Assembly: GCF_003014615.1 (NCBI RefSeq)
Contig: NZ_PYGI01000003.1
Coordinates: 62,001-126,000, forward strand
Source of the DNA: Marinobacterium halophilum
GTDB lineage: Bacteria; Pseudomonadota; Gammaproteobacteria; Pseudomonadales; Balneatricaceae
Length of the DNA stretch: 64,000 nucleotides
Reading direction: 5' to 3'
Positions 1 to 64,000 of this stretch are shown in pieces (position 1 is the stretch's first letter; each line of letters opens with the position of its first letter). The translations under genes and the position numbers were made by a program. A model generated the notes under the pieces. The model was given only the letters and a program-made list of their open reading frames with translations, was not told where the DNA came from and searched no databases.

Positions 1-177
1 ACCGGCATCGTTGAGGCGGATTTGCTCAAACGTGAGATCTTCTTCACCAAATACATTGATACTGATGACATCACCCGATCCCAGTGTGTACTGGCTATTA
101 CCGGCAGACCAGGCAGTCAGAGAAGAAAACAGGAGAGCGATCAACAGCAGAGTGCGCGAGAAGATAGACTGAAACAT
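1..177 (-). CDS. Polysaccharide export outer-membrane protein (Wza type), N-terminal part
   Basis: This is the start of a gene that runs off the left edge; only 59 residues are visible. The ATG at 177 follows a strong AAGGAGG ribosome site. Residues 1-26 form a signal peptide (basic start, LLLIALLFSSL core, then AWSA). The mature start YTLGSGDVISINVFGE is the characteristic opening of the Poly_export domain of Wza/BexD-type secretins, which carry capsule or EPS across the outer membrane. No lipobox cysteine is seen near the cleavage site, unlike E. coli Wza. It is the last visible gene of the minus-strand EPS locus. A terminator at 211-233 separates it from the upstream beta-barrel gene, so it may be reached by readthrough or have its own promoter. 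Confidence 0.88.
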   Translation of the reverse strand, partial: MFQSIFSRTLLLIALLFSSLTAWSAGNSQYTLGSGDVISINVFGEEDLTFEQIRLNDAG

Positions 178-210
178 CCTTTTCGGAGCCTCCTTACAGC
201 GTTACAGCAA

Positions 211-233
211 AAGGGGGAGTTACACTCCCCCTT
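211..233 (-). terminator. Hairpin after the beta-barrel gene
   Basis: A perfect 9-bp stem, AAGGGGGAG pairing with CTCCCCCTT around a 5-base loop, lies 25 bases past the stop codon of the beta-barrel gene. Only a short TT follows on the minus strand, so termination may be partial, allowing readthrough into the Wza-type gene. Confidence 0.6.
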
Positions 234-257
234 GCATCAGACCGGTGATCGTAGAAA

Positions 258-1418
258 TCACAGGCCCATGGTCAGTTTCACCTGATAGATATTGCGATCC
301 AGCGTTTCACTCGCGAGAGTGGAATCGATATCCTTGTACTTGTAGCCAACGCCGACACTCACCCAACGGCGCAGCTCGTAGTTGACGCCCACGGCAAACT
401 CGTTGGTTTCGTCTTCACGGCCATTCTCGTACTCTTCATCAATGAAGGCATAGCTGGCATCAGTGGAGACATAAGAGCTCCAATCGTGGTTCCAACCAAG
501 ACTGGTACGCGTCGTATCGATGTAATCTTCAGCACCCTGAGAGCCTTCATCGGTACCGCGACGGGTATCCAGAGTGAAGCTTGAGTAGCTGCGCGGCTCC
601 CAAGTAACACCCACTTCCCACATGGTATTATCCACATCTTTACGGGTAGCACTGTCGAAGTCTTTCTCTTCGTAACCAATCTTGGCTGTACCACTGGTTT
701 TAGCAGTCGCATCCCAGGTTACACCGACCAAGTAGGCCATCGCATCGCTGTTAAGCGTGGAAGTTGCCATTTTGTAGTCGTAATCCGTGTAACGTACTTC
801 AACCAGCGCGCGAGTTTTCGCGCCGATGCGGTAGAAAGCCGTACCCGTCAGACTTGCGGTATCACGCTCCAGATCCTTGTTGATATTGCCTTCATTGTCG
901 TAACGCTTCCATTCGTGGTTAGCGCCCAGCTCGAAGTTCATGGTCGCAGACTTGGCACCAAAGCCGTATACACCACCAATGTTGTAGGTGTGGTACTTAT
1001 CGTTGATGCCCGTAGTTTCAGTACCGGCTACATCCTCAACCTTATCGAAGCCAGCATTCAGGTCCAGGCGGTTGCGCGCGTTGAACTCCATGTGCGCATC
1101 TGCATCCAGATAATGATCCGTGTTGTTATCTTCATGGCTGGAGTGGAAAATATCGCTATTGAAGTTATAGGTCAGCTTGTAGATATTCAAGCGATCCTGA
1201 GCCGCCAACACAAAGGTCGGGCTAATAGTCGTTACCCATGAAGACTCTTCATTCGCGCTTTCACGGAAGTTGTCATCATAGGCTTCAGACAATTCCAGCG
1301 TCGGCGTAAGGGACATGCTGCCCAACTGCATGGAAGCCGCTTCAATTGCCAGAGCGCTGGTGCTACTTGCCAGCATCACAGCGGCAGTCAGTGAATTCAA
1401 TACAAATGTCTTACGCAT
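258..1418 (-). CDS. Outer-membrane beta-barrel protein of the EPS locus (BBP2_2 / VpsM-like)
   Basis: This protein of about 386 residues starts at the ATG at 1418, giving a clean signal peptide (MRKTFVLNSL then TAAVMLASSTSALA). Upstream in-frame codons would only add a non-conserved tail. The mature part alternates polar and hydrophobic residues in many short strands rich in Asp, Tyr and Trp, for example YKLTYNFNSDIF and TRALVEVRYTDYDYK, and ends in a typical barrel C-terminus (YQVKLTMGL). This matches the BBP2_2 family of putative beta-barrels found beside wza in EPS loci (VpsM, EpsL). The likely role is in secretion or surface assembly of the polymer; this is inferred from context. It lies downstream of the Ala-rich secreted protein gene and is followed by the hairpin at 211-233. 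Confidence 0.8.
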   Translation of the reverse strand: MRKTFVLNSLTAAVMLASSTSALAIEAASMQLGSMSLTPTLELSEAYDDNFRESANEESSWVTTISPTFVLAAQDRLNIYKLTYNFNSDIFHSSHEDNNTDHYLDADAHMEFNARNRLDLNAGFDKVEDVAGTETTGINDKYHTYNIGGVYGFGAKSATMNFELGANHEWKRYDNEGNINKDLERDTASLTGTAFYRIGAKTRALVEVRYTDYDYKMATSTLNSDAMAYLVGVTWDATAKTSGTAKIGYEEKDFDSATRKDVDNTMWEVGVTWEPRSYSSFTLDTRRGTDEGSQGAEDYIDTTRTSLGWNHDWSSYVSTDASYAFIDEEYENGREDETNEFAVGVNYELRRWVSVGVGYKYKDIDSTLASETLDRNIYQVKLTMGL

Positions 1419-1440
1419 TTGAGGGCCTTTATATCCAGAA

Positions 1441-1476
1441 AAACAAAAAAGCCCGCAGATACCTTCACCTGCGGAC
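1441..1476 (-). terminator. Rho-independent terminator after the Ala-rich gene
   Basis: On the minus strand, GTCCGCAG pairs with CTGCGGGC (8-bp stem with one G-T pair) and is followed at once by TTTTTTGTTT. It lies about 20 bases past the stop of the Ala-rich gene and just upstream of the beta-barrel gene. The abundant upstream message would be mostly ended here, with partial readthrough. Confidence 0.8.
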
Positions 1477-1496
1477 GCCATACAATACGTAACGGG

Positions 1497-1976
1497 TTAG
1501 CTCGGGCTCGCGCTGCTGCCAGAGCTGCTGCCACCAGTCGGCTGAGTGCTGGTATTAACTGTCGTAGTACCGCCATCACCATTAACAGTGGATGATTCTG
1601 TCGCGGCCTGTACTGCACCCTCGATGCTGGCTGCCTGTTCCGGAGCCGCTGCAGAAGCTGCCGCCGAGATGCTGGAGGCTAAAGCAGGTGCCGCCTGAGC
1701 CGCTGCCTGAGCGATAGCCGCTGCCTGAGCCGGAACCGCGCTAACCGCTGCATTCACAACCGCTTGAATAGCAGCAACATCACCATTCAAAGAAGCCACG
1801 ACTGCTGCAATTGCAGATGCCACTTCAGACTCGGTTGCGTCGGCGATTGCGTCTGCCTGCTCCTGAGTCAATTGAACACCAGTGCCCTGGATTGCAGCCA
1901 GTGCCGCCTCATCTGCCATTGCATGGCCCGAGGCCAGCGCGATTGCCAGTGAAAGAGCTGTCAGTGTCTTACGCAT
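1497..1976 (-). CDS. Secreted alanine-rich protein, unknown function
   Basis: This 159-residue protein has a clear signal peptide (MRKTLTALSLAIALASGHAMA, cleaved before DEAAL). The body is dominated by alanine with regularly spaced Gln, Ser and Val, which would form long amphipathic helices. The last 30 residues switch to a Gly/Ser/Thr-rich, probably disordered tail (GGTTTVNTSTQPTGGSSSGS). I do not recognise a family. It is the first gene of a short run (this gene, the beta-barrel, then the Wza-type gene) with its own upstream region holding an ops-like core. A strong terminator directly after it suggests it is made in larger amounts than the genes below. It could be a secreted matrix or periplasmic accessory protein; this is inference. 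Confidence 0.75.
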   Translation of the reverse strand: MRKTLTALSLAIALASGHAMADEAALAAIQGTGVQLTQEQADAIADATESEVASAIAAVVASLNGDVAAIQAVVNAAVSAVPAQAAAIAQAAAQAAPALASSISAAASAAAPEQAASIEGAVQAATESSTVNGDGGTTTVNTSTQPTGGSSSGSSASPS

Positions 1977-2049
1977 GTTAACGTCCTCGTTAATGTATGT
2001 ATCGAAGCTCGTATGGTTGGCCCCGGATTTATTCCATCATCTAAAGCGT

Positions 2050-2058
2050 GCACGCTAC
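2050..2058 (-). promoter_or_regulatory. Possible second ops core
   Basis: The minus strand reads GTAGCGTGC, identical to the last nine bases of the ops element GGCGGTAGCGTGC, 74 bases upstream of the Ala-rich gene. The first four bases (TTAT) do not match. It also overlaps the palindrome GCGTGCACGC (2046-2055). RfaH action here is plausible but unproven. Confidence 0.4.
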
Positions 2059-2265
2059 ATAAGACCTGATGCCTGCTATTCACGCCTGTTTAAGCTCGCA
2101 ATTCTAGGGTTTTAACATATGTTTTACTAGGCCAATGCTGACTAAAGCTGACAAATCATTGACATATAGTTCGGTGCTATCGTAAGGGACTGGCCAGCGT
2201 AATCGCAACTCATTACTATGAGCGCCTTTGTCGCTTCCACAACCAGTCTCACAAGGACGACGCTC

Positions 2266-3612
2266 ATGAGCCAGACCCGCTCGCGCCTGGAATCCAGCCT
2301 GATTGCCGCCACTCTAACCCTGTTAGTTTGGCTGCCACTGCCACTGGGCAGCAACCGAGACTGGTCCGCCGCATTATTCTGCCTGCTGACAGCACTTTTG
2401 TGTGCCGGCTGGTCATGGCTACAACTGAGCAAAGGCGCATCGGCCAACCGAGCACTACGCCCGGCACTCCCCTTGTTCGGCCTGTTATTGGCGGTACAGG
2501 CCTGGGCACTGCTGCAGTGGCTCACCGGCATCAGTACCGATAGCGGCCGCACGCTGCATTACTTTATGCTTGGCCTGGGGTACAGCCTGCTGTTCCTGTT
2601 GATCATTGGCCTGTTCCACACCCGTCGACGGCTGACGCTCCTGGTCAGCGTACTCATCATCAGTGCCACCTTGCAGGCCTTCTATGGCACATTGATGACA
2701 TTATCCGGTATTGAATGGCTATTCTTCGTTCCCAAAGACAGCTACTTCGGCGTCGCGACCGGCACCTATGTCAACCGCAACCATCTTGCCGGCTATCTGG
2801 TGATGACGCTTGGACTGGGCATCGGCTTGCTGCTGGCCCTGCGCGAGGGCCCATCATCATTCAAATGGAGTCATTTGCTGGAACTGCTGATGGGACCGAA
2901 GGCACGATTGCGGCTCGGCCTGGTGATCATGGTCATTGCACTGGTGATGACCCGCTCACGCATGGGCAACACCGCTTTTTTCGCATCGCTGATGATCATC
3001 GGCAGCCTGTTCGTGCTGCTCAACAAGGAACACCGCCTGCGTAACAGTCTCATTTTGGCGAGCCTGGTCGTTATCGATGTGTTGGTGATCAGCCAGTTCT
3101 TCGGGCTCGACAAGCTCAAGGATCGACTGATCAACACCCGCGTGGAAAATGTTGTGGACGGTGAACAGGTGATTGCACGCAAGAACGAACTGCGCCTGGA
3201 TGTGTTCGACTATGCATGGGAACAGTTCAACGAGCGGCCGCTGACCGGTTTTGGTGCCGGTAGTTTTGAAACCAGCTTCCAGCAGTATCCGGGGCCAGAA
3301 ATCCCGTTGCATTATGATCACACCCACAACGACTATCTGCAATTTGCCATCGAGTACGGCCTGATCGGCTTTATCCCGCTGGCCGCCTTTGTACTGCTGT
3401 CACTTTACCACGCACTCAGAGCACTTTGGCGGCGCGAGTCCTGGTACCGCAGTGGCATGGGCTTCGGTGCCGCCATGGGCATTCTGGGGATACTGATCCA
3501 CTCGTCCACCGACTTCAACCTGCAAATTCCGGCCAACGCGGCCACTTTCGTAACCCTGTGTGCCATTGCAGTGCTGGCCGGGCACCACCGCAAAACACGT
3601 AGCCGGGACTAG
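2266..3612 (+). CDS. O-antigen ligase / polymerase family membrane protein (Wzy_C)
   Basis: The 448-residue protein has about ten hydrophobic segments and a large central periplasmic loop of about 85 residues (following LVVIDVLVISQFFGL) containing FGAGSFETSFQQYPG and the HTHNDYLQFAIEYGLIG motif typical of the O-antigen ligase/Wzy_C family (PF04932). The start at 2266 has an AAGGA ribosome site 8 bases upstream; an in-frame ATG 16 codons earlier lacks one. Members either polymerise or transfer undecaprenyl-linked glycans in the inner membrane. It is the only large plus-strand gene inside the EPS locus, convergent with the Sel1/SPOR gene 9 bases away. A second, AT-rich Wzy-like protein lies at 10821-12011, so which of the two is the polymerase cannot be told. 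Confidence 0.85.
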   Translation: MSQTRSRLESSLIAATLTLLVWLPLPLGSNRDWSAALFCLLTALLCAGWSWLQLSKGASANRALRPALPLFGLLLAVQAWALLQWLTGISTDSGRTLHYFMLGLGYSLLFLLIIGLFHTRRRLTLLVSVLIISATLQAFYGTLMTLSGIEWLFFVPKDSYFGVATGTYVNRNHLAGYLVMTLGLGIGLLLALREGPSSFKWSHLLELLMGPKARLRLGLVIMVIALVMTRSRMGNTAFFASLMIIGSLFVLLNKEHRLRNSLILASLVVIDVLVISQFFGLDKLKDRLINTRVENVVDGEQVIARKNELRLDVFDYAWEQFNERPLTGFGAGSFETSFQQYPGPEIPLHYDHTHNDYLQFAIEYGLIGFIPLAAFVLLSLYHALRALWRRESWYRSGMGFGAAMGILGILIHSSTDFNLQIPANAATFVTLCAIAVLAGHHRKTRSRD

Positions 3613-3621
3613 CTCCGGCGC

Positions 3622-4518
3622 TTAGCGGCGTGCGGCGGGGAAACACCCCTGCCCGGCCGCCGCCAATGCCTCACACAACGCTTGCACATGTTCACGTTCA
3701 GCAAAGGCACCCGCATGCAGGCGATAAACCGCCTGGCCATCAAGACTGGCATCCTGCACATGAATTTCATGCGCCCCCAAAAGCGCCGCATGGCGCTGCG
3801 CCAGCGTAGCTGCCAGTCTGCGAGCCCCGTCTTCATTGGACAAAGAGGCTAACTGCGCCGTATAGGCATATTGATCATGTGCCACCACGGGTGCCGCAAC
3901 GGGGGCAGGTTCAGGCTCCGCAACAGGCAGCGAAACAGGCTCAACCATCGGTGCCGCTTGTAGCTGCACTATCCGTGACGACAGTCCGGCCTGTACCTGT
4001 GCGGGCAACGACGTCTGCAACTGCACCAGGGCACGTTTGGCTCGATCATCACCGTTACGCTCAGCCAGCGTCATCCACGCCAATGCATCCTGCTCACGCG
4101 GCTCGGGCAGCTTCAAATACAGCACCGCCAACTGATACTGCGCCTTGGCCTCACCCTGCAGCGCCGCCTTTTCCCACCAGTAGGCCACCCGTTCCAGATT
4201 GGGTTTGTCGGGGCCAAAGTAATACAGAGTACCCAGATTCAACTGAGCACCGGCATGCCCCTTATTGGCCGCCTGCTCATAGTACAGGCGTGCCTGCTGT
4301 AGATCCGGCTCCATACCGATACCACGGCGAAAGTACTGGCCAAGGTTGAACATCGCATTTACATCACCGCTGCGGGCCTGCTCTTGCCAATGCGCTACCT
4401 GTTCAACCAATTGGGCACTCAGCTTACGCGGTGCATCCGCATCTGCCGCAACGGCAGGCATGGCAGCAAGTGCCAACAACAGCGTTACCGTGAACATGGG
4501 TATGCTTTTAACCGTCAA
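3622..4518 (-). CDS. Sel1-repeat and SPOR-domain secreted protein
   Basis: This 298-residue protein begins with a signal peptide (MFTVTLLLALAAMPAVAA). It is followed by about three Sel1-like helical repeats (residues about 45-150), seen in NAMFNLGQYFRRGIG, GAQLNLGTLYYFG and AKAQYQLAVLYLKL. A linker rich in Pro, Ala and Val leads to a C-terminal SPOR-type domain (from about residue 215, YAYTAQLASLSNEDGARRLA). SPOR domains bind denuded peptidoglycan glycan strands, and Sel1 repeats are protein-binding scaffolds, so a periplasmic scaffold is likely. The start is taken as TTG at 4518 because GGAGG lies 8-9 bases upstream; ATG at 4497 is the alternative. It overlaps the VanZ-like gene by 11 bases. 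Confidence 0.78.
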   Translation of the reverse strand: MTVKSIPMFTVTLLLALAAMPAVAADADAPRKLSAQLVEQVAHWQEQARSGDVNAMFNLGQYFRRGIGMEPDLQQARLYYEQAANKGHAGAQLNLGTLYYFGPDKPNLERVAYWWEKAALQGEAKAQYQLAVLYLKLPEPREQDALAWMTLAERNGDDRAKRALVQLQTSLPAQVQAGLSSRIVQLQAAPMVEPVSLPVAEPEPAPVAAPVVAHDQYAYTAQLASLSNEDGARRLAATLAQRHAALLGAHEIHVQDASLDGQAVYRLHAGAFAEREHVQALCEALAAAGQGCFPAARR

Positions 4519-4897
4519 TGACTTTTCCTCCGAAAACCTTTACACGCAGAGGGCGATCAACCCAGAACCATAACAGCCAGGCCAACAACACACCGGCCAC
4601 ATTAGCCACGGCATCTGCCGAGCTGAAAACGCGCGCCGGCTGCAACAGCTGCTGAAGATATTCCAACAAGGGGCCACTGCACAAGAGCAGCCCCCACAGC
4701 CATGCCGACGTACAACGCAAAAACGCCAACCGCGCACAGCAGGCAAACACCAGAAATGCGCACAGATGCATCCACTTGTCGGAGTGGCCAAACAGGTCCG
4801 GCGGTGGCTGGGGGCGAAACAAACCATAAGACAAGCCCGCCAGACAGGTCAGGAATACCAACAGGCGCACGGGCCAGCTCAACAGAAGGTGCAGCAC
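4508..4897 (-). CDS. VanZ-like family membrane protein
   Basis: The 129-residue protein has four hydrophobic segments. It also has the pattern of VanZ-like proteins (PF04892): LFGHSDKWMHLCAFLVFA near residue 40, and ADAVANVAGVLLAWLLWFW near the C-terminus with the family's D..AN..G arrangement. The start is a GTG with AGGAG five bases upstream. VanZ relatives are common in EPS/exosortase loci, but their biochemical role there is unknown. It is transcribed just ahead of, and overlaps, the Sel1/SPOR gene, which suggests co-expression. Confidence 0.75.
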   Translation of the reverse strand: MLHLLLSWPVRLLVFLTCLAGLSYGLFRPQPPPDLFGHSDKWMHLCAFLVFACCARLAFLRCTSAWLWGLLLCSGPLLEYLQQLLQPARVFSSADAVANVAGVLLAWLLWFWVDRPLRVKVFGGKVIDG

Positions 4898-4922
4898 ATA
4901 ACTCCTACCAACATAAAATCAA

Positions 4923-5043
4923 TCGCTTGCAAGCAAGCCCTTACACGAAAACACGGCAACCCCACGAGTAAAAAATACGCCAAACCTGTGGGAACCTGCC
5001 TGCAGGCGAAGCACCAAACCTGTAGGAGCCTGCCTGCAGGCGA
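4923..5043. repeat. Three REP-type palindromic repeats
   Basis: Three copies of a roughly 22-base repeat lie between the VanZ-like gene and the broken gene: 4923-4944 (minus orientation), 4986-5009 and 5020-5043 (plus). Each has a GTAGGAGC-like head, an imperfect palindrome (CTGCCTGCAGG or TTGCTTGCAAG) and a CGA tail. This is the architecture of REP sequences moved by RAYT transposases. The third copy is the cleanest. Nothing else is seen in this intergenic stretch. Confidence 0.8.
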
Positions 5044-5069
5044 TATAACAAGCCTATCAGCGATTGACG

Positions 5070-5498
5070 CTAGCGCCCCACAAACTCCAGCTGTAACTGC
5101 GCCTTGAATCCCTTTGGCGTCTGCAACGGAATTTGCCAGCCTTCATCACTCGGCTGCACCAAGCGTCCACGCGACTCGCCCCAGTATTGGTCAGCCAATA
5201 CGTAGCGCAGCTGCCAGCCATCACCTTTGCGCGTGGCGCGGATAACTAGTTTATCGCGGAACAGGTGTTCATCGGGAATACGTGCCGACTGAACCACTGC
5301 CCATCAATGGAAAAATCGGTACTCAGTACCGCCAGATCCAGTACAAACACCAACGTTTTGCCCGACTCCATCCGCCGCGTATCCAGAAATACGGAAAACA
5401 GACAGGGATAACGCGGGGCCTTATGCCCTGAACGCTCGGGATGAAACAGCTCGTCATAGAGTACTGGATACAGCTTGATGACAGAGCAGCCCTGTCAT
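5070..5498 (-). pseudogene. Frameshifted remnant of a small gene of unknown family
   Basis: Coding-like sequence continues over this stretch but in two frames. An ATG at 5498 overlaps the stop of the upstream glycosyltransferase, but its frame ends after 14 codons. The next frame is open and protein-like from about 5490 to 5300 (LYPVLYDELFHPE, then TLVFVLDLAVLSTDFSIDG). From about 5297 the reading continues only in another frame (ARIPDEHLFRDKLVIRATRK to LQLEFVGR, stop at 5070). Joining the pieces gives a protein of about 140 residues. I do not recognise the family. The fragment after the second break could still be made as a 75-residue peptide from a GTG at 5297. A sequencing error cannot be excluded. 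Confidence 0.6.
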
Positions 5499-6238
5499 TT
5501 TTGCAACAACTGCCGGAATTTAGCCTTCGCCAACATCCAGGCAAATTTGCTATTGGTAACCAGGTACCGCTTCCACATGCGGCGTGGCTCCTGAATAACT
5601 CGGTAGAACCACTCAAGCCCCCATTTTTGCATCCACAAGGGTGCGCGCTTGACCTTACCCGCCACTACATCAAATGTGCCCCCCACCCCCATCACAAACG
5701 TCACACCCAACTGCTCACGCCAGCGATTGATGAAGTTCTCTTTTTTCGGGGACGTAATGGCAACAAACAGCAACTGAGCACCAGATTCACGCACCTTGTT
5801 CACCATAGCTTCTTCGTCGTCCCAAAAATAGCCATGGTGATAGCCCGCCAGTTTAAGGCCCGGATACAGCTGCTGTACCCGACGGGCCGTTTCACCCACT
5901 ACCTCATCCTGGGCACCCAGCAGAAATACCGAATATCCTTTTCGGGCACTCATCGCCAACAGTTCATGGAACAGATCCACCCCGGCGACACGTTCGGGCA
6001 CATCATGGCCCAACATGCGCGCGCCCAACACAACCCCCATGCCATCAATATTAATGATGTCGCATTCGCGTACTGAAGCATCCAGTTGCGGGTCTGACTG
6101 CATGTTTACAATTTTGGCGACATTGACCACTACATGCTGGGTAAAGCGCCCATCCGCTACAGCTGTATCGATCAGATCGACGGTCTCGCCCATGCTAGCT
6201 ACATCCATGGGGCAGTTAAGCAGTTCAATTCGGTTCAT
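5495..6238 (-). CDS. WecG/TagA/CpsF-family glycosyltransferase
   Basis: This 247-residue protein matches the GT26 family throughout. It has VVVNVAKIVNMQSDPQL near residue 40, the NIDGMGVVLGARMLG segment with the catalytic-type Asp, RVAGVDLFHELL, LLGAQ, and the family signature GVTFVMGVGGTFDVVAGK followed by RAPLWMQKWGLEWFYRV. Relatives transfer ManNAc or ManNAcA (WecG, TagA) to a lipid-linked acceptor, which fits the wecB and wecC genes in this locus. The start at 6238 leaves 11 bases after asnB; an upstream GTG at 6277 would overlap asnB by 28 bases and adds residues the family lacks. It is a peripheral membrane enzyme on the cytoplasmic side. Confidence 0.87.
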   Translation of the reverse strand: MNRIELLNCPMDVASMGETVDLIDTAVADGRFTQHVVVNVAKIVNMQSDPQLDASVRECDIINIDGMGVVLGARMLGHDVPERVAGVDLFHELLAMSARKGYSVFLLGAQDEVVGETARRVQQLYPGLKLAGYHHGYFWDDEEAMVNKVRESGAQLLFVAITSPKKENFINRWREQLGVTFVMGVGGTFDVVAGKVKRAPLWMQKWGLEWFYRVIQEPRRMWKRYLVTNSKFAWMLAKAKFRQLLQK

Positions 6239-6249
6239 TTGTCGGTCCG

Positions 6250-8100
6250 TCACCCAAAACTGTGTTCCTGATGCCACAATGCAAGCATCATCAAAGCAAA
6301 AACTTGTCGACTGCGGTCTGGCTTACAGGCCAGATGCTGTTGCCAAATCTGCTCTACACCTTCTCGTCGCAGTAACCCATCTAGACCATCCAACAGCAGC
6401 GGCTCCAACCAGCTCTTCCATTCATTACGGGACCAAGCTCCAAATGGGACTTGGAACCCTTTCTTGGGGCGATGAACAATCTCACGGGGCAGATAGCGTT
6501 CAGCCATGGCTTTATGCGCAATTTTGCCTTTGCGCCAGCGCAAACGATAGTCAATAGGTAATGATTCAACAAACTGCACCAGCTCGATATCCAACATTGG
6601 CACACGAGTTTCCAATGATGACGCCATGGATATCTTATCCGCATATAACAGCAGGTCATCGGCCAAATTCATACGAGTGTCGGCCCGCATCATTCGCTCA
6701 GCACTGCTCAAATGAGCAACTGGGGACAACCACTGCAACCAATGCGCCAACTGTCCAGATGCACCGCCATCACTGCTAAAGCCTGTTAAGCTTTCCCTTT
6801 CTCCCGCTGTAAAAAGGCAGGCAGCTTCGATGATCTGGTTGACTGGCTTAGCCTGAGATAATGACCTTAGCCCCCTTTCAAATGCATCCGGCTTGCCTTT
6901 CCATAATGAAGCCAATTTCGCTGCGCCTCCCCAGAGAGCGGGGGATCCTGCAATATTACGCAAAAGTTCAACCTGGTAGCGATAATATCCACCCCAAGGT
7001 TCATCGGTGCCTTGCCCCGTTAGAACTACGGTCACATCTTCAGCTGCACGCTTGACCAATTCCCACATAGGCATCACCGATGTTGTACCCAAGGGTTCTT
7101 CAATACTACGTGCAATGGATGGAAGTGCGGATCTAAGTTGTTCCGGTGAAATCAGCACTGAGTGGAATGGCAAGCCGAGGGTATTCGCTGTGTGAGCGGC
7201 ATCAGAAATCTCACACTCTTGGTGGCCGCTGCCAAAACCAACGGTGTAGCACGGTGCCAACACACCTGAATCTTTCACCATGGCGGCGACCAATGCTGAA
7301 TCGATACCACCCGAAAGTAAAACCCCCACTGGCACATCTGACAGCAATTGCCGCGAAACAGCTTGTGCAAGCTTGTCCTGGTAGCATTCAATAGCTTCAT
7401 CAAGACTACCAGTGAAACGTTTTTCAGTTGCCTGCACAAAGCAGGTTTGGTTACTGGCTCCTGTAGCCAGATCAAAACTCAGAAAGTGTCCCGGTGCCAG
7501 CCGTTGCACACCCTGCCATAGCGTAGACGGTGATGGTGTGTAACGCAGTGTAAGGAATTGCTGCAACGCCGCTTGATCAACACCTGGAACGGGAAGGCCA
7601 GAAGATTTCAAGGCAGAGTTAATTGCCCGGACTTCTGAGGAAAAGACCAAACGATTGCCATTATTCATAAAATACAACGGCTTTATACCGAAAGGATCAC
7701 GCGCCAAATACAATTTCCCTGACACCGTATCCAATGCGGCAAAGGCGAACATGCCGTTCAATCTCGCTAAAACGGACTCAAGTCCTTGGGCTGCTATCAA
7801 CTCAACGAGCGTTTCAGTGTCCGAATGCCCACGAAATGGCCCTGCTAGCTCCTTACGTAATTCAAGGTGATTATAAATTTCACCATTGAACGTTACCCAC
7901 CAACGCCCGTCTTGGCTTTTCATGGGTTGGTGGCCGGCAAGTGAAAGATCAAGAATAGACAAACGCGTATGAGCTAGCCACACATCACGTTCATAGCATT
8001 TTATAACTTCAAGGCCATGCCCATCAGGTCCACGATGCTGTAAAACAGATAAAACAGCTTCGCTGATGCTGATATCAACAGCACCCAATACACCACACAT
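6250..8100 (-). CDS. asnB: Glutamine-dependent asparagine synthetase-type amidotransferase
   Basis: The 616-residue protein begins MCGVLGAVD. Cys2, exposed after Met removal, is the nucleophile of the N-terminal glutaminase (Ntn) domain, which also shows QHRGPDGHG and TFNGEIYNH. The C-terminal synthetase domain has the ATP-binding loop GVLLSGGIDSALVAAM. The start is fixed at 8100 because Cys2 must follow Met and because TAATG joins it to the stop of the upstream gene. In EPS loci such AsnB relatives often amidate uronic acids rather than aspartate, and ManNAcA from WecC would be a plausible substrate here; this is inference. It is co-transcribed with the alpha/alpha-barrel gene above and the GT26 gene below. 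Confidence 0.88.
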   Translation of the reverse strand: MCGVLGAVDISISEAVLSVLQHRGPDGHGLEVIKCYERDVWLAHTRLSILDLSLAGHQPMKSQDGRWWVTFNGEIYNHLELRKELAGPFRGHSDTETLVELIAAQGLESVLARLNGMFAFAALDTVSGKLYLARDPFGIKPLYFMNNGNRLVFSSEVRAINSALKSSGLPVPGVDQAALQQFLTLRYTPSPSTLWQGVQRLAPGHFLSFDLATGASNQTCFVQATEKRFTGSLDEAIECYQDKLAQAVSRQLLSDVPVGVLLSGGIDSALVAAMVKDSGVLAPCYTVGFGSGHQECEISDAAHTANTLGLPFHSVLISPEQLRSALPSIARSIEEPLGTTSVMPMWELVKRAAEDVTVVLTGQGTDEPWGGYYRYQVELLRNIAGSPALWGGAAKLASLWKGKPDAFERGLRSLSQAKPVNQIIEAACLFTAGERESLTGFSSDGGASGQLAHWLQWLSPVAHLSSAERMMRADTRMNLADDLLLYADKISMASSLETRVPMLDIELVQFVESLPIDYRLRWRKGKIAHKAMAERYLPREIVHRPKKGFQVPFGAWSRNEWKSWLEPLLLDGLDGLLRREGVEQIWQQHLACKPDRSRQVFALMMLALWHQEHSFG

Positions 8101-9203
8101 TAAAGCATTCCTATGGCAAGTTGAAGACGATGTTTGTGATAGTGGTAGGGGGCAATACCCCAACGAAGGAAATCTTTACCCCAGCGTCGGCCAAGAATAT
8201 CTATCCTGCAGTACCAATGACTATTCTTAGAGAACTTGCTTTCGACGCGCTGAGCAAACTCTGTTGCTTCAGCATAAAGTGAAAAATCAACCAGCAACCC
8301 CAAGTATTCTGCTTGATCATACAAGTCCCAACGAAATGGATCACGATGAGAACGATGACTGAAGCGTTTACAAAGACCCCGTTTGGGGTCATACAAATCA
8401 CTTCTGATATATGCCCAACCCTTGTCAATTGCGGGCTGTATTACTAAGCTTAGATCAGGGAGTAGTTTTTTGATTTTTATCAGGTTTTTTATAATAAAGC
8501 AGGAATGAAAACAATCAATAAAGTTTCCGTCTTCATTGTCTGCATAATAGTACCAGCTTCCATTTGATTGCTGCTTCGACAACACCCAATTAACCAAGCG
8601 CCGAACTCGATCCTGTGCAATTTTATTGTTATCTTCCTCACCATATACTGCATGCAGCGTATAAGCCAATGCAGCATAGCTATTCGCATTTATTACCCTT
8701 CTGGGCTCTAGAACAGGCGCGTAAGAAAGTGCCAATTCTGATTCAGTCGAGTGCATGACCTCCAAAACTTCAAGGAAAGACCATGTTTGCTGGAATAACT
8801 TCTTTGCTTGAGGTTTTAATTCAGACCGATCCGCAATTGAAACCAGTGCTTCCATTACATAAGGTGTATTAGTAATGTACGGTGTCTTAGCTGAATACAC
8901 TCCATTTTTTGAAAACCAGGAAAATGGTAAGCCCCATGCACTTTCGCGTACTCTTGCTTCGGTGAACTCATGAAGTGCGCCACTGGGTGATAGGTCATTG
9001 AACTGGTAACGCATAGCCTCAACATGAGGGAATGTATTCGGTTTTACCCTCAGTATTTGACGCAAAAGATTAGGTGCCAGCAACTCCATAACGCCTATCA
9101 TCGGCACCAAAAAAGCTTTTGCTTTTTGTCCACTAGTCCATTTACTTTTTAATTTCCCTAAAACGGGAATGGACCAAATATCGTAAGGATCATATGACTT
9201 CAT
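8100..9203 (-). CDS. Putative alpha/alpha-barrel protein of the EPS cluster
   Basis: This 367-residue soluble protein has no signal peptide. Regularly spaced helices with motifs such as TPYITNTPYVMEAL, INANSYAALAYTLHAVYG, QQSNGSWYYYAD and DPFRWDLYDQAEYLGLLVDF resemble the helical-hairpin toroids of glycoside hydrolases, epimerases and terpene-cyclase-fold enzymes. I cannot name a family. The conserved aromatic, Asp and His residues around GNFIDCFHSCFI suggest an active-site cavity. Both ends overlap neighbours by TAATG junctions (acetyltransferase upstream, asnB downstream), so it is translationally coupled to them. A role in modifying the repeat-unit sugar, perhaps as an epimerase or lyase, is inference. 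Confidence 0.6.
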   Translation of the reverse strand: MKSYDPYDIWSIPVLGKLKSKWTSGQKAKAFLVPMIGVMELLAPNLLRQILRVKPNTFPHVEAMRYQFNDLSPSGALHEFTEARVRESAWGLPFSWFSKNGVYSAKTPYITNTPYVMEALVSIADRSELKPQAKKLFQQTWSFLEVLEVMHSTESELALSYAPVLEPRRVINANSYAALAYTLHAVYGEEDNNKIAQDRVRRLVNWVLSKQQSNGSWYYYADNEDGNFIDCFHSCFIIKNLIKIKKLLPDLSLVIQPAIDKGWAYIRSDLYDPKRGLCKRFSHRSHRDPFRWDLYDQAEYLGLLVDFSLYAEATEFAQRVESKFSKNSHWYCRIDILGRRWGKDFLRWGIAPYHYHKHRLQLAIGML

Positions 9204-9733
9204 TAAGTGCCCTTTCGATAACGTATGATCTTAGCTGGAACACCTACAGCAATACTCCAATCGGGTAGATCCTTGGTTACAACAGACCCCGCACCAACTA
9301 TTACACCTGTGCCAATGGTAATACCAGGCATCACAATGACATTTTGGCCGAGCCAAACATCATCACAAATTACTGTAAGCTGACGAGGGGATGATCCTTG
9401 CTGCGCCATAGGTATGTCTGTGCTAGTAAAACCATGCTGCCGATCAAGCAATACGACACCGGGTGCAATCATAACGTCATTACCAATACGCGCAGATTTT
9501 ATAGTCGTATTCTGATTTATCTGACAGCGAGTCCCTATAAAAAGGTCCGGCCGAAATCCAACATCGATACCAGGCTCCAGCTCACAGGAATTACCTACTC
9601 TACACCCCATACCAATTAGAGAGTAACGCCTTATCTCACTAAAAATTAAGCCACCCGGCCAAAAGCTATGCGGTAGATGCTTAGCTACCAAACGATATAT
9701 CAGTAAAAAAATAAAATGAAGAATGTTCTTCAC
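9203..9733 (-). CDS. Hexapeptide-repeat acyltransferase (WcaF/LacA-like)
   Basis: The 176-residue protein has a hydrophobic N-terminus (ILHFIFLLIYRL). It then shows left-handed beta-helix hexapeptide repeats, including IGMGCRVGNSCELEPGIDVG, IGNDVMIAPGVVLLDRQHGF and the ending GTGVIVGAGSVVTKDLPDWS with VGVPAKIIRYR. The His in the DRQHGF segment matches the catalytic His of acetyltransferases that use acetyl-CoA on sugars. The start is taken as GTG at 9733, two bases after the stop of the glycosyltransferase gene, with GGAG upstream; an in-frame start further up would overlap that gene. It probably O-acetylates the EPS repeat unit in the cytoplasm. Confidence 0.85.
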   Translation of the reverse strand: MKNILHFIFLLIYRLVAKHLPHSFWPGGLIFSEIRRYSLIGMGCRVGNSCELEPGIDVGFRPDLFIGTRCQINQNTTIKSARIGNDVMIAPGVVLLDRQHGFTSTDIPMAQQGSSPRQLTVICDDVWLGQNVIVMPGITIGTGVIVGAGSVVTKDLPDWSIAVGVPAKIIRYRKGT

Positions 9734-9735
9734 TA

Positions 9736-10824
9736 TTAAAATGACTCCAGAAGTTTTCTTATATCTTTTGCTATACTGGAAACAGAAAACTGCTCCAGCA
9801 CCCACTTTTTGGCTTCCCTACCCATCTTTTTCCGAACGGAATAAGTTTCTAAACGTTTTATGGATTCAGCCAGCGCAGTAGGTGTATATTCCTCCGACAA
9901 ATAGCCACACCGGTTGTCAGCAACTACATCAGCAATTGGACCCCATTTATATGCAACTACTGGTAGCCCATTCGCCATAGCTTCCAGATACCCCATTCCA
10001 AAAGAGTCATAACGACTAGGGAGACAAAAAATATCAGCCTGGTCAAACAGCTTCTGTTTTTCTGTTCCCGATACCCAGCCACGAAATTGCACACGGCCCT
10101 CCAACTTCAGGCTTCTTACTCTGTCAACCAGTTCGTCCTGTTGTCGCCCACTGCCGGCGATAGAAAGGTGATAGTTATCCGGCAGCAAGGCCATAGCTTC
10201 AATCAGGTCATCAACACCTTTCCCTTGCTCCAATCGCGACATAGCCAAAATTTTGATCGTCTCGTTCGCATCTTTTTGAACAAATAGCTCTTCTGCTTTT
10301 TTTTGCCACTCAAGTGGCATAGGATTGGGTACTACATACACGGGTTTACCGATGCCAGCTTCAGACAAGCGGGACTTCCACCAAGGGGTCAAAACCGCTA
10401 TTGCATCGACTGGACACAGCATCATCGTGAAAAAACGCTGTTTTAGACCACCACCCAGATAGCTATTAACTTCAGGGCCATGTAGGTGCATTACAACGTG
10501 CCCGCCAAGCAATTTCGCCAACCCGCCCAAGGTGAATTTTCGCAGCATGGACAAAGCACCACCACCCACATGGCAGATAACAATGGGCTTATAATGTTCT
10601 CGACGGGCATTTATTAACTGCTCAAGTAGACTATGGATAGCTTTGAGCCAAGGTATAAATTTACCATGCCAACCTACTGAAGAGTGGGAGGAGATATACA
10701 ATGTCTCAAAACCAATAGCCTCGTATGCTGCCAGATGCCCAGGAATAGCAAAGGCGATGCCACCACTCTTTCTCAGGGTATCGGTACCCAAAACTAAAAT
10801 TCTCTTCCCAGCAGCTGAATTCAT
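9736..10824 (-). CDS. GT4-family glycosyltransferase
   Basis: The 362-residue protein has the GT-B layout. The N-terminal domain shows ILVLGTDTLRKSGGIAFAIP and the acceptor-side HLHGPEVNSYLGGG. The C-terminal GT4 domain has KILAMSRLEQGKGVDDLIEA, the nucleotide-sugar signature around FCLPSRYDSFGMGYLEAMANGLPVVAY, and the EX7E-like pair in that stretch. It would add one sugar of the EPS repeat unit on the cytoplasmic face of the inner membrane using a nucleotide sugar with retention of configuration; the sugar cannot be predicted. The start ATG overlaps the stop of the Wzy-like gene (ATGA), and the acetyltransferase follows within two bases. Confidence 0.9.
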   Translation of the reverse strand: MNSAAGKRILVLGTDTLRKSGGIAFAIPGHLAAYEAIGFETLYISSHSSVGWHGKFIPWLKAIHSLLEQLINARREHYKPIVICHVGGGALSMLRKFTLGGLAKLLGGHVVMHLHGPEVNSYLGGGLKQRFFTMMLCPVDAIAVLTPWWKSRLSEAGIGKPVYVVPNPMPLEWQKKAEELFVQKDANETIKILAMSRLEQGKGVDDLIEAMALLPDNYHLSIAGSGRQQDELVDRVRSLKLEGRVQFRGWVSGTEKQKLFDQADIFCLPSRYDSFGMGYLEAMANGLPVVAYKWGPIADVVADNRCGYLSEEYTPTALAESIKRLETYSVRKKMGREAKKWVLEQFSVSSIAKDIRKLLESF

Positions 10825-12011
10825 AACGGAACCTTCTTATTGTTAACATTTTTTCCTTCAGAAAAAATCAACATGCAAATTGCAGCAGACAAAAAATATG
10901 GTATTGATAATATTGAGAAAGAGAATGCTGCATCAATAAGAAATGAAGTCACTATAATAACCCAAGGTTTGGTTATATTTTTCTGCCCGTAACGAAAGAT
11001 AAAGAAAAGATAGGTTATCCCACCCAGCAAGCCGAGTTCAACAAACAAATGCGGGTAGAATGTATCAGTTGTTGAGAGTGTAGCTGTATTATGCCAATTA
11101 AAGTTATACTCTCTATACAATGGCGAACCGTACTTCACTGATGCAGGCCCACCAAACATTCCAAGACCTTCACCAATCAGATTTGGCTTGACCAACGACT
11201 CAAACATCACTCGATATGAGTCACTCCTAGCCGAGTTACCTTGGGTAATATAAAAAGCGAATTTACTGTCTATGGCTGATAGCATTGTGCCAATTAAATT
11301 CTTTTGCGTGTGAGCAAAAACGGCTATTGCGGCAATCAAAAAAATAGCAACCAAAGGTGCTGATTTTTTTTTCATATTGAAAGCTGCATAAATTATAAAT
11401 GCCGCCAACAATTTTAACGATGTTGATAGAACTGCAAATATAAAAAAAACAAAACTTAGCATTTTTTTATGGTTTTCATAAATCCCTGCATACCTAACCA
11501 GCATTAACGCACAAAAATTCATAAAGCCATAAAGAGAGAAAAAACCCACCCACCCTTCTGCACGAATTATACTACCAGCCTCGAATCTGATCGGAATTAA
11601 GACAGGAAAGCCAAAATAGTATGCCATATAAACATAAATCTGATATACATTATTAGATATAACAACCCATATAAATAATTTTGAAATTGAATCGATCACC
11701 CCCTTGTTAGAGTACAATGCCATTAAAACCAACATTGGAAGCAAAAACCTAAAGAGCTCTTCTATTGCAGCAGCCTCTCTGTCGGCCCTGAAATAATTCA
11801 TAATAAAAAAAATAAAGATTACAGGTATAATTACCAGCTCAACGGAAACTTTCCGAGATGTAGTAAATGCAATGACACTCAATACAGTGGCAATAATTTT
11901 CATTTGAAATGAAAAAGGGTTACCTATAGCTAGCAGCGTTTCGCTTATGAAAAACAAAAGCATGGCAACGCATAAAAAAAAGCCACCTATTTTTTTAAAT
12001 TCAATGGTCAT
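10821..12011 (-). CDS. Wzy-like polysaccharide polymerase
   Basis: The 396-residue protein is very hydrophobic with about ten to eleven membrane segments. It has one large extracytoplasmic loop of about 70 residues (NSARSDSYRVMFESLVKP, GEGLGMFGG, TTDTFYPHLFVELGLLGG) that resembles the ligase/polymerase loop of Wzy proteins, in which Arg and His residues are important. Sequence similarity in this family is too low for a firm assignment. The gene is clearly more AT-rich than its neighbours, with many A and T runs, which is typical of exchanged serotype-specific wzy genes. It would join repeat units at the periplasmic side after flipping. It overlaps the GT4 gene by four bases. Confidence 0.75.
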   Translation of the reverse strand: MTIEFKKIGGFFLCVAMLLFFISETLLAIGNPFSFQMKIIATVLSVIAFTTSRKVSVELVIIPVIFIFFIMNYFRADREAAAIEELFRFLLPMLVLMALYSNKGVIDSISKLFIWVVISNNVYQIYVYMAYYFGFPVLIPIRFEAGSIIRAEGWVGFFSLYGFMNFCALMLVRYAGIYENHKKMLSFVFFIFAVLSTSLKLLAAFIIYAAFNMKKKSAPLVAIFLIAAIAVFAHTQKNLIGTMLSAIDSKFAFYITQGNSARSDSYRVMFESLVKPNLIGEGLGMFGGPASVKYGSPLYREYNFNWHNTATLSTTDTFYPHLFVELGLLGGITYLFFIFRYGQKNITKPWVIIVTSFLIDAAFSFSILSIPYFLSAAICMLIFSEGKNVNNKKVPL

Positions 12012-12048
12012 TATTTGTTGGCCAAATTAGCAAATGTTATTTTAAACA

Positions 12049-13452
12049 TTAAAAACGTCCCGCTATCTTTTTATAAACCTTACTCGGATTCTTGACAACC
12101 CTTATCATACGCTCTATGCTACTTATCACTTTAAGTGAAAAAACATATCGCTTTGTTCCAGCATCGTAGTTTTCGAGAGGTTCACTGCGTTGCATAGCCC
12201 ACCGATTCTTGCTCAAATGCTGCAATTTATTCTGTAAGCATATTTTGAGCACTGCGATATAGTTGCAGCCCAACTTGGGCACCTGTCGTAAAGGCGGTAT
12301 TTTTTTGCCTTGCTTAACAGCGAGGGCCATCTGCACCTGTAGCCGGCTGCTTTTACCTTCCCACTGCGATGCTTGGCTGTCCGCAACCTTATCGATATCT
12401 ATCGGCTCAAAACTGCAACTGTTGCCTTTCCGACCTCGCTCAAATACGGTCATTATTTCTGGGTTGCGTACAGTGACGATAGAATGACCACGATGATCTG
12501 CCATGTATTCTGGTAGCCAAGCATCCATAAAGGAGGCATCTGCTACTTCAGCAAACAAATCATCACAGAAATTACAAGCATTCAGCTGGAACTGCCGACT
12601 AACCCAAGCATTTGATATTGCCCCATAAAATGGGACAGGCCGCCCTGACTTACCTGATTTATCAACGGCACGAAACAGGTAATTATTGGCAGGCCTACCT
12701 GGATTTTCACCTCGGTAGGAAACACTACCAATATTATCTGGCTCACAACCGCTAACTTTTGAGAGGTACTCGGTATAAAAAACGTTTGGCAGATGGCCGC
12801 AAACCAACCCGAACGTATAGGCAATAGACCGTCGCAGTACGGGTAACTTCCTCATGGCCAAAGCTATACCTTTCAAAGTACAAGGCAGGCCCACCACTGC
12901 ATAACGCTTGCCCTCCTTTAAGTCTTGAATGCTTCTTAGACGAGCACCAGCTGAAATAGGATAATAAAAAGATCCAGACGCAGCACGGACTTGTTCTGCG
13001 CAGGTAAATTCAGTCATCTGGAACAATAATCCATCTGATGGACGGTTATCACTGCTACTTGAGACTGTAATAACTGCATCCACAAGATTTTCTCGCAACA
13101 TAGCTTCAAGTAACCAGCTCAACATGCCACCTGAGGCACCTGTACTTCTATGTGTTGGCGAGTACCCAACAATATTATCCGTATATTTACCAACAGCTTC
13201 ATGCTGTTTAACTTCCGGATCTGTGAACTTTTCATCAGTTAGCTGTGTGATACTAATCGAGTTACTTGAAAAGGGGCAAACATCTAAACAGAGTACACAC
13301 CTTGGTGGGCACTCAGCAGTAATATCTGGTGCCAAATCACCATTGGCTTGCACATTCATATCCAATATTTTTGATGGACAGACACCTGCGCATACTCCGC
13401 AACCAGAACAGATATCATTTGCAACAATTTCATTAACAACATGTTTTTTCAT
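12049..13452 (-). CDS. Iron-sulfur F420-hydrogenase/dehydrogenase beta-subunit-like protein
   Basis: The 467-residue protein starts with two ferredoxin-type 4Fe-4S clusters: CSGCGVCAGVCP (residues about 15-26) and CPPRCVLCLDVCP. These are followed by the FrhB-type N- and C-terminal domains (PF04422/PF04432), seen in STGASGGMLSWLLEAML, RYAVVGLPCTLKGIALAM and CNFCDDLFAEVADASFMDAW. In archaea this family moves electrons to F420 using FAD. In bacterial EPS loci it recurs beside pyruvyl-transferase-family genes and its substrate is unknown. That pairing is seen here, with the flippase gene between. The start ATG overlaps the stop of the flippase gene by four bases. It acts in the cytoplasm. Confidence 0.85.
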   Translation of the reverse strand: MKKHVVNEIVANDICSGCGVCAGVCPSKILDMNVQANGDLAPDITAECPPRCVLCLDVCPFSSNSISITQLTDEKFTDPEVKQHEAVGKYTDNIVGYSPTHRSTGASGGMLSWLLEAMLRENLVDAVITVSSSSDNRPSDGLLFQMTEFTCAEQVRAASGSFYYPISAGARLRSIQDLKEGKRYAVVGLPCTLKGIALAMRKLPVLRRSIAYTFGLVCGHLPNVFYTEYLSKVSGCEPDNIGSVSYRGENPGRPANNYLFRAVDKSGKSGRPVPFYGAISNAWVSRQFQLNACNFCDDLFAEVADASFMDAWLPEYMADHRGHSIVTVRNPEIMTVFERGRKGNSCSFEPIDIDKVADSQASQWEGKSSRLQVQMALAVKQGKKIPPLRQVPKLGCNYIAVLKICLQNKLQHLSKNRWAMQRSEPLENYDAGTKRYVFSLKVISSIERMIRVVKNPSKVYKKIAGRF

Positions 13453-14756
13453 TTATATAACTTACTGTAGTTTAGCGTCCAGCCTTTCAGAGCTTCAGCC
13501 CCGAATACGTATTTGTGAACACCTTTTAAATAGATAGCACACAGAAGCACTTCGCTGAATATAGTTGAAACAGCAGCCCCATGCATGCCGTATTGTGGAA
13601 TCATAATTATGTTTAAGGCGACATTTGTAGCTGCAACTAACATTTGATAACGCATTTTATGTCGCATATTATCATTAGTTGACAGACAATTTCCGACACT
13701 TGAAGCCAGATAGCGAAAAGGTATTGTTATTGCCAACATCTGGGTTACTAAAGCTGCCGCAGTAAATTTCTCACCAAATAAAAAAGCAAGAAAAAAAGGA
13801 CTTAGCATAATAACAGCAAGCATTACAGCAAGGCCAATAAGTATCATACTAGCATTTCCTAGACGGTACGCGGTTAACATCCTATCCGGATCATGCGCTG
13901 CCCAATGGTGGTATCGAGGCAGTAGGTATTGATTGAATATAGCTGTAGGCAGCAAATAAGTAAGTGCTATCAATGTGTAACCCACACTATACAAAGCGGC
14001 TTCCTCTGCGCCAGCCAAAGCAGAAAGCATGAATAGATCACTTTGCAAATATATTAAGCTGAAAAAATTACCCATAGCGAAAGGCAGTGCGGATTTATAT
14101 ATGGTACTAATTGTTATAGCCTTTTGGGCATTAACTGTATCGATCGACCTTCCGATCTTTAATTTGATATGGCCTTTAAGCATTGGGCGTAAATGCCAAA
14201 CTGAAAAAATCAGAATACCTATCGAAGCAAAGAAATACCCTTTAATTACTTCATTGACACCATAGCCAGAGAGCCATACTGCCAACACTACAAGCAATCG
14301 CGCTGCTTTAGGCAAGGCACGCCACAGGGAAAGCAGTAGAAAACGACTTTCCAACTGCAATCTAGAGCCAGCCAAAATAACCAGTGCTTCCATCGGCAGA
14401 ATGGGTAAAGCCCACCAAATCAGGACTCTGGTTTCTTGTGATTCCCAACTAAGATAGCCTATGGATAGCAGCAAGGTCATCATGCATATGCTACTGACCC
14501 AAACGGTGTTGAAGCCTGGCCAGACCCAGCGCATTCCAATTTCCTGGCCTTGGCCAAACAGCTTCAACCATAAGGCGGATATACCAAAGTCAGCTAGTGG
14601 TACCAGCAAGGTAACCAAAGATATAACCCCAACCAACATACCAAGATCGGCTAATGGCAGGCTTCGAGCCAGTATTAACTGAGTCAAGAAGACGAACCCC
14701 GCGCCACCCAACAGGCCAATCCAAAGTGCCATTATTGATTTAAGCTGCGCTCGCAT
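13449..14756 (-). CDS. Wzx-type polysaccharide flippase
   Basis: The 435-residue protein has about 12-14 membrane segments and the layout of the MOP/MATE-fold polysaccharide biosynthesis family. The N-terminal LLGGAGFVFLTQLILARSLP is followed by LADLGMLVGVISLV, the middle segment SALPFAMGNFFSLIYLQSDLF, and AALYSVGYTLIALTYLLPTAIF. It would flip the undecaprenyl-linked repeat unit from the cytoplasmic to the periplasmic side of the inner membrane, ahead of polymerisation. It sits 47 bases downstream of the pyruvyl-transferase-family gene and overlaps the Fe-S protein gene. Confidence 0.88.
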   Translation of the reverse strand: MRAQLKSIMALWIGLLGGAGFVFLTQLILARSLPLADLGMLVGVISLVTLLVPLADFGISALWLKLFGQGQEIGMRWVWPGFNTVWVSSICMMTLLLSIGYLSWESQETRVLIWWALPILPMEALVILAGSRLQLESRFLLLSLWRALPKAARLLVVLAVWLSGYGVNEVIKGYFFASIGILIFSVWHLRPMLKGHIKLKIGRSIDTVNAQKAITISTIYKSALPFAMGNFFSLIYLQSDLFMLSALAGAEEAALYSVGYTLIALTYLLPTAIFNQYLLPRYHHWAAHDPDRMLTAYRLGNASMILIGLAVMLAVIMLSPFFLAFLFGEKFTAAALVTQMLAITIPFRYLASSVGNCLSTNDNMRHKMRYQMLVAATNVALNIIMIPQYGMHGAAVSTIFSEVLLCAIYLKGVHKYVFGAEALKGWTLNYSKLYK

Positions 14757-14803
14757 TGGTCAGAACTCACTTTCTCTAGTGAGAGAGTATTGCAAAAGAA
14801 AAA

Positions 14804-16087
14804 TCATTTTCCCGTGATACTTTTTAACTCTTCACCAAACTTAAACAACTGTTCTTCGATGCTGTCCCGCACATCAAACAATTGTTGACGAATGGCCTCC
14901 GCATCATTAATGCAGCGCTTTTGGCAGCCGACCAACTTTTCTGCAGTTAGATCGGCAATATCAATAGATAAGTCTGCTTGGCCAATATTACTCATATAGC
15001 CTAGTAACTTGCGCTGTGTGTTAATTGTAATTGTGGGCGTACCGGCCATTGTAGACAATATGGATGCATGCATTCGTGTCGATATCACCATATCCATGCG
15101 TGCGGTCATAGCCTTGTAGCGGCGTGCCGAATAAACAGCGGGTTTAAGGATATAACACGCAACCTTACATTCCACGGCGCTGATTACTCTTTTTGCTGCA
15201 TCATAATCGGAGGAATCGTTCCCGTATACTGGCATGTTCGCTGGCATAAAAACGACACCCAGGTCATTCTGTTCTGCCATTTCAAGTAAACTGTCTGCCA
15301 GAACATCAAGGTAGTTCCTGCTTGCGATACCTTCCTCAACCCATGATGAAACTATCACCCCAATCCAGACTTTTTTATCGTCAAGGTTTACACCTAATTC
15401 ACGCAGGGCTTGTTCAGCTTCTTCGCGGCTAGCTTGTGGTTGCGCTACACCTACATCAGGACAAAAACATGCTTGCGCACCGCTCAACCCTAACGAGAGC
15501 AGTTCATCATGTGATGGTTTATCCCGCGCAATCACCACTGTGCAACGAGACAATACCTTAGCGACCAGCCAGCGGGCCCAACGTCTGCGAAGGGGACCTA
15601 TGCTTTGCGGAAAAATTATGACTTTTTTCCCGAAACGTGAAGCTAACCAAAACATGAACATATACATGGGTAGCGTTTTACGGAAGGAGTCATTGATCAT
15701 TTCCCCGCCAATGGATATGACCAAATCGGCATTATGAATATCCTTCATTGCGTTCCGACGTATACCGGGAAGTGCCAACCAGTGCGGGGGAAGTTTAAAT
15801 GTAACTGCATTAAGACACTGAACCAACATGAACACAGTAATGCGCAGAAGCCAGAAAATCTTACTTATAGTCGATCCACCCTGAGGGATATCTGACAGCA
15901 TAGTCTTCGTGATACCCGGTATTTTTACTGTTTCACCAAAAGACTCTGGAACTTGTGCTTGTACGTGGAGTTCGATTTCTGGCCATATGCGATAAAGCAG
16001 TTGCGCACTACTATCAAGCAATACATCATTGCCAACATGAGATGAGCTATAAGCGTCGATGAATAGGGCTTTTTTTTTGCTTTTCAA
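14804..16087 (-). CDS. Polysaccharide pyruvyl transferase family protein
   Basis: The 427-residue protein has the PF04230 layout. An N-terminal nucleotide-like motif ALFIDAYSSSHVGNDVLL is followed by ADLVISIGGEMINDSF, the FGKKVIIFPQSIGPLRRRWAR segment, TVVIARDKPSHDELLSLG and, near the C-terminus, MVISTRMHASILSTMAGTPTITIN, whose R-x-H is the family's conserved pair. These enzymes transfer pyruvate from phosphoenolpyruvate to a sugar as a ketal, giving the polymer negative charge; some members have other roles. The start codon is TTG at 16087 with GGAG about 10 bases upstream, and no better start is in frame. wecC lies 59 bases upstream on the same strand. Confidence 0.85.
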   Translation of the reverse strand: MKSKKKALFIDAYSSSHVGNDVLLDSSAQLLYRIWPEIELHVQAQVPESFGETVKIPGITKTMLSDIPQGGSTISKIFWLLRITVFMLVQCLNAVTFKLPPHWLALPGIRRNAMKDIHNADLVISIGGEMINDSFRKTLPMYMFMFWLASRFGKKVIIFPQSIGPLRRRWARWLVAKVLSRCTVVIARDKPSHDELLSLGLSGAQACFCPDVGVAQPQASREEAEQALRELGVNLDDKKVWIGVIVSSWVEEGIASRNYLDVLADSLLEMAEQNDLGVVFMPANMPVYGNDSSDYDAAKRVISAVECKVACYILKPAVYSARRYKAMTARMDMVISTRMHASILSTMAGTPTITINTQRKLLGYMSNIGQADLSIDIADLTAEKLVGCQKRCINDAEAIRQQLFDVRDSIEEQLFKFGEELKSITGK

Positions 16088-16146
16088 CTTAACTTCTCCA
16101 GCAACTTACCTGATATACGACTATTGGGGTTTAATTGATAGCTGCG

Positions 16147-17484
16147 TTACCAATTTTTATGTGTCAGGTCGTTATATAAACCTCGCGTATCAATCACGTA
16201 TTTTTCGGCAATTTTTTGCACTCCACCCTCTTTAAATAATTTGTGATCTACCAAAAGTACAGCGATGACCGCTCGCTCTGTTGCATTGGCTATTGTTTCA
16301 AGCGACAAGTTTTTGCCTGCAGTTAGTGGTAACTCTTTAATATTTGGCTCCACCGCCAGCACTGATCCCGGATGCTGGGCTGCAATCCTCTGCGTAATCG
16401 CCAACGCCGGACTTTCCCTCAAATCATCAATATCTGCCTTAAACGCCAACCCATAACAGGCAATCGTTACGTCTCTGGCTGTTTTATCTGGATTCTCCTG
16501 CAGATATTCCGCCACTGCCAGTTTTACCTTATTGATCACCCATTCCGGCTTGCTATCGTTCACCTCACGGGCGGTACGAATCAAACGGGCTTCTTCCGGG
16601 GTTTTACTGACAATAAACCACGGGTCTACAGCGATGCAGTGGCCGCCAACGCCGGGGCCGGGCTGGAGGATATTGACCCGTGGATGGCGGTTGGCCAAAC
16701 GAATCAGTTCCCATACGTTGATATCCAGCTTATCGCAGATCATCGACAGCTCGTTGGCAAATGCGATGTTCACATCACGGAAGCTATTCTCGGTCAGTTT
16801 GGCCATTTCTGCAGTACGGGCGTTGGTGACAACGCACTCCCCTTGCACAAAGCTTTTGTACAAAGCGCAGGCCTGTTCAGAACACTTGGCTGTCATGCCA
16901 CCCACTACTCGGTCATTCTGTACCAGCTCACGTAATACATGCCCCGGTAATACCCGCTCGGGGCAATGGGCAATACGGATATCAGACACTTCACCGTGGG
17001 TCTGCGGGAAGGTCAGGTCAGGCCGTGCTTCGGCTAGCCAGTCAGCCACTTTTTCGGTCGCGCCGACGGGGGATGTCGATTCCAGAATGACCAGATTTCC
17101 GGGCTTCAGGACTGGCGCAATCGCGCGGGCAGCGGCTTCGATGTAGGAGAGGTCGGGTTCGGGATGGCGTGGTTCGCCAGCGGGGCTGGCTCCTACAGGG
17201 TGAGTTCCTGCTGGGCACTCTTTGAATGGAGTAGGTACGGCGATCAGGAAGGCATCAGCAGCTTCAGGGATTGTAGTGGCACGAAGGTAGCCTTCGGTCA
17301 CGGCCGCATGCACCACCATATCCAGGTCGGGTTCGACAATGTGAATTTCACCCCGGTTAATGGTATCAACGGCATGCTGGTTAACATCTACGCCTACCAC
17401 CTTGATTTTGCGTGATGCGAATACTGCAGCGGTGGGTAGGCCGATGTAGCCCAGGCCAATAACGGATATGGTGTTGAATTGCAT
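16147..17484 (-). CDS. wecC: UDP-N-acetyl-D-mannosamine dehydrogenase
   Basis: The 445-residue enzyme oxidises UDP-ManNAc to UDP-ManNAcA with NAD. The N-terminal Rossmann fold has ISVIGLGYIGLPTAAVFASR, the next block ends in NRGEIHIVEPDL, and the middle has LESTSPVGATEKVADWL. The active-site block NILQPGPGVGGHCIAVDPWF carries the catalytic Cys in GGHC. The start at 17484 has AAGGA upstream; a longer in-frame start at 17511 lacks support. Compared with E. coli WecC there is a clear insertion after AVPTPFKE (about residues 88-106) rich in Pro, Ala and Gly. It is encoded by a REP repeat inserted in frame at 17174-17199. All key residues remain, so activity is likely kept. Confidence 0.93.
   Translation of the reverse strand: MQFNTISVIGLGYIGLPTAAVFASRKIKVVGVDVNQHAVDTINRGEIHIVEPDLDMVVHAAVTEGYLRATTIPEAADAFLIAVPTPFKECPAGTHPVGASPAGEPRHPEPDLSYIEAAARAIAPVLKPGNLVILESTSPVGATEKVADWLAEARPDLTFPQTHGEVSDIRIAHCPERVLPGHVLRELVQNDRVVGGMTAKCSEQACALYKSFVQGECVVTNARTAEMAKLTENSFRDVNIAFANELSMICDKLDINVWELIRLANRHPRVNILQPGPGVGGHCIAVDPWFIVSKTPEEARLIRTAREVNDSKPEWVINKVKLAVAEYLQENPDKTARDVTIACYGLAFKADIDDLRESPALAITQRIAAQHPGSVLAVEPNIKELPLTAGKNLSLETIANATERAVIAVLLVDHKLFKEGGVQKIAEKYVIDTRGLYNDLTHKNW
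17174..17199 (-). repeat. REP repeat inside the wecC coding sequence
   Basis: On the minus strand the repeat has the CCTGTAGGAGC head, the imperfect palindrome CAGCCCCGCTGG and the CGA tail. It lies in frame within wecC and encodes part of the extra Pro/Gly/Ala segment. A degenerate second half-copy (CCCAGCAGGAACTCA region) follows at about 17200-17219. Confidence 0.8.
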
Positions 17485-17535
17485 GGGGTGTCCTTGGAAA
17501 GCTATATGCACGGGTGTCGAGTAAGTTGAATATAA

Positions 17536-17557
17536 CCTGCAGGCAGGCTCCTACAGG
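17536..17557 (-). repeat. REP repeat between wecB and wecC
   Basis: On the minus strand, CCTGTAGGAGCC is followed by the palindromic TGCCTGCAGG. It ends two bases before the stop codon of wecB on the plus-strand scale, so it lies just past the wecB gene end and in the gap ahead of wecC's neighbour. It could act as a transcript-end hairpin. Confidence 0.8.
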
Positions 17558-17558
17558 C

Positions 17559-18677
17559 TTACATCAGGGCGTTGAGGATGCGCTGGCAGGCTTGGCCGTC
17601 GCCATAGGGGTTATGTGCCTGGCTCATGCGCTGGTAGGAAGTCGCGTCTGTTAGCAGGCTATTGACCTCGGTAACAATCGTATGGATATCGGTACCCACC
17701 AGTTTTACGGTACCCGCCTCTACCGCTTCAGGGCGCTCGGTGGTTTCACGCATCACCAGCACCGGCTTACCCAGTGAGGGCGCTTCCTCCTGAATACCAC
17801 CCGAGTCAGTCAGGATCAGGGTCGCCTGTGTCATCAGGTATACAAATGGCAGGTAATCCTGAGGGGCGATAAGGTGGATATTATCCACGCCTTTCAGCAG
17901 CCGGTTGACGGGCTCCTGCACATTGGGGTTCAGGTGAACCGGGTACAGAATCTGGCTATCCGGGTGCTGCTGCGCAATCCTGCGCAATGACTCACAGATG
18001 CGCTCAAACCCGCCGCCGAAGCTTTCGCGTCGGTGTCCGGTAACCAACACCAGCTTCTTGTCAGGATCAAGCATCGGATAGCCCGCAGCCAGCTCGGTTT
18101 TAAGTGTTACGTCTTGGTCGATCTTGTCACGCACCCAAAGCAAGGCGTCGATAACGGTGTTGCCGGTCACGCTAATCAAATCGGCTGATACGTTTTCTGT
18201 CAGCAGGTTACTTTTTGACGTGGCCGTAGGCGCAAAGTGATAGCGCGTAATTGCACTTGTCAGCTTGCGGTTGGCCTCTTCTGGCCAAGGAGAGTAGATG
18301 TTACCGGTGCGTAGCCCCGCTTCAACATGCCCTACCGGGATTTGCTGGTAATAAGCCGCCAGTGCGGTAGCAAATGTGGTTGCCGTATCACCGTGCACCA
18401 GCACTACATCTGGCTTGAAATCCTCTAATACCGGCTTCATGCCGGTCAGAATAGCGGTAGTTACATCGTTCAGGCTTTGGCCCGGCGTCATGATGTTCAG
18501 ATCATAATCAGGCGTGATCTCGAACAGACTCAAGACCTGATCCAACATCTCGCGGTGCTGGGCCGTCACGCAAACGCTGGCATCGAAGCGTTCATCGGCG
18601 GCCAAGGCATGTACCAGCGGTGCCATTTTGATCGCTTCAGGGCGGGTACCAAATACTGTCAGGATTTTTTTGGTCAT
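17559..18677 (-). CDS. wecB: UDP-N-acetylglucosamine 2-epimerase (non-hydrolysing)
   Basis: The 372-residue enzyme interconverts UDP-GlcNAc and UDP-ManNAc, feeding WecC. It shows the full family pattern: [20 protein letters not shown] at the N-terminus, [73 protein letters not shown] and the UDP-binding end [20 protein letters not shown] followed by [19 protein letters not shown]. Length and motifs are normal. It lies 75 bases upstream of wecC on the same strand, with a REP repeat between them. Besides EPS, the product could also feed other ManNAc-containing glycans. Confidence 0.95.
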
Positions 18678-18736
18678 TGAGTCACTTCATGCGCCAGGGC
18701 GCGTTCCTTTTTAGGGGTTGATTCCGTGTTGGGCTA

Positions 18737-18759
18737 TCGCTTGCAGGCAAGCTCCTACA
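18737..18759 (-). repeat. REP repeat upstream of wecB
   Basis: On the minus strand the TGTAGGAGC head is followed by the palindrome TTGCCTGCAAG and a CGA tail. It lies in the 146-base gap between the beta-CASP gene and wecB. A partial copy (CTGTAGACGCTTGCTT) overlaps the same gap at about 18760-18776, giving a close pair. Confidence 0.75.
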
Positions 18760-18823
18760 AAGCAAGCGTCTACAGGTAGACATATAATGCGTGGTGCCAT
18801 CCGATCTTTATGCAGGAAGCTAC

Positions 18824-20296
18824 TTAAAGGTGAAACACTGTATCGGTTGTGCATATCGTTTGTAGTTTTTGCCTCAGCACCTGTTTCGCCCCGCTGTCCC
18901 CGTGCACCAGCCGTATCGCGCTCGGCTTGTGCTTCATGCCCTTCACGAAGTTGACCAGCCCCTGCTGATCAGCATGGGCGGAATAGCCGCCAATGGTTTC
19001 AACGCGGGAGCGTATGTCGATACGTTCGTCATCCAGCATGACGTAACCGCCGTTTGGCCCGTATTGCTGGATATCCCGCCCCGGTGTGCCTTCGGCCTGG
19101 TAACCGACGAACAGTACATCGTGGCGTTCATCACCCAGCATCGCCTTGAGATAGTTGACGATGCGCCCGGCGTTACACATACCGCTACCGGCAATGACGA
19201 TGGCCGGACGGCCGGATTGGGCCAGGTGGTGGACCATTTTCAGGTGTTCGTGGTGGCTATCGACGGTAAGCAAGGTGTCGAATGCCAAGGGCTTGCGGCC
19301 CTGTTTCAGCCGGGTGTGGGCTTCTTCGTCCCAAAAGGGTTTCAGCTCGCGGTAGGTGGCAGTGAATTTTGATGCCAGCGGCGAGTCCAGAATTACCGGG
19401 ATTGGGGCCTCGGTGCCAGTGCCTGATCGCTTGCAGGGCAGGCTCCTACCATCAGAGGGTTGCCCTATCAGCTCTTCCAGTTCGTACAGCAGTTCTTGGG
19501 TGCGGCCAATGCTGAAGGCTGGAATCAGCACGGTGCCGTTGTTGCGCAGTGCCCGGTCGATGGCGGCCTTGAGCCGCTGTTTACGGGTGGCACGGCTTTC
19601 GTGGTTGCGATCACCGTAAGTGCTTTCCAATACCAGTATGTCGGCCTTGTAGGGCGGTTTGGGCGCGGGCAGCAACGGGGTGTGGCTGGCTCCCAAGTCA
19701 CCCGAGAATACGATGCGGGTGCTTGATCGCGTGCGCGGCACGCTCCTAAGTCTATCCATATCGTTAGATGTATTCGTGGCAGCCTGCCCCGCAGGCGATT
19801 GTTCAACATCCACTTCAACATAGGCCGAGCCGAGGATATGCCCGGCGCGTTGCAACTTGATGCGCACCCGCTGTTCGGGCGTATCGATCAAGGTGAACCA
19901 CTGCTTGTACGGCAGCGCAATCATGCGCGCGTCAATCTGCTTCAGGTAACGCTCAACCAACGCCTTGTCACGGCTAATGCCCAGTTTGAAGGCATCTTCC
20001 AGCACCAGCGGCAGCAGTTTGGCCGAGGGCTGCGAGCAGATGATCGGCCCGTTAAAGCCTGCGGCCAGCAACCAGGGAATGCGGCCAACATGGTCGATGT
20101 GTACATGGGTAGCAACCAGCGCCCTGACGCTGCTGATATCGAAATCGATGTTGTGGCGTTCGCTGCTGTTACCGTTGCCCGCTTCGCTGCCTTGAAACAG
20201 GCCGCAGTCGATAAGCAGGCTAGTATGGGCGTCAATGTGAAGCTGGTGGCATGAGCCTGTGACGCCATAACGGGCACCGTGGTGTTCAATGTTCAT
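18824..20296 (-). CDS. MBL-fold beta-CASP RNA/DNA hydrolase with REP-derived insertions
   Basis: The 490-residue protein has the metallo-beta-lactamase metal motif THVHIDHVGRIPWLLAAGF, a further metal Asp in RIVFSGDLGASH, and a beta-CASP block (PAFSIGRTQELLYELEELIG, IVIAGSGMCNAGRIVNYLKAML). It ends with the RMMBL-type GGYSAHADQQGLVNFVKGM and RLVHGDSGAK. Homologues process or degrade RNA (CPSF73/YsgA-like). The start at 20296 has AAGGAT 6 bases upstream; a longer frame would begin inside a REP repeat. Two segments, about residues 167-190 and 283-290, are coded by REP repeats and look like extra loops. Why a nuclease gene sits in an EPS operon is unclear. Confidence 0.85.
   Translation of the reverse strand: MNIEHHGARYGVTGSCHQLHIDAHTSLLIDCGLFQGSEAGNGNSSERHNIDFDISSVRALVATHVHIDHVGRIPWLLAAGFNGPIICSQPSAKLLPLVLEDAFKLGISRDKALVERYLKQIDARMIALPYKQWFTLIDTPEQRVRIKLQRAGHILGSAYVEVDVEQSPAGQAATNTSNDMDRLRSVPRTRSSTRIVFSGDLGASHTPLLPAPKPPYKADILVLESTYGDRNHESRATRKQRLKAAIDRALRNNGTVLIPAFSIGRTQELLYELEELIGQPSDGRSLPCKRSGTGTEAPIPVILDSPLASKFTATYRELKPFWDEEAHTRLKQGRKPLAFDTLLTVDSHHEHLKMVHHLAQSGRPAIVIAGSGMCNAGRIVNYLKAMLGDERHDVLFVGYQAEGTPGRDIQQYGPNGGYVMLDDERIDIRSRVETIGGYSAHADQQGLVNFVKGMKHKPSAIRLVHGDSGAKQVLRQKLQTICTTDTVFHL
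19427..19449 (-). repeat. REP repeat inside the beta-CASP gene (downstream copy)
   Basis: On the minus strand the GTAGGAGCC head, the palindrome CTGCCCTGCAAG and a CGA tail lie in frame in the coding sequence. They encode the segment SLPCKRSG between the beta-CASP helix ending LIGQP and the conserved PIPVILDSPLA strand. Confidence 0.8.
19727..19798. repeat. Inverted pair of REP repeats inside the beta-CASP gene
   Basis: Two REP copies face each other: 19727-19750 (minus; TTAGGAGCGTGCCGCGCACGCGA-like, degenerate head) and 19780-19798 (plus; palindrome CCTGCCCCGCAGG with CGA tail). The 72 bases keep the frame and encode an extra segment of about 24 residues rich in Ala, Thr, Ser and Arg, just before RIVFSGDLG. 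This is the paired (BIME) layout of REP elements. Confidence 0.75.
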
Positions 20297-20325
20297 GGCA
20301 GATCCTTTGCCTATGTGTGAGCCTG

Positions 20326-20380
20326 TTCGCTTGCAAGGCAAGCTCCTACGGGTATGTAGTAGGAGCCTGCCTGCAGGCGA
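20326..20380. repeat. Inverted pair of REP repeats upstream of the beta-CASP gene
   Basis: One copy at 20326-20349 (minus; GTAGGAGC head, TTGCCTTGCAAG palindrome) faces another at 20359-20380 (plus; GTAGGAGC head, CTGCCTGCAGG palindrome, CGA tail). They fill most of the 117-base gap between the beta-CASP gene and the priming transferase gene and could fold into a large mRNA structure. Confidence 0.8.
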
Positions 20381-20413
20381 TACGCCAGTGCAACTGGCGG
20401 TGTCCTTACACGC

Positions 20414-21799
20414 TTAATAGATGTCCTTCGAGATCAGCGTAAAGGGTGTTTTGATCAAGATCTTGATATCCAGCCACACGGACCAGTTATTGATGTATTG
20501 CAGGTCCAGTTCAACCCGTTTTTGCATCTTGTCCAGGGTTTCGGTTTCGCCACGACAGCCACTGACTTGTGCTAACCCGGTAATCCCCGGTTTGATCCTG
20601 TGCCGAGCCATGTACGCGGTAATTTTATCCGAGTAGTAGTCATTGTGTGCCACCGCATGAGGACGCGGCCCAACCAGTGACATGTCGCCTTTGAGGACGT
20701 TGAACAACTGTGGCAACTCATCAATGGATGTCTTGCGGATGAACTGGCCCACAGCGGTAATGCGCGAATCGTTGCGCTTGGCTTGCTTCACCATTTGGTC
20801 GTCATGAACCTTCATGGAGCGGAACTTGAGCACCTGAAACACTTCACCGTTCATGCCATGTCGCGGTTGCCGAAACAGCACGGGGCCGGGGGAGGAAAGC
20901 TTGACAGCAATGGCGGTGCCGATCAGTACCGGGCTGATGACGATAATGCCAAGTGCCGCCGCCACACGGTCCAGTACGGCCTTAAGCACGGCACTGGTCG
21001 GATAGCTGGTCAGCGGGCTTTCATTAAGGTGGATGGCCGGCAGGCCTTCGATATCGGTAACGGAATGATTCAGCATCACCAGGCTGGCCAGGTCGGGTAT
21101 CCAGACGACATCCACACCAGCATCCAGCAGATCAATGTACAGATCTTTGACCTGCTCCATCTCGTGGGCAGGCAAGGCGATGTACAGACGACGAATGTCG
21201 TGCTGTTCAATCAATTCACGCAGATAGCTGGATGCGCCCAGTTCAGGATACAGCGCGTCATCCAGGCTTGGGAGATCATCCGTGCGAATCAGGCCGAGCA
21301 GAGGTTCGTTACGCTTGCGGCTGATTTTATCCGCCAGCTGCAGTGCCAAATCACCGGTGCCCAGAATTGCGGCGCGACACGCCTCACGCAGTTGGTTGTG
21401 ATAGCGACAAGACAGGCTGTGTAGCGGGATGAAGGCCAGCAGTTGTACGCCATAGCCGATAAGCGTCCATTGCAACAGGACTTCACGGGAATACAGCTCA
21501 CTGGTTTTGGTGATAAAGGCCAACACAGCCAGCACGGACAACAGCAGCAACCAGCCCGCGAGTAAACGGGCAGCACCGGTGAGGTAACCGGTATGGCGGT
21601 TGTAAACACCCAGCAGGGTATACACCGGGATAGACCCCAACAGTGCCAGTACGCCGAGGGTACGATAATGGGGGGCTACTTCGCCGGTTTTGAGGTAGGC
21701 CAACAGCCCCAATAGTCCCAGTACCAGCATATTGCCAAGTGCCCACTGGCCCCAAAATGTCAGGCCTCTTGCCGATTGGGCGGGTTTACTGAGTGTCAT
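20414..21799 (-). CDS. EPS priming glycosyl-1-phosphate transferase (WcaJ/polyprenyl type)
   Basis: The 461-residue protein has about four N-terminal membrane helices (starting LTFWGQWALGNMLVLGLLGL) and a CoA-binding-like middle domain (AAILGTGDLALQLADKIS). A fifth membrane segment (ALGIIVISPVLIGTAIAVKL) precedes the bacterial sugar transferase domain PF02397 (LFRQPRHGMNGEVFQVLKFR, RKTSIDELPQLFNVLKGDMS, LVGPRPHA, YMARHRIKPGITGLAQVSG). It would start the repeat unit by moving a sugar phosphate, most likely glucose-1-P, to undecaprenyl phosphate. The start at 21799 (MTLSKPAQ) is preferred over longer in-frame starts that would run into the ops element. It is the first gene of the EPS operon after the ops site. 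Confidence 0.9.
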   Translation of the reverse strand: MTLSKPAQSARGLTFWGQWALGNMLVLGLLGLLAYLKTGEVAPHYRTLGVLALLGSIPVYTLLGVYNRHTGYLTGAARLLAGWLLLLSVLAVLAFITKTSELYSREVLLQWTLIGYGVQLLAFIPLHSLSCRYHNQLREACRAAILGTGDLALQLADKISRKRNEPLLGLIRTDDLPSLDDALYPELGASSYLRELIEQHDIRRLYIALPAHEMEQVKDLYIDLLDAGVDVVWIPDLASLVMLNHSVTDIEGLPAIHLNESPLTSYPTSAVLKAVLDRVAAALGIIVISPVLIGTAIAVKLSSPGPVLFRQPRHGMNGEVFQVLKFRSMKVHDDQMVKQAKRNDSRITAVGQFIRKTSIDELPQLFNVLKGDMSLVGPRPHAVAHNDYYSDKITAYMARHRIKPGITGLAQVSGCRGETETLDKMQKRVELDLQYINNWSVWLDIKILIKTPFTLISKDIY

Positions 21800-21877
21800 G
21801 ATGGGCCTGTGCCTGGATGACAAAAATGGATAACGCCTGGCATGGCATATACGCTGCATCCTTGAGTCGCGTTCGGG

Positions 21878-21889
21878 CACGCTACCGCC
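21878..21889 (-). promoter_or_regulatory. ops element (RfaH recruitment site)
   Basis: The minus strand reads GGCGGTAGCGTG followed by CCC, identical to the E. coli ops consensus. It lies about 80 bases upstream of the priming transferase start, in the leader of the EPS operon. At ops, paused RNA polymerase exposes the non-template strand and recruits RfaH, which suppresses Rho-dependent termination. The rfaH gene is next door, which supports the call. Confidence 0.9.
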
Positions 21890-22052
21890 CAGAGATTATA
21901 TGTAGGGCAATCCTCTGGCCCAGTATCCATGCCTTTTTATAAGGGCTTAGCCGTAGCGGTATCCAATAAAGTGCGCAGCTCGAAAACTGACAGCACCCCG
22001 CCCGGCATATTGAGCGCAGTATGTTACCCGATTACAGAGGCGATGCAATTCA

Positions 22053-22088
22053 ATCACATGCGACGCCCTGATCACATGCGACGCCCTG
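22053..22088. repeat. Two tandem copies of an 18-base repeat
   Basis: ATCACATGCGACGCCCTG occurs twice head to tail with no spacer, about 30 bases upstream of the rfaH -10 box, where the -35 region and activator sites would be. It could be a simple duplication or a pair of regulator sites. Confidence 0.7.
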
Positions 22089-22113
22089 CAAGCAGGCCAA
22101 TATCAGCCTGACC

Positions 22114-22122
22114 TGATATAAT
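22114..22122 (+). promoter_or_regulatory. Extended -10 promoter for rfaH
   Basis: TGATATAAT matches the extended -10 form (TGnTATAAT) exactly and sits 32 bases upstream of the rfaH start codon. No good -35 box is present at the usual distance, as expected for extended -10 promoters. Confidence 0.6.
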
Positions 22123-22154
22123 AAGTATCAATTGTTTCAACACGTGATTCATCT

Positions 22155-22646
22155 ATGCCTGACTACAAATGGTACGCTGTGCAATCCAAGCCCGGACAGG
22201 CTGAACGGGCTGAGCAGGAACTACGCAACCAGGGTTTCGAGGTTTTTCTGCCACTGATCACGGTGGAAAAACTGCAGCGCGGCAAACGGGTCGAAAAAAT
22301 TGAACCGCTGTTTCCCGGGTATCTGTTTATTGAACTGTCAGAGTTGGCCAGCAACTGGCGGCCCATTCGTTCTACCCGTGGTGTGGCACGCATTCTGACC
22401 TTCGGCGATAAACCGGCGATCGTACCGGATGATGTGATCGAACTGCTGCGCGACAGCCTCAAGCACGCAGCCGATCAACCATCACTGGAGCCAAACCAGA
22501 CCGTGCGCATCGCGTCTGGCCCCTTCAATAATTTGAATGCGGTCTTTGTCGAATACGACGGTGAAAAGCGCGCTTTCCTGATGCTGGAGCTGCTGGGACA
22601 GTGGCAACGGTTGTCATTGCCGCTGAATGCGATCAACCCTGGTTGA
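22155..22646 (+). CDS. rfaH: Transcription antitermination protein RfaH
   Basis: The 163-residue protein matches RfaH along its length. The NusG-type N-terminal domain starts with YKWYAVQSKPGQAERAEQEL, then has FEVFLPLITVEKLQRGKR (RfaH-specific), PLFPGYLFIEL, and STRGVARILTFGDKPAIVP. The C-terminal KOW-type domain (VRIASGPFNNLNAVFVEYDG) is the part that refolds from alpha-helix to beta-barrel to recruit ribosomes in E. coli RfaH. It is transcribed divergently from the EPS operon, whose leader carries a perfect ops site, so the EPS genes are the likely target. Confidence 0.93.
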   Translation: MPDYKWYAVQSKPGQAERAEQELRNQGFEVFLPLITVEKLQRGKRVEKIEPLFPGYLFIELSELASNWRPIRSTRGVARILTFGDKPAIVPDDVIELLRDSLKHAADQPSLEPNQTVRIASGPFNNLNAVFVEYDGEKRAFLMLELLGQWQRLSLPLNAINPG

Positions 22647-22709
22647 CCCTGCCTTGTCACATGAACGCTGTATGCTGGATTGCAACTACTCCGATCCACA
22701 CGAGCATTC

Positions 22710-23594
22710 ATGTCCAAGTCCAACCTGTCACTGGCCCAGATCGAGGCTTTCTGCGCCCTGGCTCAATACAAAAGTTTCAGGGATGCAGCCCGCTATCTCG
22801 ATATTGCCCAGCCCACGCTGGTCAACCGGATTGCCAGCATTGAAGAGAGTTACAACGCCAAGCTGTTCTTGCGCCAGCGCAGTAACAATAGGCTGACAGA
22901 TCTTGGTCTGGCGCTGCTGCCCAAATTTCGCAGCTGCCTCAACAGCCTGCGTGAAGCGGAATTTATCCTGCTGGCGCACAGTAAGGTCGAAACCGGCGAG
23001 ATTCATATTGCCGCCGTTTCGCCTTACCGGGTATCTCTGTTAATCAGACAATTCAATGCCCTCTACCCCAATATTCGTATCCGGGTCAGCTTCGCCGCCT
23101 CTGAACTGGTCGGACAGATGATCACTCGGGGCGAAGTCGATGCCGGTTTCTACGTGCCCGAAGGTAACACGCCCGGTCAGCAGGCATTTTTCTTTTATGA
23201 ATACGAATTGGTCGCGATTCTGCCTGCCGACCACCTACTGGCTCAACGCGAGCGCCTGTATATACAAGATTTCGAAAATCAAAACGTAATTCGCCGCGAG
23301 CCCGGTTCACTGACCCGTCAGCTGTTTGAGCGTGCTATTGAGCGTGAAGCCGTTAACATTAACGTAGTGTATGAACTGGGCAGTCGGGAATCGATTCGAG
23401 AAGCCGTCGCCCAAGGGCTGGGCATTTCAGTGGTGGCTGATGATGAGCATGTGCCACACGATAATATTATCGCCAAGCGGATTGTCGGTGAGGGATTGAC
23501 CGCGCGCAGCAGCCTGGTGGTGCGTAATGACCGAGTATCAACGCCGCTGACGCAGGCGCTGATCGGGGTGGTCAAACAGCCGCTGGAGAACTAA
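22710..23594 (+). CDS. LysR-family regulator next to phosphonate locus A
   Basis: The 294-residue protein has an N-terminal winged helix (LSLAQIEAFCALAQYKSFRD, AARYLDIAQPTLVNRIASIE) and a LysR substrate domain (ETGEIHIAAVSPYRVSLLIR, GEVDAGFYVPEG, FFYEYELVAILPADHLLA, REAVAQGLGISVVAD). The start at 22710 gives the normal family length. It is convergent with phnX of locus A, the last gene of the transporter and dehydrogenase operon. It is likely to be that operon's regulator, responding to a phosphonate or its aldehyde product; this is inference from position. Confidence 0.87.
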   Translation: MSKSNLSLAQIEAFCALAQYKSFRDAARYLDIAQPTLVNRIASIEESYNAKLFLRQRSNNRLTDLGLALLPKFRSCLNSLREAEFILLAHSKVETGEIHIAAVSPYRVSLLIRQFNALYPNIRIRVSFAASELVGQMITRGEVDAGFYVPEGNTPGQQAFFFYEYELVAILPADHLLAQRERLYIQDFENQNVIRREPGSLTRQLFERAIEREAVNINVVYELGSRESIREAVAQGLGISVVADDEHVPHDNIIAKRIVGEGLTARSSLVVRNDRVSTPLTQALIGVVKQPLEN

Positions 23595-23623
23595 GCCTCC
23601 AGCGGCTGCCTGTTTCGAACAGG
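23577..23623. terminator. Tandem hairpins between convergent LysR and phnX genes
   Basis: A perfect 12-bp stem, CAGCCGCTGGAG pairing with CTCCAGCGGCTG around an 8-base loop holding the LysR stop codon, is followed by a second stem CCTGTT/AACAGG (23609-23623). There is no U-tract on either strand, so this is probably a structured end for both convergent messages rather than a classic terminator. Confidence 0.5.
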
Positions 23624-23628
23624 TGTAT

Positions 23629-24438
23629 CTACGGACGCTCGCCGTTGGCGATACGCTGCTGTATCACTTCCACCACCGCCGGCAGATCGGCAATGGTATC
23701 AATGATGTAGTGCGCACCAGCCGCTGCCAGATTGCCCGACGCCTTGCCACGCGCGTCAGCCTTGGCTCCATCATCCGCCGCCAGAAACTCCGCCAGCGTC
23801 AAGCCGGATTCGTTACCGGATAGGCTCAGGCCAACGGTCCACATGCCCGCATTATGACCTTCATGGACACCCGGCGCAGAGTCGTCCACCTTGATGCAGC
23901 GGAATACCGCATTGACGCCCAGCTCCTGCACATTCTGCAATGCCATCCAAGGCCCCGGACGGCTGCCTGCTTTTAGATCACCGGTGGCGATCACGCAGTC
24001 AGGCGCATAGCCACGCTCAGCCGCTGCCTGCTGCAGCACTTCCATCACCGGGCGCGGATAGCCGGAACAGGAACCGATTTTGATCCCCTGCCCGCGCAGC
24101 CACTCGACCGTGTCCAGCGTGCCCGGAATCAGATCCGCATGCTGGCCCACCTTGGCGATCTGCAGCGGCATGAAGGTGTCATAAATCAGGTCCACATCCT
24201 CATCGCTCATGGCGCGACCGAACTGCGCCTGCCAACGAGCGGATATCGCCGGATTATTACCCAGGGCGCGGATATGGTCCCACTTGCCCATGCCCATGGG
24301 GCCACGCGCTTCCGCCAGGCTGATATCGAAATCGAAAGCCGTGCGGAACGCCTCGACAAAAATGGTGGTCGGCGCGAAGGAACCGAAATCCACGGTGGTA
24401 CCGGCCCAGTCGAAAATGACCGCTTCAATAGATGACAT
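23629..24438 (-). CDS. phnX: Phosphonoacetaldehyde hydrolase (phosphonatase), copy 1
   Basis: The 269-residue enzyme of the HAD superfamily splits phosphonoacetaldehyde into acetaldehyde and phosphate. The start at 24438 has GAGGAG upstream. The HAD nucleophile is Asp10 in [14 protein letters not shown]. The Schiff-base lysine that marks phosphonatases is Lys52 in [14 protein letters not shown]. Later motifs are [13 protein letters not shown] and [20 protein letters not shown]. It is the last gene of the locus A operon, 25 bases after the second phnE gene. Its substrate could come from AEP (via PhnW of locus B) or from the dehydrogenase of its own operon. Confidence 0.93.
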
Positions 24439-24463
24439 AGTTGTTCTCCTCAGGGGCGGCCAT

Positions 24464-25339
24464 TCAGGCCGCCTCGGCTTCAGTTTCAATTCGATTCACA
24501 ACTCGCTTTCGGTTCAGACGGTGACGGGCCCAGGCCGAAATCAGCTCGGAGATCACCACCAGCACCACGATCGACAGCAGGATGGCGGCGACGCGTTCGG
24601 TTTCCAGCTGCTGCACATTGCGCTTCAGGTACCAGCCCATGCCGCCGGCACCGAAGAATCCGACCACGGTGGCGGCACGGAAGGCCACGTCCCAGGTGTA
24701 GATGGCAATCCCGGTCCAAGCGGTCTGGATCTGTGGCCAGACGGCGTAGCAGAAGGTCTGCAGCGGGCTGGCCCCGGCCGAGCGCATCGCCTCTACCGGC
24801 CCCATGTCGATCACCTCGATCTCTTCGGCGAACAGCTTGCCGGCGAAACCGATGCAGAACATCACCAGCGCACAGACACCGGGCAGCATGCCGAAACCGA
24901 GGACGGTAACGAACAGGATGGTCCAGATCATCTCGTGTACCGAGCGGCTGGCCATGATAAACAACCGCGCCAGCGGATAGAGCACCCTACGGGACAGAGT
25001 GATGTTCCAGGACGCAAACCAGGCCAGGGGCGCGGCAACCAGCATGCCGATCAAAGCGCCCAGGTAGGCCATCTGCACCGTTTCCACGACCGAAGCCAGA
25101 TAGTCGCCCTGCAGCACGTAGTCCACATCCGGTGGGAAATAGCGCTCGCTGAGCACCTCGCCGACGCGACCAAACAGGGTCAGCAGCCGGGCCAGATCGA
25201 TGCCGAGAAAATCAATGGCGAACATCAGCCCCAGTAGCGTGGCCAGCAGAGCTGCGAAGCGGAACAGGTCTCGTGGATAACGGTAGCGGCTCCACTCCCG
25301 CGTAGACGTTTTCAACTGAATCGTGGTGTATGCATTCAT
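24464..25339 (-). CDS. phnE: Phosphonate ABC transporter permease PhnE (second copy in the operon)
   Basis: The 291-residue inner-membrane protein has a membrane helix near residue 30 ([20 protein letters not shown]) and a BPD_transp_1 permease core of five further segments ([40 protein letters not shown]). The EAA loop that contacts the ATPase is seen near [20 protein letters not shown]. The C-terminal stretch [19 protein letters not shown] is PhnE-like. It pairs with the permease just upstream (9 bases) to form the channel for phosphonate uptake with PhnC and PhnD. Confidence 0.9.
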
Positions 25340-25348
25340 GGCATGCTC

Positions 25349-26161
25349 CTAGACAATCGCCTTGCGGGTGTAGTGGGACAGGATCTCGCCGAGCAGAATC
25401 AGGCTGAGGATCGCCAGAATCACCACGGTCACGCCACCGTAGTTGTACATCGCCATCTGGCGGAAGAAGGTCAGGCCCAAGCCACCGGCACCCACCAGCC
25501 CCATGATCGCCGAGCGGCGGATATTGATGTCCCACTCGAAAATGATCGTGCCCAGCACCACGGTCTTGATCTGCGGCAGAATACCGTAAGTCATCACCTG
25601 AAAGTTGTTGCCGCCAACGGCCCGGATCGCTTCCACCGGCTTGGGGTCGATGTTTTCGATCGCCTCGGCGGTGATCTTTGAGATGAAGCCCACCGAACGC
25701 ATGGCGATCGCCAGGATGCCCGGCAAAGCCCCCAACCCGACGGCGGCGACGAAGATCAGCGCCCAGACCATCTCATGGATGGAACGGCTCAGGGTCATCA
25801 GGAAACGCCCGAACGGATACAGAATCCGTTTCGACGGGGTCACGTTGAGGGCGCCGAACCAGGCCACCGGCAACGAGAAAAACAGCCCCAAAATGGTGCC
25901 GAGACACGCCATCAGGAAGGTCTCCAGCATCGGGATGCCCAGATGTGGAATCAGACTCCAGTCCAGCGCCATGAAGCGCCCGACCGATTCCATGATTTGG
26001 CCAAACGTGCCGACGCGCGCCCAGTCGGTATCCTCGATGATGATCACCTGGACACTGCCGAGCACAGTGACCAGCACCAGCGCCAGCATCAGCAGCTGTA
26101 CCCACTGGCGGCGTCGCCGACTGCGCTCCAGCTCAGCCTGTAAAGTAATGAGATGGGTCAT
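25349..26161 (-). CDS. phnE: Phosphonate ABC transporter permease PhnE (first copy in the operon)
   Basis: The 270-residue permease has an N-terminal membrane helix (WVQLLMLALVLVTVLGSVQV), then the permease core with LETFLMACLGTILGLFFSLP, SRSIHEMVWALIFVAAVGLG and the EAA loop region KPVEAIRAVGGNNFQVMTYG. It ends MGLVGAGGLGLTFFRQMAMY. The start at 26161 has GAGGAC upstream and follows phnC by 7 bases. The two PhnE proteins share strong local similarity around the EAA loop, as expected for a heterodimeric channel that arose by duplication. Confidence 0.9.
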   Translation of the reverse strand: MTHLITLQAELERSRRRRQWVQLLMLALVLVTVLGSVQVIIIEDTDWARVGTFGQIMESVGRFMALDWSLIPHLGIPMLETFLMACLGTILGLFFSLPVAWFGALNVTPSKRILYPFGRFLMTLSRSIHEMVWALIFVAAVGLGALPGILAIAMRSVGFISKITAEAIENIDPKPVEAIRAVGGNNFQVMTYGILPQIKTVVLGTIIFEWDINIRRSAIMGLVGAGGLGLTFFRQMAMYNYGGVTVVILAILSLILLGEILSHYTRKAIV

Positions 26162-26168
26162 GGTGTCC

Positions 26169-26921
26169 TCAGAGCACTTCCAGTTCATAGATGCGTTCGA
26201 GGTCGCTGTCCGCTAGGTCGGCGGTCTTGCCATCGAACATCATGCGCCCACTCTGCAGCCCCAGAATGCGGTTACAGAACTCTTTGGCCAGCGCCACATC
26301 ATGGATATTGCACAGCACCGGAATACCCAAGTCACGTGCGGTATCACGGATCAGCTGCATCACATCGCGGGAGATCTTCGGATCCAGACTGGCGGTGGGC
26401 TCGTCAAGCAGCAGCAGTTGCGGGTCTTGCATCAGAGCTCGGGCGATGCCGACGCGCTGACGCTGGCCACCACTGAGCTGATCGGCACGCTTGTCGACAT
26501 GGTCGATCAGGCCCACCCGGTCCAGCAGTTCCAGTGCCCGCTGGATATCGCTGCGCGGGAACAGTTTGAACAGGCTTCTTGTCGTACCCACGTAGCCGAG
26601 ACGTCCAGACAGCACGTTGTCCATCACCGACATCCGGTTCACCAGGTTGAACTCCTGGAAGATCATGCCGATATGGCGACGGGTTTTGCGCAGCTCACGA
26701 GCCGACAGCGTGGTCAGCTCCTGACCAAACAGGGAGACACTGCCCTCGCTGGGTTCGACCAGCCGGTTGATGCAACGGATCAGGGTGGATTTGCCCGCCC
26801 CGCTGGGGCCGATGATGGCGTAGAAGTCTCCTTCCGCCACATCGAAGCTGATCCCCTTGAGGATATCGTCGCCGGTCTGGGCATAGCGGGCTTTCAGGTT
26901 CTGCACTTGGAGAATGGACAT
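26169..26921 (-). CDS. phnC: Phosphonate ABC transporter ATPase PhnC
   Basis: The 250-residue ATPase has Walker A GPSGAGKST, Q-loop MIFQEFNLVNRMSVMDNVL, signature LSGGQRQRVGIARAL, Walker B LLLLDEPTASLD and the H-loop in VLCNIHDVALAKEFCNRILG. The QEFNLVNRMSVMDNVLSGRL segment is typical of PhnC. It powers uptake through the two PhnE permeases. It follows phnD with a 65-base gap that contains a strong hairpin, so the ATPase is probably made in smaller amounts than the binding protein. Confidence 0.92.
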   Translation of the reverse strand: MSILQVQNLKARYAQTGDDILKGISFDVAEGDFYAIIGPSGAGKSTLIRCINRLVEPSEGSVSLFGQELTTLSARELRKTRRHIGMIFQEFNLVNRMSVMDNVLSGRLGYVGTTRSLFKLFPRSDIQRALELLDRVGLIDHVDKRADQLSGGQRQRVGIARALMQDPQLLLLDEPTASLDPKISRDVMQLIRDTARDLGIPVLCNIHDVALAKEFCNRILGLQSGRMMFDGKTADLADSDLERIYELEVL

Positions 26922-26952
26922 GCGGTTCTCGCTTTCATTGTTCTAACGACCG

Positions 26953-26979
26953 GACCGGAGCCGCCCCGCAGCTCCGGTC
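26953..26979 (-). promoter_or_regulatory. Intercistronic hairpin between phnD and phnC
   Basis: A 9-bp stem, GACCGGAGC pairing with GCTCCGGTC around a 9-base loop, lies just after the phnD stop codon. With no U-run it more likely protects the 3' end of phnD mRNA or slows transcription than terminates it, a known way to make more binding protein than transporter. Confidence 0.5.
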
Positions 26980-26986
26980 TCGGCTA

Positions 26987-27919
26987 TTACTGCTGGGCTT
27001 TTTTTCGTGCTTCGCGCAGTTCACGCACGATGTCGTAGTCGGCATCGGTCATGGCAACGAAGCGGTTGGAGTTCACGTTATCGAGGAATTGCTTCATCTC
27101 GGGCTTTTCGTGCAGTGTGAGGAAGGTGTGACGGATCTTCTCTTTAAGATCGTCACAGAGTGCGCCACGATAGGTGAACGGGTCCTGCGGGATGGGTGGA
27201 GAGCGCCAGAGTACGTTGAAGTCTTCCAGCTTGACCATGCCGCGATCAACCACGTTGTCGAAACGGTGGCTGGCCACGAAGCCGGCATCGACCTTGCCTT
27301 CGTAGACCGCCATGGTGGTCAGGTCATGACCGCCTGTGTAGACCACCTTGGAGAAGTGATCATCCAGTTTTTCGCCCAGCACCTTGGTGAAGGCGACGCG
27401 CGGCACTAGGTTGCCTGAGGTGCTGGCCGGATCGCCCAGACCCAGCACGGAGTTGTCCAGCGTATCAATGGAATCGAATTTGCCGCCCTTGCGGCTGATC
27501 AGTACCGCTTCGTACCCCGGACCTTCAGGCTGCAGGTGACCCGGACGCTTGGCGTAGGTGGCGAACACCTGGATGGACGCGTCTTTTTCATTGGCGATCA
27601 CATAGGAGTTGGCACCCTGTACACTGATGTCGACCCAGCCGCCGATCATCGCTTCCATCACGGAGGCATAGGAAGTCGGCATGTAGAACTCGACTTCTTT
27701 GCCGGTGACCTCCGCCAGATAGTCAATCACCGGTTTGTACAGGGTCAACTCCTGTACGCTCTCCTCGGTCGGGATCATCGAGAATCTGAGAGTGTCGGGG
27801 TTTTCACACTCCGCCGCCTGCAGCTGAGTGCTTCCCATAACGGCCGCCGCCGTCATGGCCAGGGTGGTAACATGGCGTTGCAAGGACTTGCTCAGCCGGG
27901 TACGCAGTTGCTTGTTCAT
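26987..27919 (-). CDS. phnD: Phosphonate-binding periplasmic protein PhnD
   Basis: The 310-residue protein starts at 27919 and has a long signal peptide (LQRHVTTLAMTAAAVMGSTQLQA, cleaved before AECENP). The mature part follows the PhnD/PhnS-like binding fold: LRFSMIPTEESVQELTLYKP, EVEFYMPTSYASVMEAMIGG, VDISVQGANSYVIAN, LGLGDPASTSGNLVPRVAF and YEGKVDAGFVASHRFDNVVD. The STSGNL stretch binds the phosphonate group in family structures. It delivers substrate to PhnE/PhnC and lies 19 bases downstream of the dehydrogenase gene. The ligand is not fixed by sequence. Confidence 0.92.
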   Translation of the reverse strand: MNKQLRTRLSKSLQRHVTTLAMTAAAVMGSTQLQAAECENPDTLRFSMIPTEESVQELTLYKPVIDYLAEVTGKEVEFYMPTSYASVMEAMIGGWVDISVQGANSYVIANEKDASIQVFATYAKRPGHLQPEGPGYEAVLISRKGGKFDSIDTLDNSVLGLGDPASTSGNLVPRVAFTKVLGEKLDDHFSKVVYTGGHDLTTMAVYEGKVDAGFVASHRFDNVVDRGMVKLEDFNVLWRSPPIPQDPFTYRGALCDDLKEKIRHTFLTLHEKPEMKQFLDNVNSNRFVAMTDADYDIVRELREARKKAQQ

Positions 27920-27938
27920 GATCAGACCTCGGGTCGAT

Positions 27939-29072
27939 TCACTGTAGGTTTTGGGCGGATGCCCGTGGATGGAGGTTGTCGCTGACCGCCAGAAAGCGGT
28001 CCTTGTCGCCAATGAAGTTGGCGCCACGTTCACCAGCAAAGGCCGCGTCGACGATTTCGTCCCACTCCTCATCACTGATGCCGTAATCCTGATAGTCCGT
28101 CGAGACACCAAGCTGCTGCAGCATCTGCTCCAGCCGTTCGATACCGGGATCAACCGGCGTCCCGAAAATCTGCGCCAGCAAGCTGTCCAGCTCGGTGTTT
28201 TCCCCGCTCACGGCACGCAAAATGGTAGGCAGCGTAAAAGAGCAGGCTTCGCCATGGGCCGTGCCATGCCTCAACGTGATCGGGTAAGAGAGGTTGTGCG
28301 CAATCGCCGTTTTGGTGTTAGAGAACGCCACCCCGGCCATGAGTGCCGCCCCCGCAATACGGGTACGCAGCATCAGATTTTCAGGCTCCTCCACCAGCAC
28401 CGGCAGCCACTCGATGATTTCACGTGCGGCACTGACCGCTGCGGCACTGGAAATCGGGTTGCGGTTGACGTTCCACAGACTTTCCAGCGCATGGCTGAGC
28501 GCATCCAGCGCCGTGCTCACTGTCAATGACAGCGGCAATTCCAGCGTTAGCTCCGGATCTACCAGCGCCACTTCCGGGTAGAGTTCGGGCAGAGACAGCG
28601 AATACTTGCGCTGGGCTTCACTGTGCCAGACCGTCGCCCAGCAGGTTACTTCACTGCCGGTCCCGGCGGTGGTCGGAATGGCAATGATCGGCACCGCTAC
28701 CAGCTCTTCGCGCCCGTCCCCCTGCTGTAAAAACCGACGCACCCGGTTAAAGTCGCCATTGGCACCCGCCAGCACTTTGGCGGTATCAATAACGGAACCG
28801 CCACCTAGGGCAATGATCACCTCCGGTGCCTGGTCAGCTGTCATCCAGCGGGCACAGGACGCCTCAAGTTCGGTGAAGTCCGGATTGGGTTGGATATTGT
28901 CGATTACCAGTGCCGGTTCTCCCACCAACGCAACAACGCGCTCGGACAAACTTTGGAACACGGAATCGCTATAAGTCACCAGCGCATAGGGTCGCCCCTG
29001 CAAGGAGTCCGCCAGCGTTTCCAGAACACCTGCACCGAAATGGATATTGACCGGATTATGAAAAGCCCACAT
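27939..29072 (-). CDS. Iron-containing alcohol dehydrogenase, likely phosphonoacetaldehyde reductase / hydroxyethylphosphonate dehydrogenase
   Basis: The 377-residue enzyme belongs to the iron-dependent alcohol dehydrogenases. The NAD(P) motif is ALGGGSVIDTAKVLA, followed by IPTTAGTGSEVTCWA. The metal site combines DALSHALESLWN with HNLSYP and HGTAHGEACSF. Some members (PhpC group) interconvert phosphonoacetaldehyde and 2-hydroxyethylphosphonate. As the first gene of an operon with a phosphonate transporter and PhnX, it may oxidise imported 2-hydroxyethylphosphonate to the PhnX substrate; it could also run in reverse. The direction is inference. The start ATG at 29072 has AAGG 9 bases upstream. 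Confidence 0.82.
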   Translation of the reverse strand: MWAFHNPVNIHFGAGVLETLADSLQGRPYALVTYSDSVFQSLSERVVALVGEPALVIDNIQPNPDFTELEASCARWMTADQAPEVIIALGGGSVIDTAKVLAGANGDFNRVRRFLQQGDGREELVAVPIIAIPTTAGTGSEVTCWATVWHSEAQRKYSLSLPELYPEVALVDPELTLELPLSLTVSTALDALSHALESLWNVNRNPISSAAAVSAAREIIEWLPVLVEEPENLMLRTRIAGAALMAGVAFSNTKTAIAHNLSYPITLRHGTAHGEACSFTLPTILRAVSGENTELDSLLAQIFGTPVDPGIERLEQMLQQLGVSTDYQDYGISDEEWDEIVDAAFAGERGANFIGDKDRFLAVSDNLHPRASAQNLQ

Positions 29073-29264
29073 TCAAATTAGCCTTAGCTGTATTAACAGA
29101 TTGCAAAGAACACTCGACCGTTATCGGGTCCGGATGACCGGAGGCCTTCAGGGCCGGTGCTTCAATGGGTAGGCATTATTGAATTCGGGCGTGACACCAA
29201 GGTGTCGCGGGGCTCAACTACGGCTAAACGTAGTTTCGTAAAATTGAATTACTGTTGTGTGAAA
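29073..29264. promoter_or_regulatory. Upstream region of phosphonate locus A
   Basis: This 192-base region should carry the locus A promoter. Inverted repeats visible are CTGTATTAACAG (29088-29099, overlapping the ribosome-site area), GACACCAAGGTGTC (29193-29206) and CTACG/CGTAG (29218-29233). Any could be an operator for the LysR protein at 22710 or the one at 29265, or the last two could form the 3' end of that LysR message. No convincing -35/-10 pair was picked. Confidence 0.45.
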
Positions 29265-30176
29265 TCAGCCCGTCTCTCTCTGGAAAACAGGCTGGCGACC
29301 AATATACTCTTCCATGAAATCGCGCAAGCAACGAGCACGGGCATTGAGCAGCCTGCCATCAGGCCAGACAGCGAAAATTTCCCGGCGCGGGCCGGACCAT
29401 TCAGGCAGAACAATCTTGAGCTGCCCATCTTTCAACGGCCGCTGAATCTCATTGTCGGGTAGCAAGGTTATACCCAAACCATCACAGGCAAACTGCGTCA
29501 CCAGAGAAAGATCATCCATCAATGCGGAAGGTGTCGGATGCATGCTTAAACTACGACCGGTTGGCGCGTGTTGAAGGGTCCAACAGGACAGTGGCTTGAA
29601 GACGGCTATACGATGATCTTGCAGCTGTTCAAGTTCAACCGGTTCACCCGCCTCTCGCAGATACTCCGGTGACGCCACCATCCGGGTGCAGACTCGCCCC
29701 AGCCTTTTCTGATATAGACCCGAGTCTGGTTGGGGACCGATGCGCAGTGCGATGTCGATCCGCTGCTCCAACATATCTTCGGTGCGATTGCTCAGCATCA
29801 ACTCCAGGCGCACGTCTGGATACGCCTTCATGAAGGCGGTCCACATCGGCCGCAAAAACCCCGCCGCCAGATTGGTCGGTGCCGATACACGAAGCTGCCC
29901 GCTCATCTCCCGACTATCGCGGTTAAGCCGTTGAGTTACCTGCTCCAACTCATCGATTAGGCCGGCGTAAGTCTGATAACAGGCTTCACCCTCTCCTGTC
30001 AGACTGAAGTGACGTGCCGAGCGACGAATCAACTGATAACCAAAGGCTTGTTCCAGCCGCTTAAGCCGGCGTGTAACAGTTGCAGCCGGCAATTTGAGAG
30101 AGTCGGCTGCAGCAGCCAAACTGCGTAGTCGGGCGATATGAATAAACAACGCCAAATCATCAAATGATGGTTTCAT
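29265..30176 (-). CDS. LysR-family transcriptional regulator
   Basis: The 303-residue protein starts at 30176. It has the winged helix (DLALFIHIARLRSLAAAADS, LPAATVTRRLKRLEQAFGYQ) and a LysR substrate domain of the AaeR/CrgA-like type, with MSGQLRVSAPTNLAAGFLRP, LELMLSNRTEDMLEQRIDIA and FACDGLGITLLPDNEIQR. It is divergent from the DUF2798-GST-GST cluster and is most simply that cluster's regulator. LysR proteins of this type with neighbouring GST genes often answer electrophiles or aromatics; this is inference. Confidence 0.87.
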   Translation of the reverse strand: MKPSFDDLALFIHIARLRSLAAAADSLKLPAATVTRRLKRLEQAFGYQLIRRSARHFSLTGEGEACYQTYAGLIDELEQVTQRLNRDSREMSGQLRVSAPTNLAAGFLRPMWTAFMKAYPDVRLELMLSNRTEDMLEQRIDIALRIGPQPDSGLYQKRLGRVCTRMVASPEYLREAGEPVELEQLQDHRIAVFKPLSCWTLQHAPTGRSLSMHPTPSALMDDLSLVTQFACDGLGITLLPDNEIQRPLKDGQLKIVLPEWSGPRREIFAVWPDGRLLNARARCLRDFMEEYIGRQPVFQRETG

Positions 30177-30271
30177 ATTTGTAATTAATGATTGCATTTC
30201 ATCTTGTATTTAATGTTTCAGCAAGTATATACACTCCTGCTCATCATTCACGCTCAACCTCAGGTACGTCT

Positions 30272-30487
30272 ATGAAGCAGCGGCTCTGGTTTACCATGTT
30301 CATGTCTTTTTTCCTGAGTTTTTTCATGACCGGTTACGTCACCTGGCTCAATTTGGGGTTCAGTGAGCTGTATCTCGCACAGTGGTTGCGAGCCTTTTGC
30401 ATGGCCTGGCCAGCAGCAGGGCTGATTGCGTTCACATTCGGGCCCATTGCTCAACGCTGGGCGCACCGTCTGACTGGAATTATTTGA
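30272..30487 (+). CDS. DUF2798 small membrane protein
   Basis: The 71-residue protein has two membrane helices (WFTMFMSFFLSFFMTGYVTW and FCMAWPAAGLIAFTFGPIA) and the C-terminal AQRWAHRLTG typical of DUF2798 (PF11391). Its function is unknown. It opens a plus-strand cluster with two GST genes, 50 bases before the first, and is divergent from the LysR gene, which is a common setting for this family. Confidence 0.8.
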   Translation: MKQRLWFTMFMSFFLSFFMTGYVTWLNLGFSELYLAQWLRAFCMAWPAAGLIAFTFGPIAQRWAHRLTGII

Positions 30488-30537
30488 ATATACTTAGCTG
30501 TAATACTTCGATCCGATAACAACCATAAGAGGCCATC

Positions 30538-31152
30538 ATGATTATCCACGAAAAAACGGGCACTCCCAGTGCCGAGCGCGTCGCCATTTTTCTTCGAGAA
30601 TTGGAAATCGACGTAGAACGGAGCGATGTTGATATTCGTGCCGCCGAAAACCGGACTGAAGCCTTTATGAACAAGGCACCCAATGGGTTAATTCCTGTAC
30701 TGGAGCTGGATGATGGCACTCATATCTGCGAAAGCGTGGCCATTTGCCGTTATTTCGATGCCACCACACCCAACGACAAGGCCCTGTTCGGTCGCACACC
30801 ACTAGAACAGGCACAGATTGAGATGTGGCAACGCATTATTGAACTTCAGGGCGTTGTGCCAGCCTTTCAGGCATTCCGTAATATCTCTGGCTTTTTCAGT
30901 GATCGTGAAACCTGTATCAAGGCGTGGGGAGAAGAATCACGTACACGGCTGATCAACTTTCTGCCGATACTCGACACACAACTGAGCAAAGCTCCTTATG
31001 TTGCCGGGGCATCTTTTTCGATTGCGGACATAACAGCCTATGTCCTCTGTAGCTTTCTCGGCCGTCTGGAGATCGAACTGAATAACACCCTGCCCAACCT
31101 GCAACGCTGGCATCAACAGGTCAGTCAGCGTCCATCCATTCAAGGTGCTTGA
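30538..31152 (+). CDS. Glutathione S-transferase family protein (first of pair)
   Basis: The 204-residue protein has the thioredoxin-like N-terminal domain ([20 protein letters not shown], then [20 protein letters not shown] with the cis-Pro and the E-S glutathione-binding pair) and the helical C-terminal domain ([20 protein letters not shown]). It would conjugate or reduce electrophiles with glutathione in the cytoplasm. The second GST gene begins three bases after its stop codon, so they form one unit. Confidence 0.88.
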
Positions 31153-31154
31153 AG

Positions 31155-31823
31155 ATGATCGAGCTTTATACCGCCGCGACCCCCAATGGACACAAAATTT
31201 CCATTGCACTGGAAGAACTCGGCCTTGAATACCGGGTACATGCGCTGGACCTGTCGGCGCAGGAACAGAAAACAGCCGAGTTCCTGGCGATCAACCCCAA
31301 TGGCCGTATTCCGGCAATTATCGACCGTGACAACGATGATGTTGCCGTCTTTGAGTCCGGTGCCATTCTGATCTATTTGGCCGAAAAAACCGGTCGACTG
31401 CTGCCAACGGATCTTAAGGCACGTTCCCGTACCTTGCAGTGGCTAATGTTCCAGATGGGCGGTGTCGGCCCGATGCTGGGCCAAGCCAACGTGTTCTACC
31501 GTTATTTTCCAGAGAAAATCCCGGCCGCGATTGAACGCTATCAGCATGAGGGACGACGCCTTTTTGAAGTGTTGAATACACAACTATCCCATCACCGTTA
31601 TCTGAGTGGCGATGAGTACAGCATCGCCGATATCGCTACCTGGCCTTGGGTACGTATCCATGACTGGAGTGGCGTCTCAGTCGACGGGTTGGAGCATTTA
31701 CAACGTTGGCTCGATGAGTTGGCCGCACGACCAGCCTGCCAGAAAGGGATTGAGATTCCACCCCGCCGGGAACAGAGTGATGCCGACCTGGCCAAGGAAA
31801 TCAACCAGATGGTTATCCGCTGA
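31155..31823 (+). CDS. Glutathione S-transferase family protein (second of pair, YghU/Nu-like)
   Basis: The 222-residue protein shows [37 protein letters not shown] with the following [19 protein letters not shown], and a C-terminal domain with [20 protein letters not shown] and [18 protein letters not shown]. The asparagine-rich TPNGHK and GPMLGQ motifs are those of Nu-class enzymes such as YfcG and YghU, which have disulfide reductase activity. The ATG at 31155 is preferred over a TTG two codons earlier. Confidence 0.88.
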
Positions 31824-31843
31824 GTCCGGCGAAAACGCCAGGT

Positions 31844-32728
31844 TTAGACGGACACCAACACCAGCCCCAGCAACATCACACCGAGCCCCTGCAACCGTGG
31901 CGGGCTCATTGACTCTCGCAGCCAGAACACACCGATCACAACCCCCAGCGGAATGCTGATCTGGCGCAGCGCCACGACGTAACTGACTTCACTGACCATC
32001 GACATGCTGACCAGTATCAGCAGATAGGTGCCGATAATGAAACTGCCCGCCAACATCGTCCAGCCTAGGTCCGGCAACTGCCGCAGTGATTCGCCAAAAC
32101 CCCAGCGGATCAGGGGCAGCATCCACAACAGACAGCTGATCGCTTGCAGCACAACAAAGCTGCTGCCCGCATCAAAGGCACTCATGCCCTCCCGCTTCAT
32201 GATCAGAATGGCCGCACTGTCGAGTACCGAATACCCGGCCGTAGCCCCGGCGGCCAGCAACACCCAGCCGATGGCAGGCGTGCAGTAGTTGCGCCAATGC
32301 CAGTCGCGCCAGCGCACCAACGGCAATGCCAGCGAGCCCAGCATGATCAGGCCCATACCGATCACATCACGCGGCAGCAGCTGGCTTTGGCCATAGACCA
32401 GCACAATCACCACCGGCACCACCAGCACCGGCAGCGCCCGTGCCAGCGGATAGACGATATTCAGGTTGCCGTGGCTGTACGCCTTGGCCAGGCCGCTCAT
32501 ATACAGCGTTTGGCACAGACCCGACGCCAGCAGCAGCCACCAGAATTCAACGGGCAGTGCGGACACCTGCGGCCAGGCCCGGATCAGTAATGGGCTGAAC
32601 AGCAGCATGCCAAAGCCCATCGCCCAGGCATAAAAACGCACCGTCTGAGCGGTGCGCTTGCCGATCAGGTTCCAGCCCGCGTGCAGCAGGGCTGAAACCA
32701 GAATCAAGCCAATGGCCGTGGGTGTCAC
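31844..32728 (-). CDS. Phosphonate-associated DMT/EamA permease
   Basis: The 294-residue protein has ten membrane segments arranged as two EamA repeats. The first begins LILVSALLHAGWNLIGKRTA and the second LLAAGATAGYSVLDSAAILI. A branch of this family recurs next to phosphonate catabolic operons and was named for that link (TIGR03340), though its substrate is unproven. Here it is translationally coupled to phnX copy 2 (ATGA overlap) as the last gene of locus B, which fits. It might export a product such as alanine or an aldehyde by-product, or import a phosphonate. Confidence 0.82.
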   Translation of the reverse strand: MTPTAIGLILVSALLHAGWNLIGKRTAQTVRFYAWAMGFGMLLFSPLLIRAWPQVSALPVEFWWLLLASGLCQTLYMSGLAKAYSHGNLNIVYPLARALPVLVVPVVIVLVYGQSQLLPRDVIGMGLIMLGSLALPLVRWRDWHWRNYCTPAIGWVLLAAGATAGYSVLDSAAILIMKREGMSAFDAGSSFVVLQAISCLLWMLPLIRWGFGESLRQLPDLGWTMLAGSFIIGTYLLILVSMSMVSEVSYVVALRQISIPLGVVIGVFWLRESMSPPRLQGLGVMLLGLVLVSV

Positions 32729-33570
32729 GGCTTCTCGCCCATGGCCAAACGAGCCGAGATCTCTTCCAGACAGGGAATCACATCGGCGATGCTGTCGATC
32801 ACATAATGCGCACCGCTGCCGGTCATACGCTGGTAGGCGGCTGCACGACGCTGAGCCTGTTCCGCATCACCCAGTGCCTGCCAATCCTCCAGACTCATGC
32901 CCACCTCGTTGCCGCTGACCGCTACACCGATGGTCCACATGCCAGCATTCAAGCCCTCTTCGATACCGGTCAGGGTGTCATCGATTTTGACGCAGGCGCA
33001 AAGGTGCTTCACGCCCAGGTCCATGGCGTTTTTCAGGCTCATGTACGGGTAAGGACGGCCCTTGGGCACTTCAGTGGCGCAGACGTTGCTGTCAGGGGTG
33101 TAGCCCTGCTCGGCCGCTCGCGCCAGCAGGCCTTCGATCATGCTGCCTGCATAGCCGGTATTGGCACCGACACGAATGTCGTTGTCACGCATCCACGCCA
33201 GCGCTTCGGTCAGACCCGGAATCAGCTCACCCGTCTGGGCAATGGCATTGATCTGTAGCGGTACGAAGTCGTCATACATGCGGTCGATATCGGCCAGTGT
33301 TGGCAGTACGCCCTTCTCTTCCAGCCAGGCATCCTGAATGCGCGGATGTGCGCACAGCTGGCGAATGTGTTCACGCTTCTCGGTTCCCATCGGGCCACGG
33401 GCTTCCGCTTCGCTGATCGGTACGCCTTCATCGGCGAACAGGCGCTGGAACGCACGAATCGGGGCCATGGAGCCAAAATCCACGGTGGTGCCCGCCCAAT
33501 CCATGATCACGGCTTCAATGGGGCCGGTGTAGCGGCGTTCGAACTGGTACGTCTGAGCATGTGCAGTCAT
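32725..33570 (-). CDS. phnX: Phosphonoacetaldehyde hydrolase (phosphonatase), copy 2
   Basis: The 281-residue enzyme has the nucleophile Asp24 in [14 protein letters not shown] and the Schiff-base lysine Lys65 in GPMGTEKREHIRQL. Later come VGANTGYAGSMIEGLLARAA and IKIDDT-type VKIDDTLTGIEEGLNAGMWT. The start at 33570 has GGAGAG upstream. It follows phnW by 45 bases, so PhnW makes its substrate directly. It is clearly diverged from copy 1, so the two are old paralogs or were acquired separately rather than by recent duplication. Confidence 0.94.
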   Translation of the reverse strand: MTAHAQTYQFERRYTGPIEAVIMDWAGTTVDFGSMAPIRAFQRLFADEGVPISEAEARGPMGTEKREHIRQLCAHPRIQDAWLEEKGVLPTLADIDRMYDDFVPLQINAIAQTGELIPGLTEALAWMRDNDIRVGANTGYAGSMIEGLLARAAEQGYTPDSNVCATEVPKGRPYPYMSLKNAMDLGVKHLCACVKIDDTLTGIEEGLNAGMWTIGVAVSGNEVGMSLEDWQALGDAEQAQRRAAAYQRMTGSGAHYVIDSIADVIPCLEEISARLAMGEKP

Positions 33571-33615
33571 TGGGTCTCTCCGGTCAATTCAATCACGTCG
33601 GTTACGTTCAAAAGA

Positions 33616-34761
33616 TCAGGCACTGGCGGCCGCGTTCAGGGCATGTGCCGGTGTGCCATCAGGGATATTCATCTCGTTCAGCACAGTGGCTACCGCAGCC
33701 AGTACCGCGTCGATCTGCGGATCATGCAGCTGGCCGATACAGCCCAGACGGAAACTTTCCGCTGCGGTCAGCTTGCCTGGATAGATAATGAAGCCCTGCG
33801 CCTTCATGCGGTCGTAGAAGGTCTGGAAGTCGAAATGTTCATGCCCCGGCGAGAAGAAGGTGATGATGATCGGCGACAGCCATTCATCACTGAGCAGCGT
33901 CTCGAACCCCAGCTGACGCATGCCGGCGACTAGGCGCTGCTGGTTGCGCTGGTAACGGGCGTGACGACCGGCAACTCCGCCCTCCTCCCCATGTTCCTTC
34001 AACGCCTGCAGGAACGCCGCGACCACGTGGGTTGGCGGGGTGTAACGCCACTGGCCGGTTTTGGCCAGATACTGCCACTGATCGAGCAGGTCCATACTCA
34101 ACGAATGCGCATTGCCCTTGGACGCCTCCAGCGCTCTCTGGCGAATCAAGCTGAAGCCAAAACCGGGCACGCCTTCAAAGCACTTGTTGGCCGAAGAGAT
34201 CAGCGCATCGAACTGAACCGTTTTGGCACTGATCGCCACCGCACCGAAGGCGCTCATGGAGTCGATGATCAGGCCCCGTTGGTGACGCGCCACGACCTCG
34301 GCGATCTCTTCAATCGGGTTGAGAATGCCGGAGCTGGTTTCGCAGTGCACCACCGCCACATGGGTAATCGCCGGATCCGCAACCAGAACGGCTTCAACCT
34401 CTTCCGCACGCGGCGGCGCATAGTCGCCCTTGTCCAGCGCCACATAGTCACGGCCCAGATAGTCCATGATCTTGCCCATGCGCTGACCGTAGGCACCATT
34501 CATCAAGACCAGCAGTTTGCCTGCTTTCGGCACCAACGTGGCCAGCGTGGCTTCCACGGCAAAGGTGCCGGAGCCTTGCAACGGTACGCAGACGTGACTG
34601 TCCTCGCCGTCGATCAACGCGATCAAATGGCGGCACAGCTCGGCGGTCTTGGCGCGGAAGTCGCCATCCCAGGAACCCCAGTCCTGCAGCATCGCCTGCT
34701 TGACGCTCAGGGTGGTGGTGATTGGGCCGGGAGTCAGCAGATAGGGCTGTTCTGTGTTCAT
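33616..34761 (-). CDS. phnW: 2-aminoethylphosphonate:pyruvate aminotransferase
   Basis: The 381-residue PLP enzyme converts AEP and pyruvate to phosphonoacetaldehyde and alanine. The family opening [19 protein letters not shown] is followed by [26 protein letters not shown] and the PLP-binding Lys193 in [16 protein letters not shown]. The start at 34761 gives the normal length. A palindrome CTGGTCTATACCAG lies 15 bases upstream of the start codon, suggesting phnW has its own PhnR-controlled promoter within locus B. Confidence 0.95.
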
Positions 34762-34776
34762 CTCAGTCTCTCTTAT

Positions 34777-34790
34777 CTGGTCTATACCAG
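34777..34790. promoter_or_regulatory. PhnR-type operator upstream of phnW
   Basis: CTGGTCTATACCAG is an inverted repeat with CTGGT and ACCAG half-sites. It lies 15 bases before the phnW start codon and is one of three copies in locus B. Confidence 0.75.
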
Positions 34791-34815
34791 TGTTTCGGTG
34801 CAAATTTTTTTTCAG

Positions 34816-36510
34816 TTAGCACTGACGCCAGCGCTGGGTGCGTTGCAGAATCTGGTGGCTAATCAGCCAATGCAGTGTTTTCGCTGCCAGTGAGGTCAGC
34901 ATCAGCAACACCGCCATCGCGGCCGCCGGTGCTATATCGCCCGCTTCATCCATATGCAGCACGGCTACTGACGCCAGCGTGGTGTCGGCCGAGTACAGGA
35001 ATACCACCGCCGAGACCGTAGTCATGGCGTTGACGAACAGGTAAACCGAAATATCCAGTACCGACGGCAGTGCCAGCGGCAAGGTGACACGGCGCAAAGT
35101 GGTGTAGAACGGCACTTTCAATGAGGCCGAGACCGCTTCGAATTCACCGTCGATCTGCTTCAGGCTGGTCACGGCGGTCAGGTGACACACGGTGTAGAAA
35201 TGTACCAGCGTGTTGAGGACCAGAATCGCCATGGTGCCGTAGATCGCATTGAACGGGTTTTGCGGGTGGTTGAAAAAGAAGATGTAGGCCAGACCCAGCA
35301 CGATCCCCGGCACCGCCATCGGCAGCATCGCCAGCAGTTGCAGCAGTTTGCGTGCGGTCGGCATCGGTTTGATCTTCTCGCTCATGTACGCCACCAGAAA
35401 GATCACGGCGGTACCAATCACGGCGGTCCAGGCCGACATCTGCAGGGAATTGAAGTAGGACGCCCAGCCACCGCCATCCATCATGTCGAAGCGGTAGTTA
35501 TTAAGCGACAGCTCCATGTTGTAGGGCCAGAAGGTGATGAACGAGGCGTACACTGCCATCCCGACCACCAGCAGCAGGAAGCCGCATACCAGGGTACAGA
35601 ACAGGGCCAGCAGGGCATCACGCAGCGGCGATTTTTGCGGCTGCAACGGGACGGCACGTGACGACAGCTGTGCCGACTGGTGACGCTGTACCCGGCGTTC
35701 GACAATAAAGGAGACCAGTGCCGGCAGCAGCAGGATCACACTGACCACCGCCCCCATCTGGAAGTTTTGCTGCCCCACCACCTGCTTATAGATGTCGGTG
35801 GCCAGCACGTTGTATTGCCCACCAATCACCTTGGCGACGCCGAAATCGGTGATGGTCAGGGTAAAGATCACGAAGATGGTGTTGATCAGACCGTAACGTA
35901 CCGACGGCAGCGTCACGGTGAGGAATACGCGCCAGGGCGGTGTCTTCATCGATTTGGCCGCTTCGTACAGGCGTGCATCACTGTTGCTGAACGCGGTGAT
36001 CAGAATCATCAAGGCGTGCGGAAAGGCCCAGAAACTCAAGCCCATGACGATGCCGACCGGACCGTAGATGCTGTCTACCGGTAGCCAATCCTTGAGGATG
36101 CCCTGGTTGCCGAACAGGTAGATCATGCTCAGCGCCGGCAGCAGTGACGGCGCGAACAGTGGCAACATGGTCAGTATACGGAAGCCTTTTTTACCCACCA
36201 TGCCGCTGCGGGTCAGTGCATAGGCAAACACAAACGCCGTCGAGACCACGATGACCGTGGTCCAGATGGCGATATTGAGCGAGTTGAGGATCGACTGAGT
36301 CAGGGCCGCATTGCTGAAATAGGCCACGAAGTTGCTCAGGCCAATAAACTCGCCCGCCGTATTCTGCAAGCTTTTGACCAGCATCGTGGTCAGCGGCATC
36401 AACAGTGCAATCAGCAGGAACAGCACCCCGGCCGCCACGATCAGGCGCTGCAGCCAGGTTTCGGTATCAAGGCCGCGCTTACGCGCGAATGTCAGGGTCG
36501 CGGACATCAT
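34816..36510 (-). CDS. AEP ABC transporter permease (two permease domains in one chain)
   Basis: The 564-residue protein contains two BPD_transp_1 permease units. The first (residues about 1-270) starts VLFLLIALLMPLTTMLVKSL and carries the EAA loop near RLYEAAKSMKTPPWRVF. The second (residues about 300-560) carries the loop near GEFEAVSASLKVPFYTTLRR. A single double-length permease is the form used by the second AEP transporter type (TIGR03262), as in iron(III) and spermidine relatives. The ATG at 36510 overlaps the stop of the ATPase gene; a second ATG follows at once. It moves AEP across the inner membrane. Confidence 0.9.
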   Translation of the reverse strand: MMSATLTFARKRGLDTETWLQRLIVAAGVLFLLIALLMPLTTMLVKSLQNTAGEFIGLSNFVAYFSNAALTQSILNSLNIAIWTTVIVVSTAFVFAYALTRSGMVGKKGFRILTMLPLFAPSLLPALSMIYLFGNQGILKDWLPVDSIYGPVGIVMGLSFWAFPHALMILITAFSNSDARLYEAAKSMKTPPWRVFLTVTLPSVRYGLINTIFVIFTLTITDFGVAKVIGGQYNVLATDIYKQVVGQQNFQMGAVVSVILLLPALVSFIVERRVQRHQSAQLSSRAVPLQPQKSPLRDALLALFCTLVCGFLLLVVGMAVYASFITFWPYNMELSLNNYRFDMMDGGGWASYFNSLQMSAWTAVIGTAVIFLVAYMSEKIKPMPTARKLLQLLAMLPMAVPGIVLGLAYIFFFNHPQNPFNAIYGTMAILVLNTLVHFYTVCHLTAVTSLKQIDGEFEAVSASLKVPFYTTLRRVTLPLALPSVLDISVYLFVNAMTTVSAVVFLYSADTTLASVAVLHMDEAGDIAPAAAMAVLLMLTSLAAKTLHWLISHQILQRTQRWRQC

Positions 36511-37679
36511 CAGGCTCCTGCTACCTGCATCGCCGCGACGCCCATGCTCATTTCGGCAGGCTGCGCATGGGGCTGATAGCGTTCACCGCCCTGTTGTGCC
36601 TGCGGATAGAACTTGAGTGCCGCCTTGGGAATGCTCAGCCACAACGACTGACCGACACCGGCTTCCAGATTCTGCATCTGCTCCACCGGCAGATCTACCT
36701 GCACCAGCGGCAGCTCGGCATCCAGCGTCATCTCCAGACGGGCAAATGCGCCCATGAAATAGACCTGATCCAGCTGTGCCTGCAGCACCAGATGCTCGTC
36801 ACGATCCAGCCCCCAGGGGCCATCCTGCAACTGTACGCATTCGGGGCGGAAGCCAAGCGTGCCTTCCGCACAGACCGGCAGAATCAGCGGAGTCTGCACT
36901 TCCTTGCGGCCCAGCATCAGGTTGCGATGGTCCAGCACACGGGCGGGCAACAGATTCATGCTGCCGACAAAACGGGCAACGAATTCGGTGGCCGGTTGCT
37001 GGTAGATCTCTTCCGGGGTGCCGATCTGAGCGATACGGCCGTGATCCATCACCACGATACGGTCGGCCATGGTCAGCGCCTCGTCCTGGTCATGGGTCAC
37101 CATGATGGTGGTGATGCCCAGCTTGCGCTGCAGGGCGCAGATTTCATTGCGCAGATGCAGGCGTACGCGGGCGTCCAGTGCCGACAGCGGCTCATCCAGC
37201 AACAGCAGGCCGGGCTCGGTCGCCAGCGCACGGGCCAGGGCGACGCGCTGCTGCTGGCCGCCGGACAGCTGACCGGGGAACTTGTCGCCGATATCCGGCA
37301 GGTGGATCTGATCCAGCAACCCCTGCACGCGCTGCTGACGCTCACGGCGCGGGATTTTCATATTGGCCAGACCGTAAGCGATGTTGTCGTTCACGGTCAG
37401 GTTGGGAAACAGGGCATAGGACTGAAACACGATACCGAAGTCGCGCTGCTGTGGCGGCAACACCGAGACATCTTGCCCTGCCTGCACAATCGCGCCCTCC
37501 TCCTGCTGCTCAAGACCGGCAATGGCGCGCAACAGTGTGGTTTTGCCGCAACCGGACGGACCGAGAAAGCAAACGAATTCACCTTCCTGGATGTCCAGTG
37601 AGATATCGTCCAGCGCGGTAAAGCTGCCGAAGGATTTGCGCAGATGTTCAATCTGCAGATAGGGGGTTGAGGTATTCAT
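36510..37679 (-). CDS. AEP ABC transporter ATPase
   Basis: The 389-residue ATPase starts at 37679 (MNTSTPYLQIEHLRKSFGSF). It has Walker A GPSGCGKTT, Q-loop VFQSYALFPNLTVNDNIAYG, signature LSGGQQQRVALARAL, Walker B LLLLDEPLSALD, H-loop TIMVTHDQDEALTMADRIVV and a C-terminal TOBE-type regulatory domain (from about residue 270, FVGSMNLLPARVL). It belongs to the PotA/FbpC-like group that serves the second AEP transporter type. A terminator-like hairpin lies between it and the binding-protein gene. Confidence 0.9.
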   Translation of the reverse strand: MNTSTPYLQIEHLRKSFGSFTALDDISLDIQEGEFVCFLGPSGCGKTTLLRAIAGLEQQEEGAIVQAGQDVSVLPPQQRDFGIVFQSYALFPNLTVNDNIAYGLANMKIPRRERQQRVQGLLDQIHLPDIGDKFPGQLSGGQQQRVALARALATEPGLLLLDEPLSALDARVRLHLRNEICALQRKLGITTIMVTHDQDEALTMADRIVVMDHGRIAQIGTPEEIYQQPATEFVARFVGSMNLLPARVLDHRNLMLGRKEVQTPLILPVCAEGTLGFRPECVQLQDGPWGLDRDEHLVLQAQLDQVYFMGAFARLEMTLDAELPLVQVDLPVEQMQNLEAGVGQSLWLSIPKAALKFYPQAQQGGERYQPHAQPAEMSMGVAAMQVAGA

Positions 37680-37692
37680 GTTCAGTCTCCGT

Positions 37693-37725
37693 AAAAAACC
37701 CGCGAGGACGGCTGGTGCCATCCTC
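37693..37725 (-). terminator. Terminator-like hairpin between the AEP binding protein and ATPase genes
   Basis: On the minus strand GAGGATGGC pairs with GCCGTCCTC (one G-U pair) around an ACCA loop and is followed by GCGGG and TTTTTT. This is a good rho-independent terminator shape placed inside the operon, so it probably lets only part of the transcripts through, giving excess binding protein. Confidence 0.65.
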
Positions 37726-37744
37726 GTAATCAGACGACCCGCGC

Positions 37745-38767
37745 TTACTTCTTCGCTTCGCTCTTGCCGTCGTAGCGCTGCTGCCATTCCTTGAGGATGC
37801 GCGCACGGTTCACGGCGGCCCATTCAAAGTCATTGTCGATCATGCGTTCGGCGATATCGGTCGGATAATTGGGGACCGGCTTGGCCACTCCCGGCATGGC
37901 AACCACGGCATAGTTGTCGTTGTAGAGTGCGTTGGCTTCACGCGTCACGGCCCAGTCCATCAGTTTCTGTGCTGCTTCCAGCTTGTCGGTACCGTTGACG
38001 ATGGCGGCCGCTTCCATATCCCAGCCCAGCCCTTCAGACGGGAAGCCCAGATCGATCGGCGCACCCTTGTTGATCAGCTTGGCACCTCGATACGCGAAGG
38101 AGATACCGATCGGGGTTTCACCGGAAGCCGCCATCTTGCAGGGCTTGGAGCCGGAGTGGGTGTAACGGTCGATGTTCTGGTGCAGGTCATCCATGAACGC
38201 CCAACCCTGGTCTTCACCGAAGGTCTGCAGCCAGCTGGCTACATCCAGGTAACCGGTGCCGGAAGAGTTCGGGTTCGGCATCACCACATGGCCCTGATAG
38301 ACCGGCTTGGTCAGGTCTTTCCAGCTGGTCGGCATCGGCAGACCATGCTTTTCCGCTTCGATGCGGTTGTAGCAGATAGACGCAACCCAAGCGTCCATGC
38401 CCACCCATGAAGGGGTTTCATCCTTGTCTACGAACTGGCCGCTCAGGGCTTCCACCCCCACCGGCTTGTACGGCTGCAGCATGTCCTGCTTCTTCAGCAC
38501 CAGCAGGCTGGTCGCGGCCACACCCAGAATGGCATCTGCCTGGGGGTTTTCCTTTTCGGCCAGCAGACGCGCGGTGATGATGCCGGTGGAATCACGCACC
38601 CAACGAATTTTTACATCAGGATTAGTACTCTCGAATGCCTTGGCGTAAGACTTGAGCTGGTCGGCTTCCAGTGCGGTATACACCGTCAGTTCAGTGGCGG
38701 CCTGAGCACCACTGGCAGTCAGGGCAACCGCGGCAGCCAACAAGGTCTTCTTCAGAATCGATGTCAT
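37745..38767 (-). CDS. AEP ABC transporter substrate-binding protein
   Basis: The 340-residue protein has a signal peptide (LLAAAVALTASGAQA, cleaved before ATELTVYTAL). The mature chain follows the iron/AEP-binding type-2 fold: LTVYTALEADQLKSYAKAFE, IRWVRDSTGIITARLLAEKE, NPQADAILGVAATSLLVLK, YQGHVVMPNPNSSGTGYLDV and SGETPIGISFAYRGAKLINK. This is the TIGR03261-type binding protein of the second AEP transporter. It lies downstream of the FAD oxidase gene, with an operator copy 48 bases ahead of its start codon. Confidence 0.9.
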   Translation of the reverse strand: MTSILKKTLLAAAVALTASGAQAATELTVYTALEADQLKSYAKAFESTNPDVKIRWVRDSTGIITARLLAEKENPQADAILGVAATSLLVLKKQDMLQPYKPVGVEALSGQFVDKDETPSWVGMDAWVASICYNRIEAEKHGLPMPTSWKDLTKPVYQGHVVMPNPNSSGTGYLDVASWLQTFGEDQGWAFMDDLHQNIDRYTHSGSKPCKMAASGETPIGISFAYRGAKLINKGAPIDLGFPSEGLGWDMEAAAIVNGTDKLEAAQKLMDWAVTREANALYNDNYAVVAMPGVAKPVPNYPTDIAERMIDNDFEWAAVNRARILKEWQQRYDGKSEAKK

Positions 38768-38815
38768 GGTGCGTTCCTCATATCCGGTTAAGCAGGGTTT
38801 AGTGAGTGCTTGCAA

Positions 38816-38829
38816 CTGGTCTATACCAA
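38816..38829. promoter_or_regulatory. PhnR-type operator upstream of the AEP binding-protein gene
   Basis: CTGGTCTATACCAA differs from the other two copies only in the last base. It lies 48 bases before the start codon, in a 115-base gap that must hold the transporter promoter. Confidence 0.72.
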
Positions 38830-38882
38830 CCAATTCTTACAGCACTCTGTTGCAGAACGATGAACGAAAGGTTGCAAGTTGT

Positions 38883-40115
38883 TTAACCGGACCGTTTATT
38901 ACTGCGTGCCAGCGCACAGCGAATGCGAAAGGCCTCACTGAACGGGTCTACCGCGCCAAAACGATCAAGTGCAAAGGGGGCGTGATCACAGAACGGTGTC
39001 TGCTCCAGCGCCTGTTCGGCCAGCAGCCGACCGACACCGCCGGACAGCGCGATGCCACCGCCGGAGCAGCCGCTGGCGACCAGCAGACCGGGGATAGCAG
39101 TCTGGCCCAGCAAAGGCTTGCCGTCGGGGGTATAGCTGGATATCCCACTCAAATAATGCGCAATGCCGAGCTGTTCGATGGCCGGGAAAACCTCGGCCAG
39201 CCCGGCGTAACCGGACTCCAGACATTCCCAGCCATCAGGGTCGCAATTGAACAGATAGCCGTGAATATCGGCGGGCAATGTTGCCGGATCACCGTAGACC
39301 GGCTGCTGGTCTCGCAGGCCGAACAGCAGACCGCCCACTTCAGGACGTGCATAAGCGTTGGCATCCGGCAGGATCACCATGGGCGAATCAACGGGAAACA
39401 GGTCGTGATTGTCAGCGCTGATCCAGTAATGACTGCGCACCGGTGCCATCGCCAGCGACACGCCCTGTTCCGCCAGTAACCGGGTAGACCAGGGACCCGC
39501 ACAACAGATGACCGTGGTCGCCGCCATCACGCCCCTGGATGTCTGAACGCCGGTAATGCGGCCCTGTTCCTGAATCAGTGCCTCAACGCGGCACTGCTGA
39601 ACAATTTCGACACCCAGGCGACGGGCAGCGGTGATATACCCCTGCGCCAGCTGCACCGGGTCCATGTAGCCATCGTCCGCGACAAACAGAGCTTCCGCTG
39701 ATGACGTCGACACCAACCAAGGCGCATGCGCATTGACGGCGCTGGCATCCAGCCATTCCGCCCGCAAACCCAGCGTCTGTGCACTGGCCGCCGTATCGCG
39801 CAAATAGGCCTTGCCTGCCTCACGAGTCGCCAGATGCAGGCTGCCTACCTGCCGTAACGGCAGCGGCTCGTCCAAAACCTGATTCAATTGATCGATGGCG
39901 TGAAAAGTCTCCGCCACCAACGCAGCCATGGCCGGATCGGGCCGGACACGAGTCAACAGGGCTGCGGCCTGACTGGTGGTGGCGGTCGCCAGCATGCCGG
40001 CCTCGACCACACGGATGCGGCTGCCAACCGGTGCCCGCTGGGCCAGCGACCAGGCCGTGGCGGCACCGAGAATGCCGCCGCCAATGATAAGAAAGTCTGT
40101 TGCGGGGTACTGCAT
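38883..40115 (-). CDS. FAD-dependent amine oxidase of phosphonate locus B
   Basis: The 410-residue flavoprotein has the dinucleotide motif FLIIGGGILGAATAWSLAQR and the DAO/glycine-oxidase fold (GLRAEWLDASAVNAHAPWLV, TVICCAGPWSTRLLAEQGVS). It ends with the C-terminal flavin motif SGCSGGGIALSGGVGRLLAE. FAD oxidases of this group recur next to phosphonate genes (PbfC/PbfD, TIGR03364-type); some release AEP from N-methyl-AEP. Here it would supply AEP to PhnW from a substituted aminophosphonate; the exact substrate is inference. The start at 40115 has GGAG upstream, and an operator copy lies 15 bases ahead of it. Confidence 0.85.
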   Translation of the reverse strand: MQYPATDFLIIGGGILGAATAWSLAQRAPVGSRIRVVEAGMLATATTSQAAALLTRVRPDPAMAALVAETFHAIDQLNQVLDEPLPLRQVGSLHLATREAGKAYLRDTAASAQTLGLRAEWLDASAVNAHAPWLVSTSSAEALFVADDGYMDPVQLAQGYITAARRLGVEIVQQCRVEALIQEQGRITGVQTSRGVMAATTVICCAGPWSTRLLAEQGVSLAMAPVRSHYWISADNHDLFPVDSPMVILPDANAYARPEVGGLLFGLRDQQPVYGDPATLPADIHGYLFNCDPDGWECLESGYAGLAEVFPAIEQLGIAHYLSGISSYTPDGKPLLGQTAIPGLLVASGCSGGGIALSGGVGRLLAEQALEQTPFCDHAPFALDRFGAVDPFSEAFRIRCALARSNKRSG

Positions 40116-40130
40116 GTTCCGTGCTCCAAT

Positions 40131-40144
40131 CTGGTATAGACCAG
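40131..40144. promoter_or_regulatory. PhnR-type operator upstream of the FAD oxidase gene
   Basis: CTGGTATAGACCAG is the same inverted repeat as at 34777, read from the other strand. It lies 15 bases before the oxidase start codon, in the 87-base gap after phnR. Confidence 0.75.
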
Positions 40145-40202
40145 ATTATGAAAACCAAACATGACAATGCGGTGACCAAATTATTGCAGCAGGATATTCG
40201 GA

Positions 40203-40925
40203 CTAGTGACGGTCGCCGATCCGCACGGAGATCTTGAGCGCATCATGCAGCCAGTATTCGCGGTCCAGCTCCAGAAATTCGCCACGCTGATCGAAACTCA
40301 GACGCTGAATGTACAGCCCCGCCGTGCCCTGATTCACGCCCAGCGCTTCGGCTTCAAGCCCCTTAAGGGCCAACGGGTAAATTTCAATGTCACGGTGTTC
40401 GGGGCACAGATCGTACTGGTCACGCAGCATCTGCCAGATCGACACGTCGGTGCTTTCACTCAGCAGCCCCGGACAGTGCGCGGGGTTGATGTAGTTGTGC
40501 TCCACCAGCAACCCGCGCTCATCGACATAACGGCGGCGGAACACATGATAGATCGGTGCGCCGATGGCCAGTCCAGTGATCTCACTCAGCCAGGGCGGCG
40601 TCTCCGTCAGCACCTTGGACAGGGTTTCAGTGCGTGGCCGAAAGCCCTGCTCGGTAACATAGCGATTGAAACCCACATCCCGGCTCGGGTCATAGCGCAG
40701 CCGCTCCGGCGTGATATACCAGCCGCGACGGTTGGAGCGGAAAATAAGGCCCTCGGCTTCCAGCTGGGACAGCGCCTGGCGAATGGTCACCCGCGTGGTA
40801 TGAAAACGTTCGGACAATTCACGTTCAGAGGGCAGGCGCTGCTGGCTGCCCAGTTGCTCATCTTCGATCCACGTCCAGAGACGGTCACGAAGCTGGAGAT
40901 AGACGGGGTAATCAATGCGAGACAT
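40203..40925 (-). CDS. phnR: GntR/HutC-family phosphonate regulator PhnR
   Basis: The 240-residue protein has a GntR winged helix (LPSERELSERFHTTRVTIRQ, ALSQLEAEGLIFRSNRRGWY) and a C-terminal UTRA ligand domain (GAPIYHVFRRRYVDERGLLV, YNLINPAHCPG-like INPAHCPGLL, and LYIQRLSFDQRGEFLELDRE). It fits the PhnR group of AEP-locus regulators. It leads locus B on the minus strand and is the likely owner of the three CTGGTNTANACCAG sites. No copy of the site is seen ahead of phnR itself. Confidence 0.87.
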   Translation of the reverse strand: MSRIDYPVYLQLRDRLWTWIEDEQLGSQQRLPSERELSERFHTTRVTIRQALSQLEAEGLIFRSNRRGWYITPERLRYDPSRDVGFNRYVTEQGFRPRTETLSKVLTETPPWLSEITGLAIGAPIYHVFRRRYVDERGLLVEHNYINPAHCPGLLSESTDVSIWQMLRDQYDLCPEHRDIEIYPLALKGLEAEALGVNQGTAGLYIQRLSFDQRGEFLELDREYWLHDALKISVRIGDRH

Positions 40926-41174
40926 CTAATTCACTCTGAAACGGATACAGACGGTCGAGAAGGAATATCAGCAGGGACACTCTGAAACAGGCAATCTGCG
41001 CCCACGAAAGCACGCACATGCACCGACGCAGAGAGGTGAAAAGCCCACCCGCTATCCTAATCCTTCTTGATGACGACATCATGACACTACTCCTGCTTTA
41101 CACCCACCCCGCCACTGCTACAATTGCGGACGGTTATAGCATTGGTAATCCGCCCTCAACTGCAGGATGTGTGA

Positions 41175-43430
41175 ATGAAGTTTCGTTTTCCGATCGTCGT
41201 CATCGACGAAGATTTTCGCTCCGAAAACATCTCGGGCTCAGGTATTCGTGACCTGTCCGAGGCGATCAGCCGCGAAGGGATGGAGGTCATCGGCTTCACC
41301 AGTTACGGTGATCTGACCTCGTTCGCACAGCAAGCCAGTCGTGCGTCCTGTTTCATTCTGTCGATTGACGACGAGGAGTTCGGCTCCGGTTCCGATGAAG
41401 ACGTCGACAAGGCTTTGGAATCGATTCGCGCCTTCATCGGTGAAGTGCGCAAACGCAACGCCGACATCCCGATATTCCTGTACGGCGAAACGCGCACCTC
41501 GCGGCATATTTCCAATGACATCCTGCGCGAGCTGCACGGCTTCATCCACATGTTCGAGGATACCCCGGAATTCGTTGCTCGCCATATCATCCGCGAAGCA
41601 ACCAAGTATCTGGATTGCCTGGCCCCGCCGTTCTTCAGCGCACTGATGGATTACGCCAGCGACAGTTCCTACTCATGGCACTGCCCGGGCCACTCCGGCG
41701 GCGTGGCGTTTCTGAAAAGCCCGGTCGGCCAGATGTTCCACCAGTTCTTCGGCGAAAACATGCTGCGTGCCGATGTCTGCAACGCCGTAGACGAACTGGG
41801 CCAGCTGCTGGACCATACCGGACCGGTCTCGGCCAGTGAAGCCAATGCGGCGCGTATCTTCAACGCCGACCATCTGTTCTTCGTCACTAATGGCACCTCC
41901 ACCTCCAACAAGGTCGTGTGGCATTCAACCGTAGCACCGGGCGATATTGTTGTAGTCGACCGCAACTGCCACAAGTCGATCCTGCACTCGATCATCATGA
42001 CCGGGGCCATTCCTGTGTTCCTGATGCCGACACGTAACCATTACGGCATTATCGGCCCGATTCCGAAGAGCGAATTCGACCCGGAAACGATCCGCAAGAA
42101 GATCGAGGCCAACCCCTTCGCCCGCGAAGCGAAGAACAAGAAACCACGCATTCTGACCATCACTCAGAGCACCTACGACGGCATCGTCTACAACGTCGAA
42201 ACCATCAAGGATATGCTGGGCAACACCATCGATACCCTGCACTTCGATGAAGCCTGGCTGCCGCATGCCTCGTTCCACGAGTTCTATCACAACATGCATG
42301 CGATCGGTGCCGACCGCCCGCGCTCTGACGAAACGCTGGTGTTTGCCACCCAGTCAACGCACAAGCTGCTGGCAGGCCTGTCGCAGGCGTCACAGATCCT
42401 GGTACAGGATGGCACCAACCGCAAACTGGACACCCATCGTTTCAACGAGTCCTACCTGATGCACTCCTCCACCAGCCCGCAGTACGCGATCATCGCATCC
42501 TGCGACGTGGCCGCTGCCATGATGGAACCGCCGGGCGGCAAGGCCCTGGTCGAAGAGTCGCTGCTGGAAGCGATCGACTTCCGTCGCGCCATGCTCAAGG
42601 TCGACAAGGAGTTTGGCGATGACGACTGGTGGTTCAAGGTCTGGGGACCGGACGTACAGGCCGAGGAAGGCCTGGGCGACCGCGACAACTGGATCATCCA
42701 CGAAGATGACGAATGGCACGGCTTCGGCAAGATCGACTCCGGCTTCAACATGCTGGACCCGATCAAGTCCACCATAATCACCCCGGGGATCAACCTGGAA
42801 GGCAAATTTGATGATGTCGGCATTCCGGCGGCCATTGTCAGCAAGTACCTCGCCGAACACGGCATCATCATCGAAAAGAGCGGGCTGTACTCGTTCTTTA
42901 TCATGTTCACCATCGGCATCACCAAGGGCCGCTGGAACTCGATGGTGACCGAACTGCAGCAGTTCAAGGACGACTACGACCAGAACCTGCCGATGTGGCG
43001 CGTGATGCCGGAATTTGCCAAGCGCTATCCGCAGTACGAGCGCACCGGCCTGCGTGATCTCTGTACCGAGATCCACAACGTCTACAAGCAGTATGATGTG
43101 GCGCGCATCACCACCGAGATGTACCTGTCCAACATCGAACCGGCAATGACCCCGGCCGATGCCTGGGCCAAGATGGCGCACCGCGAGGTTGAGCGTGTAT
43201 CCATTGATGCGCTGGAAGATCGTGTAACCGCCATGCTGGTTACCCCTTACCCGCCAGGCATCCCGCTGCTGGTACCGGGCGAACGCTTCAACAAGACCAT
43301 CGTGCGTTACCTGCAGTTTGCCCGTGACTTCAACTCACGATTCCCGGGTTTCGAGACCGATGTTCATGGTCTGGTGCGCGAAAAAATCAACGGCAAGGAT
43401 GCGTACTTCGTTGATGTAGTCAAAGACTGA
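41175..43430 (+). CDS. Orn/Lys/Arg decarboxylase (lysine/arginine type)
   Basis: The 751-residue PLP enzyme has the three-part family layout. The N-terminal response-regulator-like wing ([20 protein letters not shown]) is followed by the core with [57 protein letters not shown] and PLP-binding Lys397 in [14 protein letters not shown]. The C-terminal domain contains [17 protein letters not shown]. It removes the carboxyl group of lysine or arginine, giving cadaverine or agmatine, for acid resistance or polyamine supply; which substrate cannot be told. It is divergent from phnR and followed by a strong terminator. Confidence 0.9.
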
Positions 43431-43452
43431 TATCAACAACTGACAAACATAC

Positions 43453-43482
43453 AAAAAAGCGACTTATGATAGTCGCTTTTTT
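43453..43482 (+). terminator. Rho-independent terminator of the decarboxylase gene
   Basis: A 12-bp stem, AAAAAAGCGACT pairing with AGTCGCTTTTTT around a 6-base loop, is followed by T residues. It lies 22 bases after the stop codon. Its A-rich and T-rich arms make it usable in both directions. Confidence 0.9.
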
Positions 43483-43567
43483 TATACATGTAATAATTTC
43501 CACATTTTTTGTGGGTAGTCTATATTGGGCCAAGGATTATTTTCCCATGGCGACAAAAAGGACAAAA

Positions 43568-45154
43568 ATGCCCATGAAAAAGAACCTGCCGGTAACGGGA
43601 CACGCCGTTGATTTTTCGGACGCGACCAACATTCTTTCCACCACTGATTTGAAAGGCAAAATAACCTACATCAACCGCTCATTTATCGACATCTCGGGCT
43701 TTGAGGAAGGCGAACTGCTCAATCATAACCACAATGTGGTGCGTCACCCCGACATGCCACCGCCCGCATTCAAGGCGCTCTGGAGTACCGTCCAAACGGG
43801 CCAGTCCTGGATGGGACTGGTCAAGAATCGCTGCAAGAATGGTGACCACTACTGGGTCAGTGCCTATGTCACCCCGATTCAGGCACAGGGGACGACAGTC
43901 GAGTATCAATCAGTGCGTACCCGACCGGAACCGGAACAGGTTGCCCGGGCTGAACAGCTTTATGCCCGTTTGAACAGCGGCAAGGCGTTTTCACCGGCAC
44001 TGGCTGCCCGTGTGAAGCTGCCAACCAAACTGCTGGCCACAGGCGGATTGGTCGGCATGATCGCCGCCGGTCTTGCGTACAGTGGCCTGTTCGCCACCGC
44101 CACCCTGCTGCCGGTACTGGTAACCGCCCTGCTGACCAGCCTTCTGTGCATGCTGATTGTCAATCCGGTGCACAAAATCATCGAACGCACCCGTCAACAG
44201 ATCTCCAACGACCCCATCGCGCGTCATATTTATACCGGGCGCGACGATGATGCCGGTCAGTTGGAGTACGCCCTGTTCAAGTTGAGGTCAGAGGCAAAAG
44301 CGATCGCTGGTCGCATCAACGATTCTGCCGATCAGCTGAGCCAAAATGCCACCCGCCTCGCCGACGCAGCCCAGCGCAGCAGTGACGGACTACGTCACCA
44401 GCAGGCTGAAACTACCTCCATTGCCTCCGCCATGGCCGAAATGGTTGCCAGCATCAGCGATGTTGCCCGCCACGCACAGGCCAGTGCCGTCAGTGCCGAA
44501 AGCTCCAGCCAGGTGGCACATGATGGCCATACGCTGATGAGCGACGCCCGCGAGGCCCTGAATGCTTTAAGCGAAGACATTGAGGAAACCACCGGTGTGA
44601 TTAATCGGCTGGCCGAGAGTAGCGACAATATTCATGGCATTCTCGACGTGATTACGGCCATTTCCGAACGTACCAACCTGCTGGCCCTGAATGCAGCGAT
44701 TGAAGCGGCACGTGCCGGTGAGCAGGGCCGCGGCTTTGCAGTGGTGGCAGATGAGGTGCGCAATCTGGCACTGCAGAGTCAGGCCTCGGTCGGTGAAATC
44801 CAGCAGTTGCTGGATACCCTGCATCAAGGATCACGCCAAGCCACGACAGCCATGCGTGCCAGTCAAACAAAAGCGGAAACGACGGTGGGGCGGGCATTGG
44901 AAGCCGCAGAAGCGCTGCAGCAGATCGCCTCCGGCATCACCCAGATCAGCGACATGAACACCCAGATCGCCTCGGCTGTCGAGCAGCAGTTGAGCGTAAG
45001 CAGTGAAGTAGAACGTAATGTCGAATTGATCAAGGATGTAGCGGGCAACAATCTGGAGCAAGGCCGTGAAACCGAGGCATCGGTCGCACAGATGGCCGGG
45101 CTTTCTCTGAATCTGCAGCAGCTGTCGACCCATTTCTGGTCACTGCGAACCTGA
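43568..45154 (+). CDS. PAS-domain methyl-accepting chemotaxis protein (Aer-like)
   Basis: The 528-residue receptor has an N-terminal PAS domain ([60 protein letters not shown]). Two membrane helices near residues 150-195 ([20 protein letters not shown]) follow, then the cytoplasmic signalling tip [20 protein letters not shown]. This is the layout of Aer-type redox or energy sensors. The start at 43568 has AAGGA 5-6 bases upstream; the frame is open further up, but those starts lie over the decarboxylase terminator and would add an extra hydrophobic stretch. It is convergent with the next receptor gene. Confidence 0.88.
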
Positions 45155-45183
45155 TTACGGATTGGATCAAACACAACAGCAGG

Positions 45184-45200
45184 GCGCCCCGGTCGGGCGC
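45184..45200. terminator. Hairpin between convergent chemoreceptor genes
   Basis: GCGCCC pairs with GGGCGC around a 5-base loop (6-bp GC-only stem), 30 bases past the PAS receptor stop and 12 bases past the other gene's stop. No U-run follows. Confidence 0.4.
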
Positions 45201-45211
45201 ACCTGAAACGG

Positions 45212-47206
45212 TTAACGCGTCAGCTGGCTCTGCACCCGGTCTTCAAGTGCTGTCAGCTTGGCAACGATATCTGTCGAGATAACCGATACCCGGTCATAAC
45301 AGGCTTCCGCCTTGTCTTGTTCCCGCGCCGCCTTGTGTTTAATAGCTTCCTTCACCAGTGCATGCAACTGCTCATGTGGTGTCTCGATGCTGCTGAATTC
45401 CGACAGACGGCCATAGTTCTGCTTGCCTTCCGCGTAGTACCACTTGCCAAAAGCACAATCAAAATGTGATACCGCTTCCTTCTCGCTCAACGTCGACTGA
45501 CCATCCAGAAAACTGCGCAAGCGCGTTTTCCATGACAGGTGTGCCGTTTTGGCGGTACTGAGGTCGATGCCTTCATTACTGGTTTCAAAGCGTGCCACTT
45601 CCTGCATCAATTCCTCAATGTATCCACTGATGCCCTGAGTCGCCGCAACCGATTGCTGCGAGTACACCGCCGTCCGTCTGGACTCGTCGGCAATACCGGT
45701 AATATGGCGATCCATGTCCTGAGCCACCTGGCTTTGCTCTTCAGATGCGGTCGCGATCTGGGTATTCATGTCGGAGATGACACCAACAGCATCAACAATA
45801 CGCAGGATGACGCTGCGTGCTTCCTCGGCATTGGCAACACTTTCCTCGGCCAGCTGCTGACTGGTGCCGATGGAGCGTACGGCCGAGGTCGATTGTTGCT
45901 GCAGGCGCTCCACGATACGGGCGATGCTCTCCGCTGATTGTCGGGTTCGTTGCGCCAGTGTTCGCACTTCATCGGCGACCACGGCAAAACCACGGCCCTG
46001 ATCACCGGCACGTGCAGCTTCAATTGCGGCATTCAAGGCCAGCAGATTGGTCTGGTCGGCCACGGCGGTGATCACATCCAGAATCTGGCTGACCTCTTCA
46101 CTGTCTTTCGCCAGTTGATGCACCACACTCCCAGACTCACGCACCTGGTCGGCAACGGCACCAATCTGGTCACTGACTTCGGCCACCAGTTGCTGACCGC
46201 CCTTGGCGGAATCATTGGCCGACTCGGCAGCAACAGCGGCATTGGCCGCACTTTGCGCCACTTCCTGTACGGTAGCGGCCATCTCGGCAACAGCAGCCGC
46301 CACCATTTCGATCTGGGCCTGCTGCGTAGACACACCACGGTCGGTGTCATTCAGGTCGGAATTGACCTGAGCGATGCCGGTACTGATACGGCTGGACGTT
46401 TGGGTGACCTTGTGCAGCAATTCCCCCACTTCCTTGATGATGCCGTTATACGCGGTGTAGTTTTGTCCGATTTCGTTCTCGGGGTTATCGATTTCAATCG
46501 GAACCGAGAAATTCCCCTTGGCCAGCACCCGCAGGTGGTCACGCAGGTTCTTGATCTGATTAAACATCACGGTCAGGCCGAACATGCGCCCCATGACCAG
46601 CAGCACCAACACCAGCAACGTGACACCCAACGCCAGATTCAGCAGCCATTTCTGCTCGGTCAGCGCCCGTTGTTCCATCAGGCCAACCGCCTGATTCATC
46701 GACTTGAGCACATCCAGAGACTGCTGCTGCAGCCGCGCCAGTTGCGCGGGATCGGCATCGGATTGCTGAGCCTGCAGGACGGTTTGTTTGTAGCTCTGCC
46801 ACAACGTACCGACCTGCTCCAGCTGAGCACGAATGGCGGCATCAGTGCGGGCCTTGATACCCATGCTGTCATCACCATTCAACAATGCCCGATGCGCCTG
46901 TTCAAAGCTGCGAATCGTCGCTTGCGATACATTCGCGTCGAGTACACCATGTTGCTGCAACAGGGTCTCTTTGGCCAAACGCTGGCTAAGCATCCGCTGC
47001 TTACCAGCAACATTGATCGCGGTCGCATCACTGCTGTCCGCCAGCCACACGGAAGCACCGATCACGGCTGTCAGAATGAAAATAAGAACATAGGAGAACA
47101 TGAACTGCGCATCCAGCGAACGCAGCCCAACCTGCTCCAGCAGCCGTTCCAATGCGTTGCCAATGCGAAAACGTATAGACGCACGGTCCATCGAATACTT
47201 GAACAT
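45212..47206 (-). CDS. Chemoreceptor with PilJ-type N-terminus and CZB zinc domain
   Basis: The 664-residue receptor has a first membrane helix ([20 protein letters not shown]) and a PilJ/NarX-like sensor with the hallmark [20 protein letters not shown] (PF13675). A second helix ([20 protein letters not shown]), HAMP and the signalling tip [20 protein letters not shown] follow. At the C-terminus (residues about 555-650) is a CZB domain with the diagnostic [13 protein letters not shown] plus conserved His residues. CZB domains bind zinc and regulate chemotaxis or diguanylate cyclases; zinc or hypochlorous acid sensing is known in relatives. The start has AGGATG upstream. Confidence 0.9.
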
Positions 47207-47348
47207 GAGGCATCCTGATCAGTTGAAGTAAGCACAATGTGTATGTAATTGGGAGCATAATGCCAGCGCTCCCTGAAAGCCATACTTCTTATGGGGTTTG
47301 CTGCTGCAGGATGAGGTTTGAATACGCAGGGGAACAGGGACGGGATAC

Positions 47349-47374
47349 CCGGCCGGGCAGCGATCCCCGGCCGG
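47349..47374 (-). terminator. GC-rich hairpin after the PhnA-domain gene
   Basis: A perfect 9-bp stem, CCGGCCGGG pairing with CCCGGCCGG around an 8-base loop, begins 12 bases past the stop codon. It has no U-tract, so it may need Rho or simply protect the 3' end. Confidence 0.5.
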
Positions 47375-47386
47375 TGAACAATCGGC

Positions 47387-47968
47387 TTACTTCTGTTTTT
47401 TCACGAACTGGGTCAGGATCACGATCTGCTGCCCTTCGACACGCCCTTCAATCTGCTCCGGGTTGTCCAGTACCAGTGAAATATTGCGCACAGCCGTGCC
47501 GCGCTTAGCCGTCAGACTGGAGCCCTTGACGTTAAGATCCTTGATCAGAGTGACTGTATCGCCCGCTTCCAACACAACGCCGTTGCTGTCCAGATGGCGC
47601 ACAACTTCGTCATCAGCCAAATGATCCCCGGTCGCCTGTGCCCAACTCAGGGTCTCGTCGTCCAGGTACATCATGTCCAGCAGGTCCTGCGGCCAGCCTT
47701 CGCCGCGCAGACGGTTGAGCATACGCCAGGCCAGCACCTGTACCGCAGGCACCTGGCTCCACATGCTGTCATTCAGGCAGCGCCAGTGATTGGGGTCAAC
47801 CTGGTCCGGGTTGTCGATCTGAGTTCGGCAATTGCCACACAGCAGAACCGACTGATCAACGCTGTCATCCGCTGACGGCGGTACCGGGAACACCGCCAGA
47901 TCGTCGGTCGCGCCACAGAGTTCACATTTTGATTCGCTGCGGGTATGCAGAGCCTGTTCGATAGTCAT
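47387..47968 (-). CDS. PhnA-domain zinc-ribbon protein
   Basis: The 193-residue protein begins with a zinc ribbon with two Cys pairs (CELCGATDDLAVFPVPPS and LLCGNC). It ends in the PhnA domain (VLEAGDTVTLIKDLNVKGSS, LTAKRGTAVRNISLVLDNPE, IEGRVEGQQIVILTQFVKK). Despite the family name it is not the phosphonoacetate hydrolase called PhnA and is found in many bacteria with no phosphonate genes. It is 6.5 kb from locus B and not part of it. The function is unknown; a small KOW/SH3-like fold suggests nucleic-acid or protein binding. Confidence 0.88.
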   Translation of the reverse strand: MTIEQALHTRSESKCELCGATDDLAVFPVPPSADDSVDQSVLLCGNCRTQIDNPDQVDPNHWRCLNDSMWSQVPAVQVLAWRMLNRLRGEGWPQDLLDMMYLDDETLSWAQATGDHLADDEVVRHLDSNGVVLEAGDTVTLIKDLNVKGSSLTAKRGTAVRNISLVLDNPEQIEGRVEGQQIVILTQFVKKQK

Positions 47969-48062
47969 GATCGACCCTCCTTAGAATGAAGCCGCGCATT
48001 ATGCCAGAACCCTCGGTCTTTTTGTGGCCTTTTCCGATAGGCAGAGTCACCAGACCTTGAAC

Positions 48063-48857
48063 TCAGGCGTCAGGCGGAACCGCCAGCCAGTTGATTTCGA
48101 TGGCGGTCGCCGCACCAATCACCACATGATCCAGCCCCGGAGGCAACAGCGCCCAAGCCGGACTGATCTGCACCCGTCCCCCCATAATTTCGGCACGGGT
48201 CTGTGGATACAGCGGGATTCGGGTTGGCTCGGCAAAGCCGTCGGGCCACAGCGGCTGGTTGGTCGCACGATCATATTTGTCACTGGCACCCAGCGTATGC
48301 AGAAATTCATGCACGGCAATCAGGTTATTCTGTCCCTGATAGTCGACACCGGCATAGCCGTTGACCAGGCCGATCTGACCGCGCTGCAGCCCCAGTGAAT
48401 GCGTCGGCATCGCCACCGGACTGTTCGGCAAGTGGTAATTCATGAAGATACGAGCATCGGCGTCACCACTGTAGCGATCATGACGCCAGACCCAGATACG
48501 CATTTTCAGCGACCACCAGACCGCATCCACGATACTGGGATCATCCGGTACCTGAGGCGGTACGGCATCTACCTGCGGGGCCAGATGGACGACGACCGGT
48601 TGCTCCAATGCCATGCGATAGCGGGCGGCCTCGCGACGGAAAAAGGCCTCGATATCGGTAAAGTGCTCCGGTTGCAGCTGCTCAATATACGCCTGCGTCA
48701 GCGCTTGCCCGTCGGCGTTGACCGGATAGATCGCCAGCTGCACAGGCTGCTGCCACCAGACTTCATTGGCACGACCAAACCAGCGATTCGCCAATAGCAG
48801 GATCAGAATGATCAGCAGCAGAAATTGAATGGTTCTGAGTAGAATAAGCCTGGTCAT
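48063..48857 (-). CDS. Membrane-anchored metzincin-like metalloprotease
   Basis: The 264-residue protein has one N-terminal membrane anchor (IQFLLLIILILLLANRW) and then a periplasmic domain. The metal-site motif VHEFLHTLGASDKYD (His183, Glu184, His187, Asp193) matches the HExxHxxGxxH/D pattern of metzincins, with Asp as third ligand as in snapalysin. RAEIMGG (Met225) is well placed for the Met-turn. The upstream part (VWWSLKMRIWVWRHDRYSGD, IFMNYHLP) is conserved-looking but not recognised. It lies 6 bases after the YqaA-type gene, in a recQ-yqaA-protease unit. Activity is inferred from the motif only. Confidence 0.75.
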   Translation of the reverse strand: MTRLILLRTIQFLLLIILILLLANRWFGRANEVWWQQPVQLAIYPVNADGQALTQAYIEQLQPEHFTDIEAFFRREAARYRMALEQPVVVHLAPQVDAVPPQVPDDPSIVDAVWWSLKMRIWVWRHDRYSGDADARIFMNYHLPNSPVAMPTHSLGLQRGQIGLVNGYAGVDYQGQNNLIAVHEFLHTLGASDKYDRATNQPLWPDGFAEPTRIPLYPQTRAEIMGGRVQISPAWALLPPGLDHVVIGAATAIEINWLAVPPDA

Positions 48858-48863
48858 GCCGCC

Positions 48864-49289
48864 TCAACCGAAGACACCGATCACTACAGCATAGCGCAGT
48901 GCCTTGCCCAGCGTAATTGCCACCAGGCTGGCCATAAACCCCAGCCGCAGCCATCCGGCCATCAGACATAAAGGATCACCGATCAGTGGCAACCAGGCCA
49001 GCAAAAGCCCTGCCGGGCCATACCGTTCGAGCCAGCGTTTGGCGCGCTGATGTTGCGGTTTATCCAACGCCTGCAACGGATAGCGCCGCGCCAGCCAATA
49101 ACCCAGTCCCCAGGTCAGCACACTGCCCAGCACATTACCGGCCGTAGCACTGAGCCACAGCAGCCACAAAGGGTGCGACGCCTGCGCCACCAGCCAGGCG
49201 AGTAATGCTTCTGAGCCACCGGGCAGCAGTGTGGACGAGATCAACGCGCTGAAAAACAGCCCCACCGGCCCCTGCAGCAGCGTACTCAC
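48864..49289 (-). CDS. YqaA-family (DedA-like) membrane protein
   Basis: The 141-residue protein has about four hydrophobic segments and the short SNARE-associated/DedA-like layout of YqaA. The start [20 protein letters not shown] is followed by [20 protein letters not shown] (G-N-x-x-G-x-x-x-x-Y pattern) and [20 protein letters not shown] with the conserved G-D-P. Relatives may act in membrane lipid scrambling. The GTG start overlaps the recQ stop (GTGA). Confidence 0.85.
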
Positions 49290-51424
49290 ATATCCATTCC
49301 CTGACGGATACAGCGCAGCAAGCCGTACTCGTAGCGACCGGACAACGTTTCATGCACCGACTTGAGTGAGTCGCCAAACTGCTGGCGACAGAAATGGATG
49401 GTTTTCTCGATCTCTTCACGCTCGGCGGCCGGCAACTCAACCACCTCGTCCACGCTGATCTGCCCCTGCCCGATCGCCTGTGCCAGATGACCATAGATCA
49501 CATTGGCCGACAGGCGTTGTTGACGGCCCACTTGTTCCACACTCATGCCGGAACGGTAAAGCAGGACGGTCTGCTCGGCCTGATCACTGACATCAGCGGC
49601 TGCGGTGGTGTCATGTTCGGCAATCAGGTCCAGGAACGGCTGGCCATACTGCTCCAGCTTGCGTTCGCCGACACCGCTGAGACGACGCAGCTGTTCGGCG
49701 GTCAACGGCCGGTACAACACCATTTCCATCAACGTGGCATCGTGGAAGATGACATAGGGAGGTACATCCTGATCCTGCGCCAGCTGTTTGCGCAGGGCTC
49801 TGAGCGCTTCCCACAGGCGGTTTTCATCCGCATCCAGACGCTGCTGTGCGGCCGAGTTACGGCTCTTGCCGGCACTGCCACCGCCCTTGGACTGCGGACG
49901 CTGGTCACGACGCAGCTGCAGGGTCTCCTCCCCCTTGAGCAACGGTCGGCAGCGTTCACTCAGATGCAACACACCAAACCCCTGAGGGTCGACGCTGAGG
50001 TAACCGCGTGCAACCAGCTGGCGGAATACCGAACGCCACTGCTGGGCATCCAGATCCTTGCCGATGCCCCAGGTAGACAGTTGCTCATGGCCGCGCTCGC
50101 GGGTCTTGTCATTGGACTGCCCACGCAGAATGTCGATGACGTAATTGACCCCGTACTGCTGGCCGCTGCGGTACACCGTCGACAACGCCTTGCGTGCTGC
50201 ATCGGTCCCGTCCCATACCGGTACCGGTTCCAGGCAGGTATCACAATTGCCACAGGGCGCATGCTCGGGCTCGCCGAAGTACTCCAGCAAGGCCTGACGG
50301 CGACAACTGGTGATTTCACACAACCCCAGCATCGCTTCCAGCTTCTGCCGCTCGATCTGTTTCTGCGCGTCTTCCGCTTGCGACCCTTCCAGCATCTGCC
50401 GCAGAAAGATCACATCCTGCAGGCCATATACCATCCAGGCATCAGCCGCCTGACCATCACGACCGGCACGGCCGGTTTCCTGATAATAGGCTTCAATGGA
50501 GCGCGGCAGGTCCAGGTGGGCCACGAAGCGCACGTTGGGCTTGTCGATCCCCATGCCGAACGCCACCGTCGCCACCATGATGATCGACTCTTCGGTCAGG
50601 AAACGGTGTTGATGATGCGTACGTAAAGCTGAATCCAGACCGGCATGGTAGGGCAAGGCATTAAAGCCGCGTTCGCACAGCCAGGCCGCCGTCTCTTCCA
50701 CCCGTTTGCGTGACAGGCAGTACACTACGCCAACATCCTGCGCGTGTTCTTCACGGATAAAGCGCAACAGCTGCTCGCGTGCACGGTTCTTCTGGCCGAT
50801 GCGGTAGCGGATATTGGGCCGATCGAAGCCGCATATAAATGCACGGGCATCAACCAGCTCCAGCCGATCAAGAATCTCCTGCCGGGTGCGTTCATCCGCC
50901 GTTGCGGTCAGGGCGATACGGGGCACACCGGGGTACAGGTGGCGCAACTGGTTGAGCTGCATGTACTCGGGCCGGAAATCATGCCCCCACTGGGATACGC
51001 AATGGGCCTCATCAATGGCGAACAGCGCCAGCTTGCACTGGTTCAACAGCTGCTGAGTACGAGGCTGCTGCAATCGCTCAGGCGCCACATACAGCAGATC
51101 CAGCTCGCCAGCCCGCAGGCGACGTTCAGTGTCCTGCAGCTCATCCAGCGTCAGCGATGAGTTCAGACAACCGGCACGAATGCCCAGCTGCGACAGTGCG
51201 CTAACCTGATCCTGCATCAAGGCGATCAGCGGCGATACCACAATGCCGCAGCCTTCACGCACCAGTGCGGGCAGCTGATAACAGAGCGATTTGCCACCGC
51301 CGGTCGGCATCACCACCAGCGCATCTTGCCCGCCGATAAGGGTGGCCACAACCTCGTCTTGAGGATAGCGGAAGGACTCGAAGCCGAATACATCGGCCAG
51401 TATTTGTCGGGCGTGTTCAATCAT
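49286..51424 (-). CDS. recQ: ATP-dependent DNA helicase RecQ
   Basis: The 712-residue helicase has superfamily 2 motifs: [18 protein letters not shown] (I), [14 protein letters not shown] (Ia), [20 protein letters not shown] (II, DEAH), [15 protein letters not shown] (III), [13 protein letters not shown] (IV), [20 protein letters not shown] (V) and [13 protein letters not shown] (VI). The RecQ-C-terminal zinc-binding region has the Cys set in [17 protein letters not shown] and CGNCDTC. An HRDC domain lies near residue 560 and a helix-turn-helix tail follows. The start at 51424 ([13 protein letters not shown]) fits known RecQ N-termini; starts at 51451 and 51466 are in frame and have ribosome-site-like sequence. 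It unwinds DNA in recombination and fork repair. Confidence 0.94.
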
Positions 51425-51531
51425 GCGCGCATTATCCGTGATCGCCCGCATGAAGTCATCCTGCAACCATATCCCTTACCTGCGCTTCGGGGTAGAATCA
51501 TGGCTGCCATTTTGTTGCGGATACACTGACC

Positions 51532-52110
51532 ATGACTATGAATATTGCCCTGATCACTGAAGACGAACTGGATCGCCTGGAAGAGTTTCTGTTCTCGCCG
51601 GCGGTTTCTGATGAAGCCCTGGACCTGATCGGTGCCCATGGTTTCATGTGCGCCCTGAACATCAGCCCCAAGCCGGTTGCTGAAGCCGAGTGGCTGGAGC
51701 AGTTGTTTGATGGCGAGCCCAAGTGGGCATCTGACACCGAGAAGAACGAGATCCTTGAGCTGCTGCGCAAGCTTTACCGCACTATCGGTAACGATCTCTA
51801 CAACGATCAGGAAATCCTGCTGCCCTGCGAGCTGAGCCTGGAGCCGGAAGAAGACGAAGAGCTCACCGAACTGACCACCTGGTCACAGTCATTCATGGAA
51901 GGCGTATTCCTGAATGAGGAAGACTGGTTCGGCCAGGATGAAGAAACCGTTGCCGGCCTGCTGTTGCCGATCATGGTTGCCTCTGACCTGTTCGAAGATG
52001 AAGACGTACGCGAAATCAGCCAGGACCGCTCCCTGCGTGAAGAGATGTGCGTACAGATCCCGGAAGTACTGGTCGATCTGTACCTGCATTTCCACGCACC
52101 GGAAAAGTAA
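51532..52110 (+). CDS. YecA/YgfB (UPF0149) family protein
   Basis: The 192-residue acidic helical protein has the family features LDRLEEFLFSPAVSDEALDL, IGAHGFMCALNISPKPVAEA, LPCELSLEPEEDEELTELTT, WSQSFMEGVFLNEEDW and PEVLVDLYLHFHAPEK. The family has no firm function. It lacks the C-terminal SEC-C zinc motif of longer YecA proteins. It is divergent from recQ, and its message probably ends at the hairpin at 52129-52147. Confidence 0.87.
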   Translation: MTMNIALITEDELDRLEEFLFSPAVSDEALDLIGAHGFMCALNISPKPVAEAEWLEQLFDGEPKWASDTEKNEILELLRKLYRTIGNDLYNDQEILLPCELSLEPEEDEELTELTTWSQSFMEGVFLNEEDWFGQDEETVAGLLLPIMVASDLFEDEDVREISQDRSLREEMCVQIPEVLVDLYLHFHAPEK

Positions 52111-52128
52111 TTACCGTGATCCGCAACC

Positions 52129-52147
52129 GGCCGGGCATCTGCCCGGC
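52129..52147. terminator. Hairpin between convergent YecA-family and SlyB-like genes
   Basis: A perfect 8-bp stem, GGCCGGGC pairing with GCCCGGCC around a short loop, lies midway in the 48-base gap. It could serve both genes. No U-run follows. Confidence 0.45.
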
Positions 52148-52158
52148 CATCCGCGTCA

Positions 52159-52623
52159 TCAGTACGTGACTTTCAGTGAACTGCCCTGCCCCAACATCCG
52201 GATACGATCACCCGGATTGAAGAACTGACCGTTTTCCACTTCCTGTACCACCGAGACAATCCGTCCCGAATCCAGCCGCACGGTAATTTCCTGGCCCTGA
52301 CGCTGCGTAGTCGCCTGCTCGACACGTTGACCGATCAAACCGCCGGCGACTGCACCCACCACCGTCGCCAGTGTACGGCCACTGCCGCCACCGATCTGGT
52401 TACCGGCGATGCCGCCCACGATCGCACCGGTGCCGCTACCGACCACACCATCGGCACGCCCTTCGATTCTGACCGCCGTTACCGATTCTACCGTGCCATA
52501 CTGAACGCTCTGCGCCTGCCCGACCTGGCTGCGGCTGTAACTGGTACCGTACAGCCCTTGTTGCGCACAACCACCCAACACTGTTGCCGCCGACAGCACC
52601 ACGGCTACCATTACTTTTTTCAT
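52159..52623 (-). CDS. Glycine-zipper outer-membrane lipoprotein (SlyB/PcpS-like)
   Basis: The 154-residue protein has a lipoprotein signal peptide with lipobox LGGC (Cys19). A glycine-zipper region follows (GVVGSGTGAIVGGIAGNQIG, GRTLATVVGAVAGGLIGQRV). The C-terminal beta-domain (ITVRLDSGRIVSVVQEVENG, FFNPGDRIRMLGQGSSLKVTY) is that of SlyB. SlyB proteins stabilise the outer membrane under cation stress. Cardiolipin synthase lies upstream on the same strand, 10 bases away, so both may share a transcript. Confidence 0.9.
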   Translation of the reverse strand: MKKVMVAVVLSAATVLGGCAQQGLYGTSYSRSQVGQAQSVQYGTVESVTAVRIEGRADGVVGSGTGAIVGGIAGNQIGGGSGRTLATVVGAVAGGLIGQRVEQATTQRQGQEITVRLDSGRIVSVVQEVENGQFFNPGDRIRMLGQGSSLKVTY

Positions 52624-52633
52624 AAGGCTCTCT

Positions 52634-53749
52634 CTACTTGATCTTCAACACCAATTGACTGAGCAACGCCCAGACCAGCTCCTTCAGTTTGCGATACCAG
52701 GGCCGTTTTGACCACTCGGAGGCGGTAATCTCGGTGCATTGCTCCAGATCCGCACGGATCAGCTGTTCGACCTGCGCGGTCAACGCCGGTTCCACCACCT
52801 CGACATTGGCCTCCAGATTCCAGCGCAGGTTCCAGTGATCCAGATTGCAGGAACCCAATGATACCCAGGTATCCACCAAACCAACCTTGGCATGCAGAAA
52901 GCGCGGCTCATATTCATAGATGCGCACCCCGGCCTTGAGCAAGCGACGGTAGTAACGCTTGGACGCATGATAGACCCAAAACTGATCGGTATACGGCCCT
53001 GCAACCATCACCCGCACATCCACACCGCGTTCGGCGGCCTTACGCAATGCCGAGCGGATCGAAAACGAGGGCATGAAGTAGGCCGTGGCCAGCCACACCC
53101 GCTCGCGGGCGGCGTTGACATGGTTAAGAAATGCCACCTTGATATCCTGCTGATAAAGCCCCTGGACGGTGGTCACCTTCATCAATGCAGGACCCTGATC
53201 GGGCCGTGCAGAAGGCGCAGGCAGTGATTTCCCGGTGCAGCGAAACCAGAGTTGCTGATACAGGCTCACCAGGTCAGCCACCACCGGCCCTTCGATACGG
53301 CACATCACCTCATGCCACGGACACCCGGGGCGTTCCGACAACCAATACTCATCCGCCAAACCAGCCCCGCCAATGAAGGCAATGCGCTCATCCACTACCA
53401 TCAACTTGCGATGGTCACGGGCGAAATTGCGGGTCAGCTTGTTCAGCTGCAGCGGGTTGTAAATCACCAGCCGGATACCGGCGGCCTGCAGACGCTGACG
53501 GTCCGCACGACTCAAGCCGCGTCCGCCAAAGCCATCGATGATCAGGCGCACAATGACGCCCCGCCGCGCAGCGTCGGTCAGTGCATGAATGAAACGATCC
53601 GTGATCTTGCCGGAGATGGCCAGGTAAAACTCCAACAGCAGGGACGATTCGGCCTGCTCAATCGCAGCCAGCATGGCCGGAAAGAACTGTTCGCCGTCCA
53701 CCATCAGTTGGATCTGGTTACCGCCACGCCAATTGAAACGCTGTCGCAT
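52634..53749 (-). CDS. Cardiolipin synthase B-like phospholipase D protein
   Basis: The 371-residue protein has two HKD motifs: RDHRKLMVVDERIAFIGGAG and HAKVGLVDTWVSLGSCNLDH. It also has FYLAISGKITDRFIHALTDA and WLATAYFMPSFSIRSALRKA, and lacks N-terminal membrane helices, as in ClsB-type enzymes. It would make cardiolipin from phosphatidylglycerol at the inner membrane. It follows the ABC exporter gene by 15 bases, linking it with lipid or envelope transport. Confidence 0.88.
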   Translation of the reverse strand: MRQRFNWRGGNQIQLMVDGEQFFPAMLAAIEQAESSLLLEFYLAISGKITDRFIHALTDAARRGVIVRLIIDGFGGRGLSRADRQRLQAAGIRLVIYNPLQLNKLTRNFARDHRKLMVVDERIAFIGGAGLADEYWLSERPGCPWHEVMCRIEGPVVADLVSLYQQLWFRCTGKSLPAPSARPDQGPALMKVTTVQGLYQQDIKVAFLNHVNAARERVWLATAYFMPSFSIRSALRKAAERGVDVRVMVAGPYTDQFWVYHASKRYYRRLLKAGVRIYEYEPRFLHAKVGLVDTWVSLGSCNLDHWNLRWNLEANVEVVEPALTAQVEQLIRADLEQCTEITASEWSKRPWYRKLKELVWALLSQLVLKIK

Positions 53750-53764
53750 ACCGAAGCCTATTCC

Positions 53765-55558
53765 CTACATCTGCCGCTGCCCGTAAAGCCGCGCATACAG
53801 GCCCTGCTGGTCCAGCAATTCGTCATGACTGCCCTGTTCGATCACCTGGCCATCTTCAAACACATACACCCGATCCGCCTGTTTCACGGCACTGAGACGG
53901 TGCGCCACGATCACTGTGGTACGCCCGCGCAGGAACTCGGACATGGCGCGATGCAACGCAAACTCGGTTTCGGTATCCAGCGCAGAGGTCGCCTCATCCA
54001 GAATGACCACTGCTGGGTCCGACAACACCATGCGCGCAATGGCCAGACGCTGACGCTGACCACCGGACAAGCGCACGCCCTGACGCCCGACCCGCGTTTC
54101 CAGACCCAACTCCAGCGCCGCCACAAACGGCTTCAACTGGGCCACCTCCAGTGCATTCCAGAGCTGCTGATCGCTGAATGACCGCCCCATGGTCAGGTTA
54201 TCGCGCACCGTGCCGTTAAACAGCGCCGGCTGCTGCAATACCGTGGCCACATGCTCACGCACACGTTCCAGACCAATGCGCTGCACCGGTACGCCATCAA
54301 AACAGATCTCCCCCTGCTCCACCGGATAAAGCCCCAACAGCACTTGCACCAACGTCGATTTGCCACCGCCGCTGGCCCCAACCAGTGCCACTTTTTGCCC
54401 GGCGGGAATCTCCAGCGAAATGCCGCGCAACACCTCTTGCCCCTGCGCATAGCTGAAGTGCAGGTTACGCAGGCTGATACCGACGGTTTTGCGGCCCGCA
54501 AACGGATCTTGCAGTTGTGGATAGCGCGGCTCGGGGCGCAGCGCCAGCAAATGATTCACCCGCTCCAGCGCAGCTTTGGCACCAAACCAGGCATACTGCA
54601 TGCCCAGTATTTCCTGCACTGGCCCCATCATGAACCAGAGATAGCCGAATACCGCCATCATTTGCCCCACCGACAGATCAGAAAAAACCACCATCAACAT
54701 GGCAACGGCACGGAACACATCAACACCGATCATGAATAGCATGAAGCTGAACCGGTTGGCCGCGTCGGAGCGCCATTCAAAACTGGTCGAATGGTCACGT
54801 ACATCTCGGGCACGGTCGGTCAGTTGCTTGAGGTAGTGTTGCTCACGATTGGCAGCCCGGATCTGCTGAATCGCATCCAGCGTTTCGGCCAATGCCGACT
54901 GAAACAACTCATACGCGGAATTCTCACGCGCCTTCAAATGCTTGACCCGCTTCCCAACGGCCATGGTGAGCCAAATCACGAACGGGTTCAGGAACAGAAT
55001 GAACAGCGCCAGCTGCCAGTGCATCCAGATCAATATGACCGCCGTGCCGATGATCGATAGTACCGCCACCAGAAAGCGGCTGACCGAACTGCCGACAAAA
55101 CGGTCGACCGTATCCAGATCGGTAACAAAATGGGACGCCACACTGCCGCTCCCCAGCGTCTCATACTCGGCCATGGAGATGCGCTGTAGACGCTCCAGCA
55201 GCCCGGCACGGATACGATAGATAATGTCCTTGGAAATGATGGTGAACTGGCGTGCCTGCAGCACGTTCAAGCCGATGGAGAACAGCCGCAACAGGATGGT
55301 CAGTACCAGCACCGCGCCGATATACAGCTGCGGTCCTCGCCAGGTTTCCGGCAGTACTGCGTTAACCGCCTCTACCAGAATACCGGGCTGTTGTAACAGC
55401 ACCTCATCTACCAGCAGTGGCATCAATAACGGTAACGGCACGCTCAACGTGGCCGCACCGATCGCGATCAGGTTGGCCAGTATCAATTCACGCTTGTGCT
55501 CAAGCGCAATATTGAAAATATACCGCCAGGTATAACGAGATGGGTTGGATAGGGACAC
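53765..55558 (-). CDS. MsbA-like ABC exporter (fused permease and ATPase)
   Basis: The 597-residue half-transporter has six membrane helices in residues about 20-310 and an ATPase with Walker A LVGASGGGKSTLVQVLLGLY, signature LSGGQRQRLAIARMVL, Walker B VVILDEATSALD and the H-loop TTVIVAHRLSAVKQADRVYV. It forms a homodimer. Substrates of such exporters include lipids, LPS cores, peptides and drugs; the neighbour gene for cardiolipin synthase hints at a lipid, but this is weak. The start is GTG at 55558 with AAGGAG upstream. Confidence 0.88.
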   Translation of the reverse strand: MSLSNPSRYTWRYIFNIALEHKRELILANLIAIGAATLSVPLPLLMPLLVDEVLLQQPGILVEAVNAVLPETWRGPQLYIGAVLVLTILLRLFSIGLNVLQARQFTIISKDIIYRIRAGLLERLQRISMAEYETLGSGSVASHFVTDLDTVDRFVGSSVSRFLVAVLSIIGTAVILIWMHWQLALFILFLNPFVIWLTMAVGKRVKHLKARENSAYELFQSALAETLDAIQQIRAANREQHYLKQLTDRARDVRDHSTSFEWRSDAANRFSFMLFMIGVDVFRAVAMLMVVFSDLSVGQMMAVFGYLWFMMGPVQEILGMQYAWFGAKAALERVNHLLALRPEPRYPQLQDPFAGRKTVGISLRNLHFSYAQGQEVLRGISLEIPAGQKVALVGASGGGKSTLVQVLLGLYPVEQGEICFDGVPVQRIGLERVREHVATVLQQPALFNGTVRDNLTMGRSFSDQQLWNALEVAQLKPFVAALELGLETRVGRQGVRLSGGQRQRLAIARMVLSDPAVVILDEATSALDTETEFALHRAMSEFLRGRTTVIVAHRLSAVKQADRVYVFEDGQVIEQGSHDELLDQQGLYARLYGQRQM

Positions 55559-55647
55559 CCGAAGCTCCTTGCAACAGACAACATCACAGGTTTTACGCAG
55601 AAACTCGCCTGCCTGATGTTAAATGTACGCCAGCCCCGAATATAAAA

Positions 55648-55667
55648 ACACCCGCAAACGCGGGTGT
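55648..55667 (-). terminator. Terminator of the DUF465 gene
   Basis: A perfect 8-bp stem, ACACCCGC pairing with GCGGGTGT around a 4-base loop, is followed on the minus strand by TTTTTATA. It lies 24 bases past the stop codon of the DUF465 gene. Confidence 0.85.
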
Positions 55668-55690
55668 CGTGTCACGCAAGATGCCGTTGA

Positions 55691-55936
55691 TCAGTTACCG
55701 GCGTCCTTGAGCATGGCATACAGCTGATCCTTGAGCTGCAGCCGCTTCAACTTGTGCTCTTCCTCGGTGCGCGTCGAAACCGGCTCAACTTCCGATTCCA
55801 TACGCTCGACGTCCTTGGTGACCATGTGATATTCATCGAACAGGCGAGCAAAATGGCTGTTTTCCATTTTCAAAGTATGGATCTGCTCGCGGTATTCCGG
55901 CAGTTCGTGGACCAGGTCGTGATGTTCGATTGTCAT
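55691..55936 (-). CDS. DUF465 (YdcH-like) small coiled-coil protein
   Basis: The 81-residue protein starts at 55936 with AGGAAGG upstream. It is a helical hairpin with the family pattern: MTIEHHDLVHELPEYREQIH, LKMENSHFARLFDEYHMVTK and LKRLQLKDQLYAMLKDAGN. It has a two-residue overlap with nothing on its own strand and its own terminator. The function is unknown. Confidence 0.9.
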   Translation of the reverse strand: MTIEHHDLVHELPEYREQIHTLKMENSHFARLFDEYHMVTKDVERMESEVEPVSTRTEEEHKLKRLQLKDQLYAMLKDAGN

Positions 55937-56054
55937 GTACGATGCCTTCCTGCAGTTGTTGTCGTTGTGTACATTCACTATCCTTCAGCTATCGACTGGC
56001 GTCATTGATCCGCATCAAGAGGGGTTCCATCACGCCGCACTACGGGAGGCAGAA

Positions 56055-56582
56055 TTGATTTATACCCATGTCATGCTCAACACACCGGTCGGGCCATTGA
56101 CCTTGCAAGCGGATGCTCAAGGTTTGTGCCGGGTCGACTTCGGACTGCGTGCCCGTATTGAATGCTGCACCCCGACCCATCCGGTTTTACACGCGGCGGA
56201 AACACAGCTGAACGCTTACTTTCGCGGCGAGCGCACCACCTTCGACCTGCCGCTGGCCCCTGTCGGCACAGCCTTTCAAGGCGAAGTCTGGGATGCGCTG
56301 CAGGCGATACCCTATGGCCAGGTACGCAGTTACGGCGACATTGCCGATAGCGTCGGCCGACCCAAGGCCTCCCGCGCGGTCGGCATGGCCAATAACCGCA
56401 ACCCGATCTCCATCATTATTCCCTGTCACCGAGTCGTTGGCAGCAACGGTGCATTGACCGGATACGGAGGCGGCCTGATCACCAAGATTCTGCTCCTGGA
56501 GCTGGAACATGTCGCCCTCGTACCCGCCACGCAGCCGGAGCAGTACCGTGTACAGATGCGCAAGCGTGGCAATACACCTTAG
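56055..56582 (+). CDS. ogt: Methylated-DNA--protein-cysteine S-methyltransferase
   Basis: The 175-residue DNA repair enzyme has the active-site motif IIPCHRVVGSNGALTGYGGG with acceptor Cys in PCHR, and upstream FQGEVWDALQAIPYGQVRSY and RAVGMANNRNPIS. It takes O6-methyl groups from guanine onto its own cysteine, once per molecule. The start is taken as TTG at 56055 because GGGAGG sits 5 bases upstream; ATG at 56073 would lose the first family-like residues, and the longer frame back to 55935 would overlap the divergent DUF465 gene. Confidence 0.9.
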   Translation: MIYTHVMLNTPVGPLTLQADAQGLCRVDFGLRARIECCTPTHPVLHAAETQLNAYFRGERTTFDLPLAPVGTAFQGEVWDALQAIPYGQVRSYGDIADSVGRPKASRAVGMANNRNPISIIIPCHRVVGSNGALTGYGGGLITKILLLELEHVALVPATQPEQYRVQMRKRGNTP

Positions 56583-56654
56583 GAGACTCGACCTCGGCGT
56601 CGAATAACGGTAGCTTATGCACCCCACCCCCTGCGTAGAGTGAAGCTGCCACCG

Positions 56655-57935
56655 ATGGATACCCTGACCCTGCAGCCGCTGGCCCACGCCAACGGCGAAG
56701 TTCAGATTCCGGGCTCCAAGAGCCTGTCCAACCGAATCCTGTTACTTGCGGCTCTGGCCCAAGGTACCACCCGGATCACCAACCTGCTTGATAGCGACGA
56801 CGTGCGCCACATGCTCAACGCACTGCAGGCGCTGGGCGTACACTACACGCTGGCCGATGATCGCCGCAGCTGCGAACTGGAAGGGCTTGGGCGTACCTTT
56901 ACCTGTAATGAGGCGGTCGAGCTGTTTCTGGGCAACGCCGGCACCGCCATGCGCCCACTCTGTGCAGCCCTTTGCGCCAGCACCGGTGAATTTACCCTGA
57001 CCGGTGAACCGCGCATGTATGAACGTCCCATTGCTGATCTGGTGGATGCTCTGTTGCCGCTGGGCGCTGACATCGATTACCTCGGCGAGCCCGGCTACCC
57101 GCCCATGCGCATTCAAGCCAACGGTTTGCACGGCGGCGAAGTCAGCATCAAGGGCAATATTTCCAGCCAATTCCTGACCGCCCTGTTGATGGCGGCACCG
57201 CTGGCCAGTAGTGACCTGACCATCAACGTAGACGGCGAACTGGTCTCCAAGCCTTATATCGACATCACCCTGCATACCATGGCGCTGTTCGGTGTTGAAG
57301 TTGAGAACCACAACTACCAGCGCTTCGTCGTCAGGGCTGGGCAAGTGTACCGCTCACCGGGCGAAGTAATGGTTGAGGGGGATGCATCTTCGGCGTCTTA
57401 CTTCCTGGCTGCAGCGGCCATCGCCGGTGGTACCGTTCGCGTCTACGGCGTTGGTGCCGACAGCGTACAGGGCGACAAGGCCTTTGCCGAAGTATTGGGC
57501 AAGATGGGCGCAAACGTCAGCTATGGCCCGACCTGGATCGAGGTAACCAGGGGTGAGCTGAACGGTGTGGATCTGGACCTGAATGCGATCCCGGACGCGG
57601 CGATGACGATTGCCACCACAGCGCTGTTTGCCAAAGGGCCAACAGCCATTCGAAACGTATATAACTGGCGGGTCAAGGAAACCGATCGCCTCAGCGCAAT
57701 GGCAACCGAACTGCGCAAGGTCGGGGCTGACGTGGTAGAAGGGGAAGATTTCATCGAGATCACACCGCCGGCACAGGTGCAGAGCGCTGCGATTGATACC
57801 TATGACGACCACCGCATGGCGATGTGTTTTTCCTTGGCGGCTTTCGGTGGTGCGCCGATCACGATTAATGATCCAGGCTGCACACGCAAGACCTTCCCGG
57901 AATATTTCAAACTGTTTGCGCACATCACTCGCTAA
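56655..57935 (+). CDS. aroA: 3-phosphoshikimate 1-carboxyvinyltransferase (EPSP synthase)
   Basis: The 426-residue enzyme joins shikimate-3-phosphate and phosphoenolpyruvate in the aromatic amino-acid pathway. The start [20 protein letters not shown] fits known AroA N-termini. Signatures are [20 protein letters not shown] (class I, with the glyphosate-site GNAGTAMRP), [40 protein letters not shown] and the C-terminal [20 protein letters not shown] with [16 protein letters not shown]. Length is normal. It is 72 bases after ogt on the same strand. Confidence 0.97.
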
Positions 57936-58000
57936 CAGGCGCACGACCGCTTCAGTCCCGCTCACGTCAGCGTGGCTGAAGCACATCCTTCAATGGCGCG

Positions 58001-58546
58001 TTATTCCGGCCAGATCTGTACACCTTCAACGCTAACCGTTTCATTGGCATTGCTGACCCACACCTGGCCATCTTCAATGGTGACCTGCAGGTGCATGCCC
58101 CGTTCGACCAGCGCAGCCAATGCCTGACTTTGCTGAGCCGGTATCCGAATCACTTCAAGATTATCGAAACGGTGTACATTACCCTTGATGCCATCCCACC
58201 AGGGCGTGACTGCCTGGTCAGAGCCGTAGGCCAATACCAACACCTGGCTTGAACGGTTGCAGGCCTTGCGGATACGTTTGTCGCTGGGCAGGCCCACTTC
58301 GATCCAGAGTTCAACCTCTCCGGAATAGCTTTTGCGCCACAAATCCGGCTCATCATCAACACACAGCCCACGGGTGAACTCCAAGCGCTCATCGGCGCGC
58401 AGCATGAATGCCAGCAACCGCATCATCAACCGCTCTTCGGTTTCAGACGGGTGTTGCGCCAATGTGTGGGTATAGTCGGCGTAATGATGCCGATCCATAT
58501 CCGCCAGCTGCAAGTGGACCCTGCAGACCGTTGCGTTCTGTGCCAT
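58001..58546 (-). CDS. yaeQ: YaeQ family protein
   Basis: The 181-residue protein, the same length as E. coli YaeQ, has the family blocks LAQHPSETEERLMMRLLAFM, EFTRGLCVDDEPDLWRKSYS, ELWIEVGLPSDKRIRKACNR and LQVTIEDGQVWVSNANETVS. YaeQ has a PD-(D/E)XK nuclease-like fold and a suggested but unproven role as an RfaH multicopy substitute. It is convergent with aroA; a GCTTCAG/CTGAAGC stem-loop at 57949-57982 lies between them. Confidence 0.93.
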   Translation of the reverse strand: MAQNATVCRVHLQLADMDRHHYADYTHTLAQHPSETEERLMMRLLAFMLRADERLEFTRGLCVDDEPDLWRKSYSGEVELWIEVGLPSDKRIRKACNRSSQVLVLAYGSDQAVTPWWDGIKGNVHRFDNLEVIRIPAQQSQALAALVERGMHLQVTIEDGQVWVSNANETVSVEGVQIWPE

Positions 58547-58611
58547 CAAATCTGTCCGTTTTTATATCGTTAATCGTGGGGACAGAATCATCGCACCATT
58601 GGGGTCAGACT

Positions 58612-58908
58612 GCCAGCTCAATAGACTCGCTGAATACGTAGCCCCGCCCACGCACAGCTTTGATGGGCGAAGCACTACACCCCTCACGTATTTTTTTGCG
58701 CAGTCGACTCATAATCTGTTCCAGCCGCCGGTCATCATACACACGATAGTCTTCACCCAGCCCTTCCACCAGCCGTGCGCGTGAGACATGTTGAGGATGA
58801 TGCTGTGCCGAAACCTTCTATCTGGAAACCTTCAGCTCGCAACAGAAAGCAGGCATCATCACTTAGGTCTGTATTATCTTTCAATAAGGCAATACGGTGC
58901 TGATACAG
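58612..58908 (-). pseudogene. Decayed response regulator (internal deletion), partner of the adjacent kinase
   Basis: Directly after the kinase stop codon one frame encodes the start of a receiver domain (HRIALLKDNTDLSDDACFLL then RAEGFQIEGFGTA). At about 58812 the sequence jumps, in another frame, to the end of an OmpR-type winged helix (HPQHVSRARLVEGLGEDYRV, YDDRRLEQIMSRLRKKIREG, IKAVRGRGYVFSESIELAV). About 130 residues in the middle, including the phospho-acceptor Asp, are missing. The likely start would have been CTG at 58908 with GGGAGG upstream. A stop at 58612 ends the C-terminal piece. The gene cannot make a working regulator. Confidence 0.8.
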
Positions 58909-60840
58909 CTATATAACCTCCCTGCTCAAGCGACAGCTAAATACTGTCCCCTCTCGTCCGGTTTCGAGATTTATCTCACCCTGATAACGGTCCAGCATTT
59001 CTTTAACCACAAACAGCCCCAATCCCAAACCGGGAACTGACTCTTGCTCACTGGCCCTGAAATGACGTTCATATATATGCTCAAGCGCATATTCGCTGAT
59101 CCCGTGCCCCTGGTCCCTGACGGAAAAGACAAGATGCTGTTTTTCCGGCTTTACAATCACAGCCACCGGACGCTCGGCAGGGCTGTATTTAAGCGCATTA
59201 TCGATCAGATTCCGCACAATAACACTAAGTAAAGGCGCGGGCAGTCGAGTACGGAATAAAAGCGTCTCATCCACACCCTCAAATTCAAGCCGCTGCTGGC
59301 TCAACTCGGGAAACTCTACCACTACACTCTTAATGAGTGCCGCGATATCGTATTCATGCAGCAAAGTGCCTTCTGCCGCATCGATCTCATGACGCCCGCG
59401 CACCAGGCTCATCTGCAACAGTTGGTCAATACGGGCAACGGCCGCACGAATACGCTGATAGCGTCGCTCTCGCTGCTCACGCGCCCCAGGATCTTGCTCC
59501 AGCAAAACCAGAGACTGACTCGATGCATCAATGACTGCCAGAGGGGTTCTGACTTCGTGTGAGAACATCGCCATAAATGTTTCATGCGCTTGGCGCTGCG
59601 TGCGCTCAAGTTCCATTTTACGCACTGACATTTCTGTATTTCGATGAGCTTCAAGCAAAGACTTCTCTGATTTGCGTACCGAGAACATGATAATGAAATG
59701 CAAACAAAGCTGAAATGAAAGAATCATCACTGGAGCAATATAACTGGTGATTGCGGTAACACCAAGATAACCGCTGACGTACAGCGAATTGATAGAGCAG
59801 AAAATACCAAATGCAAAAAAACCACTGGCACGAAAACGTTGTTCGGCATTAAAGTCACGCCAATAAAAAAGCAGAATCAGTGATACGACCAACGGATAAA
59901 CAATGACAAAGTTATTAATATGATACATGCCATCAATATATTCATCCCAATAAGTTAACAGTATGCCAGTCAGACTATGGCTAACACCAATAACGAACAG
60001 AATATCGATCCAACGGCGACCACGAAACGGAAAGGACAACATACGGTAGAAGAAAATAAACGCCAACATACCGGAGACTAATACTCCGTAGCGCATCCAT
60101 ATATTCTGATCAGCGGCCGAAAGGGCTGGGTAAAGCGTACGCAACGTACTGGTTGACAACAGAATAGTCACCATCAACGCAAACTCATAGGCGACGAAAT
60201 AGAGAAACAGGCTGCGTTTAAGCCAGATTCCATTAATAAAGTTGATGATCAGAACCGTTAATACGATACCGATTAAGACCCCTTCCGAAAATACGCGGGT
60301 ATCCAAATGGGTCACCAGCCGTTCTCCGGGAACCAACCGAACCAATAACGCTGACGTGCTGGTTGTGCTGAGCCGCATGAACACATCGATGCGGCCTTCC
60401 GGCAACTCCGATCTCACCACATGAAGACGGTTGTGCGCCGCATCACCTGAGTGCTCAACCTGGTCCCCCGTTGCCAACTGCTGAACCGGCCGACCAGCTT
60501 GCACCACGTAAATATCAACCTGGTCGAGATAGGAGGGACTGATGGAAAATGCCCAATCTGCGCTAATCTCGGGAGGGCGCTCCAACTCGGCATGCACCCA
60601 AAATGCCGAATGCGTATACCCTTCCCCGACCCCATGTGGAATCGGCTTGAACTCCCCGGCGCGAAAACGTTGCATTGCCTCTTCGAGACCAAGTTCGCCC
60701 TGAGGATCCTCAAGCAAGCTAAGCTGGCCATTGTCCAACGCTATGACCTGATTCCCAAGCGTAACCGGGGCAGCAAACGCGGGCGACAGGGTAAAGAGAC
60801 CAAGACAGACGAGTAGCCATGTATAGATGCCCAGTCTCAT
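58909..60840 (-). CDS. Sensor histidine kinase with 7TMR-DISM sensor
   Basis: The 643-residue kinase has a signal peptide (LLVCLGLFTLSPAFA) and a periplasmic DISMED2-type domain (FWVHAELERPPEISADWAFS, SPSYLDQVDIYVVQAGRPVQ). Seven membrane helices follow (7TMR-DISM, residues about 180-400), then a coiled linker, HisKA with MFSHEVRTPLAVIDASSQSL (His near residue 432), and HATPase boxes N (IVRNLIDNALKYSP), G1 (VRDQGHGISE) and G2 (GLGLGLFVVKEML). The start at 60840 begins MRLGIYTW. Relatives sense carbohydrates or small molecules. The response regulator gene immediately downstream is broken, leaving this kinase an orphan here. Confidence 0.92.
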   Translation of the reverse strand: MRLGIYTWLLVCLGLFTLSPAFAAPVTLGNQVIALDNGQLSLLEDPQGELGLEEAMQRFRAGEFKPIPHGVGEGYTHSAFWVHAELERPPEISADWAFSISPSYLDQVDIYVVQAGRPVQQLATGDQVEHSGDAAHNRLHVVRSELPEGRIDVFMRLSTTSTSALLVRLVPGERLVTHLDTRVFSEGVLIGIVLTVLIINFINGIWLKRSLFLYFVAYEFALMVTILLSTSTLRTLYPALSAADQNIWMRYGVLVSGMLAFIFFYRMLSFPFRGRRWIDILFVIGVSHSLTGILLTYWDEYIDGMYHINNFVIVYPLVVSLILLFYWRDFNAEQRFRASGFFAFGIFCSINSLYVSGYLGVTAITSYIAPVMILSFQLCLHFIIMFSVRKSEKSLLEAHRNTEMSVRKMELERTQRQAHETFMAMFSHEVRTPLAVIDASSQSLVLLEQDPGAREQRERRYQRIRAAVARIDQLLQMSLVRGRHEIDAAEGTLLHEYDIAALIKSVVVEFPELSQQRLEFEGVDETLLFRTRLPAPLLSVIVRNLIDNALKYSPAERPVAVIVKPEKQHLVFSVRDQGHGISEYALEHIYERHFRASEQESVPGLGLGLFVVKEMLDRYQGEINLETGREGTVFSCRLSREVI

Positions 60841-61023
60841 ATCAGAACAGCCTTGTCGCAATTAAAAGCCGGATTCTCGCACAAAAAGCGCCATAATGCG
60901 TGGCTCTGATGCAACAGCCAAGTGACGCATACCAAACAGAAGTAACAAAACTCTCTTCACCGACTTACACCAACTCCCACAGGCAGTTAACATGCAACCA
61001 AAGGAAACCGGCGGGACAGGAAT

Positions 61024-62364
61024 ATGAGCGAAGAGATCAGCCAACATATTGATCAGATGATCCGGCATGAAGATGACGATAACCGTAACCCGCTGCCGGA
61101 GCGGCTTGACGACCTGGAACCCGAACAGATCGCCCTGTTGCTGGAGTCATTGCCGCAGGATGTCCGTCGCCATGCATGGAATCAGGTATCGGTTGAACAC
61201 TATGCCGAGGTGCTGGTGGCGATGCGCAGCGAGGCCCGCGAGAGCCTGCTGCGTCAATTCGATAGCGACACCCTTGACCAGCTCACCTCGGACCTTGATG
61301 CCGAAACCCTGATTGAACTGGCCGATTCTCTGCCGGATGAAATCGTCGACATTGCACTGGCCCGAATGGATGACCGCCAGCGTGGGCACTATGAACAAAG
61401 TGCCAGCTATGCCGAGGATCTTCTGGGCCGCTATGTTGACCATGAGCTGCTGATCCTGCCGCACAACAGCCGAGTACGTGATGCCGAGCGCCTACTGCGT
61501 CGCCAGGTACCGGACTACAGCGAACATGTCTGGTTGATTGACCGAACCGGCCGTTACACCGGTGCCGTGGCGATCAACCAGCTGTTTGGTGCCGCCTCAC
61601 ACCAGCCGCTGGCCGAACTGTACGATCAGGACCTGGAACCGCTGAATGCCGACCTGCCACTCAAGGACGCCTGTGACCGGTTTGAAACCGCCGCTGTTGC
61701 TGCCCTGCCGGTAGTGACCGCCGAAGATGGCCGCCTGCTGGGCCGCATGACTCAGCGTCTGGCCTTTGAAGTGGTACATGAGGGTTATGAAGCCCAACTG
61801 ATGGCCAGCGCCGGTCTGGACGAAGATGAAGACCTGTTCGCGCCGGTCATGCGCAGCTCCAAGCGCCGCGCCACTTGGCTGGGCATCAACCTGCTGACGG
61901 CCTTTCTGGCGTCCTGGGCAATCGGTCTGTTTGAAGCCACGTTGCAACAGGTTGTGGCACTGGCTGTGCTGATGCCGGTGGTAGCGTCGATGGGCGGCAT
62001 CGCCGGTAGCCAGACGCTGACCCTAATGATTCGCGGCCTGGCATTGGGACAGATCACCACCGCCAACATGATACCGCTGCTGAAAAAAGAGCTCAGCGTC
62101 GGTGGCCTCAATGGCGTACTCTGGGCCATCGTCGTCGGCATTGTTGCCTCCGTCTGGTTCGAAAGTGCCGCCATCGGCCTGGTCATCGGACTGGCGATTG
62201 TGATCAATATCGCCGCAGCGGCCCTCTCGGGTGTACTCATTCCGATTCTACTGGAACGGCTCAAGATCGACCCGGCACTCTCCGGCTCGGTCATCCTGAC
62301 CACCGTCACCGACGTGGTCGGGTTCGTTGCCTTTCTGGGCCTGGGAACGCTGCTGCTGGTGTGA
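61024..62364 (+). CDS. mgtE: Magnesium transporter MgtE
   Basis: The 446-residue protein has the MgtE N domain (LEPEQIALLLESLPQDVRRH, LIELADSLPDEIVDIALARM), a CBS pair (LLRRQVPDYSEHVWLIDRTG, AAVAALPVVTAEDGRLLGRM) and five membrane helices at the C-terminus. These include VALAVLMPVVASMGGIAGSQ with the pore-lining family motif and LSGSVILTTVTDVVGFVAFL. It lets Mg2+ in along the gradient and closes when cytoplasmic Mg2+ is high. It is divergent from the kinase gene. Confidence 0.94.
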   Translation: MSEEISQHIDQMIRHEDDDNRNPLPERLDDLEPEQIALLLESLPQDVRRHAWNQVSVEHYAEVLVAMRSEARESLLRQFDSDTLDQLTSDLDAETLIELADSLPDEIVDIALARMDDRQRGHYEQSASYAEDLLGRYVDHELLILPHNSRVRDAERLLRRQVPDYSEHVWLIDRTGRYTGAVAINQLFGAASHQPLAELYDQDLEPLNADLPLKDACDRFETAAVAALPVVTAEDGRLLGRMTQRLAFEVVHEGYEAQLMASAGLDEDEDLFAPVMRSSKRRATWLGINLLTAFLASWAIGLFEATLQQVVALAVLMPVVASMGGIAGSQTLTLMIRGLALGQITTANMIPLLKKELSVGGLNGVLWAIVVGIVASVWFESAAIGLVIGLAIVINIAAAALSGVLIPILLERLKIDPALSGSVILTTVTDVVGFVAFLGLGTLLLV

Positions 62365-62380
62365 ACCTGCTGCAGGCGCC

Positions 62381-62938
62381 TTACAACGTCCCCAGACTGA
62401 ACGTCTCACCGGCACTCTCCACGACCAGTTCAGTGCCATGTGCGTGTTCAACCATGCGACCCAGCTCCACCAGCTGGTAGAACAGGTTACGAGCAATGCG
62501 CCCCTCCATGCCGAAGCGGATCATCAGATAAGGAGACGGTTCTCCGGTCGCGGCATCCTCTTCAACTCGGATCGGGTGCTCCGCATCGGCGCGCACTTGG
62601 TCACCGGTTGAGGTGGTAAACAATAGCTCCGGCCCCTGCTCGCCCACGGCATGCTCGACACTGACGACAAAGAACGGGGCATCGTCCACTTGAATCCCCA
62701 CTTTTTCCACCGGCGTTTTCAGGAAGTAGCTCTCGCCCTCACGCCACAGAATACGGGAAAACATTTTCACCATCGCTTCACGACCAATCGGTGATCCTTG
62801 ATAGAACCAGCGCCCGTCACGAGCAATGCGCATATCGATGTCGCCACAGAAGTCCGGATTCCATTGTGCCAACGGCGGAATACCGTCCTGCCCCTTGAGT
62901 TGCTGACCAATTGCTGCCGGATCGAATGTACTGCTCAT
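62381..62938 (-). CDS. DUF1285 family protein
   Basis: The 185-residue protein matches DUF1285: PPLAQWNPDFCGDIDMRIAR, DGRWFYQGSPIGREAMVKMF, SRILWREGESYFLKTPVEKV and LYLMIRFGMEGRIARNLFYQ-like YLMIRFGMEGRIARNLFYQL. The structure known for the family suggests a small beta-rich regulator or nutrient-stress protein, but no function is proven. The start has GGAG upstream. It is convergent with mgtE, 16 bases apart. Confidence 0.9.
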   Translation of the reverse strand: MSSTFDPAAIGQQLKGQDGIPPLAQWNPDFCGDIDMRIARDGRWFYQGSPIGREAMVKMFSRILWREGESYFLKTPVEKVGIQVDDAPFFVVSVEHAVGEQGPELLFTTSTGDQVRADAEHPIRVEEDAATGEPSPYLMIRFGMEGRIARNLFYQLVELGRMVEHAHGTELVVESAGETFSLGTL

Positions 62939-63073
62939 TGCTTACTCCTTGAGCCATTGCGCACAACCATGAGTAGCTCTCACTGGCGCTAAAAAAGATT
63001 TCATCATGCTGATCAAATAAATGAATATAATTCAATCATAACAAAACACACACGAAGGACGACGGACATCATC

Positions 63074-64000
63074 ATGAGCGAATCCCTGCAACAGAAATTT
63101 GCCGACCCTCATCGCAGCGTCTGCTTTGTCGGAACCACTCCGCCCAAGGCCAGCACCGAGGATATGCAGATGCAGGAGATTGCCGACCGCTTGCTGGCTC
63201 GCCTGGACACATTGGAGTATGACGGTTTGATCGTATACGACATTCAGGACGAAAGCAGCCGCATCGATACACCGCGCCCGTTCCCTTACATGGAAACCCG
63301 CGATCCGCGCGAATACTCGAAGCTGCTGAGCCAGAGTAGCCAGCGTCCGATCATCACCTACAAGAGCGTCGCTCAGCGTGATCGTGCCGACTTTGACCAG
63401 TGGCTGGAAGAGGCATGGAGCGATTACGACATTCGCAACCTGGTGTTGGTCGGTAGCCCTTCGTCTGAAGGCGACATCAAACTCTCGCTGAACGATGCCT
63501 ATGCTGCACTCAAAGAGCACGACAAGCCGTTCCACCTCGGTGGCGTCACCATCGCTGAGCGCCATGCGGTGAAAGGCAACGAACACCAGCGCTTGATTAA
63601 CAAGGTTGAAAACGGCTGCGAGTTCTTCGTTTCCCAGGCAGTATACAACGCCCAGGCGACCATCGATTTGCTGACCTCTTACGCCCGCAGCTGCCGTGAG
63701 ATGGGCGTTACTCCCAAGCGGATCATCCTCACGTTTTCTCCGTGCGGCAGCGCCAAAACGCTGGAGTTCATGGAATGGCTGGGCATCTCGGTACCGGAAG
63801 CCACCCGCTACCGTATTCTGGATGCCGAAAAACCGCTGGCCGAATCGATCCGCATCTGCCAGAACAACCTGGAACAGATCCTGGACGCCTGCCTGCCGCT
63901 GGGCCTCCCGATCGGCCTCAATATCGAGAGCCTGACCAACCGCAAGGCCGAGATCGATGCCGCCATTCATCTGTACCAGTTACTGAAGGCAACCCTCGAC
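63074..64000 (+). CDS. Methylenetetrahydrofolate-reductase-like protein, partial at right edge
   Basis: An open frame of 309 codons starts at ATG 63074 and runs off the right end without a stop. The N-terminal VCFVGTTPPKASTEDMQMQE and DGLIVYDIQDESSR, the middle LVGSPSSEGDIKLSLNDAYA, LGGVTIAERHAVKGNEHQRL, FFVSQAVYNAQATIDLLTSY and the end GLPIGLNIESLTNRKAEIDA follow the TIM-barrel plan of MTHFR-family proteins. In MTHFR the QxxF/Y block (SQAVYNA here) contacts FAD or folate. It is not close to E. coli MetF, so a role in C1 metabolism is inferred at family level only. An AT-rich promoter-like stretch precedes it at 62990-63050. Confidence 0.82.
   Translation, partial: MSESLQQKFADPHRSVCFVGTTPPKASTEDMQMQEIADRLLARLDTLEYDGLIVYDIQDESSRIDTPRPFPYMETRDPREYSKLLSQSSQRPIITYKSVAQRDRADFDQWLEEAWSDYDIRNLVLVGSPSSEGDIKLSLNDAYAALKEHDKPFHLGGVTIAERHAVKGNEHQRLINKVENGCEFFVSQAVYNAQATIDLLTSYARSCREMGVTPKRIILTFSPCGSAKTLEFMEWLGISVPEATRYRILDAEKPLAESIRICQNNLEQILDACLPLGLPIGLNIESLTNRKAEIDAAIHLYQLLKATLD

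Follow-up and report, generated by a model that had tools for sequence, protein, structure and literature searches.

An RfaH-type antiterminator encoded right beside a long operon raises a simple question: does the regulator belong to its neighbour alone, or does it serve the cell at large? The locus that poses it lies in a stretch of 64,000 nucleotides from Marinobacterium halophilum (hereafter the window; C3:62001-126000 of a 3.65-Mb draft genome that is 99.87% complete), where rfaH and an ops element occupy a common intergenic region in front of a polysaccharide operon. The original prediction held that such a locus is self-contained, and that it may have a dedicated RfaH and travel together with it. 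Here we argue for a plainer account, namely ordinary RfaH/ops antitermination of a Marinobacterium kind, in which a single RfaH would act on the linked ops and in trans on a second one, the rfaH gene staying in its place and the polysaccharide cassettes varying. Judged from sequence comparison, we put the probability of this reading at about 85%. Among the matches listed in a search of the open-licence literature, Marinobacterium and RfaH occur together only in an Azotobacter genome paper.

The intergenic region and the polysaccharide operon

The original prediction was right about the architecture. A perfect ops core does stand in the leader of the polysaccharide operon: the consensus, which we take to be GGCGGTAGNNT, is found on the coding strand of the leader and forms, with its preceding G, an exact copy of the 13-mer GGGCGGTAGCGTG (Table 1). 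The 12-mer GGCGGTAGCGTG has a single exact copy in the 64-kb window, at 21878-21889 on the minus strand. Between ops and the likely ATG start of the first operon gene (21799, minus strand) lie 78 bases; the start given by the ORF tool, a GTG at 21880, falls within ops itself and is an unlikely start for this gene. The divergent gene on the other side encodes a true RfaH, which scores 161.7 bits against TIGR01955 (curated cut-off 144.5) and 143.6 bits against NF006534 (cut-off 124), and the gap from start codon to start codon is indeed 355 bases long (21800-22154). The estimate of a roughly 20-kb minus-strand cluster was too generous, the uninterrupted run from ops comprising 13 genes over 16.3 kb (21799 down to 5495). 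The G+C content of the operon is 52-58% in genes 1-4 and drops to 35% in its middle.

Table 1. Features of the rfaH/ops locus and of the polysaccharide operon, in window coordinates
Feature	Position	Strand	Basis
rfaH, NusG-family antiterminator, 163 aa	22155..22646	+	TIGR01955 and PF02357 matches
Candidate extended -10 promoter of rfaH, TGATATAAT	22114..22122	+	putative, read by eye
JUMPstart-like leader stretch, CCAGAGGATTGCCC...CTCT	21891..21918	-	alignment of 17 leaders
ops element with preceding G, GGGCGGTAGCGTG	21878..21890	-	exact match
Gene 1, WcaJ-type undecaprenyl-phosphate glycosylphosphotransferase	20414..21799	-	TIGR03023 443.8 bits (cut-off 410.75; frame taken from 21880), PF02397
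Gene 2, beta-CASP metallo-hydrolase	18824..20341	-	PF10996, PF07521, PF00753
wecB, UDP-GlcNAc 2-epimerase	17559..18677	-	TIGR00236 542 bits, over cut-off
wecC, UDP-ManNAc dehydrogenase	16147..17511	-	NF008286 748 bits, over cut-off
Polysaccharide pyruvyl transferase	14804..16087	-	PF04230
Wzx-type flippase	13449..14756	-	PF01943
FrhB/FdhB-like protein	12049..13452	-	PF04432, PF04422
Protein matching no family (35% G+C), perhaps the Wzy polymerase	10821..12011	-	profile searches
Glycosyltransferase (group 1)	9736..10824	-	PF00534
Hexapeptide acyltransferase	9203..9805	-	PF00132
Weak glycosyl hydrolase 88 match	8100..9203	-	PF07470 19.6 bits, under cut-off 26.6
Asparagine-synthase-like amidotransferase	6250..8163	-	PF00733, PF13537
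WecG/TagA/CpsF glycosyltransferase, final gene of the run	5495..6277	-	PF03808

A sigma-70 scan of the intergenic region returned no site with both hexamers, neither for the operon nor for rfaH. By eye, TGNTATACT stands at a comparable spot ahead of rfaH in two congeners (G001 and G003). Two further observations concern the same region: the gap between rfaH and ops contains the 18-mer ATCACATGCGACGCCCTG twice in perfect tandem (22053-22088), and the leader beyond ops (21799-21860, minus strand) holds what may, on visual inspection, be a short frame of about 20 codons that is preceded by AAGGA and overlaps the beginning of gene 1.

From the genes, the sites, their synteny and the co-occurrence of ops with RfaH, all of which are observed, we infer pausing, recruitment and antitermination, with action at both ops sites of the genome. 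RNA polymerase would start in the 355-base gap, transcribe the leader and pause at ops, where the cell's single RfaH would bind the exposed ops bases and displace NusG; the polymerase, probably together with ribosomes, would then read through the long and partly AT-rich polysaccharide operon. The same RfaH would very probably act in trans at the second ops, on contig C2.

A second ops site and a single RfaH

Two proteins of the NusG family (PF02357) are encoded in the genome, RfaH and a protein on contig C8 that reaches just 50.3 bits against TIGR01955 and is taken to be NusG; the RfaH of the window is the sole RfaH that the profile search found. A second copy of GGGCGGTAGCGTG lies at C2:2195-2207 on the minus strand, ahead of polysaccharide genes, and its leader (GAGGATTRCCCTA...GGGCGGTAGCGTG) is of the same extended type as that of the window ops. 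The site is followed by a 402-aa protein without Pfam match, read as a flippase from its amino-acid make-up, and then by a hexapeptide acyltransferase, in DNA of 32% G+C; this second gene ends about 0.2 kb short of the contig end. The contig start, where this cassette runs out, looks insertion-sequence-like by eye (L046 1-200). Two more perfect 12-mers were considered and set aside: the copy at C9:130458 lies within a long frame, and that at C3:194381 falls in a short frame, has no leader of this type and has no recognised polysaccharide genes within 3 kb.

On sequence grounds one RfaH very probably serves both ops sites, the C2 site in trans. The second site, with its shared leader type and its polysaccharide genes, means that the locus is not self-contained even in its own genome. 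The genome-wide search that had been proposed for other ops sites and RfaH paralogs thus yielded a further ops and no second rfaH; the arrangement that was to speak against the prediction, another rfaH with many ops sites, did not turn up in that literal form, and what the genome holds is one rfaH and two ops.

Synteny across Marinobacterium

Among the matches listed, the closest named relatives of the window RfaH are proteins of Marinobacterium species. Eight genomes of the genus (by the grouping of the tool) were searched, seven of which encode an RfaH over the cut-off and together hold nine copies of the 13-mer. Three of these nine lie less than 300 bases from rfaH and divergent from it (G000, which is the window genome, G005 and G007), one lies 4.4 kb away (G006) and five are at least 252 kb distant or on another contig. 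The stretches around rfaH in G001, G002 and G003 contain no ops; the contig of G002 covers only 2.3 kb on the left, and an ops farther out in this genome is a possibility that counts against our reading of interchangeable cassettes.

The place of rfaH is fixed in the genus, and the adjoining ops-led polysaccharide cassette, if there is one, varies by species. A marker gene without Pfam match, F7, lies downstream of rfaH on the same strand in all seven RfaH-bearing congeners, ops-adjacent or not, at 1.8, 2.6, 4.4, 4.9, 17.7, 19.6 and 40.9 kb from the start of the rfaH match to its own start, and it is also present in G004, which has no rfaH. Four of the genomes (G001, G003, G006 and G007) have yaeQ as the convergent neighbour of rfaH. 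Ops-led cassettes occupy three places: the rfaH side (G000, G005 and G007, with G006 at 4.4 kb), the side of an amidohydrolase gene that we read as pyrC (adjoining in G000 and G001, 6 kb off in G003) and the mutS side (G002, with one gene between, and G007). In G007 the mutS-side ops leads relatives of gene 1 (78%), WecB (88%) and WecC (83%) of the window at a distance of 435 kb from rfaH, and the rfaH-linked ops leads a beta-CASP gene. Cassettes have apparently been exchanged behind ops sites, and the linkage of rfaH and operon in the window is best explained, as far as the sequences go, as one of several interchangeable arrangements.

These comparisons bear on the remaining parts of the original prediction. 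Linked ops sites do occur in some congeners; rfaH, however, keeps its place ahead of F7 in seven of seven genomes as the cassettes change theirs, and relatives of the first operon genes are found far from it, so that movement of the locus as one block finds no support. Nor is there support for an RfaH specific to the locus, given the second site in the same genome and the five of nine congener sites that are remote from rfaH or on another contig.

Is the regulator private to its neighbour?

The alternative that survives best is that RfaH serves just the adjoining operon, in cis or close to it, rfaH and operon being inherited or transferred as a unit. We consider this improbable. It has the physical linkage at this locus in its favour, and such linkage is not confined to the window. 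Among the best 80 named rfaH loci of at least 564 confirmed relatives, which are not independent of one another, the ops-like core GGCGGTAGYNT occurs within 1 kb of rfaH in 31 (about 200 shuffled cores averaged 0.61 and never exceeded 5). Over the same distance the stricter core GGCGGTAGCGT is collinear in 24 (rfaH, then ops), divergent in 6 and absent in 50, and it never points towards rfaH. The linked loci include Marinobacter, Alcanivorax, Halopseudomonas, Amphritea and Pleionea among others, and the adjacency of rfaH and ops is therefore widespread.

A contrast between G006 and G007 could likewise point to transfer. Their RfaH proteins (L164 and L165) are identical in 78.5% of trimmed columns (74.2% in a blastp alignment of 159 residues) as against 99.94% of columns in nine frames of the nusG-rpoB region, which were selected because all genomes have a match to them and were not individually confirmed as genes. 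It is as if the rfaH allele had changed fast or been exchanged. The proteins make this contrast look sharper than it is, because the yaeQ gene beside rfaH, 95% identical as protein, is itself just 87% identical as DNA. Trees of 13 RfaH proteins and of 14 concatenates of the nine frames (3305 columns) show no well-supported conflict; the concatenate tree makes sisters of G002 and G005 (0.999), which the RfaH tree, with supports of 0.53-0.78, does not.

The window RfaH shares 40% of its residues with the E. coli protein over 146 aligned columns. The E. coli protein binds a hairpin of the non-template ops strand in the paused complex, and in passages of two papers K10, R16, H20, T72 and R73 are the positions with strong ops defects, Q24 and R23 being other contacts (PMC5995543, PMC2871177). 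In our alignment the window RfaH keeps the equivalents of K10, R16, Q24, T72 and R73 (as K12, R18, Q26, T74 and R75) and has H20 and R23 changed to E22 and N25, so that four of the five positions with the strongest E. coli pausing defects are kept and H20 is not. Over the best 80 named loci the H20 position is H in 46, N in 25, E in 7 and Q in 2. The four kept positions speak for our preferred reading of ordinary antitermination; the two changes weigh somewhat against it, as does the lack of a two-hexamer promoter for the operon in the scan described above.

The equivalents of E48 and R138, which we take to be the salt-bridge partners of autoinhibited RfaH with its alpha-helical, fold-switching C-terminal domain, are both kept in the window protein. 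Of the 36 loci linked within 1.3 kb, all have R at the R138 position and 35 have E at the E48 position; of the 44 others, all have R and 42 have E. Linked and unlinked RfaH proteins are thus alike at the presumed bridge, which counts against a private regulator. AlphaFold2 drew the C-terminal domain of the window RfaH as a beta barrel (pTM 0.62), as a non-switching protein acting in cis might have it, and the first Foldseek match of the model is the fully recruited, open RfaH (TM 0.56). L102, a presumptive control whose C-terminal domain is closer to that of E. coli (59% identity over 37 residues) than that of the window protein, was modelled as a barrel as well; the prediction therefore does not tell switching from non-switching forms. 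With the conserved bridge, the second ops in the same genome, the remote ops sites around a fixed rfaH and the operon relatives at the mutS place of G007, the balance of the evidence lies with a single RfaH that serves linked and unlinked sites.

Relation to known systems

Compared with RfaH and ops/JUMPstart of E. coli, the window system has a family member over the cut-off, an identical ops core, a leader ahead of a long polysaccharide operon, and one RfaH for more than one likely target; the target operons in E. coli are rfb, kps and waa. It differs in that rfaH adjoins one of its targets and in that the upstream leader follows another consensus. Envelope genes among the neighbours of rfaH have been described in passages of Wang et al. 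(2020) for clusters CL2-CL8, and these clusters, including CL7 of Shewanella, resemble the window in having rfaH beside polysaccharide genes outside the enterobacteria (PMC7593976). The placing of rfaH beside envelope genes is hence already published, and the window locus is a further example.

UpxY of Bacteroides and TaA of Myxococcus are likewise NusG paralogs that go with a long target operon, be it for a polysaccharide or for something else. According to passages of the same paper they are encoded within that operon (PMC7593976); rfaH of the window, in contrast, is divergent from its target operon and lies outside it, and its product scores 84.2 bits against the UpxY family (NF033644), under the cut-off of 100. 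Closest in outlook is a 2026 preprint, passages of which state that long neighbouring operons go mostly with RfaH proteins predicted to be non-switching, and not with most switching ones, and that these NusG-like proteins may act in cis (PMC13015549). The window shares with such putative monomorphic beta-RfaH proteins the linkage to a long operon, from which the idea of a private regulator draws further support; it differs from the account in that preprint in retaining the majority of the residues that bind ops, along with the counterparts of E48 and R138, and in having a perfect ops.

The ops element and its leader

Another alternative is that the ops at 21878 is a relic or a coincidence without function and that the operon is expressed without RfaH. 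The degenerate 12-mer GGCGGTAGNNTG lends it some colour, being weak on its own: it shows no enrichment in the genome (12 matches against 11 for the reversed control), and 9 of its 12 matches fall within long frames. The 13-mer GGGCGGTAGCGTG, unlike the degenerate 12-mer, is the informative form of ops, with two matches in this genome against none for the reversed control and 63 against 4 over 57 genomes. It is present in 17 of the 23 genomes with an RfaH over the cut-off and in 5 of the 34 without (Fisher one-sided p = 8.5e-6, or 1.6e-5 without the window genome, with related genomes treated as independent), and G004, the sole congener without RfaH, has no 13-mer.

The association has exceptions. 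G056, with its RfaH under the cut-off, has a gene for an RfaH-like protein (121.8 bits) at a distance of about 0.3 kb from the 13-mer, and G020, G043 and G046 have one 13-mer each and no RfaH-like match above 60 bits. Two points count against our main reading: 6 of the 23 RfaH genomes have no exact 13-mer, and G042, an order-level relative, holds 21 of the 63 copies with RfaH-like proteins of merely 76.6 and 69.6 bits.

Upstream of ops the leader stretch of the window resembles that of the C2 site and of 15 further leaders of relatives, a class of 17 when 79 distinct leaders are sorted by eye. Against the Rfam JUMPstart family (RF01707) the window leader scores 15.4 bits, under the gathering score of 35, and neither the window nor the C2 site has a match over that score; the leader may work like JUMPstart, though we do not class it as a member. 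The upstream stem of this class shows no covariation (0 pairs changed on both sides in 17 leaders), a slid register pairs 89.2% against 82.4%, and the entire window leader folds no better than its shuffles (z 0.68). For these reasons we claim sequence conservation only; a pseudoknot between GCCC and GGGC is a conceivable further element of leader structure. A genome search with a longer leader pattern found the C2 site alone and missed the window's own site, because the spacing differs by two bases.

A second class of 12 leaders, from Alcanivorax, Pseudomonas and others (L017, L018, L019, L102, L117 with two sites, L121, L128, L132, L138, L139 and L156), shows a covarying 5-bp stem immediately ahead of ops, in which 100% of 60 cells are paired and 10 are changed on both sides, with 0 of 500 shuffles as high, a flattering figure since the members were picked by eye partly for the stem. 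A conserved JUMPstart stem-loop has already been published, as passages of PMC2864571 describe. A third, Marinobacter-type class comprises 27 references. Straight after GGCGGTAGCGTG, many leaders from several lineages appear to carry YCTGA or YCTAA, an uncounted impression.

A non-functional ops could thus appeal to the 12-mer counts, to the lack of a recognisable promoter and to the indifferent folding of the leader; the recurrence of the 13-mer with a similar leader before polysaccharide operons in relatives, its co-occurrence with RfaH and its absence from the rfaH-less congener make such a relic very improbable. Equally doubtful is a feedback by which transcription in the divergent gap couples the supply of RfaH to the operon: the shared 355-base gap and the possible extended -10 element would suit it, but a scan for promoters and terminators found no regulator site, the sequences upstream of rfaH differ between congeners by eye, and three congeners have no ops in view near rfaH.

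The beta-CASP gene behind ops

A beta-CASP gene stands first or second behind seven of the nine ops sites that the RfaH-bearing congeners contain, at one site per genome: it is the first gene in G001, G002, G003, G005, G006 and G007 and the second in the window. None was seen behind the C2 ops (two genes covered) or the mutS-side ops of G007 (10 kb covered). The window protein is CPSF73/FttA-like, scoring 246 bits against TIGR03675 (aCPSF1; cut-off 580.2), and a Pfam search at E 0.001 found no KH domain in it. Over the aligned portion covered, which stops short of the end, 12 beta-CASP proteins preserve HxHxDH and other, presumably catalytic motifs. At E 1e-30 or better, 32 of the 57 genomes encode relatives; among the best 80 named loci, 8 have a close match (53-77%) and 20, mostly Marinobacter, a distant one (28-31%) within about 10 kb of rfaH.

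Passages of one paper describe how in archaea Spt5, a relative of NusG, bridges FttA to the polymerase, and among the matches listed this is the only paper in which RfaH and beta-CASP occur together (PMC11616081). By analogy the protein might be an RNA-cleaving partner that RfaH holds through its KOW domain on the elongating polymerase and that trims or terminates the polysaccharide transcript, a far-fetched idea, since in eight genomes without an RfaH over the cut-off the gene also lies among polysaccharide genes (7 Polysacc_synt_2, 7 UDPG_MGDP_dh and 6 MannoseP_isomer among 64 neighbouring proteins, of 95 listed, with short ones and beta-CASP itself left out) and is better seen as a gene of polysaccharide clusters. 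The simpler reading is that RfaH merely controls it. Its recurrence at the head of ops operons is less expected and is a lead in its own right.

Implications

The comparisons within one genus suggest that the linkage of rfaH and ops comes and goes through the exchange of cassettes around a fixed rfaH. A neighbouring operon alone is therefore no proof that an RfaH acts in cis. The exchange of cassettes bears on the proposal, made in passages of the recent preprint, that linked RfaH proteins are non-switching and cis-acting (PMC13015549); Marinobacterium, in which a single genome combines both types of ops, linked and unlinked, would be a direct test case for it.
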